From Dryomyza anilis (taxonomy: Eukaryota; Arthropoda; Insecta; Diptera; Dryomyzidae), in assembly GCA_951804985.1 (NCBI GenBank), contig OX638133.1:53410622-53474621 (forward strand): DNA of 64,000 bases, read 5' to 3'. Of the stretch, positions 1-64,000 are shown piece by piece. Position 1 is the first letter of the stretch; each line of letters opens with the position of its first letter. Both the position numbers and the translations under genes were made by a program. The notes beneath the pieces were generated by a model. The model saw only the letters and a program-made list of their open reading frames with translations. It was not told the DNA's origin and made no database searches.

Positions 1-544
1 GATTTTTTCAAAACACCTAAATTTCGGACATATATATTAAGGATACTTATAATAAGGTAACAACAAAACAATGGTGATACAAGGAAAAATTAGTAACTAA
101 TACGGAAAATAAAGTGCAAGTTCGAACATTGCAAGTATAAAGGCAGATATTACAGTTTACTGAATTGTTAAAATTTAATTTCTTTGGTTTTATGGATGGA
201 AATTGTACATAATTCTTCTTCTTTTCATGAAGTTTAAGAACATTTACCGATGTATTCTTCTTGCCTTTATTTAAGGTTCGCTTCTCGGCTCTCCTATGCA
301 ATTCAGATCATATCTCAGGTGAAGTGAAAATGTCACTTTTCATTGACTTGTGGTTACGATTGAATTTTTTTTCTTGGCGAAATCAATTAAATAATTCATA
401 TAACATAATATTTTCACTAAAATAACAAGAAACAGTACGTTTCCCACTTTAAATTACGTTTCCCACTTTACCCCAATATAACAATTTGAACATATCTTAC
501 ACAATATAAACAATGTTAAATTATTTGAAAATTATGGAAAAAAG
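1..544. other. AT-rich non-coding DNA
   Basis: I see no gene, RNA or element end here. Open frames are short and have no recognisable protein motif. Confidence 0.5.
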
Positions 545-685
545 AATTTTATACAAAAACCGAAATCAAAACCGAAACCGTAACTTGGAACCGGTATACC
601 GAAACCATTTCGTAATAAAAACCTAAACCGAAACCCGGAAAAAACCGAAACCGAAATCGAAACCGTTTAGGTTTCAATCCTTGCC
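545..685. repeat. ACCGAAAC-rich degenerate repeat, possible hAT-type element end
   Basis: The stretch is built of short variants of ACCGAAAC and GGAACCGG and ends in GTTTCAATCCTT. The complement of that end, AAGGATTGAAAC, resembles ends of non-autonomous hAT elements. A similar ACCGGTAT/CGGTTTCGG tract ending in GTTTCAATCCTTAG recurs at 52085-52190. The hAT assignment is inference; no target duplication was identified. Confidence 0.4.
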
Positions 686-774
686 TCTTACATATTTATT
701 TATCTACAGACTCAACTCTCAAGTGTAATGACATGAATAATGAATGAAATACCTACGACAAATTATGCCCAATA

Positions 775-1015
775 GTCTGAATCTTCAGGCGTATCACAAG
801 GATTGTCGCAAGTCTGGGGCATAGGTCTTGTTTTAAGACTGAGGCACAAGCCTTGACACAGTCTTGGCACAAGCCTAAACACAGTGTTGGCACAAGACTG
901 AGAATTAAGTCTGGCACAAAATTTGTCAACGAGCTTGGATACAAGCCTGTATTCCAGGCTTGTAACATAGTTATCATTCCAGTCTTGACACAGTCTTGGA
1001 ACGAGCTTGGATCGT
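775..1015. repeat. Degenerate short-period repeat (CTTGGCACAAG-like)
   Basis: Variants of GTCTTGACACAG, CTTGGCACAAGCCT and their partial complements recur every 15-30 bases, so the stretch can form many small hairpins. It is less AT-rich than its surroundings. The open frames on both strands here are by-products of the repeat. Confidence 0.5.
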
Positions 1016-1944
1016 TAATTCCTACTTGGGTAATACCTAAATCTACATGTTCTGTTTATATTTTAAATATAAAGTAGTAATGAATTCCAGAGTCGAATTG
1101 CGAATTGGCTTCTATTTGAAACGCAAAGACGTAGCTTAGCAGAAAGATATAACGGAGTTTTGGAATATAACAACTTTTGCAGAAATATGCAGTTTCTTTT
1201 CCAGATAGTTTGTAATGCAACAAACTAAAATGCCCTTACTTACATCTTCAACATGTGAAAAACGACTCAAGGAAAAAACATATAGCGTCACATTATTAAA
1301 ATCTCCTCTTAGGAGGTCAGGAGTAATAGCATTTAAAAAAGTTTGGTTGTATGGCACGTGCCACTCCCCTTTGTCCAATCTATCCGTAGTGACTATATAT
1401 ACGAATCCTCATTATTAAAATACAATTCCCATTGATGGTGCACGATTTTTCCGATTTTCCGGGTTTTCCATGGGAGTTTTTTGAATTCCCAGTATTGAGA
1501 CAAATAAAACAAAAAAGAATAATCCAAATCAGTCGATCCGTTCTCATGTTTTCGCGAAACTAGTGCATGGCAATTAATTTTTATATACATAGATAGATAT
1601 GTATATAAATTTTATTATATTTTTGCGTAAAAATAAAAAAATATTTATATTTTTATTGCGTTTTTTGGCTTGATTGTGGAATCGGAACTGAAACTGGAAT
1701 CGTTATTTTATTTTTTATAGAACCGGAACTGAAACCGAAATAAAAAATAATTTAAGAACCGGAACCGGTACCGGAACCATATTTTTGTATTTTTTTATAG
1801 AACCGGAGCTGGAACCGCAGAAAATAGAATTTCGGTTCCTAGCCCTGGTTAATAGTGACGATTGCTCCATCAATCACTTGAATTTGGTGGAGCGACGCAA
1901 TATCACGGATACTTTTCGTACTTCTTTTTCATTCGCGGCTCCTT

Positions 1945-2043
1945 CTAGGCAGATGCTCTTTGTTTCTTGAAATCAACAAATTTCTTCAACCTCTTCAATT
2001 TGTCGATGTAATTCTTGTTTCTCTGAGCCTTGCTCAGGTTTTC
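1945..2043 (-). pseudogene. Exon-like 3' coding fragment, copy 1
   Basis: On the minus strand an AG acceptor at 2045-2044 is followed by 33 codons that end in TAG. The peptide is Lys/Arg-rich and helical in character (it starts ENLSKAQRNK and ends KKQRASA), like the basic C-terminus of a nucleolar or ribosome-associated protein. I cannot name the gene. About 95 bases after the stop the sequence runs into the GGAACCG-rich element. The reading as a captured or duplicated last exon is inference. Confidence 0.4.
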
Positions 2044-2568
2044 CTAAACATGAAACGTATGTTTAAGGTTTGAAAATCAAAATTGTTATAATATTTTATT
2101 AACAATAAAAAAATGTTTGCTACGTTACAAATCATTTTGTCTCTGTACACAGATCAGTCGATCCGTTCTCATGTTTTCGCGAAACTAATGCATGGCAATT
2201 AATTTTTATATACATAGAAATAAATTTCATTATATTTTTGCGTAAAAATAAAATAATATTTATATTTTTATTGCGTTTTTTGGCTTGTTTGTGGAACCGG
2301 AACTGAAACTGGAATCGTTATTTTATTTTTTATAGAACCGGAACTGCAACCGAAATAAAAAATAATTTAAGAACCGGAACCGGTACCGGAACCATTTTTT
2401 TGTATTTTTTTATAGAACCGGAGCTGGAACCGCAGAAAATAGAATTTCAGTTCCTAGCCCTGGTTAATAGTGACGATTGCTCCATCAATCACTTGAATTT
2501 GGTGGAGCGACGCAATATCACGGATACTTTTCGCACTATCCCTACTTCTTTTTCTTTCGCGGCTCCTT

Positions 2569-2667
2569 CTAGGCAGATGCTCTTTGTTTCTTGAAATCGT
2601 CAAATTTCTTCAACCTTTTCAATTTGTCGATGTAATTCTTGTTTCTTTGAGCCTTGCTCAGGTTTTC
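2569..2667 (-). pseudogene. Exon-like 3' coding fragment, copy 2
   Basis: This is the second copy of the fragment at 1945-2043. It has the same length, the same AG acceptor and the same TAG stop. The peptide differs at one residue (a Val to Asp change in the middle). Keeping the frame across the duplication suggests real coding ancestry, but age alone could explain it. Confidence 0.4.
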
Positions 2668-2777
2668 CTATACATGAAACGTATGTTTAAGGTTTGAAAA
2701 TCAAAAATGTTCTAATATTTGATTATCAATAAAAAAATGTTTGGTACGTTACAAATCATTTTGGCTCTGTACACAAA

Positions 2778-3294
2778 CATTTATAATTAGACTGCTAATT
2801 TTTGAAAATAGACTAAAATTATTCGAAGAAAATTAGGTCGTTCACTTATATTGTCGTGCTATATTTTGTAGTAAAAGACTTTTTGGAATTTTTGTTTGTT
2901 ACGTTACTTTAAAAAATGCGGTCAAATTATTTTTTTTTTATAATACTCATAAGATTTTTTTTCTTCAATTATTTAATTTAGTTTTTTTCAGTTTTCTTAA
3001 CTCTATCTAAGAAAAATGGATAACACGAAAAAATTACAATTAATTGAATACAACACACCTTTTTGTTGAGCGTTGTATTTTTGTTAAGTTTTATTTTACA
3101 GGAGGCAAACAAGAAAGAATTTCGCGTTGATATTTGTGTCGATCGTTACTTTGGGATGTGTACAAACTACAAGTAATAAAAAAACATGCGAAATTTAAAA
3201 AAAAAAAGTGTTCAGTGGTTTCGTTTTTTGCGTCATATTTGATATTTTTTTATATTTTTAATTAATTCATAAAATATGTCTGAATAAAAAATAA
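2778..3294. other. AT-rich non-coding DNA
   Basis: I see no coding or RNA signal. Homopolymer A and T runs are frequent. Confidence 0.5.
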
Positions 3295-3572
3295 AATGTT
3301 CTAAATATTAAAAAGTGATATGCACTTCAAATGCATGTAAACCCGTATGGGAATTGATATCGCAAAGCGGTTTTCGACTTCATCATCTGTAAGGTTTCTC
3401 CTACAAGATCCCATCCATGGTTTTTAAAATTACGCAAAAAAATATAAAATTTTCTAAATATTAAAAAGTGATATGCAATTGCATTTCAAATGCATGCACC
3501 GGAATTGATATCGCAAAGCGGTTCATTAGCTGTGATGTTTCTACTACTAGATCCCATCCATAGTTTTTAAAA
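3295..3572. repeat. Direct duplication of a ~130-bp unit
   Basis: The motif order AATATTAAAAAGTGATATGC, TTCAAATGCATG, GAATTGATATCGCAAAGCGG, AGATCCCATCCAT occurs at about 3305-3425 and again at about 3455-3565. The copies differ by small indels. No coding capacity. Confidence 0.75.
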
Positions 3573-5475
3573 GTGTGAGGGTGTCTTTTGAATTTTCTTT
3601 ATTTAATTATGAATTCTTTGATGTTCTTAGAAATAATTGCTTATGAAAAAAAGAACACAATATAACATAACTACGTGCCAATCATTTCGCGATAACTTGT
3701 GATTTCGTTATATTAAGGGAAAATTTTCGATATAAAACTCTAAGTATTGGAAAATTAAAATAGGTATTTAACACCTAAATAAAATTATGAACCGTTAAAA
3801 TTTTATTTATCGAAAAGAAAACCATATACGATATCATTCGATATTGGTTGCTTTTTACCGAAAACTATCGTTGCCGTATCATTATTAATGGTCGAAATTG
3901 ACAATCTGAGCACATAAACTATGAAGGTATTCACGAAATGGAGCAGTTGCCTATGTACATTGGCAGTATTGTAGAATTGTATCATATTCCGTGAACACAC
4001 TTATTTCATATTTGTGTAGTATGGTAGTTTTCAGTTTGATGTACCAAAAACAGATGTTTTTGTTTCATTAAAATGTTATATTTATTGCTTGCATATGGCC
4101 ATGCAATATATAAGTATGCCTTTTGTTACTTATTTTAAATTCAATATCTTATATCAATATATTAAAATTAAAACAAAGTAAACAAATTAGATTAGTGATG
4201 TCGACTTAAGAAAAAACTCATACCTTATATAGGATCTCGTTAATATTTATTGTTAAAACTGTGGACATTATGCCATCATTTCTTTTTTATTCACATGCAT
4301 ATATGTACATATTCATTAAAAATATATATTTTCATTTAAATATAATGCATTTTGGTGAATTTCAACTCAATAATCAAACACTGTCTGTTATATCAAGTAC
4401 CCAAAAGTCATAAATTCAGCACCACTAAAAAACTACAAAAGTACCACGAAGTAAACTCTAGCTTTTAAAGAAGTAGATTAGCAGATAATTTTTGTTTTTG
4501 CCACCAATGTATTTTGTTGTTGTACAACTGCTACTTGACAAAACTGCTACTCTACATCGCAACTGCTCCGTTTAGTGAATAACCTTTATATATTTTCAAT
4601 ATCGTTAAAATATCGTACATTTGGCTGAGAAGTGTCACCTCACCCTTAATTAGTTCATTCTCTAATTCGAATTATCGATACTCAAGTATGAAGCAAAAGA
4701 TAAAAAAATAGAAAGATTAGCCATTGTTCTTCTTCCGTTTAACTCTTTCTTTTCTTGGCGATCTCGTGGTAAATGGCAGCTTAAGTTACCTTCTGAACAA
4801 AATTGGCTTCATACAAATCGTACGACATCGATGTTTTCATATCACGAATTTTAAGCGGATATTCGATAAGGTAAAGAAAAAACAAACAATATTGCGTAAT
4901 GCTTTTTATTTCATGAATTTCGTCATATTAGATTCATAATCAAATTTTAAGACTCTATTACGAGAGTAAACGGAGCCCTGCTTTAATTGCTTGAGCGTAA
5001 TTGCTTTAGCGTAGCGTAAGCGATCGAACTCCCAGTGTCATCCAAATACTATGACGTTCAACCATAAACCGATTTTCTAGCGCCTCTTTTCGTTCTTAAC
5101 ATACACACCGGTTTAGTGCATGTAACCAAGATAACTAACAAAAATATATTAAGAAAAAAAATAATAAAGAATGAAATTTGATCATCTAGAAAGAAAGCAA
5201 TGTAAATAAAATATACATGTATAAATTTAAAGAAACTACGAAATTGAAGAAGTGCCTTATCTATAATTTAAAAAAAAACCCACACATGATGTTAATAATG
5301 TACGTAAAAATAAATAAATTCCTTTGATTAAGGTTATTGAAATAAATAGTTGCGACTGATTTATCTTAAAGCGAAAGCAAATTTAAGGTTTTCCTAGATA
5401 CGGTACCATCGAGTCAGCAGGCCTGACGACGAGGGATTTTGCAGCATACGTATGTAAGTAGACTAGTTACCCTCT
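3573..5475. other. AT-rich non-coding DNA
   Basis: No supported gene. Short open frames at 3803-4000 and 4724-4939 have no recognisable motif and are unsupported. Confidence 0.5.
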
Positions 5476-5478
5476 CAT

Positions 5479-5600
5479 TCATGTTATTTCTATTCATAAT
5501 TTTACTTTCGATTTTCATTTAAAAAAAAACAAATTAATCATTCATGTTATTTCTATTCATAATGTTACTTTCGCTCTTCATTAAAAAAAAAACTAATAAA
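5479..5600. repeat. 62-bp direct tandem duplication
   Basis: CATTCATGTTATTTCTATTCATAA... followed by an A-run occurs twice back to back, starting near 5479 and 5541, with a few substitutions. Confidence 0.75.
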
Positions 5601-5721
5601 TTCCACAATCAATATTTTAACTCAACCTACTTTATCGACAGCAAAATTTTATACAAAAAAAAAATTATATTACAAAATCGTAGAAACGTCATCACTTTAT
5701 ATTCTCTCAAGTGTATGTCGT

Positions 5722-6970
5722 AGTATGGATTCGCCGGTTCTGGCCCCACTGGGCTCCATGGAGCACATTGTTGTTAGTGTAAATGAATTTTAACAGAGAT
5801 GTTGTTATTGTTTTCAATAGGGATCATTTTTTAACATAGTTGTTGTTAGTGTAATTCAATAGGGATCATTTTTTAACATAGTTGTTGTTAGTGTAATTCA
5901 ATAGGGATCATTTTTTAACATAGTTGCTGTTAGTGTAATTCAATAGGGATCATTTTTTAACATAGTTGTTGTTGGTATAGTTCAATATGGATCATTTTTT
6001 AACAGAGTTGTTGGTACTGTAGTTCATTGGAGATCATATTTTAACAGTATAGTTGTTATTGTTTTTTCAATGGGGATCATATTTTAACAGAATATTTGTT
6101 ATTGTTTTCATGGGAAGTATTTTTAACAGATGTATATTATATGTATACTATATATTTTATAATGGCATGGAGCCAGTGGGATGACTTTTTAACATAATTT
6201 GTTAATGTTGATACATACATATATATTATATGCATGTTATGAAGGCATGCAGCCGTAAAGAGTAAATGTTGTTGTTGGGATAATTATATCGGAGTAAGCA
6301 TTTTTTGTGAATGAGAATATTTACAAACGTATTCATGTTGTTGTTGTAAAATATTATAGTTGCAATTAGATTTCAGTTAACGTAGTTATAATGTATACTA
6401 TAGTTATACTTGTTTGTTTTATTTTTGCATGATCATCAAGAGAGTTGAGGAGCAAAGGGTTCAATTTGAAACTTTGTTGAGGAACGGTGATTGTAATTTA
6501 AAACTTCGATATATGAATGAATATTATTATTAGATGCTTATTTTTTTTGTGGTTAATTTTTTTTGTTGTAAATAGGTTAAGACACTTCTGTATTAATGCA
6601 TTGACATATATTTAATTCAAGGCCAATTTTACTATAAGGGTTATTGTACTGGATTTTATTCTACAAAGTCATGGTCGTTTAATTTGGTTATATGAATGAA
6701 TGGAGCCATAAGGTTCCATTGGGATCATTTTTTAAATCATTTTCTATACTATATGTTTAAAAGATTGAACATGTTAGAACATGTATATTTTTTATAGAGT
6801 TTTTTGTCTTGAGATTTATTTAAAATTTTAATTGAGTATATTTATACTAATGGAATTCACTTTTTAACTCATTTTAAAGAGATATCCATTATATATAAAT
6901 GGATCGAAATTTGAATTGAATTTATTCATCGTCTACATTACAATTTTAATGGAACAAAAAAATATTATGG
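5722..6970 (+). repeat. Polinton left terminal inverted repeat
   Basis: This matches the complement of 18064-19323 with only scattered differences. The outer part begins AGTATGGATTCGCCGG, a 42-bp minisatellite follows, and the inner edge reaches the ATG at 6967. It probably carries the promoter of the outermost left gene. Confidence 0.9.
5779..6075 (+). repeat. 42-bp minisatellite inside left TIR
   Basis: GGATCATTTTTTAACATAGTTG... repeats at 5821, 5863, 5905 and 5947, exactly 42 bases apart, with more diverged units on both sides. The right TIR has the same array with the same variants, for example one unit with TTGCTGTT. Confidence 0.9.
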
Positions 6971-7245
6971 AAGTTAAAAAAGTATTAAAATTTTTAAAAG
7001 AATTTCATAATATTTTATTAGACGATCATAAAAAACAGTTTATTAAGTTTACCCCTTATTGTAAGCATTACCAGTATATGGAAAAAATATTAACTATTCA
7101 CGGAGTACATTATAAGAGCTGTCCATGGGCCACAGATGACTTAACGGAGGGACCAGATACATGTGGTTGCTATTATTATGACAAGAAATCTAAAGACATT
7201 GACAAACTAATAAAATTATATTATAGATTAAAATATACAAAATAA
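6967..7245 (+). CDS. Small Polinton left-terminal protein, unknown function
   Basis: This encodes about 92 residues if translation starts at ATG 6967, the ATG that matches the start of the right-terminal gene across the inverted repeats; two in-frame ATGs lie upstream (6916, 6949). The protein is Lys-rich. Its centre has Cys and His residues (PYCKHYQYMEK, HYKSCPW, DTCGCYYYD) that could bind a metal. I do not recognise the family. An AATAAA lies at 7265-7270, just past the stop, and the gene converges on the protease gene. Promoter elements are probably inside the TIR. Confidence 0.6.
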   Translation: MEVKKVLKFLKEFHNILLDDHKKQFIKFTPYCKHYQYMEKILTIHGVHYKSCPWATDDLTEGPDTCGCYYYDKKSKDIDKLIKLYYRLKYTK

Positions 7246-7362
7246 TTGTTTATTACATATTATTAATAAACTGTTTTTTATTATACTATATTCAATGAAT
7301 TTGTGAAATTTTAAATAATAGAAATAAAAAACAAATTTATAAATTATTTACATTAAATTGTT

Positions 7363-7836
7363 TTATTTATTTTTTATTATAGGAAACTTAAAAATACTTT
7401 TAAAATAATGCACAGCTAAAATATCATTAACATATAAATTATATATATCAAAATAATTAAAAAACTTTTTAAAAGACATATTTTTACTTCTTAAATATAT
7501 AAATATACAGCAATAAACACCGCATAACATTGAAATTTCACTTTGTAATCGGAAATTGCTTTTAATAAATGTGGATGCATTTCTTTGAATAAAATTTACA
7601 AATGGTTTAATAGGAGAACTCCCTGCAGAACAAAAATACTCAGCCGGCCCATTTCGAGGAAAATATATTACAATCCAATGTGATCCTGGTTGAAATGATG
7701 AATCCATATTCACAATATAAAATGCTGGCTTTTTTATTCGATTTCTAGGTAGCTGATTTGATGCAAAAACTCCTTTAAAATTCTTTTTAGTTACTAAATT
7801 TTTATATAAAATATTTTCTATATTACTTGTATTCAT
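7363..7836 (-). CDS. Adenain-type cysteine protease (Polinton PRO)
   Basis: The 157-residue protein resembles the adenovirus/Ulp1-like (C5-type) proteases that mature capsid proteins in Polintons. Visible motifs are GSHWIVIY (His53), PAEYFCSAGSSP (Glu66 as likely acidic residue), Gln98 and LCGVYCC with Cys105, in the His-acid-Gln-Cys order of the family. The usual acidic residue after the Tyr-Phe pair is Cys here. Length fits compact versions of the family. The ATG overlaps the stop of the upstream capsid gene by 4 bases (ATGA), so the two are probably made from one transcript. The frame is open and probably functional. Confidence 0.85.
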   Translation of the reverse strand: MNTSNIENILYKNLVTKKNFKGVFASNQLPRNRIKKPAFYIVNMDSSFQPGSHWIVIYFPRNGPAEYFCSAGSSPIKPFVNFIQRNASTFIKSNFRLQSEISMLCGVYCCIFIYLRSKNMSFKKFFNYFDIYNLYVNDILAVHYFKSIFKFPIIKNK

Positions 7837-9122
7837 AATGATTGTAATACAGTACGATTTTTATCAATTTCCAAAACACAATCAAACTCACAATATGCTA
7901 AACAAGTAATTGCTTCAGAAAGTGCTTCACTGAAACGACCTTCAATTCGTATTGTACCCTGATTTATTAAGTTTCCGCAGTGTGAGTTATTGTTATGATC
8001 TGGTGTTAAATCAAATGCAAGTAAGAAATATCCGTTATCAAATAATTCTTTAGTTATTTGATGTCCCTTATCAAAGTAATGTATACCAGTACCTTTAAAT
8101 AAGGTTTGATATCCCCTTGTACTTATACGTCCATGTTTATAATCAAATTCAATCGGCTGTGCTGGTACTTGTACTCCATTTACAACTAAATTAAATCTTT
8201 GTAAATTGAAATGGCGAAAGTTATACGGATTTTCCGAACGATCACCAGTATATGCTTTATTAGTTACCATACCAAATATTAAGAAATTTGGAAGTTGTCC
8301 AATTATAACATTATCTAACAGTAGAGAATGATTGCCGGGGTGAATGGTGAATGTCTTGATTTCAACTTTTTTATATGGATAAATAGCATTTCTACTTTGT
8401 AAAACATTATGATGTGCCATTACGATATTACTATTAATGGTAAGATGATTAATGTATAAGTTAGCCTCGTGAATTTTAATAGATGACTCTCCAGATTTTG
8501 AATCTTCTAGTATATAAAAAGAAGGTTTCTCCATATTAAGGGTTACTTTAAGATCCACATTATTAAGAAGATATTTAGATTGATTAAATATATCTGCATG
8601 AAGTTTTCCAATCAATTCAACTCGTTCTCCATTTTTAAATGTTTTCTTCCGTCTAGCTAAACCTGGATTTTCATTCTCAACTATTGAATTAATTTTTTTT
8701 ATATCTAATGACCATCCGCATGATTCAAGATGTGTAGATTTAGCATCATTTCCATAGTTTAGTAATGTTTCAATATAAGATCTATAGTGATAATTATTAT
8801 CAGATTGCGATACATTTCTGTTATTTAAATGAACATTACAGCTCCGAAATAATGAATGAAGTAAATTGTTTATAACTCCTCCACTTCCATTAATTTCTAC
8901 AATTAATCGTAAATAAACACTACTTAGATCACGATATGTTTCACCATTTCCGAGTGAAAGAAATTCTATTGTAGTAGAGTTGTCAATTGTTGCTATTGGA
9001 CTATATGATACCTCCTCTGTTTTAATTATGCTAGTTTGTACAGGTGGTGACTCAAAAAGATCTAATTCACTTTTCATACATTCAATAAATCCTGCCATCA
9101 TAAATAAATTAACAGTTGCCAA
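7833..9122 (-). CDS. Polinton major capsid protein (double jelly-roll)
   Basis: The 429-residue protein begins with a short hydrophobic stretch, then the segment ELDLFESPPVQTS (about 19-31), which is typical of the insect and nematode Polinton family often labelled F54H12.2-like. That family is known to be the double jelly-roll major capsid protein. Length matches the family. A conserved-looking central region has YIETLLNYG and ESCGW. It overlaps the upstream basic-protein ORF by 14 bases and the downstream protease ORF by 4. The frame is intact, suggesting recent activity or constraint on capsid genes. Confidence 0.88.
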   Translation of the reverse strand: MATVNLFMMAGFIECMKSELDLFESPPVQTSIIKTEEVSYSPIATIDNSTTIEFLSLGNGETYRDLSSVYLRLIVEINGSGGVINNLLHSLFRSCNVHLNNRNVSQSDNNYHYRSYIETLLNYGNDAKSTHLESCGWSLDIKKINSIVENENPGLARRKKTFKNGERVELIGKLHADIFNQSKYLLNNVDLKVTLNMEKPSFYILEDSKSGESSIKIHEANLYINHLTINSNIVMAHHNVLQSRNAIYPYKKVEIKTFTIHPGNHSLLLDNVIIGQLPNFLIFGMVTNKAYTGDRSENPYNFRHFNLQRFNLVVNGVQVPAQPIEFDYKHGRISTRGYQTLFKGTGIHYFDKGHQITKELFDNGYFLLAFDLTPDHNNNSHCGNLINQGTIRIEGRFSEALSEAITCLAYCEFDCVLEIDKNRTVLQSL

Positions 9123-9531
9123 ATATATCAGTAAACTTCCTTCTTCTAGAACGTTTAGTTTTCATATGATCTTTTTTCTTTAGTCGTTTGAATTTTATAC
9201 GTTTTCCATTCCCATCTTGTATATTTCTAATTTTGCTAATAACTTTTTCTTTTAAATTTCGAACAGCCTTTTTACCCTGTTCAGTTAATATAGTTTTTAT
9301 AGGTTTAGTACCTAACTCTTCCAAAACTGATTTTCCAATTTCGAGTGAATGGTTTTTTAAAGCATTTAATCCAGTTTTCATTAGAGGTTTTAGATGTGTA
9401 TACAAGGCCGAAAAAAATGAACCAATTCCACGACCATATTGAACAATTCTAGGAGAATGGTATATATCTCCTATATTATCCAAATTTGATCCGGATTGAT
9501 TAAGATAGTACTCAGAATAAATCTTGTCCAT
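9109..9531 (-). CDS. Small basic virion-associated protein of Polinton
   Basis: This encodes 140 residues. The N-terminal part (SPRIVQYGRGIGSFFSALY, about 26-44) can form an amphipathic helix after a Gly-rich turn. The C-terminal third is strongly basic (KRIKFKRLKKKDHMKTKRSRRRK). This layout is common for the small protein next to the capsid gene in Polintons and recalls membrane-active or core proteins of adenovirus-like particles; that role is inference. Its end overlaps the capsid start by 14 bases. Confidence 0.65.
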   Translation of the reverse strand: MDKIYSEYYLNQSGSNLDNIGDIYHSPRIVQYGRGIGSFFSALYTHLKPLMKTGLNALKNHSLEIGKSVLEELGTKPIKTILTEQGKKAVRNLKEKVISKIRNIQDGNGKRIKFKRLKKKDHMKTKRSRRRKFTDIFGNC

Positions 9532-9560
9532 GGTTTACATATAAATGATATCAGTACAAC

Positions 9561-10070
9561 TTATGAAGCTTCTTTTATATTACGAAAATGTAACGTGCAA
9601 TAAACGGGGGATTCATTCGATATAATATTTATTTTCTTTCCTTCATCATCTCGTATCATTATAGAAATATTATTTATATTTGAAGATTCTAATGGATAAT
9701 ATTCAATATTTTTAAAGTGAATATAATTTATTTCATTTAAACATGGAAATATTTTTAAACATTTTATTTTTTGATCGCCTACATATCTGGGTTTAATAAT
9801 GTCTGTGTACACAAACACTAGGTTGTATAGCTCGCTAGATCTTAATTTATAATTTGTATGTGAATTAAATTTTTCATAAGAATTCGATATGACATCTAAC
9901 ATTTTAAGTATTGTATTCTCCGATACAAAGTGTCTATTAATACTGCTTTTTACGCCAACCAACTCAGGGTTTTCATTTATAGTATCTTGAATGTCTAAAT
10001 TTTCAGTTATTAATTTTAAACTTTTATTTTTTTTAATAACTTTATTTATATTAATATTGGAACAATACAA
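9561..10070 (-). CDS. Probable Polinton minor capsid (penton-like) protein
   Basis: The 169-residue protein has a C-terminal beta-rich half: VGDQKIKCLKIFP, then IHFKNIEYYPLE, then NISIMIRDDEGKK, ending in YCTLHFRNI. That pattern, especially the closing LHFR, resembles the single jelly-roll minor capsid protein found beside the capsid gene in Polintons. The N-terminal half is Lys/Asn-rich and not recognised. It lies in the minus-strand block between integrase and the small basic protein. The assignment rests on position and C-terminal motif; a structural comparison would settle it. Confidence 0.55.
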   Translation of the reverse strand: MYCSNININKVIKKNKSLKLITENLDIQDTINENPELVGVKSSINRHFVSENTILKMLDVISNSYEKFNSHTNYKLRSSELYNLVFVYTDIIKPRYVGDQKIKCLKIFPCLNEINYIHFKNIEYYPLESSNINNISIMIRDDEGKKINIISNESPVYCTLHFRNIKEAS

Positions 10071-10114
10071 TTATAATAAGTTACATTTAGTATACTTAGT
10101 TAATAAATTCTTTT

Positions 10115-11038
10115 TCAGTTAATCCATGAATTATGTTCACTTCCAAAACCTAGCCACTTGACATACACCATATCCTTTTTTCTTTTTAAAACCTTTTCAA
10201 CTAGATACGTATTTGATGTTTCTGTTTTAAGTAATTCTTCTTCATAAAATCCACCTTTTATTATTTCTCCTTGATAATCAATTAATTGATAAGTAATTGG
10301 ATTTGTGATCTTTATATTATTTATCTTGAATACCTCATTGGACCAATTGGATTCATATGCTTTGTAGAAAGTACCTTTATATTTACTAATTCGAACATCA
10401 TCTCCAATTTTCAATTTACTCATCTTAAATGTTTTAATATGATTGTAAACTGTCTTTAAAAGTATTTGTTGATTAGATTTATTGACATTTTTTGGAGACA
10501 TTTTAATACTACGATGATATCTATTATTATATATATTGATATTTTTTGTAATCAAGTTCAGCCATTTATAATTCCCTTGAAGACTAAAATCTTTCCACAT
10601 TAAATTTTTAAAAGTTCTATTAAACCTTTCAATTATTGAAGCCTTCATATTAGAAAATGTATGATAATGGTTTATTTCAAAATTTTTCATTAATTTTTTA
10701 AAATTAGAATTGAAAAATTCTTTACCTTGATCAGATTGAATATTATTGGGAATTTTTTTCCTATTTTTTTCTAGAATATTTTGCATAGCTAAGGTTACAT
10801 CGATCCCACTTTTGGTTTTAACAGGTAAAGCATATGCGTATTTAGAAAAAACATCTATAACAGTCAGTAAATATTTATATCCTTTATTAATCTTTGCAAA
10901 AGGTATCATTTCTACAAGATCGATTTGCCAAGTATCTGAAATACCCTTTTGAATAAACCTACGCCGTTTAAAATTTCTTCTTGCTTGTCGATGCAATTCA
11001 TTTACAAGAACTTCTTTACTCATTGTGAGTTCAACCAA
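10115..11038 (-). CDS. Retroviral-type integrase with chromodomain (Polinton INT)
   Basis: The 307-residue DDE integrase inserts the element. The rve core holds Asp40 (DTWQIDLVEM), Asp103 (QSDQGKEFF) and Glu137 (KASIIERFNRTF), with 33 residues between the last two. A C-terminal chromodomain (about 277-306, YLVEKVL...VYVKWLGFGSEHNSWI) suggests targeting to modified chromatin. No HHCC zinc finger is visible at the N-terminus, so this start may be short; an internal ATG (residue 6) is also possible. It is divergently transcribed from the ATPase gene, 97 bases away. The frame is open with all catalytic residues present. Confidence 0.92.
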   Translation of the reverse strand: MVELTMSKEVLVNELHRQARRNFKRRRFIQKGISDTWQIDLVEMIPFAKINKGYKYLLTVIDVFSKYAYALPVKTKSGIDVTLAMQNILEKNRKKIPNNIQSDQGKEFFNSNFKKLMKNFEINHYHTFSNMKASIIERFNRTFKNLMWKDFSLQGNYKWLNLITKNINIYNNRYHRSIKMSPKNVNKSNQQILLKTVYNHIKTFKMSKLKIGDDVRISKYKGTFYKAYESNWSNEVFKINNIKITNPITYQLIDYQGEIIKGGFYEEELLKTETSNTYLVEKVLKRKKDMVYVKWLGFGSEHNSWIN

Positions 11039-11135
11039 TAGTGTAAATGATTGATTTTTTAAAATTTATATTTATATAAAAAAACTTGTTTACAATATTT
11101 ATATTTATTAGAAGTTCATCATTGAATAGAGAACC
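11039..11135. promoter_or_regulatory. Divergent intergenic region between INT and ATPase
   Basis: This 97-base AT-rich gap separates two divergent genes and should hold both promoters. A TTTATATAAAA-type AT box lies near 11070-11080. No further motif can be assigned by eye. Confidence 0.4.
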
Positions 11136-11804
11136 ATGTTTCATCAATTTGTGTATCCATTTACAATGTTAGTTTGTGGACCATCAGGTTGTGGCAAATC
11201 AACATTTATTATAAATCTTATTAACAATAAACATTTAATTAGTTCTCCTATTACAAAAGTAATTTGGTGTTATGCTGAAAAAAACTCTTTACCGGAACTT
11301 GATAATGTCAATTTTATTGAAGGCATTCCAGATGACTTTGAGAATTCAGCTAATGAATATACATTAATAATTTTAGATGATTTAATGTTAGACTCATTTA
11401 ACAAAAAAGTTTGTGAACTATTTACTAAAGGTTCGCATCACCGCAATTTATCAGTTGTTTTAGTAACTCAAAATATTTTTCATAAGGGGACATATACAAG
11501 AGATATATCATTGAATTCAAAATATATAGTTATGTTTAAAAATCCTAGAGATAAACTACAATTTCAATGCTTGGCAAGACAAATTTATCCTGAAAATTAT
11601 AAAGAATTAGTTAGAGTATATAACACTTGTACTGAGAGTGCTCATGGTTATTTACTAATAGATCTTACACAACAAGCACATAACGCATTAAGATTCAGAT
11701 CTAACATTTTCAATAAAGAATATTGTTACTGCTTTGTTTCACTGCAAAATGACCTGCAAACTGAAACGATTGAAGGAGAACAAATATATTCTATATGTTC
11801 TTAA
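11136..11804 (+). CDS. FtsK/HerA-type genome-packaging ATPase (Polinton ATPase)
   Basis: The 222-residue P-loop ATPase pumps DNA into capsids in related viruses. Walker A is GPSGCGKST (15-23), Walker B is TLIILDDLM (76-84), and the sensor-like segment VVLVTQN is at 107-113. Length and motif spacing fit the Polinton ATPase. It is the first gene of a plus-strand block of three, and its 3' end overlaps the next ORF in another frame. The frame is intact. Confidence 0.92.
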   Translation: MFHQFVYPFTMLVCGPSGCGKSTFIINLINNKHLISSPITKVIWCYAEKNSLPELDNVNFIEGIPDDFENSANEYTLIILDDLMLDSFNKKVCELFTKGSHHRNLSVVLVTQNIFHKGTYTRDISLNSKYIVMFKNPRDKLQFQCLARQIYPENYKELVRVYNTCTESAHGYLLIDLTQQAHNALRFRSNIFNKEYCYCFVSLQNDLQTETIEGEQIYSICS

Positions 11805-12090
11805 AAATGCTAAACCTAAATTGCGAAATGCAATTCTAAAAAACGCGGATGATAATCTTATAAAAGCTATTAATGAAATTGCATTTAATGTTTTACATAA
11901 AAATCATAATGTAAAGAAAAACGATTTAGTAAAGTTAAAATCATATAAAAATGTCATTAGAAAACTTTGCTGCTCAAAAACTGTTTTACGATCGAAGAGA
12001 AAACATCTAATCCAAAGAGGAGGATTTATACCAATTTTGATTTCTTCTGTTTTAAGCGGTGTTATAGGAAAAATTTTAGAAAATGTCTAA
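11734..12090 (+). CDS. Conserved small basic Polinton protein downstream of ATPase
   Basis: The ORF has up to 118 residues; a start at 11749 is equally plausible. It is helical and Lys-rich (VLKNAKPKLRNAILKNADDN), ends in a basic cluster (RSKRKHLIQRGGFIP) and a hydrophobic tail (ILISSVLSGVIGKIL). An RGGF-type step followed by a hydrophobic tail is common in the small Polinton protein found next to the ATPase and may be a site for the viral-type protease; that is inference. It overlaps the ATPase ORF by up to 71 bases and the next ORF by 8 bases. Confidence 0.7.
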   Translation: MFHCKMTCKLKRLKENKYILYVLKNAKPKLRNAILKNADDNLIKAINEIAFNVLHKNHNVKKNDLVKLKSYKNVIRKLCCSKTVLRSKRKHLIQRGGFIPILISSVLSGVIGKILENV

Positions 12091-12718
12091 TATTTTATCC
12101 AAGCTTATATTATTAAACCCTTCTACATATGAACGCTATTCTAACGATATGTCAGATTCAAATTTTTTAAAACGAAAACTTCTTCCAATATATGCCTCTC
12201 ATACACTTAAAGATATAAATAAATGGTATGGAATAAAACAGGAACTCGCAAAATATTTGATTACCAAACAAGAAATAAATATTAAGAAAGAGAATAAATC
12301 GGTTAAATCGTATAAATCATTAAGGGATAAAGATACTCAAACAAAATGGATATTTAAAAACGATAATGAAACTCAAACAAAAGATATTGGAAAAAAAGAT
12401 TTTGCTTCGCAGGCTGACTTTAATGCTAATGAACATATATTTAGCAATATTAACGAAGATGAAGAAAATTCTATGGATGTGGATACAACAATTAATAAAA
12501 TAAACCATTCCTCTGCAAGTTCTGCAGCTAAACGTTTAAAAAACTTTTCAAATCATGGATCACCTAAAGTACGGATTTTGTCAAGTGATGGAAGTAAAAT
12601 TACACCGAAAACTAAGCAAACTCTATTACCATATCAATACTCACCTCGCTTAACTCGTCAAAAAAGTAAAACATTACAATATGATAATGATGATGTTAAT
12701 TGGTATAATATTAAATAA
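12083..12718 (+). CDS. Polinton protein of unknown function, low complexity
   Basis: The 211-residue protein starts with ILSKLILLNPSTYERY, an N-terminus of the kind seen in several Polinton proteins encoded at this place. The rest is rich in Lys, Asn, Ser and Thr, with a repeated DTQTK/ETQTK motif (about 84 and 97), an acidic stretch near 125-133 and a basic C-terminal third. It looks largely disordered. The ORF overlaps the previous gene by 8 bases and converges on the polymerase gene. I do not assign a function. Confidence 0.6.
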   Translation: MSNILSKLILLNPSTYERYSNDMSDSNFLKRKLLPIYASHTLKDINKWYGIKQELAKYLITKQEINIKKENKSVKSYKSLRDKDTQTKWIFKNDNETQTKDIGKKDFASQADFNANEHIFSNINEDEENSMDVDTTINKINHSSASSAAKRLKNFSNHGSPKVRILSSDGSKITPKTKQTLLPYQYSPRLTRQKSKTLQYDNDDVNWYNIK

Positions 12719-12827
12719 ACAAAACATTTTTAAATATATAAAAATCGAATTTTTATTTTATTATTAATTTAATACATTATAAATTTATATAATATAAATC
12801 TAATAATTAAAATAATATAATTTATAT

Positions 12828-15800
12828 CTATATATCTATATTCATAAAAATATCTAAATCATTATTTAAAGCTTTAATATAATCAATTTTGTAATGTCCC
12901 CAAGCAAGTGTGTTTATACCATCATCTAGTATATACCGTTTATCATCTATAAAATTAAGTGATAATTTATTTACACATTGTGTATATAAAATACGGGCTT
13001 TAGATCTTATTATATACATTTCTCTCATTATAACTTTCTTATTGTAAAGGCATGTTTTATAATCATGAATAGTAAATGTTTTACTAACTGATTTTTTAAC
13101 ACCCTTGGCTTTTGATGTTGGTATATCATTTTCAACAGTAAAAAAGTATGTTTTGGGTTTAAGACATATTATTTCTTTCATTATTTTGCTATTATTTTCG
13201 TCTTTCATCAAACCCACAACTTTACAATTATTTTGATGATAACCATATATATTAGGATACTCATAACTAGAAGTGTCAAAAATATAATTTGATGGATCAG
13301 TTTTTTCAACATCTTCATAAATGTCTTTATAGAAATCATTTGTTTTAATCTCAACTATAAGAGAATCTGTGTCCGTATAAGCTAATCTTACATTAGTATT
13401 AAATTTAGTTTTTAATTAATTATAATAGAAGTCGTACATTTTACATTTCGATAAATCTAATACACAAAATCCTGTATAAATAGGTTTATTTAACTTAACT
13501 TTAAGAACTTTTGATTCTATTACTATCATATTTTCATTAATATTCGTTCTACTATGGAATGCTGGATTTGCTATTATTGATCTGGCTCCTTTAACTTTAC
13601 CATTATTCTCCCAATTGCAACAAATGTTTACATTTCTTCTATTTTCAACATTTTCCATAGTTTTGCCATAAACTGAATTATTCATTAATTTATAAAAAAT
13701 TTTCTCAAACTCATTGGTAGCTTTAGACCTCATTAATGTATTCAGATCTATATACTTTTTAAGCCAACAACTTTGAGAAAACTCTAAAATTCTATATATT
13801 TTTTTTAAAATTAAACCATTTTTAATACATTCTTGAAGCATTTTATAATGTATTTTATACATATTCTTATTATTAAGATCTGCTATAAGTTTTTTAGAAT
13901 TAGAATTACAAGAAGGTGGTGTTTTATTTTCTGGACAAAACGGAAAATCATTATGTAAATTATGAATTGAAGAAAGATATTCTAAGTCTACTTCAAAAAT
14001 ATATCCTTTAGAAGAATGTTCATTAATAGATTTAAGTTTTTCAATAGTAAACTCTGTAATTTCATATGACTCTAAAAATCTAAATTCCTTAAAAGGTAAT
14101 GGCTGTGACATCGCATAACCATATAAATTATTTGCGTCATAATACATTAAATATGATGAACATTTAGATTTATCAAAGTTATGCATATATTTATTATTGG
14201 CTTTTACATGTCTAATCGAGCATTGTGTTAAACCTCCACGTATACCGTCTTGAATAAAAGTATACATTTCTATATCGGTAATTAGTTCGAGGTTAATTTT
14301 AGTCATCTTGAGCATAGCATCCCAAGATAATCCGGGAGCAGTGAAGTAATGACACGGATCAAGCTCATAAATTTTTAGACAAATTTTTCTAAAATTCTCA
14401 AAAACATCCGCAAGTAAGACAACATCTCACTTTAGGTATACTTCTAAATAATCTTTTAAAGATTTACAATTTAAAATGTTCCATACATTCAGAGCATAAG
14501 CATAATCATCTTCAGAACACTCTTCATTAATTAATCTATTAAAAAACTTATATTTAGCAGGTAATTGATTTTCTTTTAACCTATTAAAGCTATCTAAATT
14601 ATCATAAGGAAAAACACCTTTTCTATAAAATATCTTATACGAATTATTGTTAAAAACCTTTTTAGTTATATGGATTGACTCGTCATTTAGAGTTTTCACC
14701 AATTTCTCAAGGCTGCTAGGTAAAAATCTAAATGAATCTATAAATCTAAGTTGAAAACTATGATCTTTAGTTAAATTTATAGTTTTTGTTATAGATATAA
14801 ATACCTCTTTATTAAGAGGTATAATATCAATAGCTCCCTCTACTTCGTTTAAATTTTGTATAAATAAATGTAGATCATATTTGGATAAATTATGAGTTAT
14901 TACCGGAAAGAATTTAGTTCTTTTTGCTTTCAAATTACATTCTGTATGAGCAGATCCGAAATACTTTCCGGTAAAATGACAATGGTGCCTTACTTTTATA
15001 CTAATATTATTACTTAAATCACTTTTACGTATACAGCAGATTGTTGATTGATGGAACGCGTGCATTTCCTGGTCAGTTATCTTCATTGCCTTCATTGTGG
15101 AGTAAACGTTCCAATATATTTGCGTCGCTTTCGCAACTAAAGATTTTATCATAACTCTCGAACATTCAGGACCTATAAACGAAAGATTAAATATTATATA
15201 TATATCGTTTTTTATTTTTATTTTTTTATTATTGTTTTTTTCTTTTGTATTCACCTGTATAATTTTGTAGCTTATCGAAACGATCATCATATGACCCTTT
15301 CAAATACCAAGCAAATGCGCATGGTATGTGCTTCTGAATATTCGTTGTATACGTATTTTCTGGGTTATTTGTACAGCCAATAATCGGTTCCAGAATCGAT
15401 TCAAAATCCATATAAAAAGTATATCCAACTGGGATGGTTTTTTCATAGGCTTTAAATGCTAGTGTGGACTCATTTTCCTTGGGCAAATACGTAATTTTTT
15501 TTTTACATGATGATTTATGTGCCTCAAGAGACTTTATAGATGTAAATTGTAGAATACATCCATTACAAATATACATTTTGTGGGCTCTTTTTCGTCCCTG
15601 ACCGCTTATCAATTTACTTAGATCTTTTATCCAGACATAGTGAGTAATTTCTTCACTGTCACAAAATAGCAAATTGATATGTGTACTCTGTTCTTTTTCA
15701 GTGTGATAAATAGGTCCTAAAATTTCGCATTTTCCATCTGACTTTTCATTATACATGAAAATATTTATGCTAATGGAGTTGTTTAGCTCAAATATTTTTG

Positions 15801-16818
15801 TATTCTTTATAGAATGAGGGAAGTCTAATCCTCTAAATATCAAATTTATATCATTCACATAAATTTCCTCTGCTGTTATGTCGGAAATATTATATGAATT
15901 AATGCGATAGGGATCATTTATTTTTATTTTTGTATTAACTATTGCTGCAATAATAGCCCACTTAAAGCAGAAAATATCACTGTTTTGTATATTAATACAT
16001 GCCTTTCTTTTTTCTATGTATGCTGGCAATTTCTGATATGATAATCCATTTAAGGGGCTATATTCACTTATATTAAGCTCAATTTTATTGATTTTTATCA
16101 AAGCCCATCCACTATCCCGTTCTTGAAAGTTCTCCATTTTATTTATTAACAATTCTTCAATATTTAACATTACATCTTCAATATTATCTTTGGTTAATAT
16201 TGTTAGTGGTTTTGTTATATGTGAAAAAGAGCTTAGTTTAAATTCATCATCATCTTCGACAGAAGGTTTTGAAGGACGTATATAGTCAGCAGAGATCTCC
16301 GCATTCAATTTTAAAGATATTTTCTTATTTAATTCTCTTTCCAGTAAATTTTTAATTTTATTTCTTATTTGACCGAAATATTCATGTGGATTTATTAGAC
16401 TTTCATCATCATTAGGTAATATGTAATCACATATTTTATTTTTAAATGCTTTTCGTACCAATTTAAATCCATCTATATCTGAAATCTCTGATGCTCTCTT
16501 ATGCGCTGTTGATCTTAAATGGCCTCTCCATAGGGATTTGTGAACTGTAACATTACAGTTCTCACAGTAACGGCTCACCGATGATGATGTTGATGCGATT
16601 TCATATTCATTATTCAGCAAATCCTCATATTTTCCTTGTTTTGAAGGAATTTCCTCTTGAAAATGTTGACAGGAATGATGTTTTAAAGTATTTGGTCTGC
16701 TAAAAGATTTACTACACTTTAAGCAGCTAAACTTTGTATTTTCATGTATTGTCGATACATGTCTCTTTAAATTATAGTTTTTCGCGAAGGACTTTGAACA
16801 CAATGCACAGATAAACAT
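12828..16818 (-). pseudogene. Protein-primed family B DNA polymerase, one intron, two in-frame stops
   Basis: About 1,300 codons in two exons (16818-15255 and 15172-12828). The N-terminus has two C2H2 fingers (CALCSKSF..., CLKCSKSF...) and a third Cys/His pair (YCENCNVTVHK). Exo motifs are YMDFES (exon 1) and HNLSKYDLH (exon 2). Polymerase motifs are DANNLYGYAM (A, ~14110-14140), NNSVYGK (B, ~13655-13680) and YTDTDS (C, ~13362-13380). An in-frame TGA at about 14429-14427 follows EVYLK, and an in-frame TAA at about 13418-13416 follows YDFYYN; no frameshift is needed elsewhere. The stops make a full-length enzyme unlikely. An ATG 39 bases upstream is possible. Confidence 0.9.
15173..15254 (-). 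other. Intron in PolB
   Basis: Minus-strand donor GTGAAT follows ...TATACAG, and acceptor CTTTCGTTTATAG precedes GTCCTGAATG. Removing these 82 bases joins the two long frames at a Gly codon split by the intron. The same intron, with a variable (TA)n run, is present in all partial copies at 35520, 38380, 41200 and 44010. Confidence 0.85.
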
Positions 16819-17149
16819 TTTTTTAATTTTTATAAAAGTTATCGAAGTTGCAAACAAACGAACACTAACTTAAATTATTATTTTGAATATTAAGAAACTT
16901 CAACTTCAAATTTTACAGGAATTATTGAACATAAAAAAAGTGCATGTTGCAGTAAAGATGTGTTACTGCAGTTTTAATTTACTGACTTCCGGTGTATTTC
17001 ACTACTTATACATTAAATTTTGCTGAATTCAAATTTTTAAGTTCAGTTTAATATATATCATATTACATGCTTTGATATATAAAGGTGTGGAATGGATATA
17101 ATAATAAATTTTACTCGTTTTCATACTTTTAATATATCAACATTAAAAA

Positions 17150-17554
17150 ATGGAGTGTGAATTTTCCCCGCATTTAAAATTCTCGACTAGAAACAACCTT
17201 AAGCGGCATATCCTGCGAAAACATAATTTTTCATATAAAAAGGCAAAAACTTATACTTGTAAGTAAATAACTAAATATATTTTTTAAAATTATTTTATAT
17301 TAATAATAAAAATTTTATTAACAGTAAATCCTCAAATTGAAATACTAGAAGTCGTAACACTCCCGCCAGTAAATTTGATAGATGTTGGAATTAGGGAAGG
17401 ATTATTAGATGATGGACTAGACCATCTATTTCTTAACTTAGACGATCCGAGGATGTTAAATGCGGATCATCATTATTGTAATTTAATGGACGATGATGAT
17501 GATAATATTTTATTAAACGCTCTACTGAGTTTTGAGCAAATAATGCAAATATAA
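17150..17554 (+). CDS. Small spliced zinc-finger-like acidic protein of Polinton
   Basis: Two exons (17150-17258 and 17325-17554) encode 112 residues; the intron has donor GTAAGT and acceptor TTAACAG. Exon 1 is one C2H2-like finger (MECEFSPHLKF...LKRHILRKH) in which the second Cys position is Ser. Exon 2 is acidic, with DDGLDHLFLNLDDP and an Asp run, ending in LLSFEQIMQI. A finger plus acidic tail could suit a DNA-binding regulator, but this is inference. It lies between PolB and the right-terminal gene. A paralogue with the same splice sites is at 45880-46335. Confidence 0.65.
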
Positions 17555-17691
17555 GTTTTATAAATTATTTGTTATATTGTTTCAAATCGTTTTAAAATAA
17601 ATAAATAAATAAAACAATATGTATATATTTAAATATTTTATTTAAAATGAATATTTTTAAAAGTAAGTATATTGATACGTTTTTTTTATTT

Positions 17692-18067
17692 TTATTCATA
17701 ACGTAAATCGAATAGAGCCATCCCCATTACTTCTGATTGTCGTCCTCGAAAAATAATAGACCACTTCTTCTCATTTATATTATATAAATATGGATCATCG
17801 GTTTCAACTTTTCTAGAAATTCTTGCTGGTAGATAAAACCATCTGTTGTCTGTTAGATGTACAATTAATTTTGTTCCATTAATTGTGTTTTTCCATTCAA
17901 ATTTAGAAATCCTGAATTCCTGATCAACGGGCAAGTCATCTACTCTAATGTATGTAGAGAGGTTTCCTTTTGCTAAACTAATAATTTCAGCGAAATCCTT
18001 TAAATAATATAAATACATAAATTAATAAATACAAACAAAATTAAAAAAAAAAAAACAATCTTACCAT
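17692..18067 (-). CDS. Polinton right-terminal gene, spliced, start codon at TIR edge
   Basis: The continuous frame 18018-17692 encodes 108 residues (...FAEIISLAKGNLSTYIRVDDLP...), unknown family. A better model uses ATG 18067-18065, then a 67-base intron (donor GTAAGA at 18064, acceptor ATTTAAAG), then the frame from 17997. This gives about 102 residues starting MDFAEIIS. The ATG is the counterpart of the left-gene ATG at 6967. The body has many aromatic and basic residues (KFEWKNT, NRWFYLPARIS, KKWSIIFRGRQS). The promoter is probably in the TIR. A frameshifted paralogue is at 46460-46800. Confidence 0.65.
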
Positions 18068-19323
18068 ATTTTGTTGTTCCTATCAAATTGTAATGCAGAC
18101 GATGAATAAATTTAATTCAAATTTCGATCCATTTATATATAATGGATATCTCTTTAAAATGAGTTAAAAAGTGAATTCCATTAGTATAAATATACTCAAT
18201 TAAAATTTTAAAGAGAGTAAATTAAATAAATCTCAAGACAAAAAACTCTATAAAAAATATACATGTTCTAACATGTTCAATCTTTTAAACATATAGTATA
18301 GAAAATGATTTAAAAAATGATCCCAATGGAACCTTATGGCTCCATTCATTCATATAACCAAATTAAACGACCATGACTTTGTAGAATAAAATCCAGTACA
18401 ATAACCCTTATAGTAAAATTGGCCTTGAATTAAATATATGTCAATGCATTAATACAGAAGTGTCTTAACCTATTTACAACAAAAAAAATTAACCACAAAA
18501 AAAATAAGCATCTAATAATAATATTCATTCATATATCGAAGTTTTAAATTACAATCACCGTTCCTCAACAAAGTTTCAAATTGAACCCTTTGCTCCTCAA
18601 CTCTCTTGATGATCATGCAAAAATAAAACAAACAAGTATAACTATAGTATACATTATAACTACGTTAACTGAAATCTAATTGCAACTATAATATTTTACA
18701 ACAACAACATGAATACGTTTGTAAATATTCTCATTCACAAAAAATGCTTACTCCGATATAATTATCCCAACAACAACATTTACTCTTTACGGCTGCATGC
18801 CTTCATAACATGCATATAATATATATGTATGTATCAACATTAACAAATTATGTTAAAAAGTCATCCCACTGGCTCCATGCCATTATAAAATATATAGTAT
18901 ACATATAATATACATCTGTTAAAAATACTTCCCATGAAAACAATAACAAATATTCTGTTAAAATATGATCCCCATTGAAAAAACAATAACAACTATACTG
19001 TTAAAATATGATCTCCAATGAACTACAGTACCAACAACTCTGTTAAAAAATGATCCCTATTGAACTATACCAACAACAACTATGTTAAAAAATGATCCCT
19101 ATTGAATTACACTAACAGCAACTATGTTAAAAAATGATCCCTATTGAATTACACTAACAACAACTATGTTAAAAAATGATCCCTATTGAATTACACTAAC
19201 AACAACTATGTTAAAAAATGATCCCTATTGAAAACAATATCAACATCTCTGTTAAAATTCATTTACACTAACAACAATGTGCTCCATGGAGCCCAGTGGG
19301 GCCAGAACCGGCGAATCCATACT
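18064..19323 (-). repeat. Polinton right terminal inverted repeat
   Basis: This is the complement of 5722-6970, nearly identical, including the 42-bp minisatellite (about 18970-19260). The outer end reads ...CGGCGAATCCATACT. Confidence 0.9.
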
Positions 19324-19543
19324 ACTGGCAGGTTCGCATATTCATTGATCATGATTTCTTAATTCACAAAAATAAAAAAAAAACGAGTATTAGAAACAAA
19401 GAAAAAAATCTAATCTTTTAAACGTAACCATAACCAATCCCAAAAAGAAAATAAAAACAACACTTGCTTACGTTTCGTCACCTAATTCAATATCGTAGAC
19501 TTGAAAAATTTAAATCATTTTATTAATTTTAATGATAATCCAA

Positions 19544-19546
<3 letters not shown>
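19324..19546. other. AT-rich non-coding DNA
   Basis: Right flank of the Polinton; no feature recognised. Confidence 0.5.
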
Positions 19547-19601
<55 letters not shown>

Positions 19602-19605
19602 TATA
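19547..19605. repeat. (TA)n microsatellite
   Basis: About 59 bases of almost pure TA directly precede the foldback element, which probably inserted into it. Confidence 0.9.
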
Positions 19606-21044
19606 TGGGGAATTCCACATCAATTCGCCGAGCTTTGCTTCATATTTTAATATGTTGTTATTATTGGTCAATGAAGTTTAAATTTTATTTTTCAGTTTTC
19701 TATCGCAAACTGTAAAAACACAATTTTTGCTGTTTTGAACCACAGCATCCAAAAAATGCCTTTTTAAAATCTGAAAAAATGTACATAAATTCTTTACATT
19801 GTACTAAGATCATTCCACTTTGATTTGGAGTGATAAGAATTTTTCTTCTATTTTTTCTTAACTTTGAAAATTCTGTTTTTTAGTATTTAAATAGCCATAA
19901 TTTTGGATTGGTTTGAGATACATCTGGTATATACTCATATGACTTAAGTACAAACCGTGTTACAAAAAATGGATGTTTTTGTCAACGCCTAGCTGCCATA
20001 TAACATATATAGTAAACATGCTATAACTGAAGATATAAGAGGTATATTATTGAAATTTTGTCCAACATCATGTAATATAAAAATATAATGGACCACTGAA
20101 AATTGTTGCGATCGACCAACTACCACGCCTACCTGTCATATAAATTTAACATATAAAGTGCTAAATCTTTGGTCTTATATGAGTTAAAGTCATGAAATTT
20201 TGCTTGTATTCCTCTTTTGTATGTGATAATATTAATTCGAAGTATGGTCTAGTTCAGTGAACTGCCACGCCTACATGTCATATAAACATAACATATCATC
20301 AGCCATAACTCCGTTTCTATATGAGATATTGCAATGAAATTTTTGATGTTTTAATTTTTTGTAAAGATCAATAATTATACGAAATTAAATTGTGATCGGT
20401 CTACTACAACGCCTACCTACCATATAAATTCGACATATCATTGGTCATAACTCCGGTACTATGCGAGATATGATGATGACCATTATAGACACATAGTATA
20501 CCCTGCTCTTGCTCTTTTCATGGAGACCAAATCAAATACATATTGTAGCACTTTATATGTCATGTTTTTTTGGCAGGTAGACGTCGAAGTAGTCCAATCA
20601 CAACAATTTTTAGTAAAACGTTTTGTTTTTATATTATATGATGTTGGACAAAATTTCAATAATATACCTCTTATATCTTAATAGTTATAACGTGTTTAAT
20701 ATAAATGTTATATGTCAGCTAGGCGTGGAAGTTGACAAAAACCGCCCATTTTTTGTAGAAGAAAAATTCTTACCACTCCAAATCAAAGTGGAATGATCTT
20801 AGTTCAATGTCAAGAATTTATGTAAATTTTTTCAGAATTTTAAAAAGGCAGTTTTTGAATGCTGTGATGCAAAACAGCAAAAATCCTGTTTTTACAGTTT
20901 GCTAAGGGAATGGGGATGCGATAGAAGGGGATGCGATGAAAAATTAAATTTAAACTTCATTGACCAATAATAATAACATAATAAAATATAAAGCGAATCG
21001 GAAGGGGTCAGGTCAAAGCGCGGCGAATTGACGTGGAATGCCCA
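19606..21044. mobile_element. Foldback-type inverted-repeat element
   Basis: The ends match as inverted repeats: left TGGGGAATTCCACATCAATT, right ...GACGTGGAATGCCCA. Homology between the arms continues inward for about 500-600 bases (for example GATCATTCCACTTTGATTTGG at 19810 and its complement at 20790). The centre holds three or four ~125-bp direct modules built on CACGCCTACCTGTCATATAA. No coding capacity. Target DNA is TA-rich on both sides, so the exact duplication cannot be fixed. Confidence 0.8.
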
Positions 21045-21199
21045 ATATATATTTCGATTTTTCATGAATTTAAACTAAAGACAAAATTACTAAATTCTTA
21101 ACGTTATAAATAGTAATTATATAAATAAGTAAAGCAAATATAATAAGATACAAAAACAAAATTAGTTAATAATATAACCATGCCAATTAGAAGAAAATA
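21045..21199. other. AT-rich non-coding DNA
   Basis: Spacer; nothing recognised. Confidence 0.5.
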
Positions 21200-21780
21200 G
21201 ATACTTACTTACTTGAATGGCCCTTACAACCGTGGGTCGGTTTTGGCCGCTGAGATAAAGCCGCTCCAGTCGCTTTTGCTTTGCGCGCGCTGACGACAGT
21301 TAGTTAGGTTGTCCTCAACTTGGTTTTTCCAACGCCGATTTGGACACCCTCTTCTACGCTGTCCACCTTCGAGCCTCGATTCAAGCACCTTCTTAGCTGG
21401 AGTGTTTTCATCCATTCGTTCGATATGACCTAGCCAGCGAAGCCGCTGGATCTTGATGCGCTTGACTATGTCAATGTCGTCGAATAACTCATACAGCTCA
21501 TGGTTCATCCTGATTCGATACTCGTTAACATAGCAGATAGGGCCAAAGATTTTACGGAGAATCTTTCTCTCGAACGCTCCCAGTACTCTCTCATCGGTGG
21601 AGGCCAGCGTCCATGTTTCTGCACCATAAAGTAGGACGGGCATGATGAGTGACTTGTAGAGCGTTATTTTTGTCCGGCGAGAAAGGGCAAAGGTGACATT
21701 TATGGGAACGGTCACCACAGCGCTTACGCAGGAGATAACGTCTACATTGTGCCGACCAGCGACGGAGACACGTGTACAAG
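21200..21780 (-). pseudogene. Non-LTR retrotransposon RT C-terminal fragment
   Basis: The frame 21718-21224 encodes the region after the RT palm of an endonuclease-RT polyprotein: LYKSLIMPVLLYGAETW, FERKILRKIFGP, RLRWLGHIERMDE. These are widespread non-LTR motifs, most like RTE-type elements. The 5' part is lost, and upstream residues continue in another frame to about 21780. The 3' edge ends in short AAGT repeats (21200-21215), as some non-LTR tails do. Without the endonuclease and palm it cannot be active. Confidence 0.75.
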
Positions 21781-21893
21781 ATGAGGAGAGAGAAAATTTA
21801 TGTCATGGAGTAAGTAGAGCGTCACAATGGGATCCGGAGAATGCCGGAGAGAAGATGAAAAAACGAACATAATTCACATTCGTTCATTGGGTG

Positions 21894-22865
21894 TCGTGTA
21901 AGATGATCAATGGAGTCTAGAGCAAATACGAAATGCTTAAAAGATGGACCCCGACATCGCAAAAATTCGGACGTTCAAGGAACAACAAAAAAGAAAACCA
22001 TTATGGAAAGAGTTAGCAACCAACAGTCCAATAAGTAGGGATTACTGGGCGCAGTGGCAAGGCCTGAAGCTACAAAATGGTTGTTTGTACCGTGTGTGGG
22101 AAAGTGAAAATGGCAGATCTGCACGAAATTTGATTGTTGTTCCCAAGTCAAGAATAAAAGCCATAGTACTGAAATGCCATTGTGGAACCAATGGATGTCA
22201 CTTGAGCATTAATAAAACGATTGAAGAAGTCAATCCGCCTACTGGATTCACATATGTAAGCAATGTGTATCCACAAAAAGAAAACCCGTCAGAAGTTGCG
22301 GTAAGATAAGATGATTGTTCCCAAGTCAAAAATAAAAGCCATAGTACTGAAATGCCATTGTGGAACCAATGGATGTCACTTGAGCATTAATAAAACGATT
22401 GAAGAAGTCAATCCGCCTACTGGATTCACATATGTAAGCAATGTGTATCCACAAAAAGAAAACCCGTCAGAAGTTGCGGTAAGATAAATCAATACAACGT
22501 AGGAGCACATTGCGAACGTACTGCAATGGATGGGCAAAAGCCGATTCCAAAAAGTGTTTTGCGTAAGAGAAAAAGTGAAGACTGAGACGAGTTGCATCAG
22601 TCCTTAAGGCAGAGGATACAAACTCCAAGTAGTAAGATAAAGTCCAGATACGACTTGAGAGCAAACTCTGAGGGGTTTAAGGAAGGAGATCTGGTTATGC
22701 TTTGTAGCCCGCCACGAGTGAATTTGATAAATCCAAAACTATAAACACACCGGGAAGGACCGTACAGGATAATTAAAAGGATAAATGACATTGTGTATCG
22801 GATTCAGAATACTACAGGCGTCAGACGAAAAATGAAAGTAGTACATTTAGAAAGATTGGTGCCAT
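21894..22865 (+). pseudogene. Gypsy-type pol 3' fragment (integrase), internally deleted and duplicated
   Basis: The first frame (21944-22309) is the region before and including an integrase zinc finger (YWAQWQGLKLQNGCLYRVW..., CHCGTNGCHLS). The core is deleted: the frame jumps into the later part of integrase (from PPTGFTYVSN). The end (22730-22862) reads YRIIKRINDIVYRIQ...VVHLERLVPYIE, the usual Gypsy integrase C-terminus. A following 3' LTR confirms polarity. The missing catalytic core and a 178-bp duplication make it inactive. Confidence 0.75.
22133..22488 (+). repeat. 178-bp tandem duplication in the Gypsy fragment
   Basis: The block from GATTGTTCCCAAGTCAA to GTTGCGGTAAGATAA occurs twice in a row with only one or two differences. 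Confidence 0.9.
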
Positions 22866-22921
22866 ATATAGAGAGAGAGGATTAACATCTGTTCGGAACG
22901 AACAGATTTTGGTGGAGGGCA

Positions 22922-23299
22922 GTGTTACGAAAAGAGGTAATTTGCCCCACAGTGCAAGCATTCAACAATAATAAATGAGACGCAAGACAATTCAGCGCAC
23001 TAAGCAATGTGTTAGAAAGAGACGGAAGATCATTCAGCGCACTAAGCTATGTGCGAGAAAGAGAGGGAAGATAAACACATTAAAACACATGAGTGCGAAT
23101 GAGATGCCAATAGCATGTGTCATTCACGAAACGAGTAGAAGGTTCTCGAAGAATTTGTTATTAATCAAGTTGTTTATTAAAGTGAATTAATAAAGTTAAT
23201 TGTTATAATTTAAACCAAACATAAGAGTGTTTTTATTTTGTACACAATCCAGAGATACGAACTTGTAGAACAGTTTTCCGTAGACTGAATTTTCGTAAC
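22922..23299 (+). repeat. 3' LTR of the Gypsy-type element
   Basis: A purine-rich tract (TTTTGGTGGAGGGCAG) is followed by TGTTACG, and the repeat closes with CGTAACA, giving TG...CA ends with 7-base inverted termini. It lies just after the integrase C-terminus. It contains a short internal duplication (ATTCAGCGCACTAAGC). No matching 5' LTR is in the window. Confidence 0.75.
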
Positions 23300-23718
23300 A
23301 GTATATTAACTTAATTAGTGGATAGTATGTCTATCTTGTGATTTTTTTTGTAACTGGTTTTGATTGCTGATTACAAACGCAAATAGACTTTATTTTAATT
23401 GATTTCACAACAACCAATAGCTAACAATTAGGTTGAGACTTTACTAAGTGAATCATTTAGATTTGTATAATAATTTGCATCAACATAATATTTTAAATGA
23501 GTAATCCTATATTATATATTAATTTTTTTTAATTAATAGTCGAGAATTCAAAGAGTGTTATGATCAATACTCAATTGATCGCATGTTAGTCCTTAAAATG
23601 GTATAATCAATTATTAACATTACATTTTCTTGTATTTGCTTGCGATTGCTTTTAATATCCAGTTCAATTAATTAAAAATAAATAAATGAAATAATCAACT
23701 TAAATATAAATCTTTGCA
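23300..23718. other. AT-rich DNA, possible leader of second Gypsy element
   Basis: No clear LTR or primer-binding site was found. It precedes the RING ORF and may include a decayed 5' LTR. Confidence 0.3.
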
Positions 23719-24187
23719 ATGGCGGTTGCTCGTAGTAATGAGAATTTAGCTACACTATGAGCTGATGATTTAGAACAGTGTACAATCTGCAACGAATCAT
23801 TACAAATACTAGACGATATATAAAATAGAAACGCCTTGCAATCACAAATTTCACCGATCATGTATTAATATTTGGATCAATTCTAATGAATTATGTCCTG
23901 TCTGCAGACGCGTTTGTAGACTATCTGATTTGAAACCTTTAATTACTAATCCCGCTAGCTCAGATCCTTTGAATGATTTAAATCAATATTCGAGCTCATT
24001 TCAAGCTAGACATGGAGCGGTTCCCCGTAATCGGCCTCATACTCGCTTGTATACACAAACAAATAGGGGTCGTGGTAGTTCGCATACCACTAACGTACCA
24101 ATCGGAAATACTAGTACACGGTTAAAAATATTCGGTTATTTTTTAAACTTTTTTGGATTGTATATGTCTCGACCAAAAAAAGATTAA
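23719..24187 (+). pseudogene. RING-H2 finger ORF upstream of a Gypsy-type gag
   Basis: From ATG 23719 the frame reads MAVARSNENLATL, a TGA stop, then ADDLEQCTICNESL. After a frame change it continues PCNHKFHRSC...CPVCRR, giving the C-x2-C, C-x-H-x2-H-x2-C, C-x2-C order of a RING-H2 domain (E3 ubiquitin ligase type). A Ser/Arg/Gly-rich tail follows (RNRPHTRLYTQTNRGRG). At least one stop and one frameshift break it. A Gypsy-type gag starts about 1.3 kb downstream on the same strand, so this may be the N-terminal part of the retroelement gag region or a captured host RING gene. Both readings are inference. Confidence 0.5.
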
Positions 24188-24589
24188 ATTGTAATAATCC
24201 TAAAAGATTAAAAAAAGTTTGTAATACCTCACTGCATTACATTGTAATACATATTGTATTACTTTGCATGTAATCCTACGGGATTACAATTAATGCTGAA
24301 AAAGATTGAAAATCTGTTTTTGTAAAAAAAGTTTAAAAAATATATATTTTATATTAAAAATAATATATTTTTATTATTTTCATTATTATTTTATAATTAA
24401 TAACACTTTGTACACTCTTTAATTATTTTTCGTCTCTTTCGAAATTATTTTCATGTCATCAGCGCACACCTTGTCCCCTACAGATCTTCTAACATACCGC
24501 CAACTAGCTTTACTGTCATTTACTTTTAGAGCTATTTAAACATATTGTCGTCAAAAAAGGCATTTAGAATTTTAAAAATCGAGCACTGA
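24188..24589. other. AT-rich non-coding DNA
   Basis: No feature recognised. Confidence 0.5.
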
Positions 24590-24895
24590 TGTGAATGATA
24601 CTAACATGGCGACATTATCACAGGTTCGAATCTTGGCCGTGGTCCTAATTTTTAAATTTTTTTTTTTTTTTTAATTGTTTTTTCTTCACTATTTTTATTT
24701 TCTTTTTTTTGTTATGTATTTCAATAGCTAGCAGTATTTTTAATGTGTTAGTTGCTTTATTATTTATTTATCTTTAAATAATTTTTTTCATAATTCGTAA
24801 GTAATAATTACAAAAAAAAAACAGAAAGAATAAAAAAAAAATTCCCTGGCCGAGATTCGAACTTGCGATTCTGAACAAAATTTAGTAAGTATGGT
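24590..24895. repeat. Inverted pair of tRNA-like B-box segments
   Basis: Plus strand at about 24621 reads AGGTTCGAATCTTGGCC; about 24846-24870 reads CTGGCCGAGATTCGAACTT, its near complement. Both contain a Pol III B-box-like GTTCGAATC and flank T- and A-runs, so the stretch could fold back. It may be two tRNA-derived SINE ends in opposite orientation. Confidence 0.45.
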
Positions 24896-25089
24896 TTACA
24901 ATTTAATCTTATATGGTTTAAACATATTAAATAAACAGACAAATAAACTATATGAGTTTAAATTTTAATACAATCGGAATAAATTTAAATTTTTAAACCA
25001 TAAACTAAAAAAATTACATTTCCATGTTTAATAAGAAATATATTAAATTTCAATCTGAAAAAGTTTAAAAATGGGTGTAAACTATTGGT

Positions 25090-25286
25090 TAGCCGGCCTC
25101 AGCAGTCCAGAGGTAGCGCGCTGGACTTGCATTCTGAAGGTCTCGGGTTCGAATCCCGGCTTGGGCATGGGCGCTCGTGGTGATATTAACCACAAAATGG
25201 TAGGGAATAGATTTCACGGTACAATGGATATAGTCTGTCTGAGTGCTGTGGATCTTAGTAGATTTTCCAAAAAAAAAAAAAAAAAA
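25090..25286 (+). mobile_element. tRNA-derived SINE
   Basis: A tRNA-like head has an A-box-like segment (CAGAGGTAGCGCGC) and a B box (GGTTCGAATCC), then an unrelated body and an 18-base A-tail (25269-25286). ATTGGT occurs immediately before (25084-25089) and after the A-tail (25286-25291), a plausible target duplication. The anticodon stem does not pair well, so a functional tRNA is unlikely. Confidence 0.7.
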
Positions 25287-25389
25287 TTGGTAAGTTTAAA
25301 AATTAGACATAAAAGTATAGAAATCATCTGTAATCCAAAGAAGAGTTTACAAAATATTCCAACATTTTTTTACCATGTATAAATAACGA

Positions 25390-27129
25390 GCACACACCAC
25401 AGCATCCACGTAGAAATACGGTAGGTACTTCAAATCCCCCAAATTTTCTATCTGAAGACATAGTTCAAACTCTTATTCGCGATCTCTGAACGACTTTCGT
25501 CAATATTGTCTGACGAATTACAAGCGCTATTTCGTAATATGAATCTCGCACCCGATTTCCAAGATCGTCGTGAAGGCAATGCGCCGGTTTGGCCGGAAGA
25601 AAAGCCTTATAATCCTCATGATTATACAGTGCAAGGTGCCCGTCAGAACGTCCAGGTATAAATAATAATAAAATTTCAAATATAATTTCTAAATGGCATA
25701 TAAAATTCACCGGTTATGCAGAAGATATGTCAGTTGAGGATTTTATCTATAGAGTGAATGCGTCACAATCTTTGAATGGAAATTTTAATATATTATGTAA
25801 ATATGCTCACATTATTTAGTCGCAATGCGGAAGCTTGGTTTTGGCGTCATCATCATCAAAGCGATAATCTCGAGTGGTTTGATATGTGCGACGCTTTGCG
25901 CCGCAATTATAAAGACCACCTTACTGATAAAAAAGAAAACCTTCGTAGACGGAGACAGAAATCTTCTGAGAACTTCGATCAATACCTTGACGCAATGTTG
26001 ATGTTGTCTGACAAACTTGGGGTAACCATGTCTGATATTGAATTAGTTCATACCATGCTGCGGAACCTAAAACCAGAATTGAGACACGAACTGCTTCATT
26101 TAAACTTCACGGATATTTCCACTCTAAGGCGTGAATGCAAAAAGCATGAAAATTTCTTCGTGAATTATAACAATTTCGCAGCGCAGCCTCGTTCATTGCC
26201 TAATAGAAGATTATTGCTGAGATAGTTCATGACAATGTAAATATAGATGAAGAGTTCAGTGAATCAGTTTCAAGAGTTTCTGAAGTAAACGCTACTAATA
26301 TTTTTCATTGTTGGAATTGTGACGATACCGGTCATAAATATCAAGATTGTGTCCAATAACCGCGTAGGGCGTTTTGATAGGGATATGTGAATTAAATACC
26401 TATAAGCCAAACTGTTCGAGATGTAATCAGAACTCGGAAAACTCCAGATCGGATGTCCAGTCAATAACTCATATTAAAATATTAACCAGAACCTCAGCTC
26501 AACAAAACAACCCGAGTATATTCCCTAAACTATCCCCTATCAAGCCCTTTCATGTACGTTTAGCTGAATATAAAAAAGTGAAAGCTAGAATATTCACCGA
26601 AAATTTTGAAATTAAACCAGTGAAGCGTTCTATCCAGCGTATGTGTAAATTTTGGTTCGATAGAAAAATTTACGTAAATTTGTTGTTTCATCAATTATTT
26701 ATAAAAGTAACGATATTAGACCGTTTATCGAAATTGAAATTAGTGAAATAAAAAAATATTTGTCGTTGTTAGATAGCGGCGCGAATAAAAGTGTTATAGG
26801 AGGTGAACTTGCGTTACAGATTATTGATTCACGGGTTATTTTTTTTAAGAATTAATGGCACTGTGAAAACTGGGGCTGGACAGAAGCAAGAAATTGTGGG
26901 GTTATTCATTATCATATTATAACGATTTGGTTAAAACTGTGGAATTTTCGTTAGTTCCCTCCATAGCTCAAAACGTGATATGCGGAATGGATTTTTGGGT
27001 CCAATTTGGTATTAATTTGTCAACGGAATATAAAGTTAGTGAAATAACAACTGAATCTGATTTTATATTGAGTTGTCTGCAACGCAAACGACTTAATTCA
27101 ATTATTGATGCATTTCCGTCTTTTGAAAG
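25390..27129 (+). pseudogene. Gypsy-type gag and protease, 5' part of interrupted element
   Basis: Gag homology is spread over several frames. The best part (25776-26225) reads LFSRNAEAWFWRHH and ends before a CCHC knuckle at about 26307-26358 (CWNCDDTGHKYQDC). A protease motif LLDSGANKSVIGG lies near 26770, and its C-terminal part with ICGMDFW is at about 26890-27010. Frameshifts and stops are common. The frame ends at SFES and resumes at 31429 after the inserted copia, where the RT starts. Confidence 0.7.
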
Positions 27130-27281
27130 TGTTAAAACTTGAAAACTACTTTGTTAATTTATACCTGCTGATACTTTATGTTTTTGAATCATGTTCTTAG
27201 TTTGAATTTTATAATAATTTTTCTAAACTGTTTGTTTAAAATCACGTTTTTGAATTGCATTAAAAACCTATAGTTATAAAA
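27130..27281 (+). repeat. Copia 5' LTR
   Basis: 152 bases, collinear with the 3' LTR apart from two deletions and one short insertion; ends CCTATAGTTATAAAA. Confidence 0.85.
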
Positions 27282-27299
27282 GGTTGTGGGCCCAGATAA

Positions 27300-30200
27300 G
27301 GCTACTGGTATCGTGCAATTCGCCGGATAGAATTTTGAAAATTGGTGTTTTCGAGTTCAAAAGTATCTGTCTTCTGCAGGATGTTTGGAAGCTGTAAAAC
27401 AGTCAGCTCCATCCACGTTAGCTGGTTCATCTAATGCAAGCGCTGCAGAATCAACGTCAGGGACATCTCGTGATGCCGACTTCATTAAAAAGGATGCAAA
27501 AGCCCAAGATATAATCACATGTTTTGTGCATGATGATTATTTAGAATACATCAGAGACAAGTCGTCCGCCAAGGATATGTGGGATTCATTAACAGTATCG
27601 TTCGCTAAAAAATCGCCACAGAATCAAACTCTAATTCGTAAAGAACTGGCAAATTTACGACACAGAGAGGGAGAGGACTTGAATACGCATTTATTGAAAT
27701 TCGATTCGCTAGTGAGGCAGTTAAAGACTGCAGGAGCGAAGCCAGAAGAGGCTGATCTGGTTTCTCAGTTGTTCATAACTCTTCCGGAGTCATACGACGC
27801 AATTGTTACTGCTTTAGAGAACTTACCAGAAGAAGAACTGAAATTGAACACAGTGAAGGTGCGCTTACTTTCAGAAGAATCCAAGAAGAAGAATCGAGTA
27901 TGTGAAGAATCAGTTCAAAAAGTGTCACCAATTTCATCAAAGAAGAAGTCTCACGCACGTTTTAATGGAAAATGTCATCGGTGCGGCAAGTTTGGCCATA
28001 TGAAGAAGGATTGCCGAGTCAAAGAAGCAAAAGTTGCTACACAGTCAATGTATGGCGTAAGTTTTATGGCAGACTCGCATCAACAATCAACTTCAGGTGT
28101 ATCGCAGAGAGAGGTGGTGTTTGCTCTAGACTCTGGTGCTACGGACCACTTCGTCAAACATGAAAGTATATTTAATGAACTGTGAAAATTAAATGCTCCA
28201 AGATATATAAATGTTGCCAAGGCTGATCAAAGTATTTTAGTATCAAAAATTGGAACAATCACTGGATTAAACAATACTGGAACGACTATAAATCTGAACA
28301 ACGTCCTATATAGTCCTCAATTTAGAGAAAATATTTTATCGGTGAGCAAAATGGTTGAAGCTGGTTTACATGTGCAATTTGAGAAAACGCGCGCATTTAT
28401 TCGAAAGGAAGGAAAAGTCATTGCAGCATCACATCGATGCGGTAATCTTTTTGAACTCAAAATGAAGATTATCAAAACAGTGGCAAATTTAAGTACATTG
28501 GAGAAGGGAACGTTATGGCATAAACGTTTGGGTCACATCAGTCAACAAGGCTATAACGAACTTGTAAAACATAGCATGGCAACTGGAGAGTGTATGTTGA
28601 ACTTTTGTGACGTTTGCATACAAAGTAAGCACAGTCGGAATTCGTTTAGTGGAACAAGAATCAGAGCTACTAGGCCAATCGAGCACATTCATTCGGATGT
28701 GTGTGGACCCATAAGTCCAACGGCGTGGGATGGATCTAAATACATTTTAACATTCATAGATGATTGTACACATTTTACAATGATATATCTATTGAAGAAG
28801 AAATCGGAAGTGTTTGAAAATTTTAAAGAATATGAGGCAGTAGTAGCGGCAAAGTTTGGAACAAAAATTTCGACGCTAACAGTAGATCAAGGACCCGAAT
28901 ATAGATCAAGTGCCATGATACATTTTTGCAAACAGAATGACATTCAGATACATGAAACCATGGCGTATTCTCCACAGCAAAATGGAGTTGCAGAGAGATA
29001 TAATCGAACACTTGTTGCAAAAATGCGTTCAATTATTTTAGAAGCCGGTGCTCCAAAATCAATGTGGTGTGAAGCAGCTCTTACGAGTGCCTACTTAATC
29101 AATAGAAGTCCAACTAGTTCGTTGCAAGTACACAAGACGCCTGCTGAGTTGTGGTATAATCATAAGCCAAACTTTAAAAAGCTACGTATTTTCGGATGTC
29201 AAGCATATGCGTGGGTTCCCGAGCAGAAGCGTATGAAACTGGACGCGAAAGCAAAGCGTACATTTTGATTGGATACTGTCCCAATGGTTACCGGCTGTGG
29301 GACACAGAAAAGCGCAACGTGATGTTAGCTCGTGATGTTAAATGTAACGAAGAATGCTACCCATTTAAGAACATAGAGGATGTCAACCCAGATCGATTTG
29401 TTGTAGACCGTTATGATCAAGAGAGGGAATGCAGCGACTCAGAAAATCAAGCACAAGACAATTCGAATAGACCTGAAGAATAAAATGGATCAACTGATCA
29501 TAATGTTCAGGAGCAAGAACATTTAGATGTCATTGAACCGCATCAAGTTCCACCAGTCATTGAATCATCAGAAGTCATGCCGCATAATAATAACGATGAT
29601 ATTCCAATCGAGCCTAGGCGAAGTTCGAGACAACGAGATCAACCTAAGAAATTAGCGGACTATTATTTGTCGTTATTCGAAGCAACATCTGGTAGAACAA
29701 TGGATATTCCGAATACTTTTTCGGATATTGAAGATTGTGAAGACAAGGCTAAATGGTTAGCTGCGATCCAAGAAGAATAACAATCAATGCAGAAAAACAA
29801 CGTGTGGAAAATTGTCAAGAAACCAGAAAACAAGAACATATTAAAGTCAAAATGGATCTTCAAAATAAAGGAGGATTCTGATGGGAATGCGATACGTTAC
29901 AAGGCGAGACTAGTCGCCAAAGGATTTTTACAAAAATACGGAACAGACTATGAAGACACTTACTCACCAGTTGCTAAATTGGTCACGATGCGTGTAATTT
30001 TGGCGGTTGGAGTTTCCAAAGGTTTTTATTTTCATCAACTCGATGTTAAAACTGCCTTTCTTCATGGTGACTTAAAAGAAACTATTTACATGGAAGTCCC
30101 TGAAGGAATGTGTACGGAAACAGGTATGTCTTTGAAACTAGAAAAATCTCTGTATGGACTAAAGCAAAGTCCTCGTTGCTGGAACGAGAAGTTCAATTTG

Positions 30201-31262
30201 CATTTGCTTAATATTGGTTTCCAAAGGTCGAAACATTACTATTGCCTTTTTACTCATATTTCAAATTATAGTGTCATTCTACTTTTGTTGTATGTTGATG
30301 ACGTACTGATTGCAGGTAACAAGCTATCTGAAATAGAAAAACTAACGAAAATGCTGTCATTAAATTTTGAAATGTCTGACTATGGTCCATTAAAATATTA
30401 TCTTGGTATCAAGGTTGATTATGACCGTGATAAAGGATTAATGACTGTTTGTCAAGAAAGCAATATTGATAAAATTTTGTTGAAATTTGGAATGGCCGAT
30501 TGTAATAGTGCTAGGTCGCCTATGGAAACTAGACTTCAACTGAAACATCAAGAAAAAGAACGCAGTACAACTAATCCTTATCGCGAGTTGTTAGGATGTT
30601 TAATGTATTTGATGCTGTGTGTTCGACCTGATATCTGCAGTTGGCTACATGGGCAGATTCCAGCAAAATCCTGGTGAAATTCATTGGGTAACGTTGAAAA
30701 GAATATTACGGTATTTAAAGGGTTCGAAATGCATTAAACTTCGATACAGTGTACAGTACAGAAGCTCTTGTTGGTTTCGCTGATGCAGATTTGGGATCTA
30801 GTCAGGATGATCGTAAATCGACAAGCGGATACATATTTTATGTATTTGGAAATCCTGTATCATGGTCTAGTAAAAAACAGACCACAGTTGCAACATCATC
30901 TAGTGAAGCTGAGTACGTAGCACTTAGCAATGCGACTTCAGAGGGAATTTGGATTCGTGGTATTCTAGAAGATGTACAAATATTATCAGAAAAGGATTCA
31001 ATCACAATATATGAAGACAATATATGCAGGTTGTATATCAATGGCGAAAAATGTTGAGTGCAAACGCACGAAGCACATTGACATCAAGCATCATTTTCTC
31101 CGAGATCATATAATGAAGGGAAATCTGAAAATTGAATACGTGTCAACAAAGAATCAAATAGCTGATATTTTCACAAAATCTCTTGATATTGCAAGTTTTG
31201 AAAACATTAGAAATTTATTAAAATTGTCTAATTGCGAGAGGGTGTTAAAACTTGAAAACTAG
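27300..31262 (+). pseudogene. Copia gag-pol, broken by stops and frameshifts
   Basis: Gag includes the CCHC knuckle CHRCGKFGHMKKDC (about 27970-28015) and protease DSGATDHF (about 28130). Integrase has WHKRLGH and CDVCIQSKHS (zinc site), HSDVCGP and DQGPEYRSS, and QQNGVAERYNRT (DDE core). RT has HQLDVKTAFLHG and YVDDVLIAG (about 30290). RNase H has DADLGSSQDDRKSTSGY and SSSEAEYVAL. Breaks include stops near 27328, 28183, 29481 and 29778 and frameshifts near 29266, 30650 and 31040. No plausible start ATG remains. Confidence 0.9.
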
Positions 31263-31423
31263 TTTGTTAATTTATACCTGCTGATACTTTATGTTTTTGA
31301 ATCATGTTCTTAGTTTTTTCATATGTTTGAATTTTATAATAATTTTTCTATTCTAAAATAAGTTTTCTTCATAAACTGTTTGTTTAAAATCACGTTTTTG
31401 AATTGCAACCTATAGTTATAAAA
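31243..31423 (+). repeat. Copia 3' LTR
   Basis: 181 bases beginning TGTTAAAACTTG, preceded by a purine tract (GCGAGAGG) and followed by the GAAAG duplication. Confidence 0.88.
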
Positions 31424-31428
31424 GAAAG

Positions 31429-32255
31429 AGAAGGACTTGGAGAAACAACACTCCTAGTGGCAAAACCTATAAAACAAAAATTGTATTCTATATCTCCTGC
31501 AAGTTATTGTGTAGTCAGATAGATCGCATGTTACAGCTAGGTGTAATAGAGAGCTGAGTATTCGTCGTGGCCTTCTCCAACTGTTCTTATTGTGAAACCG
31601 AACAAAATAAGATTTTGTTTAGATTCACGTAAATTAAACGAAGTTACGATAAAGGATGCGTATCCTCTGCCAAATATTGATGGTCTCTTGAGCAGATTTC
31701 TTCCAGTACAGTGCATATCGAAAAATGTCCTTAAAGATGCCTTTTGGCAAATTAAGTTAGAAAAAAAATTCACGGGAGAAGACTGCGTTTACAGTGCCAA
31801 ATAGGCCATTGTATCAGTTCCGAAAAATGCCTTTTGGATTGTGCAATGCGCCTCAAACAATGAGTAGATTGATGGATAATGTAGTCCCTTTCAATTTAAA
31901 GGCGAATGTATCGGTTTTCCTCGATAACTTGCTAATTATATCATCATCATTCGAAGAACATCTTATCCATCTTTCAGAAATAGCTACTCTATTACGCAAG
32001 GCTGGACTCACAATAAATATTAATAAAAGTCGGTTATGATTGAAAACGGTGAACTACCTGGGCTATATCGTTGGTAATGGCACGCTACAGGTCGATCCGA
32101 AAAAAGTAAAGGCCATTGCTGAATTTCCGGTTCCTAAAACGGTACGGCAGTTACGTCAATTTTTAGGAATGAGAGGATGGTATCGAAGGTTCATTCCTGA
32201 ATTGCTTCCACGTCATTCCAACTGACCGAATTGTTAACTAAGAAATTGTTAACAA
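31429..32255 (+). pseudogene. Gypsy-type reverse transcriptase, 3' part of interrupted element
   Basis: This continues the protease-gag fragment 25390-27129 after the copia insertion: GLGETTLL, then RMLQLGVIE, RFCLDSRKLNEVTIKDAYPL, DAFWQIKL, PLYQFRKMPFGLCNAPQT, VSVFLDNLLIISS (a degenerate YxDD, here FLDN), and VNYLGYIVGNGT...VRQLRQFLGM. Several frames and stops interrupt it. It ends around 32255 where a non-LTR element begins, so RNase H and integrase are missing. Confidence 0.8.
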
Positions 32256-33378
32256 AGCCAACACGTAGTGGTTACCTTGACGTGGTGTGGGGGCATAAGT
32301 TACAATGACTCAATAAGGCTAAGCTGACGGAAACTTTGTAAAGTTTCTGGTAGGTTCACCTTTGTCAGACAGGCTTGTGATGAGTAATGAACTAAATACT
32401 ACCAAAGTCTTTTCGTGGGGTGGCAGAAAATAAATCCCACACCACCGCGATGGGTCAACATAAAGATGTAACTACTCCAGGTGGTACCCACAAAAGTGGC
32501 AATCCACCCGCTTCGGCAGCTGAGGCAAGAATTGAACAAGGATGAACCTTTCTGCTCCTGTAGCTGGGGGTTCATCGTGCCCTCCATCTCCCAAATTTAT
32601 GAGACAGCTAGGAATCTAGAGAAGGATAATGCCAACGCAGTGGTTTCCATACCAGTAGAGGAAAGTGTCGGTTCGGCTATATCTACGACTAATCCGCCAC
32701 TGTATAGATGCTCGACAGTGTTGTTTCCTCTCAGGACTTTCTGTCTCGTATTTGGAAACATGGGTCGATCGAAGGAAAGTGGTGTCTTACCAGCATCTAA
32801 TCCTAGAGAGACCGACGCCCAACTGGAAGCTAAACTTCCATTGGAGACCGGACCCGGATCTCTGAATACAGTGGTCAGGTTGTTCGATGCCCAGATGAGT
32901 AGGAGAAGGAAGAATAAAGCGAAAGATCGCAAAGAGGCTGAAAAAGCGACTTTGGACATTTCTCTTCCCCAGGTACCACAGCAAAACGCGATAGATCCAT
33001 CCGCTGCTGCTGTGGTGGCTGCCAATGCACCTGAGAAGCGCAATGGCAAGAAGTTTAAAACCTTCACTGCTACTGTGAAACCCCGTAACTCCCAAAACTC
33101 GACAGGGTCCAGTGATATTGCTTCCACAAGCAAAGGCACTGGCGCTTCATGTTCCGGATCGGATGCGGATAAATGGCCTTCAACATCTACTGGCAGAGGT
33201 AGACAAGCTGTGTCATATCGTGATGCTGTTCGCAAAGCTCTTCCAGTTGCGATTATTGGCAAACTGGGGAAGGAGCTAAAGATCAATGATGCAGAAGTAA
33301 AACACTGCACCGATCATTTTTGGTCAGCACCGGCGGGTAATGGCATCATGAAGGTGCTATGTATTGAGCGCGTAAGTT
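32256..33378 (+). pseudogene. Non-LTR retrotransposon 5' end and ORF1
   Basis: A GC-richer 5' region (GTGGTTACCTTGACGTGG near 32268) is followed by an open frame to 33380. Its second half is Ser/Thr/Lys-rich and ends in QAVSYRDAVRKALPVAII, a layout common in ORF1 of LOA- or Jockey-type elements (inference). A true start may be 32759 (MGRSKESG). No endonuclease or RT follows: the copy is cut by the next copia near 33378. Confidence 0.55.
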
Positions 33379-33535
33379 AAAAACAAACTTTTACGAAACG
33401 AAACGTATTCAACAAAATTTATTTGGAAGTGAAAAATAATTTAGATACAAATTTAAATATAAAAATATTTCACAAAAGTAACTAGAATCAAAACAAACTA
33501 GTAAAATAATATAAAGTATTAATTGTTCTCTAACA
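33379..33535 (-). repeat. Probable 3' LTR of the minus-strand copia
   Basis: It starts TGTTAGAGAAC right after the purine tract TTGGGGAAGGG (minus strand). The outer end near 33379 is placed by the joint with the ORF1 fragment, so it is approximate. Confidence 0.55.
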
Positions 33536-34920
33536 CCCTTCCCCAATTAATCCAGCTAATTTTCGAAAGTGTTCCACTTTGCACGCTGCTAGAGGTTTTG
33601 TCATCATATCTGCTAGCATGTGTTCAGTAGGACAATACAAGCATTGAATATTTTGATTGGTGATGTGATCCTTGACGAAATGCAGTTTTGTATCAATGTG
33701 CTTCGTTCTAATTACTTAACTTTTTCTCTTTGATAAGGCGTAGACAACTTTGATTATCTTCAAAGATCGTTATAGGTTTTGCTTGCTTGATCATCATATC
33801 ATTTAGTAATTCTCGAATCCATATAGCTTATTTGCATCCTTCAGATAAAGAAACAAAGAAACACACGTTTGCTTCTTGCATGACCAACTGATTGAACCGC
33901 CATTGATCTGAAACAGATAACCTGAATTAGATTTCCTATCTAGTCTGTCCTCTGCCCTCTGCCCGCGGCGTATCCTATCAAAGTATTGGGTTCGATGTTA
34001 ATGCTATTTAAGTGCAAAAATTCATCTGCTGTGCCCTTTAGGTATTTCAGTACTCTCTTTAATTTGGTCCAATTTTCATGAGTGGGACAGATTACTTTTT
34101 CGAGCCAAAATTGACACGCTTGCCGCAATATCAGGTCTTGAATTTACACTGATGTATAACAGCGACTAAATTAGACGGTGATAATTTGTATTGCTCAGCA
34201 GTGCTTCGGACTCCGATTTTCCATATCCTGGATCGATTGGATACTTCGAAATTTTTGCATTATCCAAACCAAAATCCTTCAATAAATTTTCAATATATTT
34301 CTTTTGGCGGATGCAGAAATTAGAATGCTTGTCCTTCATAACTTCAAGACCCAGGTAATGGTGAATGTCAAATTATTGATGTCAAAATTGTTCGATAATA
34401 GTTCCTCCACTGCTTTAATATTGGATTTACTTTGGCTTGCCACAAAAATATCGTCAATGTAGACCAACACATATATCAGCCCATCCTCGTTGATATATTT
34501 TGTGTATAGGCAAGGATCAGCATTGCTTTGATGAAATCCGCCTTGGATTAATACCTTATGGAGGGTTTAATTCCAGACGTTTTGTTTTAGACCGTACAGA
34601 CTTTTCTTTATCCTGTAAACAAACTTACTCTCTCTCCTTCCTCAAATCCTGGTGGCTGTTTCATATAATCGACTTCTTCAAGATAACCATTTAGGAACGC
34701 AGACTTAACATCTATGTGCACAACTAACATTTTCTTGATGCCAGCTACTGACAATAAGGTACGGAAAGTGGTTTGTCGAACGACAGGAACTAAACCCTCG
34801 AGCAACTAAGCGAGCCTTAAATTTCTGAACCTTACCATGGACATCGTGCTTCAACTTAAACGTCCACTTGCAACTAATCATGTTTGCATTTGTTGGCGCA
34901 ACGACTAGCTCCCATGTATA
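33379..34920 (-). pseudogene. Second copia-type element, 3' part, minus strand
   Basis: Minus strand from 34920: an RT N-terminal segment (WELVVAPTNAN, KFKARLVARG), then HIDVKSAFLNGYLEEVDYM (about 34680-34720), then the RNase H region (KRVLKYLKGTADEFLHL near 34060). A purine tract and an LTR starting TGTTAGAGAAC (33535 downward to about 33379) follow. Many frames are broken. The 5' half is lost at the joint with the Polinton remnant. Confidence 0.75.
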
Positions 34921-34935
34921 AAGCTATCTAAATAA

Positions 34936-36093
34936 TCATAAAACACCTTTTCTATAAAATATCTTATACGAATTATTGTTAAAAACCTTTTTAGTTATAT
35001 GGATTGACTCGTCATTTAGAGTTTTCACCAATTTCTCAAGGCTGCTAGGTAAAAATCTAAATGAATCTATAAATCTAAGTTCAAAACTATGATCTTTAGT
35101 TAAATTTATAGTTTTTGTTATAGATATAAATACCTCTTTATTAAGAGGTATAATATCAATAGCTCCCTCTACTTCGTTTAAATTTTTTATAAATAAATGT
35201 AGATCATATTTGGATAAATGAGTTATTACCGGAAAGAATTTAGTTCTTTTTGCTTTCAAATTACATTCTGTATGAGCAGATTCTAAATATTTTCCGGTAA
35301 AATGACAATGGTGTCGTACTTTTATACTAATATTATTACTTAAATTACTTTTACATATACAGCAGATTGTTGATTGATGGAACTCCTGCATTTCCTGGTC
35401 AGTTATCTTCATTGACTTCATCGTGGAGTAAACGTTCCAATATATTTGCGTGGCTTTCGCAACTAAAGATTTTATCATAACTCTTGAATATTCAGGACCT
35501 ATAAACGAAAGATTAAATGTTATATATATATATATATATATCGTTTTTTATTTTTATTATTATTATTTTTTTCTTTTGTATTCACCTGTATAATTTTGTA
35601 GCTTATCGAAACGATCATTATATGACCCTTTCAAATACCAAGCAAATGCGCACGGTATATGCTTCTGGGTTATTTGTACAGCCATTAATCGGTTTCAGAA
35701 TCGATTCAAAATCCATTTAAAAAGTATATCCAACTGGGATGGTTTTTTCATAGGCTTTAAATGTTAGTGTAGACTCATTTTCCTTGGGCAAATACGTAAT
35801 TTTTTTTTACATGATGATTTGTGTGCCTCAAGAGACTTTATAGATGTAAATTGTAGAATACATCCATTACAAATATACATTTTGTGGGCTCTTTTTCGTC
35901 CCTGACCGCTTATCAATTTACTCAGATCTTTTATCCAGACATAGTGAGTATTTTCTTAACTGTCACAAAATAGCAAATTGATATGTGTACTCTGTTCCTT
36001 TTCTGTGTGATAAATAGGCCCCAAAATTTCGCATTTTCCATGGAGTTGTTTAGCTCAAATATTTTTGTATTCTTTATGGAATGAGGGAAGTCT
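34936..36093 (-). pseudogene. Partial PolB unit 1 (exon 2 start, intron, exon 1 end)
   Basis: Exon 2 part 35478-34936 includes the HCHFTGKY and SKYDLH regions. The intron is around 35520-35590, followed by the exon 1 C-terminal region up to the joint at 36093. Frames are broken by deletions, for example 36 bases missing near 36040 compared with the full copy. Confidence 0.85.
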
Positions 36094-38955
36094 ATAATCA
36101 ATTTTGTAATGTCCCCAAGCAACTGTGTTTATACCATCATCTAGTATATACGGTTTATCATCTATAAAATTAAGTGATAATTTATTTACACATTGTGTAT
36201 ATAAAATATGGGCTTTAGATCTTATTATATACATTATTCTCATTATAACTTTCTTTTTGAAAAGGCATGTTTTATAATCATGAATAGTAAATGTTTTACC
36301 AACTGATTTTTTAACACCCTTGGCTTTTGATGTTGGTATATCATTTTCAACAGTAAAAAAAGTATGTTTTGGGTTTAAGACATATTATTTCTTTCATTAT
36401 TTTGCCATTATTTTCGTCTTTCATCAAACCCACAACATTACAATTATTTTGATGATAACCATATATATTAGGATACTCATAACTAGAAGTGTCAAAAATA
36501 TAATTTGTTGGATTAGTTTTTTCAACATCTTTATAAATGTTTTTATAGAAATCATTTGTTTTAATCTCAACTATAAGAGAATCTGTGTCCGTATAAGCTA
36601 ATCTTACATTAGTATTAAATTTTGTTTTTAAGTAATTATAATAGAAGTCGTACATTTTCAATTTCGATAAATCTAATACACAAAATCCTGTATAAATGGG
36701 TTTATTTAACTTAACTTTAAGAACTTTTGATTCTATTACTATCATATTTTCATTAATATTAGTTCTGCTATGGAATGCTGGATTTGCTTTATTTATCTGG
36801 CTCCTTTAACTTTACCATTATTCTCCCAATTGCAACAAATGTTTACATTTCTTCTATTTTCAACATTTTCCATAGTTTTGCCATAAACTGAATTATTCAT
36901 TAATTTATAAAATTTTTTCTCAAACTCATTGGTAGCTTTAGACCTCATTAATGTATTCAGATCTATATACTTTTTAAGCCAACAACTTTGAGAAAACTCT
37001 AAAATTCTATATACTTTTTTTAAAATTAAACCATTTTTAATACATTCTTGAAGCATTTTATAATGTATTTTATACCTATTCTTATTATTAAGATCTGCTA
37101 TAAGTTTTTTAGAATTAGAATTACAAGAAGGTGGTGTTTTATTTTCTGGACAAAACGGAAAATCATTATGTTATGAATTGAAGAAGGATATTCTAAGTCT
37201 ACTTCAAAAATATATCCTTTAGAAGAATGTTCATTAAAAGATTTAAGTTTTTCAATAGTAAACTCTGTAATTTCATATGGCTCTAAAAATCTAAATTCCT
37301 TAAAAGGTAATGGCTATGACATCGCATAACCATATAAATTATTTGCGTCATAATACATTTAATATGATGAACATTTAGATTTATCAAAGTTATGCATATA
37401 TTTATTATTGGCTCGAGCATTGTGTTAAACCTCCACGTATACCGTCTTGAATAAAAGTATACATTTCTATATCGGTAATTAGTTCGAGGTTAATTTTAGT
37501 CATCTTGAGCATAGCATCCCAAGATAATCCGGGAGCAGTGAAGTAATGACACGGATCAAGCTCATAAATTTTTAGACAAATTTTTATAAAATTCTCAAAA
37601 ACATCCGCAAGTAAGACAACATTACACTATAGGTATACTTCTAAATAATCTTAAAGATTTACAATTTAAAATGATACATTCAGAGCATAAGCATAGTCAT
37701 CTTCAAAACACTCTTCATTTATTAATCTATTAAAAAACTTATCTTTAGCAGGTAATTGATTTTCTTTTAACCTATTAAAGCTATCTAAATAATCATAAGG
37801 AAAAACACCTTTTCTATAAAATATCTTATACGAATTATTGTTAAAAACCTTTTTAGTTATATGGATTGACTCGTCATTTAGAGTTTTCACCAATTTCTCA
37901 AGGCTGCTAGGTAAAAATCTAAATGAATCTATAAATCTAAGTTCAAAACTATGATCTTTAGTTAAATTTATAGTTTTTGTTATAGATATAAATACCTCTT
38001 TATTAAGAGGTATAATATCAATAGCTCCCTCTACTTCGTTTAATTTTTTTATAAATAAATGTAGATCATATTTGGATAAATGAGTTATTACCGGAAAGAA
38101 TTTAGTTCTTTTTGCTTTCAAATTACATTCTGTATGAGCAGATTCTAAATATTTTCCGGTAAAATGACAATGGTGTCGTACTTTTATACTAATATTATTA
38201 CTTAAATTACTTTTACATATACAGCAGATTGTTGATTGATGGAACTCCTGCATTTCCTGGTCAGTTATCTTCATTGACTTCATCGTGGAGTAAACGTTCC
38301 AATATATTTGCGTGGCTTTCGCAACTAAAGATTTTATCATAACTCTTGAATATTCAGGACCTATAAACGAAAGATTAAATGTTATATATATATATATATA
38401 TATCGTTTTTTATTTTTATTATTATTATTTTTTTCTTTTGTATTCACCTGTATAATTTTGTAGCTTATCGAAACGATCATTATATGACCCTTTCAAATAC
38501 CAAGCAAATGCGCACGGTATATGCTTCTGGGTTATTTGTACAGCCATTAATCGGTTTCAGAATCGATTCAAAATCCATTTAAAAAGTATATCCAACTGGG
38601 ATGGTTTTTTCATAGGCTTTAAATGTTAGTGTAGACTCATTTTCCTTGGGCAAATACGTAATTTTTTTTTACATGATGATTTGTGTGCCTCAAGAGACTT
38701 TATAGATGTAAATTGTAGAATACATCCATTACAAATATACATTTTGTGGGCTCTTTTTCGTCCCTGACCGCTTATCAATTTACTCAGATCTTTTATCCAG
38801 ACATAGTGAGTATTTTCTTAACTGTCACAAAATAGCAAATTGATATGTGTACTCTGTTCCTTTTCTGTGTGATAAATAGGCCCCAAAATTTCGCATTTTC
38901 CATGGAGTTGTTTAGCTCAAATATTTTTGTATTCTTTATGGAATGAGGGAAGTCT
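36094..38955 (-). pseudogene. PolB repeat unit 2
   Basis: Contains, on the minus strand, exon 1 end, intron, exon 2 with Exo, motif A (region near 37340, broken), motif B (NNSVYGK ~36880), YTDTDS (~36590) and the C-terminal region. Several small deletions and stops make it non-coding as a whole. Identical over long stretches to units 1 and 3. Confidence 0.85.
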
Positions 38956-41766
38956 ATAATCAATTTTGTAATGTCCCCAAGCAACTGTGTTTATACCATC
39001 ATCTAGTATATACGGTTTATCATCTATAAAATTAAGTGATAATTTATTTACACATTGTGTATATAAAATATGGGCTTTAGATCTTATTATATACATTATT
39101 CTCATTATAACTTTCTTTTTGAAAAGGCATGTTTTATAATCATGAATAGTAAATGTTTTACCAACTGATTTTTTAACACCCTTGGCTTTTGATGTTGGTA
39201 TATCATTTTCAACAGTAAAAAAAGTATGTTTTGGGTTTAAGACATATTATTTCTTTCATTATTTTGCCATTATTTTCGTCTTTCATCAAACCCACAACAT
39301 TACAATTATTTTGATGATAACCATATATATTAGGATACTCATAACTAGAAGTGTCAAAAATATAATTTGTTGGATTAGTTTTTTCAACATCTTTATAAAT
39401 GTTTTTATAGAAATCATTTGTTTTAATCTCAACTATAAGAGAATCTGTGTCCGTATAAGCTAATCTTACATTAGTATTAAATTTTGTTTTTAAGTAATTA
39501 TAATAGAAGTCGTACATTTTCAATTTCGATAAATCTAATACACAAAATCCTGTATAAATGGGTTTATTTAACTTAACTTTAAGAACTTTTGATTCTATTA
39601 CTATCATATTTTCATTAATATTAGTTCTGCTATGGAATGCTGGATTTGCTTTATTTATCTGGCTCCTTTAACTTTACCATTATTCTCCCAATTGCAACAA
39701 ATGTTTACATTTCTTCTATTTTCAACATTTTCCATAGTTTTGCCATAAACTGAATTATTCATTAATTTATAAAATTTTTTCTCAAACTCATTGGTAGCTT
39801 TAGACCTCATTAATGTATTCAGATCTATATACTTTTTAAGCCAACAACTTTGAGAAAACTCTAAAATTCTATATACTTTTTTTAAAATTAAACCATTTTT
39901 AATACATTCTTGAAGCATTTTATAATGTATTTTATACCTATTCTTATTATTAAGATCTGCTATAAGTTTTTTAGAATTAGAATTACAAGAAGGTGGTGTT
40001 TTATTTTCTGGACAAAACGGAAAATCATTATGTTATGAATTGAAGAAGGATATTCTAAGTCTACTTCAAAAATATATCCTTTAGAAGAATGTTCATTAAA
40101 AGATTTAAGTTTTTCAATAGTAAACTCTGTAATTTCATATGGCTCTAAAAATCTAAATTCCTTAAAAGGTAATGGCTATGACATCGCATAACCATATAAA
40201 TTATTTGCGTCATAATACATTTAATATGATGAACATTTAGATTTATCAAAGTTATGCATATATTTATTATTGGCTCGAGCATTGTGTTAAACCTCCACGT
40301 ATACCGTCTTGAATAAAAGTATACATTTCTATATCGGTAATTAGTTCGAGGTTAATTTTAGTCATCTTGAGCATAGCATCCCAAGATAATCCGGGAGCAG
40401 TGAAGTAATGACACGGATCAAGCTCATAAATTTTTAGACAAATTTTTATAAAATTCTCAAAAACATCCGCAAGTAAGACAACATTACACTATAGGTATAC
40501 TTCTAAATAATCTTAAAGATTTACAATTTAAAATGATACATTCAGAGCATAAGCATAGTCATCTTCAAAACACTCTTCATTTATTAATCTATTAAAAAAC
40601 TTATCTTTAGCAGGTAATTGATTTTCTTTTAACCTATTAAAGCTATCTAAATAATCATAAGGAAAAACACCTTTTCTATAATATATCTTATACGAATTAT
40701 TGTTAAAAACCTTTTTAGTTATATGGATTGACTCGTCATTTAGAGTTTTCACCAATTTCTCAAGGCTGCTAGGTAAAAATCTAAATGAATCTATAAATCT
40801 AAGTTCAAAACTATGATCTTTAGTTAAATTTATAGTTTTTGTTATAGATATAAATACCTCTTTATTAAGAGGTATAATATCAATAGCTCCCTCTACTTCG
40901 TTTAATTTTTTTATAAATAAATGTAGATCATATTTGGATAAATTATGAGTTATTACCGGAAAGAATTTAGTTCTTTTTGCTTTCAAATTACATTCTGTAT
41001 GAGCAGATCCTAAATACTTTCCGGTAAAATGACAATGGTGTCGTACTTTTATACTAATATTATTACTTAAATTACTTTTACATATAAAGCAGATTGTTGA
41101 TTGATGGAACTCCTGCATTTCCTGGTCAGTTATCTTCATTGCCTTCATCGTGGAGTAAACGTTCCAATATATTCAGGACCTATAAACGAAAGATTATATA
41201 TTATATATATATATCGTTTTTTATTTTTATTATTATTATTTTTTTCTTTTGTATTCACCTGTATAATTTTGTAGCTTATCGAAACGATCATTATATGACC
41301 CTTTCAAATACCAAGCAAATGCGCACGGTATATGCTTCTGGGTTATTTGTACAGCCATTAATCGGTTTCAGAATCGATTCAAAATCCATTTAAAAAGTAT
41401 ATCCAACTGGGATGGTTTTTTCATAGGCTTTAAATGTTAGTGTAGACTCATTTTCCTTGGGCAAATACGTAATTTTTTTTTACATGATGATTTGTGTGCC
41501 TCAAGAGACTTTATAGATGTAAATTGTAGAATACATCCATTACAAATATACATTTTGTGGGCTCTTTTTCGTCCCTGACCGCTTATCAATTTACTCAGAT
41601 CTTTTATCCAGACATAGTGAGTATTTTCTTAACTGTCACAAAATAGCAAATTGATATGTGTACTCTGTTCCTTTTCTGTGTGATAAATAGGCCCCAAAAT
41701 TTCGCATTTTCCATGGAGTTGTTTAGCTCAAATATTTTTGTATTCTTTATGGAATGAGGGAAGTCT
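38956..41766 (-). pseudogene. PolB repeat unit 3
   Basis: Same layout as unit 2 with the same stops and frameshifts. It differs by a 51-bp deletion near 41170 (exon 2 start) and a 3-base insertion near 40942. Confidence 0.85.
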
Positions 41767-44700
41767 ATAATCAATTTTGTAATGTCCCCAAGCAACTGTG
41801 TTTATACCATCATCTAGTATATACGGTTTATCATCTATAAAATTAAGTGATAATTTATTTACACATTGTGTATATAAAATATGGGCTTTAGATCTTATTA
41901 TATACATTATTCTCATTATAACTTTCTTTTTGAAAAGGCATGTTTTATAATCATGAATAGTAAATGTTTTACCAACTGATTTTTTAACACCCTTGGCTTT
42001 TGATGTTGGTATATCATTTTCAACAGTAAAAAAAGTATGTTTTGGGTTTAAGACATATTATTTCTTTCATTATTTTGCCATTATTTTCGTCTTTCATCAA
42101 ACCCACAACATTACAATTATTTTGATGATAACCATATATATTAGGATACTCATAACTAGAAGTGTCAAAAATATAATTTGTTGGATTAGTTTTTTCAACA
42201 TCTTTATAAATGTTTTTATAGAAATCATTTGTTTTAATCTCAACTATAAGAGAATCTGTGTCCGTATAAGCTAATCTTACATTAGTATTAAATTTTGTTT
42301 TTAAGTAATTATAATAGAAGTCGTACATTTTCAATTTCGATAAATCTAATACACAAAATCCTGTATAAATGGGTTTATTTAACTTAACTTTAAGAACTTT
42401 TGATTCTATTACTATCATATTTTCATTAATATTAGTTCTGCTATGGAATGCTGGATTTGCTTTATTTATCTGGCTCCTTTAACTTTACCATTATTCTCCC
42501 AATTGCAACAAATGTTTACATTTCTTCTATTTTCAACATTTTCCATAGTTTTGCCATAAACTGAATTATTCATTAATTTATAAAATTTTTTCTCAAACTC
42601 ATTGGTAGCTTTAGACCTCATTAATGTATTCAGATCTATATACTTTTTAAGCCAACAACTTTGAGAAAACTCTAAAATTCTATATACTTTTTTTAAAATT
42701 AAACCATTTTTAATACATTCTTGAAGCATTTTATAATGTATTTTATACCTATTCTTATTATTAAGATCTGCTATAAGTTTTTTAGAATTAGAATTACAAG
42801 AAGGTGGTGTTTTATTTTCTGGACAAAACGGAAAATCATTATGTTATGAATTGAAGAAGGATATTCTAAGTCTACTTCAAAAATATATCCTTTAGAAGAA
42901 TGTTCATTAAAAGATTTAAGTTTTTCAATAGTAAACTCTGTAATTTCATATGGCTCTAAAAATCTAAATTCCTTAAAAGGTAATGGCTATGACATCGCAT
43001 AACCATATAAATTATTTGCGTCATAATACATTTAATATGATGAACATTTAGATTTATCAAAGTTATGCATATATTTATTATTGGCTCGAGCATTGTGTTA
43101 AACCTCCACGTATACCGTCTTGAATAAAAGTATACATTTCTATATCGGTAATTAGTTCGAGGTTAATTTTAGTCATCTTGAGCATAGCATCCCAAGATAA
43201 TCCGGGAGCAGTGAAGTAATGACACGGATCAAGCTCATAAATTTTTAGACAAATTTTTATAAAATTCTCAAAAACATCCGCAAGTAAGACAACATTACAC
43301 TATAGGTATACTTCTAAATAATCTTAAAGATTTACAATTTAAAATGATACATTCAGAGCATAAGCATAGTCATCTTCAAAACACTCTTCATTTATTAATC
43401 TATTAAAAAACTTATCTTTAGCAGGTAATTGATTTTCTTTTAACCTATTAAAGCTATCTAAATAATCATAAGGAAAAACACCTTTTCTATAAAATATCTT
43501 ATACGAATTATTGTTAAAAACCTTTTTAGTTATATGGATTGACTCGTCATTTAGAGTTTTCACCAATTTCTCAAGGCTGCTAGGTAAAAATCTAAATGAA
43601 TCTATAAATCTAAGTTCAAAACTATGATCTTTAGTTAAATTTATAGTTTTTGTTATAGATATAAATACCTCTTTATTAAGAGGTATAATATCAATAGCTC
43701 CCTCTACTTCGTTTAATTTTTTTATAAATAAATGTAGATCATATTTGGATAAATTATGAGTTATTACCGGAAAGAATTTAGTTCTTTTTGCTTTCAAATT
43801 ACATTCTGTATGAGCAGATCCTAAATACTTTCCGGTAAAATGACAATGGTGTCGTACTTTTATACTAATATTATTACTTAAATTACTTTTACATATACAG
43901 CAGATTGTTGATTGATGGAACTCCTGCATTTCCTGGTCAGTTATCTTCATTGCCTTCATCGTGGAGTAAACGTTCCAATATATTCAGGACCTATAAACGA
44001 AAGATTAAATATTATATATATATATCGTTTTTTATTTTTATTATTATTATTTTTAATTATTATTTTTTTCTTTTGTATTCACCTGTATAATTTTGTAGCT
44101 TTTCGAAACGATCATTTCCTATAGACCCTTTCAAATACCAAGCAAATGCGCACGGTATATGCTTCTGGGTTATTTGTACAGCCATTAATCGGTTCCAGAA
44201 TCGATTCAAAATCCATATAAAAAGTATATCCAACTGGGATGGTTTTTTCATAGGCTTTAAATGTTAGTGTAGACTCATTTTCCTTGGGCAAATACGTAAT
44301 TTTTTTTTACATGATGATTTGTGTGCATCAAGAGACTTTATAGATGTAAATTGTAGAATACATCCATTACAAATATAAATTTTGTGGGCTCTTTTTGTCC
44401 CTGACCGCTTATCAATTTACTCAGATCTTTTATCCAGACATAGTGAGTATTTTCTTCACTGTCACAAAATAGCAAATTGATATGTGTACTCTGTTCTTTT
44501 TCTGTGTGATAAATAGCATTTTCGCATTTTCCATCTGACTTTTCATTATACATGAAAATATTGATGCTAATGGAGTTGTTAAGCTCAAATATTTTTGTAT
44601 TCTTTATGGAATGAGGAAAGTCTAATCCTCTAAATATCAAATTTATACCATTCACATAAATTTCCTCTGCTATTATATCGGAAATATTATATGAATTAAT

Positions 44701-45608
44701 GCGATAGGGATCATTTATTTTTATTTTTGTATTAACTATTGCAGCAATAATAGCCCACTTAAAGCAGAAAATATCTCTGTTTTGTATATTAATACATGTC
44801 TTTCTTTTTTCTATGTATGCTGGCAATTTCTGATATGATAATCCATTTAAGGGGCTATATTCACTTATATTAAGCTCAATTTTATTGATTCTTATCAAAG
44901 CCCATCCACTATCCCGTTCTGGAAAGTTCTCCATTTTATTTATTAACAATTCTTCAATATTTAACATTACATCTTCAATATTATCTTTGGTTAATATTGT
45001 TAGTGGTTTTGTTATATGTGAAAAAGTGCTTAGTTTTAATTCATCATCAACTTCGACAGAAGGTTTTGAAGGACGTATATAGTCAGCAGAGATCTCCGCA
45101 TTCAATTTTAAAGATATTTTCTTATTTAATTCTCTTTCCAGTAAATTTTTAATTTTATTTCTTATTTGACCGAAATATTCGTGTGGATTAATTAGACTTT
45201 CATCATCATTAGGTAATATGTAATCACATATTTTATTTTTAAATGCTTTTCGTACCAATTTAAATCCATTTATATCTGAAATCTCTGATGCTCTCTTATG
45301 CGCTGTAGATCTTAAATGGCCTCTCCAGAGGGATTTGTGAACTGTAACATTACAGTTCTCATAGTAATGGCTCACCGATGATGATGTTGATGCGATTTCA
45401 TATTCAGCAAATTCTTATATTTTCCTTGTTTTGAAGGAATTTCCTCTTGAAAATGTTGACAGGAATAATGTTTTAAAGTATTTGCTCTGCTAAAAAATTT
45501 ACTACACTTTAAGCAGCCAAACTTTGTATTTTCATGTATTGTCGATACATGTCTCTTTAAATTATAGTTTTTCGCGAAGGACTTTGAACACAACGCACAA
45601 ATAAACAT
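41767..45608 (-). pseudogene. PolB repeat unit 4 running into the N-terminal exon
   Basis: The last unit (to 44623) continues without a joint into the N-terminal half of exon 1. Frame 45375-44338 covers the central N-terminal region, and 45608-45372 covers the two C2H2 fingers (CALCSKSF, CLKCSKFF), separated by a small deletion near 45405. The exon 1 part lacks the 36-bp deletion seen in units 1-3 but has its own breaks. Confidence 0.85.
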
Positions 45609-45879
45609 TTTTTAATTTTTAAAGAAGTTCTCGAAGTTGCAGACAAACGAACACTAACTTAAATTATTATTTTGAATATTAAGAAACTTCAACTTCAAAT
45701 TTTACAGGAATTATTGAACATAAAAAAAGTGCAGTAAAGATGTGTTACTGCAGTTTTAATTTACTGACTTCCGGTGTATTTTACTACTTATACATTAAAT
45801 TTTGCTGAATTCAAATTTTTATATTCAGTTTAATATATCATATTACATGCTTTGATATATAAAGGTGTTCTATACAATG

Positions 45880-46335
45880 GATATAATAATAAATTTTACT
45901 CGTTTATATACTTTTAATATATCAACATTAAAAAATGGAGTAGGATTTTCCCCGCATTTAAAATTCTCGACTAGAAACAACCTTAAGCGGCATATCCTGC
46001 GAAAACATAATTTTTCGTATAAAAAGGCAAAAACTTATACTTGTAAGTAAATAACTAAATATATTTTTTAAAATTATATTATATTAATAATAAAAATTTT
46101 ATTAACAGTAAATCCTTAAATTGAAATACTAAAAGTCGTAACACTCCCGCCAGTAAATTTGATAGATGTTGGAATTAGGGAAGGTTTATTAGATGATGGA
46201 CTAGATCATCTATTTCTTAACTTAGACGATCCGAGAATGTTAAATGGGGATCATCATTATTGTAATTTAATGGACGATGATGATAATATTTTATTAAACG
46301 CTCTACTGAGTTTTGAGCAGATAATGCAAATATAA
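45880..46335 (+). pseudogene. Paralogue of the spliced zinc-finger-like Polinton gene
   Basis: Homologous to 17094-17554 with the same GTAAGT donor and TTAACAG acceptor. The ATG used in the full copy is followed here by an early TAG, but an upstream in-frame ATG (45880) reads through to the finger (GFSPHLKF...LKRHILRKH), without the first Cys. The second exon retains most of the acidic region but has a stop early (CCTTAA). Confidence 0.6.
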
Positions 46336-46459
46336 GTTTTATTAATTATTTGTTATATTGTTTCAAATCGTTTTAAAAATAAATAAAACAATATGTATAT
46401 ATTTAAATATTTTATTTAAAATGAATATTTTTAAAAGTAAGTATATTGATATGTTTTTT

Positions 46460-46825
46460 TTATTCATAAAGTAAATCGAATAGAGCCATCCCCATTACTT
46501 CTGATTGTCGTCCTCGAAAAATAATAGACCACTTCTTCTCATTTATAATATATAAATATGGATCATCGGTTTCAACTTTTCTAGAAATTCTTGCTGGTAG
46601 ATAAAACCATCTGTTGTCTGTTAGATGTACAATTAATTTTGTTCCATTAATTGTGTTTTTCATTCAAATTTAGAAATCCTGAATTCCTGATCAATGGGCA
46701 AGTCATCTACTCTAATGTATGTAGAGAGGTTTCCTTTTGCTAAACTAATAATTTCAGCGAAATCCTTTAAATAATATAAATACATAAATTAATAAATACA
46801 AACAAAATTAAAAAAAAAAACAATT
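46460..46825 (-). pseudogene. Paralogue of the Polinton right-terminal gene, frameshifted
   Basis: Homologous to 17692-18067. A one-base deletion in the run near 46663 breaks the frame in the middle. The first ATG and intron position near 46820 are present (donor GTAAAA). Confidence 0.7.
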
Positions 46826-47640
46826 TTACCATATTTGTTTTCTGTTCCTATCAAATTGTAATGTAGACGATGAATAAATTTAATTCAAATTTCGATCCAT
46901 TTATATATAATGGATATCTCTTTAAAATGAGTTAAAAAGTGAATTCCATTCGTATAAATATACTCAATTAAAATTTTAAAGAGAGTAAATAAAATAAATC
47001 TCAAAACAAAAAACTCTATAAAAATATACATGTTCTAACATGCTCAATCTTTTACACTTATAGTATAGAAAATGATCCCAATGGAACCTTATGGCTCCAT
47101 TCATTCATATAACCAAATTAAACGACCATGACTTTGTAGAATAAAATCCAGTACAATAACCCTTATAGTAAAATTGGCCTTGAATTAAATATATGTCAAT
47201 GCATTAATGCATTAATACAGAAGTCTCTTAACCTGTTAACAACAAAAAAATTATCCACAAAAAAAAATAAGCATCTAATAATAATATTCATTCATATATC
47301 GAAGTTTAAAATTACAATCATCGTTCCTCAACAAAGTTTCAAATTAAACCCTTTGCTCCTCAACTCTCTTGATGATCAAACAAACAAGTATAACTATAAT
47401 ATACATTATAACTACGTTAACTGAAATCTAATTGCAACTATAATATTTTACAACAACATTAATACGTTTGTAAATATTCTCATTCACAAAAAATGCTTAC
47501 TCCGATATAATTATATAATTATATATAATTATCCCAACAACAACATTTACTCTTTACGGCTGCATGCCTTCATAACATGCATATAATATATATGTATGTA
47601 TCAACATTAACAAATTATGTTAAAAAGTTATCCCACTGGC
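46826..47640 (-). repeat. Truncated TIR of second Polinton
   Basis: Matches 18064-18860 of the full element with small indels; broken off at ~47640 before the minisatellite. Confidence 0.85.
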
Positions 47641-47982
47641 GATTATTTTGTTGTATGGTACACAATTGCGGCCCGCCTCATCTTTTGAGTTGCCAATGCG
47701 GCCCGTGATACCAAATGAGTTTTACATGCCAGATATAGACTGATCATAATATAGTAATTTATTATTTACAACCATATAATTCTCACTAACTGGCATTTTT
47801 TACTCTCTCTTACTTCCTCTTTGATGTTGGCTATGGCGGTGAGCAGTCAAGTTTTTTTTTTGTCGTGACAAAGTGTCTTTTAATGTTTAAAACATCATTA
47901 TTAAAAAAAAACATATATCCAAAAATAAAAAAGGTTAATTGTAAATGCTTAATATGAAGACAATATAGTTCAAACAAATTTC
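47641..47982. other. Non-coding DNA
   Basis: Contains a GC-richer start with GCGGCCCG twice; otherwise nothing recognised. Confidence 0.45.
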
Positions 47983-50232
47983 TACACCCAGAAAAAATCA
48001 TGGTAAATTGATAGTATTTCAATAGAAAAACAATAATTTATACCATTAAAATTGGTCAATAGGATGCGTCCCATTAGTTCAGTAATATTGAAACTGTTAA
48101 TACAATGTGTGGTTGTACCATAAATTTTATAATGTGATATTTTAATTACAATAAGAAAGACCTATACAAATTTAATGATACGTATTATTAATTTTATGGT
48201 AAAGTAGAATTACATTTTCCTAATAATTTATTAAAACAAAAATGTATTTTAGTTAATTTATTGTATAATCTATTTTATTTAAATGTCGAAACTGACATTT
48301 ACAACACACACATAAAAAGACACTTCTTGCTGCAAAAGATTGTAAAACATTTAATGTTTGCTTTGGTTTCCTTTAATTGATTGTAGTACTTGAGTCTGTA
48401 GTTATTTTTGAGTCCGTTGCCATAATAGAAGTTCGATGTATTATTTATTTTCTGTAATAAATAAAAATATAAATAAATATATAAATATAATTTATTTACA
48501 TTAAATACATTGAGCCCTTACCAATGTCGCGTATAATAATGTGGATTATAACTAAAAAATACATGCGACCATTTTGAGTAATCACGCAGAATGACGTACA
48601 AAACGAACATGTTTGCATTCGTTTTTATGTTTTTTTACACCACGTTTATTATTATAGGAGGAAACCATTAAAACAACAGTATTTATTCTATTTAAAATAA
48701 TAAAATTGAAATATTTAAATTAATGGTAGTGAATTTTTCAAATACTATTGAAATAATTAGAAAACTTTTATTTAAAAAGAAAAAACTATTAATACATGAA
48801 CCATAAGGTTAATGGTCGTACCATAAAGTACTTAATGGTACATTTTCTTCTGAGTGTTGTTTAAATTTACATTAATTTTATCTTTCTGAAACAATTATTT
48901 TATTTATTTATTTTGAACGACATTTATCAGAAGTCAAAATCGAGAGAATTATTTGGCATTTGCCTGTGGTGCCATATGTATTGTCTTAGTCTGTGTTCAT
49001 CTTATCACTGAAAACTGCTAACAAAATTAAACGACGTTTAATTTAAAGAGAGTATTAATTAAACGGAGTTTAAACTACGTTTAAACGAGCACTGAAAAAC
49101 TGGCCCTAAATTAACTAAAATCTACTTTTGTTTTAATAAATTATTAGGATATTGTAATTCGACTATACTATAAAATTAATAATACGTATCATTAAATATT
49201 TATAGGTTTTGGTTATTGTAATTCAAGGAGCGCATTACAAAATTTATGGTACACTAAGAAAACAAGATGTTTATGAAAGTCTTGCTGCAACTGTCCTTTT
49301 AAATTTACGCCTTGTAGCAAATATTCAAACATCCCATAAGTTTCAATAAATTTGCAGCAAAACTATTAAAATTTTTTGAATATGACATATATGCCGATTG
49401 TTACGAGATGTTTGCCACAACAGCAATGAAAATTGAGATATTTACAGTTGACTGATAGCAAACATCCTGAGTTCTTGGACATTTGCAGCAAAATTTTGAG
49501 GTATTTTGACATTTAACTACCATTAAAAAAGAAAATGGCATACTTTTTCCTTACGTTCGATTTATCCACAACAATTAAGTAAATTCAATGGTGTAAAATA
49601 GTGCCCACTCAAATATTACATTTTAATGGTAAAAGTCCTGTGATCCTGTGATTTAAATTATCCACACGTGATGGAAAATATTTCTTTTCAGAGTTTACTT
49701 TGCGAATAAATCTCAAGTCGTTGTACAATTTTGCCTTCGAAGGATTTAAAAAGACGATGACGATGTATACCAGGATGCACCATGTTCCAGGATACTGTTT
49801 TAATTCTAGAATAAATAAAAATACATTTGATTCATTTTCTTTCAATTCAATAAAAATTACTCCGCGAATTCTAATGGAGTAACTTTTCCAAATATTCATC
49901 AACTATCTTCCTATTTGTAAGATGTTTACTTGATGGTTGATATAAATAATCGTAAATTTGAAAGATGGTTGCTAGCAATATTTATCGTATTTGACGGATG
50001 TTTGAGAGATGGTTGTCTTAAATACGATTTAAATAATTTGTAAATAACTTGATATTTAGGGCTGTGAAATTCCGGCAATCAGCTTTGTTTTCTTAGTGTA
50101 CAACAAAATATTGTATTAACAGTTCCAATATTACTGAATTAATGCGACGCATCTTATTGACCAATTTTAATAGTATAAATTGTTTAACTACTGAAATACT
50201 ATTAATTTACCATTTTTTTCTGGGTGCAGGGT
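47983..50232. mobile_element. Inverted-repeat DNA element (CACCCAGAAAAAA ends)
   Basis: Left end CACCCAGAAAAAATCATGGTAA; right end, complement, TTTTTTCTGGGTGCAGG. The left arm (to about 48260) matches the right arm as two blocks, 49125-49252 and 50098-50228, split by a nested element. No transposase frame is visible. Superfamily unknown. Confidence 0.75.
49253..50097. mobile_element. Nested element with ACTAAGAAAACAA ends and GTAC duplication
   Basis: Terminal inverted repeats ACTAAGAAAACAA / TTGTTTTCTTAGT, flanked by GTAC (49249-49252 and 50098-50101). The other arm of the host element shows the unoccupied site (ATGGTACAACC, complement). No coding capacity. A second, split copy is at 52195-52513 plus 55184-55370. 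Confidence 0.8.
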
Positions 50233-50500
50233 TTACGAATCATGAAAATAACTAAAAACTGGCAATCGTTTAAGAATTTCCATTCATATGATAGGTACCC
50301 ATATTTACAAATGGGTAGGTGTATCGAATTTAGATTTTTTTAAAACCACAGGCGGGAAACATTATTTTTCATATATTTGAACATAAAGTCAATATTTATT
50401 TTACTAAAAAAGTCCACTTAAGCCCGCATAAAGTAGAATTCATTTGTAGATGTAAATTTTATATGAAGTATTTGAAAATAAGTGGTCGGTTCACAGGTCA
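50233..50500. other. AT-rich non-coding DNA
   Basis: Nothing recognised. Confidence 0.5.
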
Positions 50501-50507
50501 CAATTCA

Positions 50508-50606
50508 CCGCTCATGCCAATTTTCTTGTTAAGACAGCGTAAATATATAAGTAATCTAAATAAGGAGTTTTATTGATCTAGATCTTCTCCGCTTATGCCA
50601 ATTTTC
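50508..50606. repeat. ~80-bp repeat unit at left edge of non-LTR insertion
   Basis: CGCTCATGCCAATTTTCTTG...TCTAGATCTTCT, then a second unit starting CCGCTTATGCCAATTTTC, cut by the insertion. The unit resumes at 51882-51987. Confidence 0.7.
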
Positions 50607-51881
50607 CGTAGGGCCAGATCCACAGGTGACTTGATGGCGGTCCTCTCCGAAAAGTGGAATAATTGTATTTTCGGGGAGAGTAAGGCTGTTGCTCTCGATA
50701 TTTCCAAGGCTTTTGATCGATTGTGGCATAAAGCCCTCGTTTCAAAACTAATTGCATTTGGTGTCGGTGAATCTTTTACTCGATGGATATCGAGTTTTCT
50801 CCAGGGTCGTTCTATACGAGTTGCGATGGATGGTGTTTATTCAGAACAACATTCCATCAATTCTGGAGTTCCGCAGGGTTCCATCCTATCCCCGTCCCTA
50901 TTTCTGGTATTTATCAATGACCTTCTTTCATTGACCCAGAACCCAATTCATTCCTTTGCAGATGACAGTAACATTTGTCATTCATATTCGTTCAACAAGC
51001 GCCCAAACTCTTTGGAGATTGAGAGTAACAGACGCACTATGAATGACACACTCAACAATGACCTTAAATCAATCTCCGAGTGGGGTCTTGCAAATAGAGT
51101 TGATTTTAATGCATGCAAGACCCAATGTTGTCTGTTATCTCACAAAAGAATGGATTCAATATGGGTGCTGTGGATATTGCGCAGTCAGCTGCTCTTGACG
51201 TTCTGGGCACATCAATTCAGTGTGAGCTCCGTTGCAATGATCACGTATTTAATGTGTCGAAAGAAGCGGCCAAGTGCCTCGGTTTTTTAAAACGGTGTAA
51301 AACATACTTCACTCCTGCTGACCTACGCACTGTCTACACTACCTATATACAGCCTAAAATGGAATCAATTCGCACATTTGGACAGGAGCTTCAAAATCCT
51401 CCTTGGAGTTCCTGGAGCGAATTCAACAACGTGCGATATATTTAATAGGGGATGAAAACATCTCATCGTCTATTGGTTCTCTTGAGCACCGAAGGACCGT
51501 TGGTTGTGTAAGCCTGTTTTATAGGTATTACAACGGTAAGTGTTCGAGTGAAATACATGGCCTGATTCCACCAGGTCGTGTGTTTTCTCGTTCTACTCGG
51601 GCATCAAACCAAGCCCACCCCTTCGTAGTCCACTCGACTCTCAACAGAACCACACATTATAGAGATAATTCGTTCTTCAGTCGCACGACACGTTTGTGGA
51701 ACAATCTCCATGCGTCCGTTTTTCCCGACATTTTTGATATTGGCAAGTACAAAACAAACATTCACCGACACTAATCCATCTTTCCCCCCTCCATTTAACC
51801 TATCATCCCTTCTTACGATCAACAGTGTGCATTGCATGAACATCCCCTGAGCGTTGGTTAACTTGTAAAAAAAAAAAAAGT
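50607..51881 (+). pseudogene. 5'-truncated non-LTR retrotransposon (RT to 3' tail)
   Basis: RT motifs: ALDISKAFDRLWHKAL, NSGVPQGSILSPSLFL, HSFADDSNI (FADD catalytic site), then the downstream region (ERIQQRAIYLIGD, FFSRTTRLWNNL). The coding region changes frame near 51130-51180 and again near 51400. The 3' end is an A-run near 51869-51881. It is flanked by duplicated target DNA. Clade is Jockey/CR1-like at best guess. The endonuclease is missing. Confidence 0.8.
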
Positions 51882-52084
51882 AATCTAAATAAGGAAATCT
51901 TCTCCGCTCATGCCAATTTTCTTGTTAAGACAGCGTAAATATATAAATAATCTAAATAAGGAGTTTTATTGATCTAGATCTTCTAGTCCGTGATTTCAAC
52001 AGACGGACATCGCTAAATCGAGTAAGGAAGTCATGCTGATCATATATATGATGATATATATATATTTTTTTTTTACTTTTTTTT
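51882..52084. repeat. Right copy of target repeat and AT-rich DNA
   Basis: TAATCTAAATAAGG...ATCTTCTCCGCTCATGCC repeats the left flank with a deletion, then another full unit ending TCTAGATCTTCT at about 51985. Confidence 0.65.
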
Positions 52085-52194
52085 AAACAGTTAAAACCCG
52101 GTATAAAACCGATACCATTTATATCGGTTTTGGATATCGGCTTATTTATGATTTTCGTATAACGGTTTCGGTTACGGTTTCAATCCTTAGTTTA
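52085..52194. repeat. ACCGGTAT/CGGTTTCGG-rich tract
   Basis: Like 545-685, made of ACCGGTAT and CGGTTTCGGTTACGG variants and ending GTTTCAATCCTTAG. Confidence 0.4.
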
Positions 52195-52513
52195 AACAAA
52201 CTTGCAGCAAAGCTCTTAGTATTATTTAAATATGACATACATGCAGATAGTTAATATATGTTGGCCACAACAGCAATTAAAATTGAGATATTTACAGTTG
52301 ACTGATATGATAGCAAACGTCTCGAGTTCTTGGACATTTGCAACAAAAATGTTCTTATTTTGACATTTGACTACTACAAAAAGAAAAATGACGTAATTTT
52401 TCCTTTTGCTCGATTTATCCACAACTACTAAGTAAATACAATGGTGTAAAAGTGTCAACACAAATATTATGTTTTATTGGAAAATAAAATTTCCTGGTAT
52501 TGAAATTATCAAC
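52195..52513. mobile_element. Left part of a split copy of the 49253-50097 element
   Basis: Follows 49350-49650 of that element (for example ACAACAGCAATTAAAATTGAG and GATTTATCCACAAC). The outer end is lost; the right part continues at 55184. Confidence 0.7.
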
Positions 52514-54499
52514 AACCCCTACAGCACGAAAATGTTGCAGGAACGTTGCTGGGACATTTCACTGCAAGATTGAAATATTGCCAGAAGTGTCCCTGCAATG
52601 TTTCAGCAATCTATCTATGTCCGCCTCCTGGAATATTGCAGGAATATATAGAAATATTCCAGCAATATGGTAAGGCATTAGTCAGCAACGTATTTACAAT
52701 GTGTTAGCAATGAAAATAAAAAAAATGTTCGATATAATTATATGTTTAGTTATGGTTTGTATTTATGGTATGGTATTTAACAATTTAATTTCATAATTAT
52801 AGAAAATGTTTTTATTTAAGTTGCCACAAGCTGACATCGAACTCCTGACTACCTTCAACACGAAATTTTTGAAATGTCCGATTTATTATTAAATGTCACA
52901 AAGTTCAGACAGAATTATAAATTAACACAGGGCTGCCTGAGGTATGTCGACCACTCAGGTTCCAAGTTAGTAGGGCGTAGAAAACATTATGTTTGGACAA
53001 TCAACCCTTTGCCCAACCAACATATTATGTTCTCGTAAATTTAAAAATCGTTTGTGATAACTAGGATTGACTTTTTTGAACAATTCTTCCACAAGTTTAT
53101 GTAAATCTTTTAATAGGATTGAAGTCAAAACAAAATGTTTTTCTGAAGCAATTTTGGTTTAATTAAATAAATTAATTTTACAAACATTCACACCTTTATT
53201 ACAATTTTTTTTTCTGTTTGATAGATTTGTTAATTGGGCATTAAAATACAATGTTGTATTTTCGCGCTATAGAGGATTTCTTTTTCTTTCGATTGAATTT
53301 TGGCCGATTTTTTTAATATATGGTGCATGGGAAATTTGTAAAATTGTATCAAATACCAAAAAAAAAAATGTGAGTATTAATTCATGTTATTGAAGTAATT
53401 TAAATCATAAAAAGATAACTCCATAGAGAATATTTGAAAAATATAAACAACATTAACATATGAAGAGTTGCGATTTCCCACATTAGTCCCACTATACCTC
53501 CTACTAAAATTTTTTATAAAAACAATTTAAAGTCGAACATTTTTAAGCTAAATTATTTTGGGTTAATTAAAAAAAAGTCGATTTTAAGTGCATGCATTTA
53601 AGTGTATGCATTAATTTAATGAAAAAAGAATTTGATTTATCATTCGCTTGATTTTGACATTCAAAGCGAATTCAATTTAGGTGAAGAGCAATATTGAATG
53701 TTTTTTACGAATTTATAATAATTATTGTACACAAATGAATTTATGGGCCCTTTTCAGATAATGTGGAATTCATAACTGCAGCCCTGTGTAATGTACTAAC
53801 AATAGCTGCGTTTTTTTTCATAATTTTTTGTTTCGGATCAAAGCAATTTTGAAAATAACGATGTGGCTTAAATTAAATAATACACAAACCTTTCTTCAGA
53901 ATGAAAGGTTGGTGTCTTTGGTATGAGACTTAAAATTTTAATATTAAAAAAAAATAAAAAGAAGCAGCGGTGATTATGATACAACGGTAATTTCACCAAG
54001 AGGTGAGAGTGATGGACACAGGCATGTTTCATTGAAAATGGTTCTTGCAGCACCGCAAGAACCAACACACACTAAAAAATCACAAACACAGCACATTTTT
54101 TTTTTTGTGGACGCTGGGGATGCCGCAGATTCTCTAACTGCAATGGTTTCAAGGTCTAAAAATCTCCGATATCATTTCTTTGAGTCGTTGGAGTTGAGGT
54201 TGTCGTCACCAAGAGAAATGTCAGCTAATTTTTAAAAAATATTTTTTGTTTACTAAAAATTTTGAAGTTTATATTCTGTCAGCAACATTCAGCAATCCTC
54301 GCCGCGTACGTTTTAGTCAGTACATATTTTCAATGAGTTGAGCCAGATAGCTACACCAGAAATTTATCTGGTTCAAATGTTGTTTTTGTTTTGCGTATAA
54401 AATTTGTTCCAGCTCAAATTTAAATTATGAAAAAAACACAGCTATTATTTCTTTCACTACTTTAATATTATGTGTATTAATTTTTTGTGAAAATTGAGA

Positions 54500-54568
54500 C
54501 TGATAGCGTAACGGTGGGAGCTAGGGACTTGTAATCGGGAAATGCGGGTTCAAATCCTACTCATGCAT
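54500..54568 (+). repeat. tRNA-like (Pol III promoter-like) segment
   Basis: A-box-like TAGCGTAACGGTGGG and B-box GGTTCAAATCC separated by a short arm; the stem regions pair poorly. Probably a SINE piece. Confidence 0.4.
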
Positions 54569-55031
54569 ATATTTTTTTTTATTTGCTTATTTTTTAACAT
54601 TGTTTTTTTTTTTAATTTTTATAGTAGGTAATTTTGTTGAAGTACTTTGCATGCACAATATTTAAGTCTATTATTTTTAATAAAAATGTATATTTGATAT
54701 TTTTATATATTTAAATAATTGGTAAAATATGTCTAAATGTCTGAAAAAAAAAACACTTTTTGTCCTGCTGGAATATTGCAGATACATTTTTGTGCAATAT
54801 TGCGTTTGACATACATAATAACAATAGTTTGGCACTACAGTCCTTACAGAACTTAGGCCAAGTTCTCTCACCATTTTTGAGCTGTGCGTGTTATATTTGT
54901 ACTCAAAGTGGTGGGACCTACAGTTTATTGCCGAATCCAAACGGCGGGTGCTTTTCATAGGCAAGATTTTACTCTTATAGGTTTGCCATTTAATGCCGAG
55001 AGGTAACGCGGTATAGAAAAATGTTTCTATG

Positions 55032-55087
55032 AAAAGGGGACCTTTCGGCTCGCAGTCCAACGCACTAACAACTGAGCTACCGCGGCT
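55032..55087 (-). repeat. tRNA-derived SINE head, minus strand
   Basis: Minus strand reads GCCGCGGTAGCTCAGTTG then TTAGTGCGTTGGACTGCGAG, a good tRNA D-arm and A box; no B box follows, so it is only a head. Confidence 0.5.
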
Positions 55088-55183
55088 TAACATATTGCTA
55101 CAATATTCCAGAAATATTGTATGCGCAATATTGTATGTAGCAATATTTCTGCAAGATTGTCGCAACAGTTTGTGCTGTAGGGG

Positions 55184-55370
55184 AAGTGATGGAAAATTAT
55201 TTCTTTTCAGAGTTTACTTTGATGACAGCATCGCCGGATGGACTTGATTCTTCCGCGAAGAAGTCTCAAGTCGATGTACAATATTACCTTGAAAGGATTT
55301 ATAAAGACGATGGTTTTAATTCTAACAATTTTAACAAAACAACTACATTGACGGAGTTTAATCCCGGAAT
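55184..55370. mobile_element. Right part of the split copy of the 49253-50097 element
   Basis: GTGATGGAAAATTATTTC..., TCAGAGTTTACTTTG and AAGTCTCAAGTCG match 49665-49860, with an insertion near 55225. Confidence 0.65.
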
Positions 55371-55557
55371 TCTCGGGACTAGAAAATGATCGGGACCGCT
55401 GTACCCCACAGATGTAGGGTATAATTAGACTAACAAAACATACATTATAATACAGAAATTAGATTTTGTATTATAAAGTAATTTATATAATTTATTAAAC
55501 TTAAAGCCATAAAAAGAACAAAATTGTGTCAAAAAAAAAATTTGTTTTACATTCTAC

Positions 55558-55563
55558 TTTATT
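55558..55563 (-). terminator. Poly(A) signal of the Chip gene
   Basis: AATAAA on the minus strand, about 29 bases past the stop codon. Others lie further downstream, so the real site is uncertain. Confidence 0.5.
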
Positions 55564-55591
55564 AAATATCATTTTACAGAATACAAAATAA

Positions 55592-57357
55592 TCAGGATTG
55601 AGATATTAAAGGACTTTTTTTATCAACATCTGAAGAGTTTGTGTTACTTTGCGTTAACGTTCCACCGCCTGGGCTTGATGGCAACCCTCCGGATCTTTCA
55701 ATGCTCCATGGGTTGGAGCCAGAATCTACATGGTTAAATCCATGATTTTCATGTTCTATTGAATTTGAACCGTCATACTGTGTATTTTCCAATCTTGTAA
55801 TTAATCGTTCATCTTCCTCTCCAAACTCACCACCCATAAGCGTAGGTTCGCCAACTACCATTACATCTTGTGAAGCAAGAGAAAAATTGGAACCAGATGG
55901 TGAACGTTTTTGGCCAGTTACGGGCGGAGTATTAGTTCCTACACCTCCGACGGAATTAGACCCTTTCCTTTTGCGTCTTTTATTTGCTGGTCTTTGTGAG
56001 TCTTTCTTGCCAGGCGGTGCAACCATTCTTTGCCACTTTTGAAAAAGTGTTGTTTTTAAACAATCTCGCGGGCTAAGAGCATATGCTTTATGTCGAGACA
56101 TAAGTTCTTGCATAGGTTCTAAAATTACACAAAGACGCAAATAATTTAAAGTGGAATTAGTAATACCAGCACGAGTAATATTTTTGGTAATTTGATCTAA
56201 AATCAAAGGATCAGGCGGAAGTGAAGTACCTATAACAGATCTTGGTATAAGTTCTCTGTGTCCTTTAATTGTCATATGCCAAGATTTGATTCTCATATAA
56301 TCGTCGTAGATAAACTCTAAAATAAGTCTGGCATCAGCACATACCTTAGTATAAAATGGTTTACCATGTTGAGTAATTACTGTGCATTGATCGCAGTCTA
56401 ATGTAATGGAAGTGTTGTGAAAGGACTCCTTGGCATGTTTTAGTTGAAAATATAAATCACAAACTCCACCTTCAAAAATACTTCGAAAAAATCGTGGTAT
56501 TAAAGTACGACCTATTGTATACCTTTTAGGACCGTCTTCTAAACAAAATAGAATTGTTAACCTTGCATCATCTTCAAAAAATTCTGTTGTAAATGAGTCC
56601 CACCAACAATTATCACTTTCTTCTGTCCTTTGCTGAAGTCGTTTATTCAATTCAAATACTCTATGTTCAGTGTGACTAAAGTAAGAGTTTTGACGCCTAA
56701 AACCTTGTTCCATTCTCTCCATCTGCTGAGCCCCACTCATCATAAGATGACTGGGACCATGTCCAAATGGTGATCCAGATGGCATTCCAGTAAATTGGCC
56801 ACCCACCGTAAATACTCCAGAAGAGTTAAAGTGCGCATTTTGTGCACTATTATAAACAGGCCCAGAGCTCCCAGGCCGACTAAACTGTGTTGTACCTATA
56901 CTCGGCGATGGTGATCCAAAAGGTCCTCCTACCGGACCGTTAAAATTACCGGAACTAGAAGGTTGGTTAAATCCTCCACTAATATTTTGAGCTGTAATTG
57001 GTCCGGGTGTAGATGAACCTGAAGGAGCTGGAGAGGCTGTATAGTGTGGTGTATTTGAACCAGTTTGTAGGTTAGACTGAAAAACCATTGTTTGGTTTCC
57101 AGCTGGGGATGACTGTCCAGCTTGTGAAAACTGTGAATTCGGAGAACTGAATTGACCATTTCCTCCAGGGAGTGAAAATCCACTTTGATTATGACCTTCT
57201 TGTGGTAGCGAATTTGTATTAGATGATAATAATGGCGATGAGTCACTGACATTATTGCTTTTCCACGTCCCTTCTTCAAGCGCAGTTTGTGATGTCATTA
57301 CTGATCCGGAATTAATGTTTCGGCGATTCATGCCTATCATATTTCGATGAAGATGGT
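55592..57357 (-). CDS. Chi: LIM-domain-binding protein Chip/LDB1, large terminal exon
   Basis: The exon encodes 582 residues from ATG 57340 (or 57331). It is an adaptor that dimerises and bridges LIM-homeodomain and LMO factors and enhancer-promoter loops in the nucleus. Residues 1-215 are a Ser/Gly/Gln/Pro-rich low-complexity region. The dimerisation domain runs about 225-440 (FELNKRLQ, TTEFFEDDARLTILFCLEDGPKR, TLNYLRLCVILEPMQELMSRH). A basic NLS KRRKRK is at 454-459. The LIM-interaction domain is about 491-521 (VMVVGEPTLMGGEF, EDERLITRLENTQ). The frame is intact. The exon starts at a TTTATTTCAG acceptor (57359-57358), so an upstream exon, perhaps only untranslated, lies beyond an intron. 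Confidence 0.97.
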
Positions 57358-57884
57358 CTGAAATAAAACATTAAAAAAATATATTTAATATCTTTCTAGC
57401 AAATACATTTCCGATTTCGAATTCGAAACGATATTGTTGTTGTATGCTTTGGCACTAATTTATGTTTAAGTTCACAAATTAGTGTGAAGTTTAAACTTAT
57501 GTCATTGACGGTAAGAAAGAAATAACATAAGAAATTAAAGTAAAATTTAAACTATATTATATAATTCAATGAAAAAATACATAGAGAGAGAAATACGCGT
57601 GAACTTATTGAAATTTATATGAAAATTCCGCGTGGAATAAGAGAATGCTGTTTTTTCACATCACCAGAATATGCACCAGGACGATAAAAATTCTAGTTCG
57701 AATTCGGTAGGTTTGCCCATTCATAATAAAAATATTTTCGAAAACGTTTTGAATTCGTTACGATATCGTTAAGTTTCTATAGTTTACCCTATAGTATCAT
57801 AGTAATCTTTTTTTGTTATAATTTAAATGGATTTCTTTTTGGTTCACTTTTATTATGTACGTGGTTATAAAGACGTTGTAGTGC
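57358..57884. other. Intron or upstream DNA of Chip
   Basis: The acceptor is at the left edge. No donor or upstream exon can be placed in the rest of the window by eye. Confidence 0.5.
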
Positions 57885-57945
57885 ACTGGTTTCCAACCGG
57901 TGGGTCGCAACCTCCAAGGGACTCGCGAGGTAATATTCAGGCGGT
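57885..57945 (+). repeat. hAT-like terminal sequence
   Basis: CACTGGTTTCCAACCGGTGG then GTCGCAACC resembles the terminal repeats of hAT (Charlie-like) elements. The other end was not found, so this may be a remnant. Confidence 0.45.
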
Positions 57946-59639
57946 TGATATTCAAATTAGATTTTTAAATAATTTATTTAAAAAAATTAATTAATTAAAA
58001 TTTTAAATTTATCAATATGTGGCATTAAATTGTAAAGGTATTTAAATCTTAAACACTTAAGAATATATTATATTAGAAATATTGCAATATTCCAAAACTC
58101 TACAAAAGGACAAAAATTCGTAAACATTCAGATAATTACACTGTTTAACAAGGATTTTAATATGGTACGAAACCTCACATTTCTGGTAAATTTCGTTCGC
58201 CTGATTCATACTCAGAATTTGTACCCTACGAAATTCAGAAAATACATTAAAAATTATTAAATGAAATTAATAAAACAACATATTTCGAAAACGTGAAATA
58301 TAACCAACAACGATTACAACAATTGAAATTAAATTAATAAAAAAATTAAAGAAAAAAAAACAACATTTAGTAACATTAGTAATTGAATTTTAAATATGTT
58401 TCACAAATAAATATACATAAATTATTTAATATAAAGTTATAAAAAAAATAAACTTGTAGGAAAAACAGAACTTTGATTCAAATATAAAAAAAAAATATAA
58501 TATTGCAATGTAATTGAAAAAATAAATGTGTAAAAATATTTAAATTTGAAAGATTTTTTGAAATTTGGAATATTGATTTCATTGGATGGTTTTTAGAAAT
58601 ATATTTCATGACGAACTTCATTAATGAAACCATGTTTCCAACAGCACAAAGGACATCAGGCCAAAAACTCTATATTGTAAATCCGAAATTTGTAAATCCA
58701 AAAATATTACAAACATTTTTGGATTTACAAATAAAAATATAAAATATCTTCATATAATCTTGTTTTTCCTTTATATTTAGAAACGCATTTTCAGCTAGCT
58801 GGATGGTTTTTACTAGTTTTGTGTATTTGACTGACAATATCATTGAAACAGGACGTTTACGAAAAAAATTGAATATGCCAATGTTTTTAGAATGTCGAAA
58901 TACATAAGAATATATAACTTTTATTTAAGCTTTCTGAAATTTTTGTGAAATATGCTTGCCACGTAATAAACAAAATACAAAATTTATGGTTTTTTTATTA
59001 TTCTGTTTAATGGGTGGACCTTAGGAAAATATGTTATTTGGGGACCCCTCCCTCATTATTTATGGGGAACATATTTGCCGAAGATAATATAATAGTTTTC
59101 TCAGGCGGCTCCCTATTACCCTAAAACCGTTATCAAATCTAAAGATGTTATTTTTTGTTACACTGTGTAATCAATATAACGAAATGAAAAGTGATGTACT
59201 ATTCGAATTTCCAGATGTTTTTAAGTTTTTTAATTTTTTTTTTACCGTTATTGAAAAAAAAATATTTGATATTTTTTATACTGTAGTTTTACACTTTTGG
59301 TACTCAAAGTTCCGGACGGGACAGATTTCAATTAGTTGTCAAAATTTTTTTAGAGTAAATTCAGTAGATTCAACTTTTTAAAAAAATATTCAGTTTACTA
59401 TGGTAATAAATGTATGTTTTTGGTTCCGGACGGGTCATAGAAAACCCTTATACAAAAATCGAAATTTTTTCATTATTTTAATTTGGATCATTATTTTTAA
59501 GCTTTAGAAATAATTATTAATGTTACCTGAAAAAACAGAAAATAATATATTGTATCTGTATGTCTTTAAAGTTAATTAATTTGGTTACTCAAAATACATG
59601 AAATTAATCAAATTCATCGTTGTTTCAAAGATTTGAGGA
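57946..59639. other. AT-rich non-coding DNA
   Basis: No gene supported. A perfect 17-bp hairpin lies at 58689-58731. Short open frames such as 59145-59381 have no recognisable motif. Confidence 0.5.
58689..58731. repeat. Perfect 17-bp hairpin
   Basis: TTTGTAAATCCAAAAAT, a 9-base loop, then ATTTTTGGATTTACAAA. No terminator role is implied for a eukaryote. Confidence 0.8.
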
Positions 59640-60005
59640 AACGCTAAAGCTACGGTAGCAAACTGGTCGCTGCCGCATAGTTGTCGCTGGTAAAACTCCG
59701 GCACAACAGTAGATAATAGTCAAGCGTAACCTGGAGTTCGGCACCGATCGGCACTTCCCTCGTATGGGCTGCAGCATTAAAAACGCTTCTCCTCGAAAAA
59801 GTCATATCGCCAAGACATGTTCGATGAACATCCGATAAACAAAGCTATGGCTAGGCTACTTAGATCAAGGACTCGCGCATTTTATCACCGATAACACTGT
59901 TCTACAAGGATTTTAATCTGGAATGAAACCTATCGTACAGATCAGTTTCCCTATACGTCGGAATTTTGCACAAAATCGAGTCAAAGTTGAAAAAGGCCGT
60001 TGTTG
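59640..60005. other. GC-richer island without recognisable gene
   Basis: Clearly less AT-rich than its surroundings. The phrase ACAAGGATTTTAAT with related flanks occurs here (~59906) and at about 58149, suggesting a dispersed repeat. No frame or RNA was recognised. Confidence 0.4.
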
Positions 60006-62348
60006 GTATTTTATATCGCACTTTATCGCACGATTTCGATATTTTGCTGATGCAAACTTTATCACAAAATAAAATATGACCTTGCCCTACGGATAATTAG
60101 CAAAAAAAAATCTGTGTCCAGATATTAGTTTTTTTCAAAAAATTAAATAGAAATTTGTTTTATCAAAAAAGTGTGTCGAGAGAGTAATTTATCACAATTC
60201 TCTAAACTCTCTTAATAAACATTTTAATATTAGTTCGCAATGTTTTTGTTATCAAAATTACGAAAAAATGTTTTAAACTTTATCTTACTGAAATTTTTCG
60301 GAATATTTTTTAAAATTTTTTTATGAAATATTTGATTAAAATGGAGGGAATTTCACGCAGAGACATACAATTTTATATGTATGATATAATGTAGTGGTGT
60401 TAGATGCAAAATTCTTAGCATCTGATGTACGCATTATGGTAAAACATGAAATTGCAATTGAGAAAATTGCACTGCGAAATCTCCTGGTGTGTATTTCATT
60501 CGGCAGGCTTTAATGGGTTAACAAAAATCTATTACACATCCGTCGTCAACGAATGCTTCTGAGCGAATGAACTGAAAATTTTTAAAATTTTACATGAAAA
60601 AATAAAAAATGCGACACCCTACAGCTACTCATATCAAAATTAAATTTATAAAATTGTATGTTGTTCAATATATATTGAAAACTTTATTTAAATGAATGGT
60701 TGATATGGAAATATTTTTCGTGACGAATATGAAGTTTACCATAAACTAGTTTAAACTAAATACATTTTTTGTATATAACATATCGACGCCCCTTACGAAA
60801 ACTATTATATTTAAATTGTCTTACGAAAAAAAGTATATATCACTTTTAAACGAATACGATTACATTTTTACTTAAATAAGGAATATTATAATGTTCTCAA
60901 AATTTCACAGAAAATTAGTACAACAAACAGTTTTCTGTGGAAAATTATTATGCTTCAAATTTTTAGACGACAATTGGAGCTTTTTATTGAAATATATTTT
61001 TTTCAAAATAATATTGCGTTGCTTTTATGTTTTTATATATGTCATTTGTAAAATTTGTTTGAGAAAATTTAAAATAATTACGCTATAATGATATAAAATA
61101 TGCATTACCATATACTATGTCGGTGACTCAGAAGGTTAGTGTCGAACCAGCCGAAACGTCGCTGGTTCAAACACCAGCAAATGCAACATGAAAAAAATAA
61201 ATAGAAAATGGTTTTCTTCACCGCGCTACCTCTTGGTAGATAAGCTTCGATAGTAAAAATAGCACCCATGAAAAGTTATGATTCGGCGTTCAACTGTAGG
61301 TTCCGATTCCAATCTTCGTCGCAAATTTGAATCATTTTTATATTCGTAGATATACAGATATACATGTGCATATTCCCGGAAATATCAAAAACATAATAGA
61401 GTTCCTGGCAAAACCATAAAACATATTATTTTTCTCATCAAAAACAATAACATACATTTATTCTGAACCTGAAAAAATAACATATTTATATATATAATAG
61501 TTTTCGTTAGGGGCGTCGATATACTCTCTAACAAAAAATGATGGTCTTTTACTACTTTATAGTTGGAAATAGATTACCTACTATTATAATATTAAAATCC
61601 CGTCACAATGAAATACAAAAAAATCACATTAAAAGCAGGCACCTTTTTATAAAGCCCTTTTTCTCGCTATGAAATGCAATAAATAGTCATTCATTAGGCT
61701 TGCTCCTATGCTTGCTTCTCAAATAAATTTCATCACTCACTATTTTCAGTCAATGAGTGAAAACATAAATGGAATTCTATGTCAATTTTCATAGCCATTT
61801 TAGCATGATAACCGACATTTATAGTTCACTTTTATTGAGCTGAACTGAATGTGGCTATTAACTTTGGAAAGTTGCGATAGTCGTTCACTTTGTAGTACTT
61901 AATAAAACAACACGAACTATATAAAACACTTAATTTATATGTATTAAATTTTAATATCTGCATCGTTTAATAAAATTTTATCGAACGATATAAAATTTGT
62001 ATCTAAACAAAATTTGTAAACGAGAAATTTTTTAAAATTTTTCAAAAATGTTAAAAAAATTTTTTGAAGTTCCATAATATGAAAGTTTCAAATTTATCAG
62101 TATATATAAAATTGTAATGATAATGCAAAATATGACAGGTCTTTAATACATATTAATATGATTTCTTATGTAAAAATATGAAAAGTATACACACAAATTT
62201 TAAAAATCATAACTAACTACGTCTAATATTAAAAAATCTGTAATTTCCATATTTTTTTTTTGTCAGCCACGAAGTATAAAAGAAATATTTTGATTAACGC
62301 TAATGTATTAAAGGGAAATATTGTATTAAGAACTTTGATTCAAAAGGA
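60006..62348. other. AT-rich non-coding DNA
   Basis: Nothing supported apart from a tRNA-like segment near 61115-61180. Confidence 0.5.
61115..61182 (+). repeat. tRNA-like segment
   Basis: GTGACTCAGAAGGTTAGTG (A-box-like) and GCTGGTTCAAACACCAGC (T-arm with B box, a perfect small stem). The acceptor stem is not evident; probably SINE-derived. Confidence 0.4.
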
Positions 62349-62500
62349 GGCCTTTAAAAACTGTTTTTAGAAAAAAAATGGCTTTTATATTCATTTCACG
62401 CAATATATATCTAGTATATATTTTTTTGTTTATTAGGTTTACCTATTAGGTATATATTCGTGAAATGAACATTTTTTTTCTAAAACAGTTTTTAAAGGCC
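62349..62500. repeat. Foldback repeat next to the Tc1-like end
   Basis: GGCCTTTAAAAACTG...TTTCACG and its complement CGTGAAATG...CAGTTTTTAAAGGCC, arms 42-52 bases around a 58-base AT-rich spacer; a MITE-like hairpin. Confidence 0.75.
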
Positions 62501-62514
62501 ACAGTTTTATATAC

Positions 62515-64000
62515 AGTGTCAGACAAAACTAAAGCACACACTTTTCCATTTGAACATTTAGTTGAATACATTTTTAGATATAAAAGATTTCATTTTTTTT
62601 GTTATAATTCAAGTATGATATATTCATGTTATAATAAAATGTTATCACATTTACTTTGTTAATGCATTTATATACATTTTCTATGACAAATGTAACGACA
62701 TGTCTAAATATGACGCGACAAAACTAAAGCACATAACCTATATTGTGTTCAAATCGACTTGCTATAAATTACCATCTGTTTATATTACGATCGAAATAGT
62801 TTTAAATTTCGAATCATTGATTTGTATGCCAGTTTTAAAACAAAAATATCATTTTAATATTCAAGTTCGCTAAAAGGCTCGAAATAAGTAATGGCTCGAA
62901 ATAAATATTCAGCTCAATTTAAAGAAACGATAATAAGTGAATTTAATAATGGAGAAACTGTAACAGGCATTGCAAAAAAATTTGGAATAAACCTCAGTGT
63001 GATTTCCGGAATTATCAGCCGTTTTCGGTCGTCAAATACCTTGCATACCATATATGCGGTTGGTAGACCACGAAAAACGACCAAACGCGAGGACCAAGCA
63101 ATCATTAGGACTTTAAAAAGGATCCTTTTATATCAGCGAGATCTATGGGAAACGAATTGCAATTAAACATTTCAGAAACATCCATCCAACGACGATCAGT
63201 CGAGTGCGGGTTAGCAATATACAGAAGCGTTAAAAAGCCGTTTATTTCACGCAAGAATCGACGGGCAAGGCTTGAATTTGCAAGGTCACATGTCGACTGG
63301 ACTGTCGCCAATTGGAGAACAGTACTTTTTTCCGACGAATAAATGTTTAATATAAAGGGTTCCGATGGATTTAGGCTAGTACGGAGGCCAAAAGGGCAAC
63401 GCTTAAATCCTCGTTTTTCAAAGGGAACCGTGAAACACGGAGGTGGCAACATAATGGTCTGGGCATTTTTTCTGGTCAAGGAATCGGGCCAATTCATAGA
63501 ATTACCAGCATAATGGAACGATTTATGTACAAATATATTTTGAAAAATGTTATGTTGCCTCATGCGGAAGAGGAGATGCCTTTAAGGTGGATCTTTCAGC
63601 AAGATAAAAACACCAAGCATACTGCAAAATGTATTAAAGAGTGGTTTCTTGTTAATAATATCGATGTTCTGCAATGGCCAGCCCAATTCCCGGATCACAA
63701 TCCCACAGAAAATCTACGGTAGATCGAAAAATTGATCGCGAAAATTGAAAAAATAAGGATTCACTTTTCGTCCCAGCAGAAATTGCATGGAGAAGCATTT
63801 CTAATGACGTTTTCAATAATTTAGTAGAGTCCATGCCACGTAGATGTGCAGCAGTTATAAAAAATCTACGATATGCCACAAAATATTAGATAAATCAAAA
63901 TTTGTCAATATATGAATTCATTAGTGCTTTAGTTTTGTCGCCTTAGTTTTTAACATATCGTTACTTTTGTAGAAATAATATAGTTTAAAATTAGAAATAA
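62515..64000 (+). mobile_element. Tc1-like transposon with IR/DR ends, cut by the window
   Basis: The left terminal region has two direct copies of GACAAAACTAAAGCAC (62522-62537 and 62717-62732). The right side has one inverted copy, GTGCTTTAGTTTTGTC (63924-63939). If it has the same two-repeat structure, its outer copy lies about 195 bases further, beyond 64000. The outer left end CAGTGTCAGAC follows TATA, which fits a TA target. Confidence 0.8.
62891..63890 (+). pseudogene. Tc1-like transposase, broken
   Basis: N-terminal helix-turn-helix (YSAQFKETIISEFNNGETV, IAKKFGINLSVIS), then a GRPRK-type hook. After a frameshift near 63117 come ARLEFARSHVDW and TVLFSDE (second catalytic Asp region), a stop at 63340, then KHGGGNIMVWAFF. 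Another frame has FQQDKNTKHTA, LQWPAQFPDHNPTENLR (final DDE part) and a stop at about 63720. At least two frameshifts and several stops; inactive. Confidence 0.88.

What the first reader, a model, noticed from the sequence alone, without database searches (positions are those of the whole stretch)
34921..44623. Head-to-tail amplification of a 2.8-kb polymerase segment inside a dead Polinton
A segment from the PolB C-terminal region to the middle of exon 1 is present once partially and three times fully, always joined at the same point. Long stretches are identical base for base although the frames are already broken, so the amplification postdates inactivation, or gene conversion has homogenised it. 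Tandem amplification of an internal Polinton gene fragment is not a usual Polinton property.
Basis: seen in the sequence. Interest (0 to 1): 0.75.

Follow-up and report, generated by a model that had tools for sequence, protein, structure and literature searches.

The report
Tandem repeats in a dead fly Polinton
In a fly genome, a broken piece of an old virus-like transposon has been copied head-to-tail, most likely by ordinary recombination errors; the copies record the order of events, but this kind of decay is already known for other transposons.

Summary
A 2.8-kb piece of a Polinton DNA-polymerase gene is present as one partial unit (34919-36092) and three full units (36093-38954, 38955-41765, 41766-44622), with three identical joints. 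A second Polinton with both terminal repeats (5720-19325) in the same window served as outgroup. The array sits in the right half of a dead element: its left half is missing, its right terminal repeat is truncated, and its left edge abuts a decayed copia fragment.

The units carry an ordered record. All share frame-breaking indels relative to the outgroup, two of them in a stretch where two unit lineages differ by 2.5%, so inactivation came before the first duplication. The middle unit is a chimera, like the right unit on its left and like the left unit on its right. The first 2 kb differ by 0-1 bases between full units, against about 2% between the first and third over the last 0.8 kb. One illegitimate duplication, divergence, then later unequal exchange or conversion fits this; one rolling-circle burst does not.

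This is an ordinary transposon-derived tandem array. Polinton-related satellites are reported in locust and oyster. The own-genome search did not complete, so copies elsewhere and support in reads are untested.

The parts
34919..36092 (-). U0: left-truncated first unit (about A 14585-15825), lineage X
36093..38954 (-). U1: full unit of 2862 bases (about A 12878-15825); X type in its last 0.9 kb
38955..41765 (-). U2: full unit of 2811 bases; chimera, U3-like up to about 41201 and U1-like from about 41231
41766..44622 (-). U3: full unit, lineage Y in its last part, running without a joint into the rest of element B
36073..36112 (.). First joint (A 15825 to A 12878, about 2 bp shared by the two donors as judged on A); the same 40 bases recur around 38954/38955 and 41765/41766
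41201..41231 (.). Switch interval of the chimeric unit U2, in the AT-rich stretch that corresponds to the apparent PolB intron of A
44623..47640 (-). Rest of element B: 5' part of PolB and a truncated right terminal inverted repeat (about A 15827-18873)
34121..34914 (-). Decayed copia reverse-transcriptase fragment abutting the left edge of the array
5720..19325 (.). Element A: Polinton with both 1.26-kb terminal inverted repeats, used as outgroup; its PolB also carries two in-frame stops

Best explanation
A Polinton (element B) in a fly genome lost PolB function through several frame-breaking indels. An illegitimate recombination event with about 2 bp of shared sequence at the joint then duplicated 2.8 kb of the dead gene in tandem. 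The two units diverged by about 2.5% where they can still be told apart. After that, at least two homology-driven steps (unequal exchange, or conversion with gain of a unit) between misaligned units raised the number to four, made U2 a chimera of the two older lineages, and left the first 2 kb nearly identical in U1, U2 and U3. The left half of the element, with part of the left-most unit, was lost or displaced by a rearrangement joining it to a copia remnant. Shown: repeat structure, joints, shared lesions, chimeric pattern of U2, uneven identity. Inferred: order and kind of recombination, and relative time. The array probably has no function of its own.
For: Identical joints in all three places with about 2 bp microhomology. 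Eight frame-shifting indels relative to A: six shared by the three full units, two by all four units. Of 27 differences between U1 and U3, U2 follows U3 at the first 7 and U1 at the next 20, a single switch; the last of the 27 lies beyond the unit's end, which leaves 7 and 19. U1 and U3 differ at 0 of 1987 ungapped sites in the first 2 kb and at 18 of 814 in the rest, Fisher P 2e-10. Ungapped substitution columns fit one grouping of units per segment, apart from 3 changes private to U2. In 34000-48500 the left half of A has no match longer than 43 columns except its terminal repeat, and the window self-comparison, listed from 150 columns up, shows none elsewhere.
Against: By substitutions alone, U2 is not significantly closer to U3 in the middle part (2 of 260) than in the last part (14 of 557), Fisher P 0.11; the chimera rests on the order of diagnostic differences, indels included, and neighbouring ones may be single events. 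U0 differs from U1 at only 1 of 299 sites in its remnant of the first part, so that part may have been homogenised too; the exact series of exchanges is not unique. Substitutions set apart by A are uneven: X 4 and Y 0 in the middle part, X 4 and Y 10 in the last. Counts are small, but conversion from another copy is possible. The rest of the genome was never searched: the genome search gave no answer in 11 tries.
Confidence: 0.8

Rival explanations
1. Rolling-circle or extrachromosomal-circle burst: a 2.8-kb circle was copied into a concatemer and inserted in one event.
For: Head-to-tail order and one joint repeated exactly.
Against: One burst predicts evenly near-identical units. Instead U1 and U3 differ at 18 of 814 sites in one part and 0 of 1987 in another, and U3 runs without a joint into the rest of the element.
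Confidence: 0.05
2. Assembly artefact: fewer or more units exist than the assembly shows, through false duplication or collapse of haplotypes.
For: Very long identical stretches are hard to assemble; no reads were available.
Against: Unit-specific variants are ordered: 3 substitutions private to U2, a 46-base gap shared by U2 and U3, a 37-base gap shared by U0, U1 and U2. At least one joint must be real. The exact number could still be wrong.
Confidence: 0.1
3. The units come from two different Polinton copies brought together by ectopic recombination, so the 2.5% is divergence between dispersed copies rather than time since a local duplication.
For: X-Y divergence in the last part (14 of 557) is close to the divergence of the rest of B from A (79 of 2983). 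A second Polinton lies about 15.6 kb away in the same orientation.
Against: X and Y share the 26- and 1-base losses relative to A, so A is not the donor; an unseen third copy would be needed. All four units also agree against A at 12 columns of the last part, though some of these may have changed in A.
Confidence: 0.15

Closest known systems
Maize CRM1TR / CRM4TR, tandem repeats derived from centromeric retrotransposons (PMC3648361; abstract and Discussion read)
   Same: Monomer is a fragment of a transposable element; a novel joint proposed to come from illegitimate recombination; growth and homogenisation by conversion, with unequal exchange not excluded; recombinant monomers.
   Different: LTR/UTR of a retrotransposon in or near the centromere; here coding sequence of a Polinton, three full units and one partial.
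Locust LmiSat34-299, said to show homology with a Polinton coding sequence (PMC4935994; three passages read)
   Same: Tandem repeat related to Polinton coding sequence in an insect.
   Different: The 299-base unit length is read from the name; its sequence was not compared with this one.
Oyster CgiSat52, 1656-base satellite labelled DNA/Polinton (PMC8268682; one table passage read)
   Same: Long-unit tandem repeat related to Polinton sequence.
   Different: A mollusc satellite; which part of a Polinton it resembles was not seen in the passage.
Drosophila virilis Helitron-2-derived 154-bp repeats (PMC12910113; passages read)
   Same: Tandem repeats from the inside of a DNA transposon in a fly.
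   Different: Abundant, transcribed and processed into piRNAs according to the passages; nothing of the kind was tested here.

Membership tests
Polinton/Maverick-derived sequence | Type B DNA polymerase of the Polinton kind | tested here: met
   phrog_1907 at E 1e-6 and 2e-4 for two pieces of A; homologues of which 39 of 120 listed carry PF03175. Pfam gave no polymerase domain for the pieces. B aligns to A at 90.5-94.0% in the four PolB-bearing gapped alignments.
Polinton/Maverick-derived sequence | Integrase, packaging-type ATPase and adenovirus-like protease | tested here: not met
   Found in element A, the protease only just (21.4 bits, cut-off 21.3). The half that carries them has no match in element B, so B is only a fragment.
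Polinton/Maverick-derived sequence | Long terminal inverted repeats | tested here: not met
   A has 1.26-kb repeats, 8 substitutions in 1246 sites. B keeps only a truncated right repeat.
Polinton/Maverick-derived sequence | 6-bp target-site duplication | tested here: inconclusive
   None evident by eye at the ends of A; B is truncated on both sides. The 6-bp length is recalled.
Transposon-derived tandem array | Head-to-tail units with a common joint, derived from inside a transposon | tested here: met
Transposon-derived tandem array | Homogenisation between units (concerted evolution) | tested here: met
   0 of 1987 against 18 of 814 differences between U1 and U3; single-switch pattern of U2
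Satellite DNA | Long arrays of many copies, often at several loci | tested here: not met
   Three full units and one partial in this window. The rest of the genome could not be searched (11 calls unanswered), so this holds for the window only.

The most novel reading that the evidence does not exclude
The locus is an early stage of a Polinton-derived satellite in flies: copy number varies between individuals, the same joint occurs elsewhere in the genome, and the array feeds a small-RNA silencing source, as reported for a Helitron-derived repeat in Drosophila virilis.
Probability: 0.12. Interest if true: 0.45.

Novelty: new member of a known kind. Interest (0 to 1): 0.2.

Why it matters
It is a small, well-resolved example of how a dead virus-like transposon becomes tandem repeats. 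A joint, a chimeric unit and an outgroup element in one window allow the order of inactivation, duplication and homogenisation to be read. It does not change what is known about Polintons.

Tried and rejected
Rejected: one rolling-circle burst as the only event (uneven divergence); a protein-level function for the repeated polymerase (shared frame-shifting indels); element A as donor of the second lineage.

Led nowhere: the search for related loci in viral contigs with a PolB piece and with the integrase alignment found no relative, so other Polintons could not be surveyed for similar arrays. tblastn of the zinc-finger frame 15229-16869 against phages found nothing. Searching solved structures with a PolB piece found nothing. 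A tRNA-like Rfam match at 25096-25167 was not confirmed by ARAGORN. A crayfish repeatome paper (PMC7859515, two passages) names Polinton only as a repeat class, and a review of transposon-derived satellites (PMC12628747) does not hold the words Polinton or Maverick in its main text.

Statements about print: paper searches for Polinton with tandem duplication (8 listed of 8), Maverick/Polinton with tandem repeat and satellite (20 of 124), Polinton with unequal crossing over (3 of 3), DNA transposon with internal, tandem repeats, satellite DNA and Polinton (10 of 10), Polinton with satellite DNA (10 of 23) and Maverick with tandem duplication (10 of 10) listed no paper whose title or abstract start describes a tandem array of Polinton PolB. 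I saw the listings and the passages or sections named in this report, no whole paper.

Full report
What is there. The window is most likely fly DNA. A 592-codon open frame at 55592-57370, an apparently single-exon LIM-domain-binding (Chip/LDB) gene, is 77% identical to Anastrepha obliqua and 82% to two unnamed proteins; the first eight or so named matches are Diptera, with other insects further down. Two Polintons lie in the same orientation. Element A (5720-19325) has 1.26-kb terminal inverted repeats that differ at 8 of 1246 sites. It carries a retrovirus-type integrase, an ATPase, a borderline adenovirus-type protease match and a type B DNA polymerase. Its integrase is 61% and 60% identical to those of two Drosophila-associated adintoviruses and up to 71% to unnamed proteins. 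Element B (34919-47640) is only a right half. It aligns to A 12878-18873, ends in a truncated terminal repeat, and apart from that repeat and short hits of 41-43 columns has no match to the left half of A.

The array. Inside B the stretch A 12878-15825, from near the end of PolB to about two thirds into its first long open frame, stands head-to-tail. U0 is 34919-36092 (partial, from about A 14585), U1 36093-38954, U2 38955-41765 and U3 41766-44622, the last running on into the rest of B. The joint is the same to the base in all three places: a 40-base joint sequence occurs three times on the + strand and not on the other. The two sides share about 2 bp at the joint, judged against A rather than the exact donor. 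The left edge abuts a decayed copia reverse-transcriptase fragment on the minus strand, 34121-34914, 27-29% identical in protein to the copia element at 27129-31424.

Polymerase identity. Of the PolB pieces of A, 13416-14426 and 14427-15299 match phrog_1907, a DNA polymerase family. Searched against the large protein set, 13416-14426 finds 7915 matches, the listed named ones from arthropods. Pfam gave no polymerase domain for these pieces even at E 10, nor for two frames of a B unit.

Order of events. Relative to A, U1, U2 and U3 share indels of +1, -1, -4, -14, -2 and -4 bases in the first part of the unit, and all four units share losses of 26 and 1 bases in the last part. None is a multiple of three, though some neighbours partly offset each other. 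A's first long frame is open, so the last two are taken as lesions of B. A itself carries two in-frame stops further on, at 14429 and 13418, which the units do not share. The last part still separates two lineages, X (U0, U1, U2) and Y (U3): 14 substitutions in 557 sites and 5 gap events. X and Y nevertheless share the 26- and 1-base losses, so the gene was broken before they parted. X has two stops in A's first frame that U3 lacks.

The chimera. Of 27 differences between U1 and U3, U2 follows U3 at the first 7 and U1 at the other 20. The last of the 27 is the end of the unit and should be left out, giving 7 and 19. Neighbouring differences may be single events, so the probability printed there (2e-6) is only a guide. 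By substitutions alone the contrast of U2 with U3 between the two parts (2 of 260, 14 of 557) is not significant, P 0.11. The switch lies at about 41201-41231, in the AT-rich stretch that in A looks like a short intron with GT...AG ends. Compared with A, ungapped substitution columns fall as follows. First part: 40 where U1, U2 and U3 differ from A (mostly where U0 is absent), 3 where all four do, 1 private to U2. Middle part: 9 all four, 4 U0 and U1, 2 private to U2. Last part: 12 all four, 10 private to U3, 4 U0, U1 and U2. No column in a segment contradicts that segment's grouping. Columns where all units differ from A may have changed in A.

Uneven identity. U1 and U3 are identical at 1987 of 1987 sites in the first part but differ at 18 of 814 in the rest (Fisher P 2e-10). 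Two successive unequal exchanges in a two-unit array would give this pattern: one with its crossover in the intron-like stretch, making U2, and one near the end of the first part, making U1. Gene conversion would also serve. U0 differs from U1 at 1 of 299 sites in its short remnant of the first part. That is fewer than the rest would suggest, and it keeps the exact path open.

What it works like. It behaves as a transposon-derived tandem array in the making: an illegitimate joint, then homology-driven growth and homogenisation. The closest described case read here is CRM1TR/CRM4TR of maize, and a review lists such mechanisms (PMC12628747, passages and part 1 of 2 of one section). Polinton-related satellites are mentioned for locust and oyster. 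It is not a satellite by copy number in this window. Nothing tested here suggests a function.

Limits. The own-genome search did not answer in 11 tries, so copies elsewhere, the fate of B's left half and any genome-wide repeat were not examined. Reads were not available, so the copy number rests on the assembly. Times are relative only.

Noticed in passing
5720-19325: Polinton with both terminal repeats and 42-bp tandem repeats inside them; its PolB has two in-frame stops and no target-site duplication was evident by eye at its ends.
   Followed up: partly
27129-31424: Copia-type retrotransposon with gag, integrase and reverse transcriptase in separate stop-to-stop frames and short flanking direct repeats (75 bases at 98.7%, 81 columns at 85%).
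   Followed up: partly
22137-22487: A 178-bp unit in two tandem copies at 99% identity.
   Followed up: no
32472-33380: 302-codon open frame in a GC-rich patch, with a 238-codon frame opposite it; no Pfam match on either strand up to E 1.
   Followed up: partly
55592-57370: LIM-domain-binding (Chip/LDB) gene, apparently single-exon, with LIM_bind and LID domains.
   Followed up: partly
50577-51290: Open frame with a reverse-transcriptase domain, RVT_1, so probably a further retroelement remnant.
   Followed up: no
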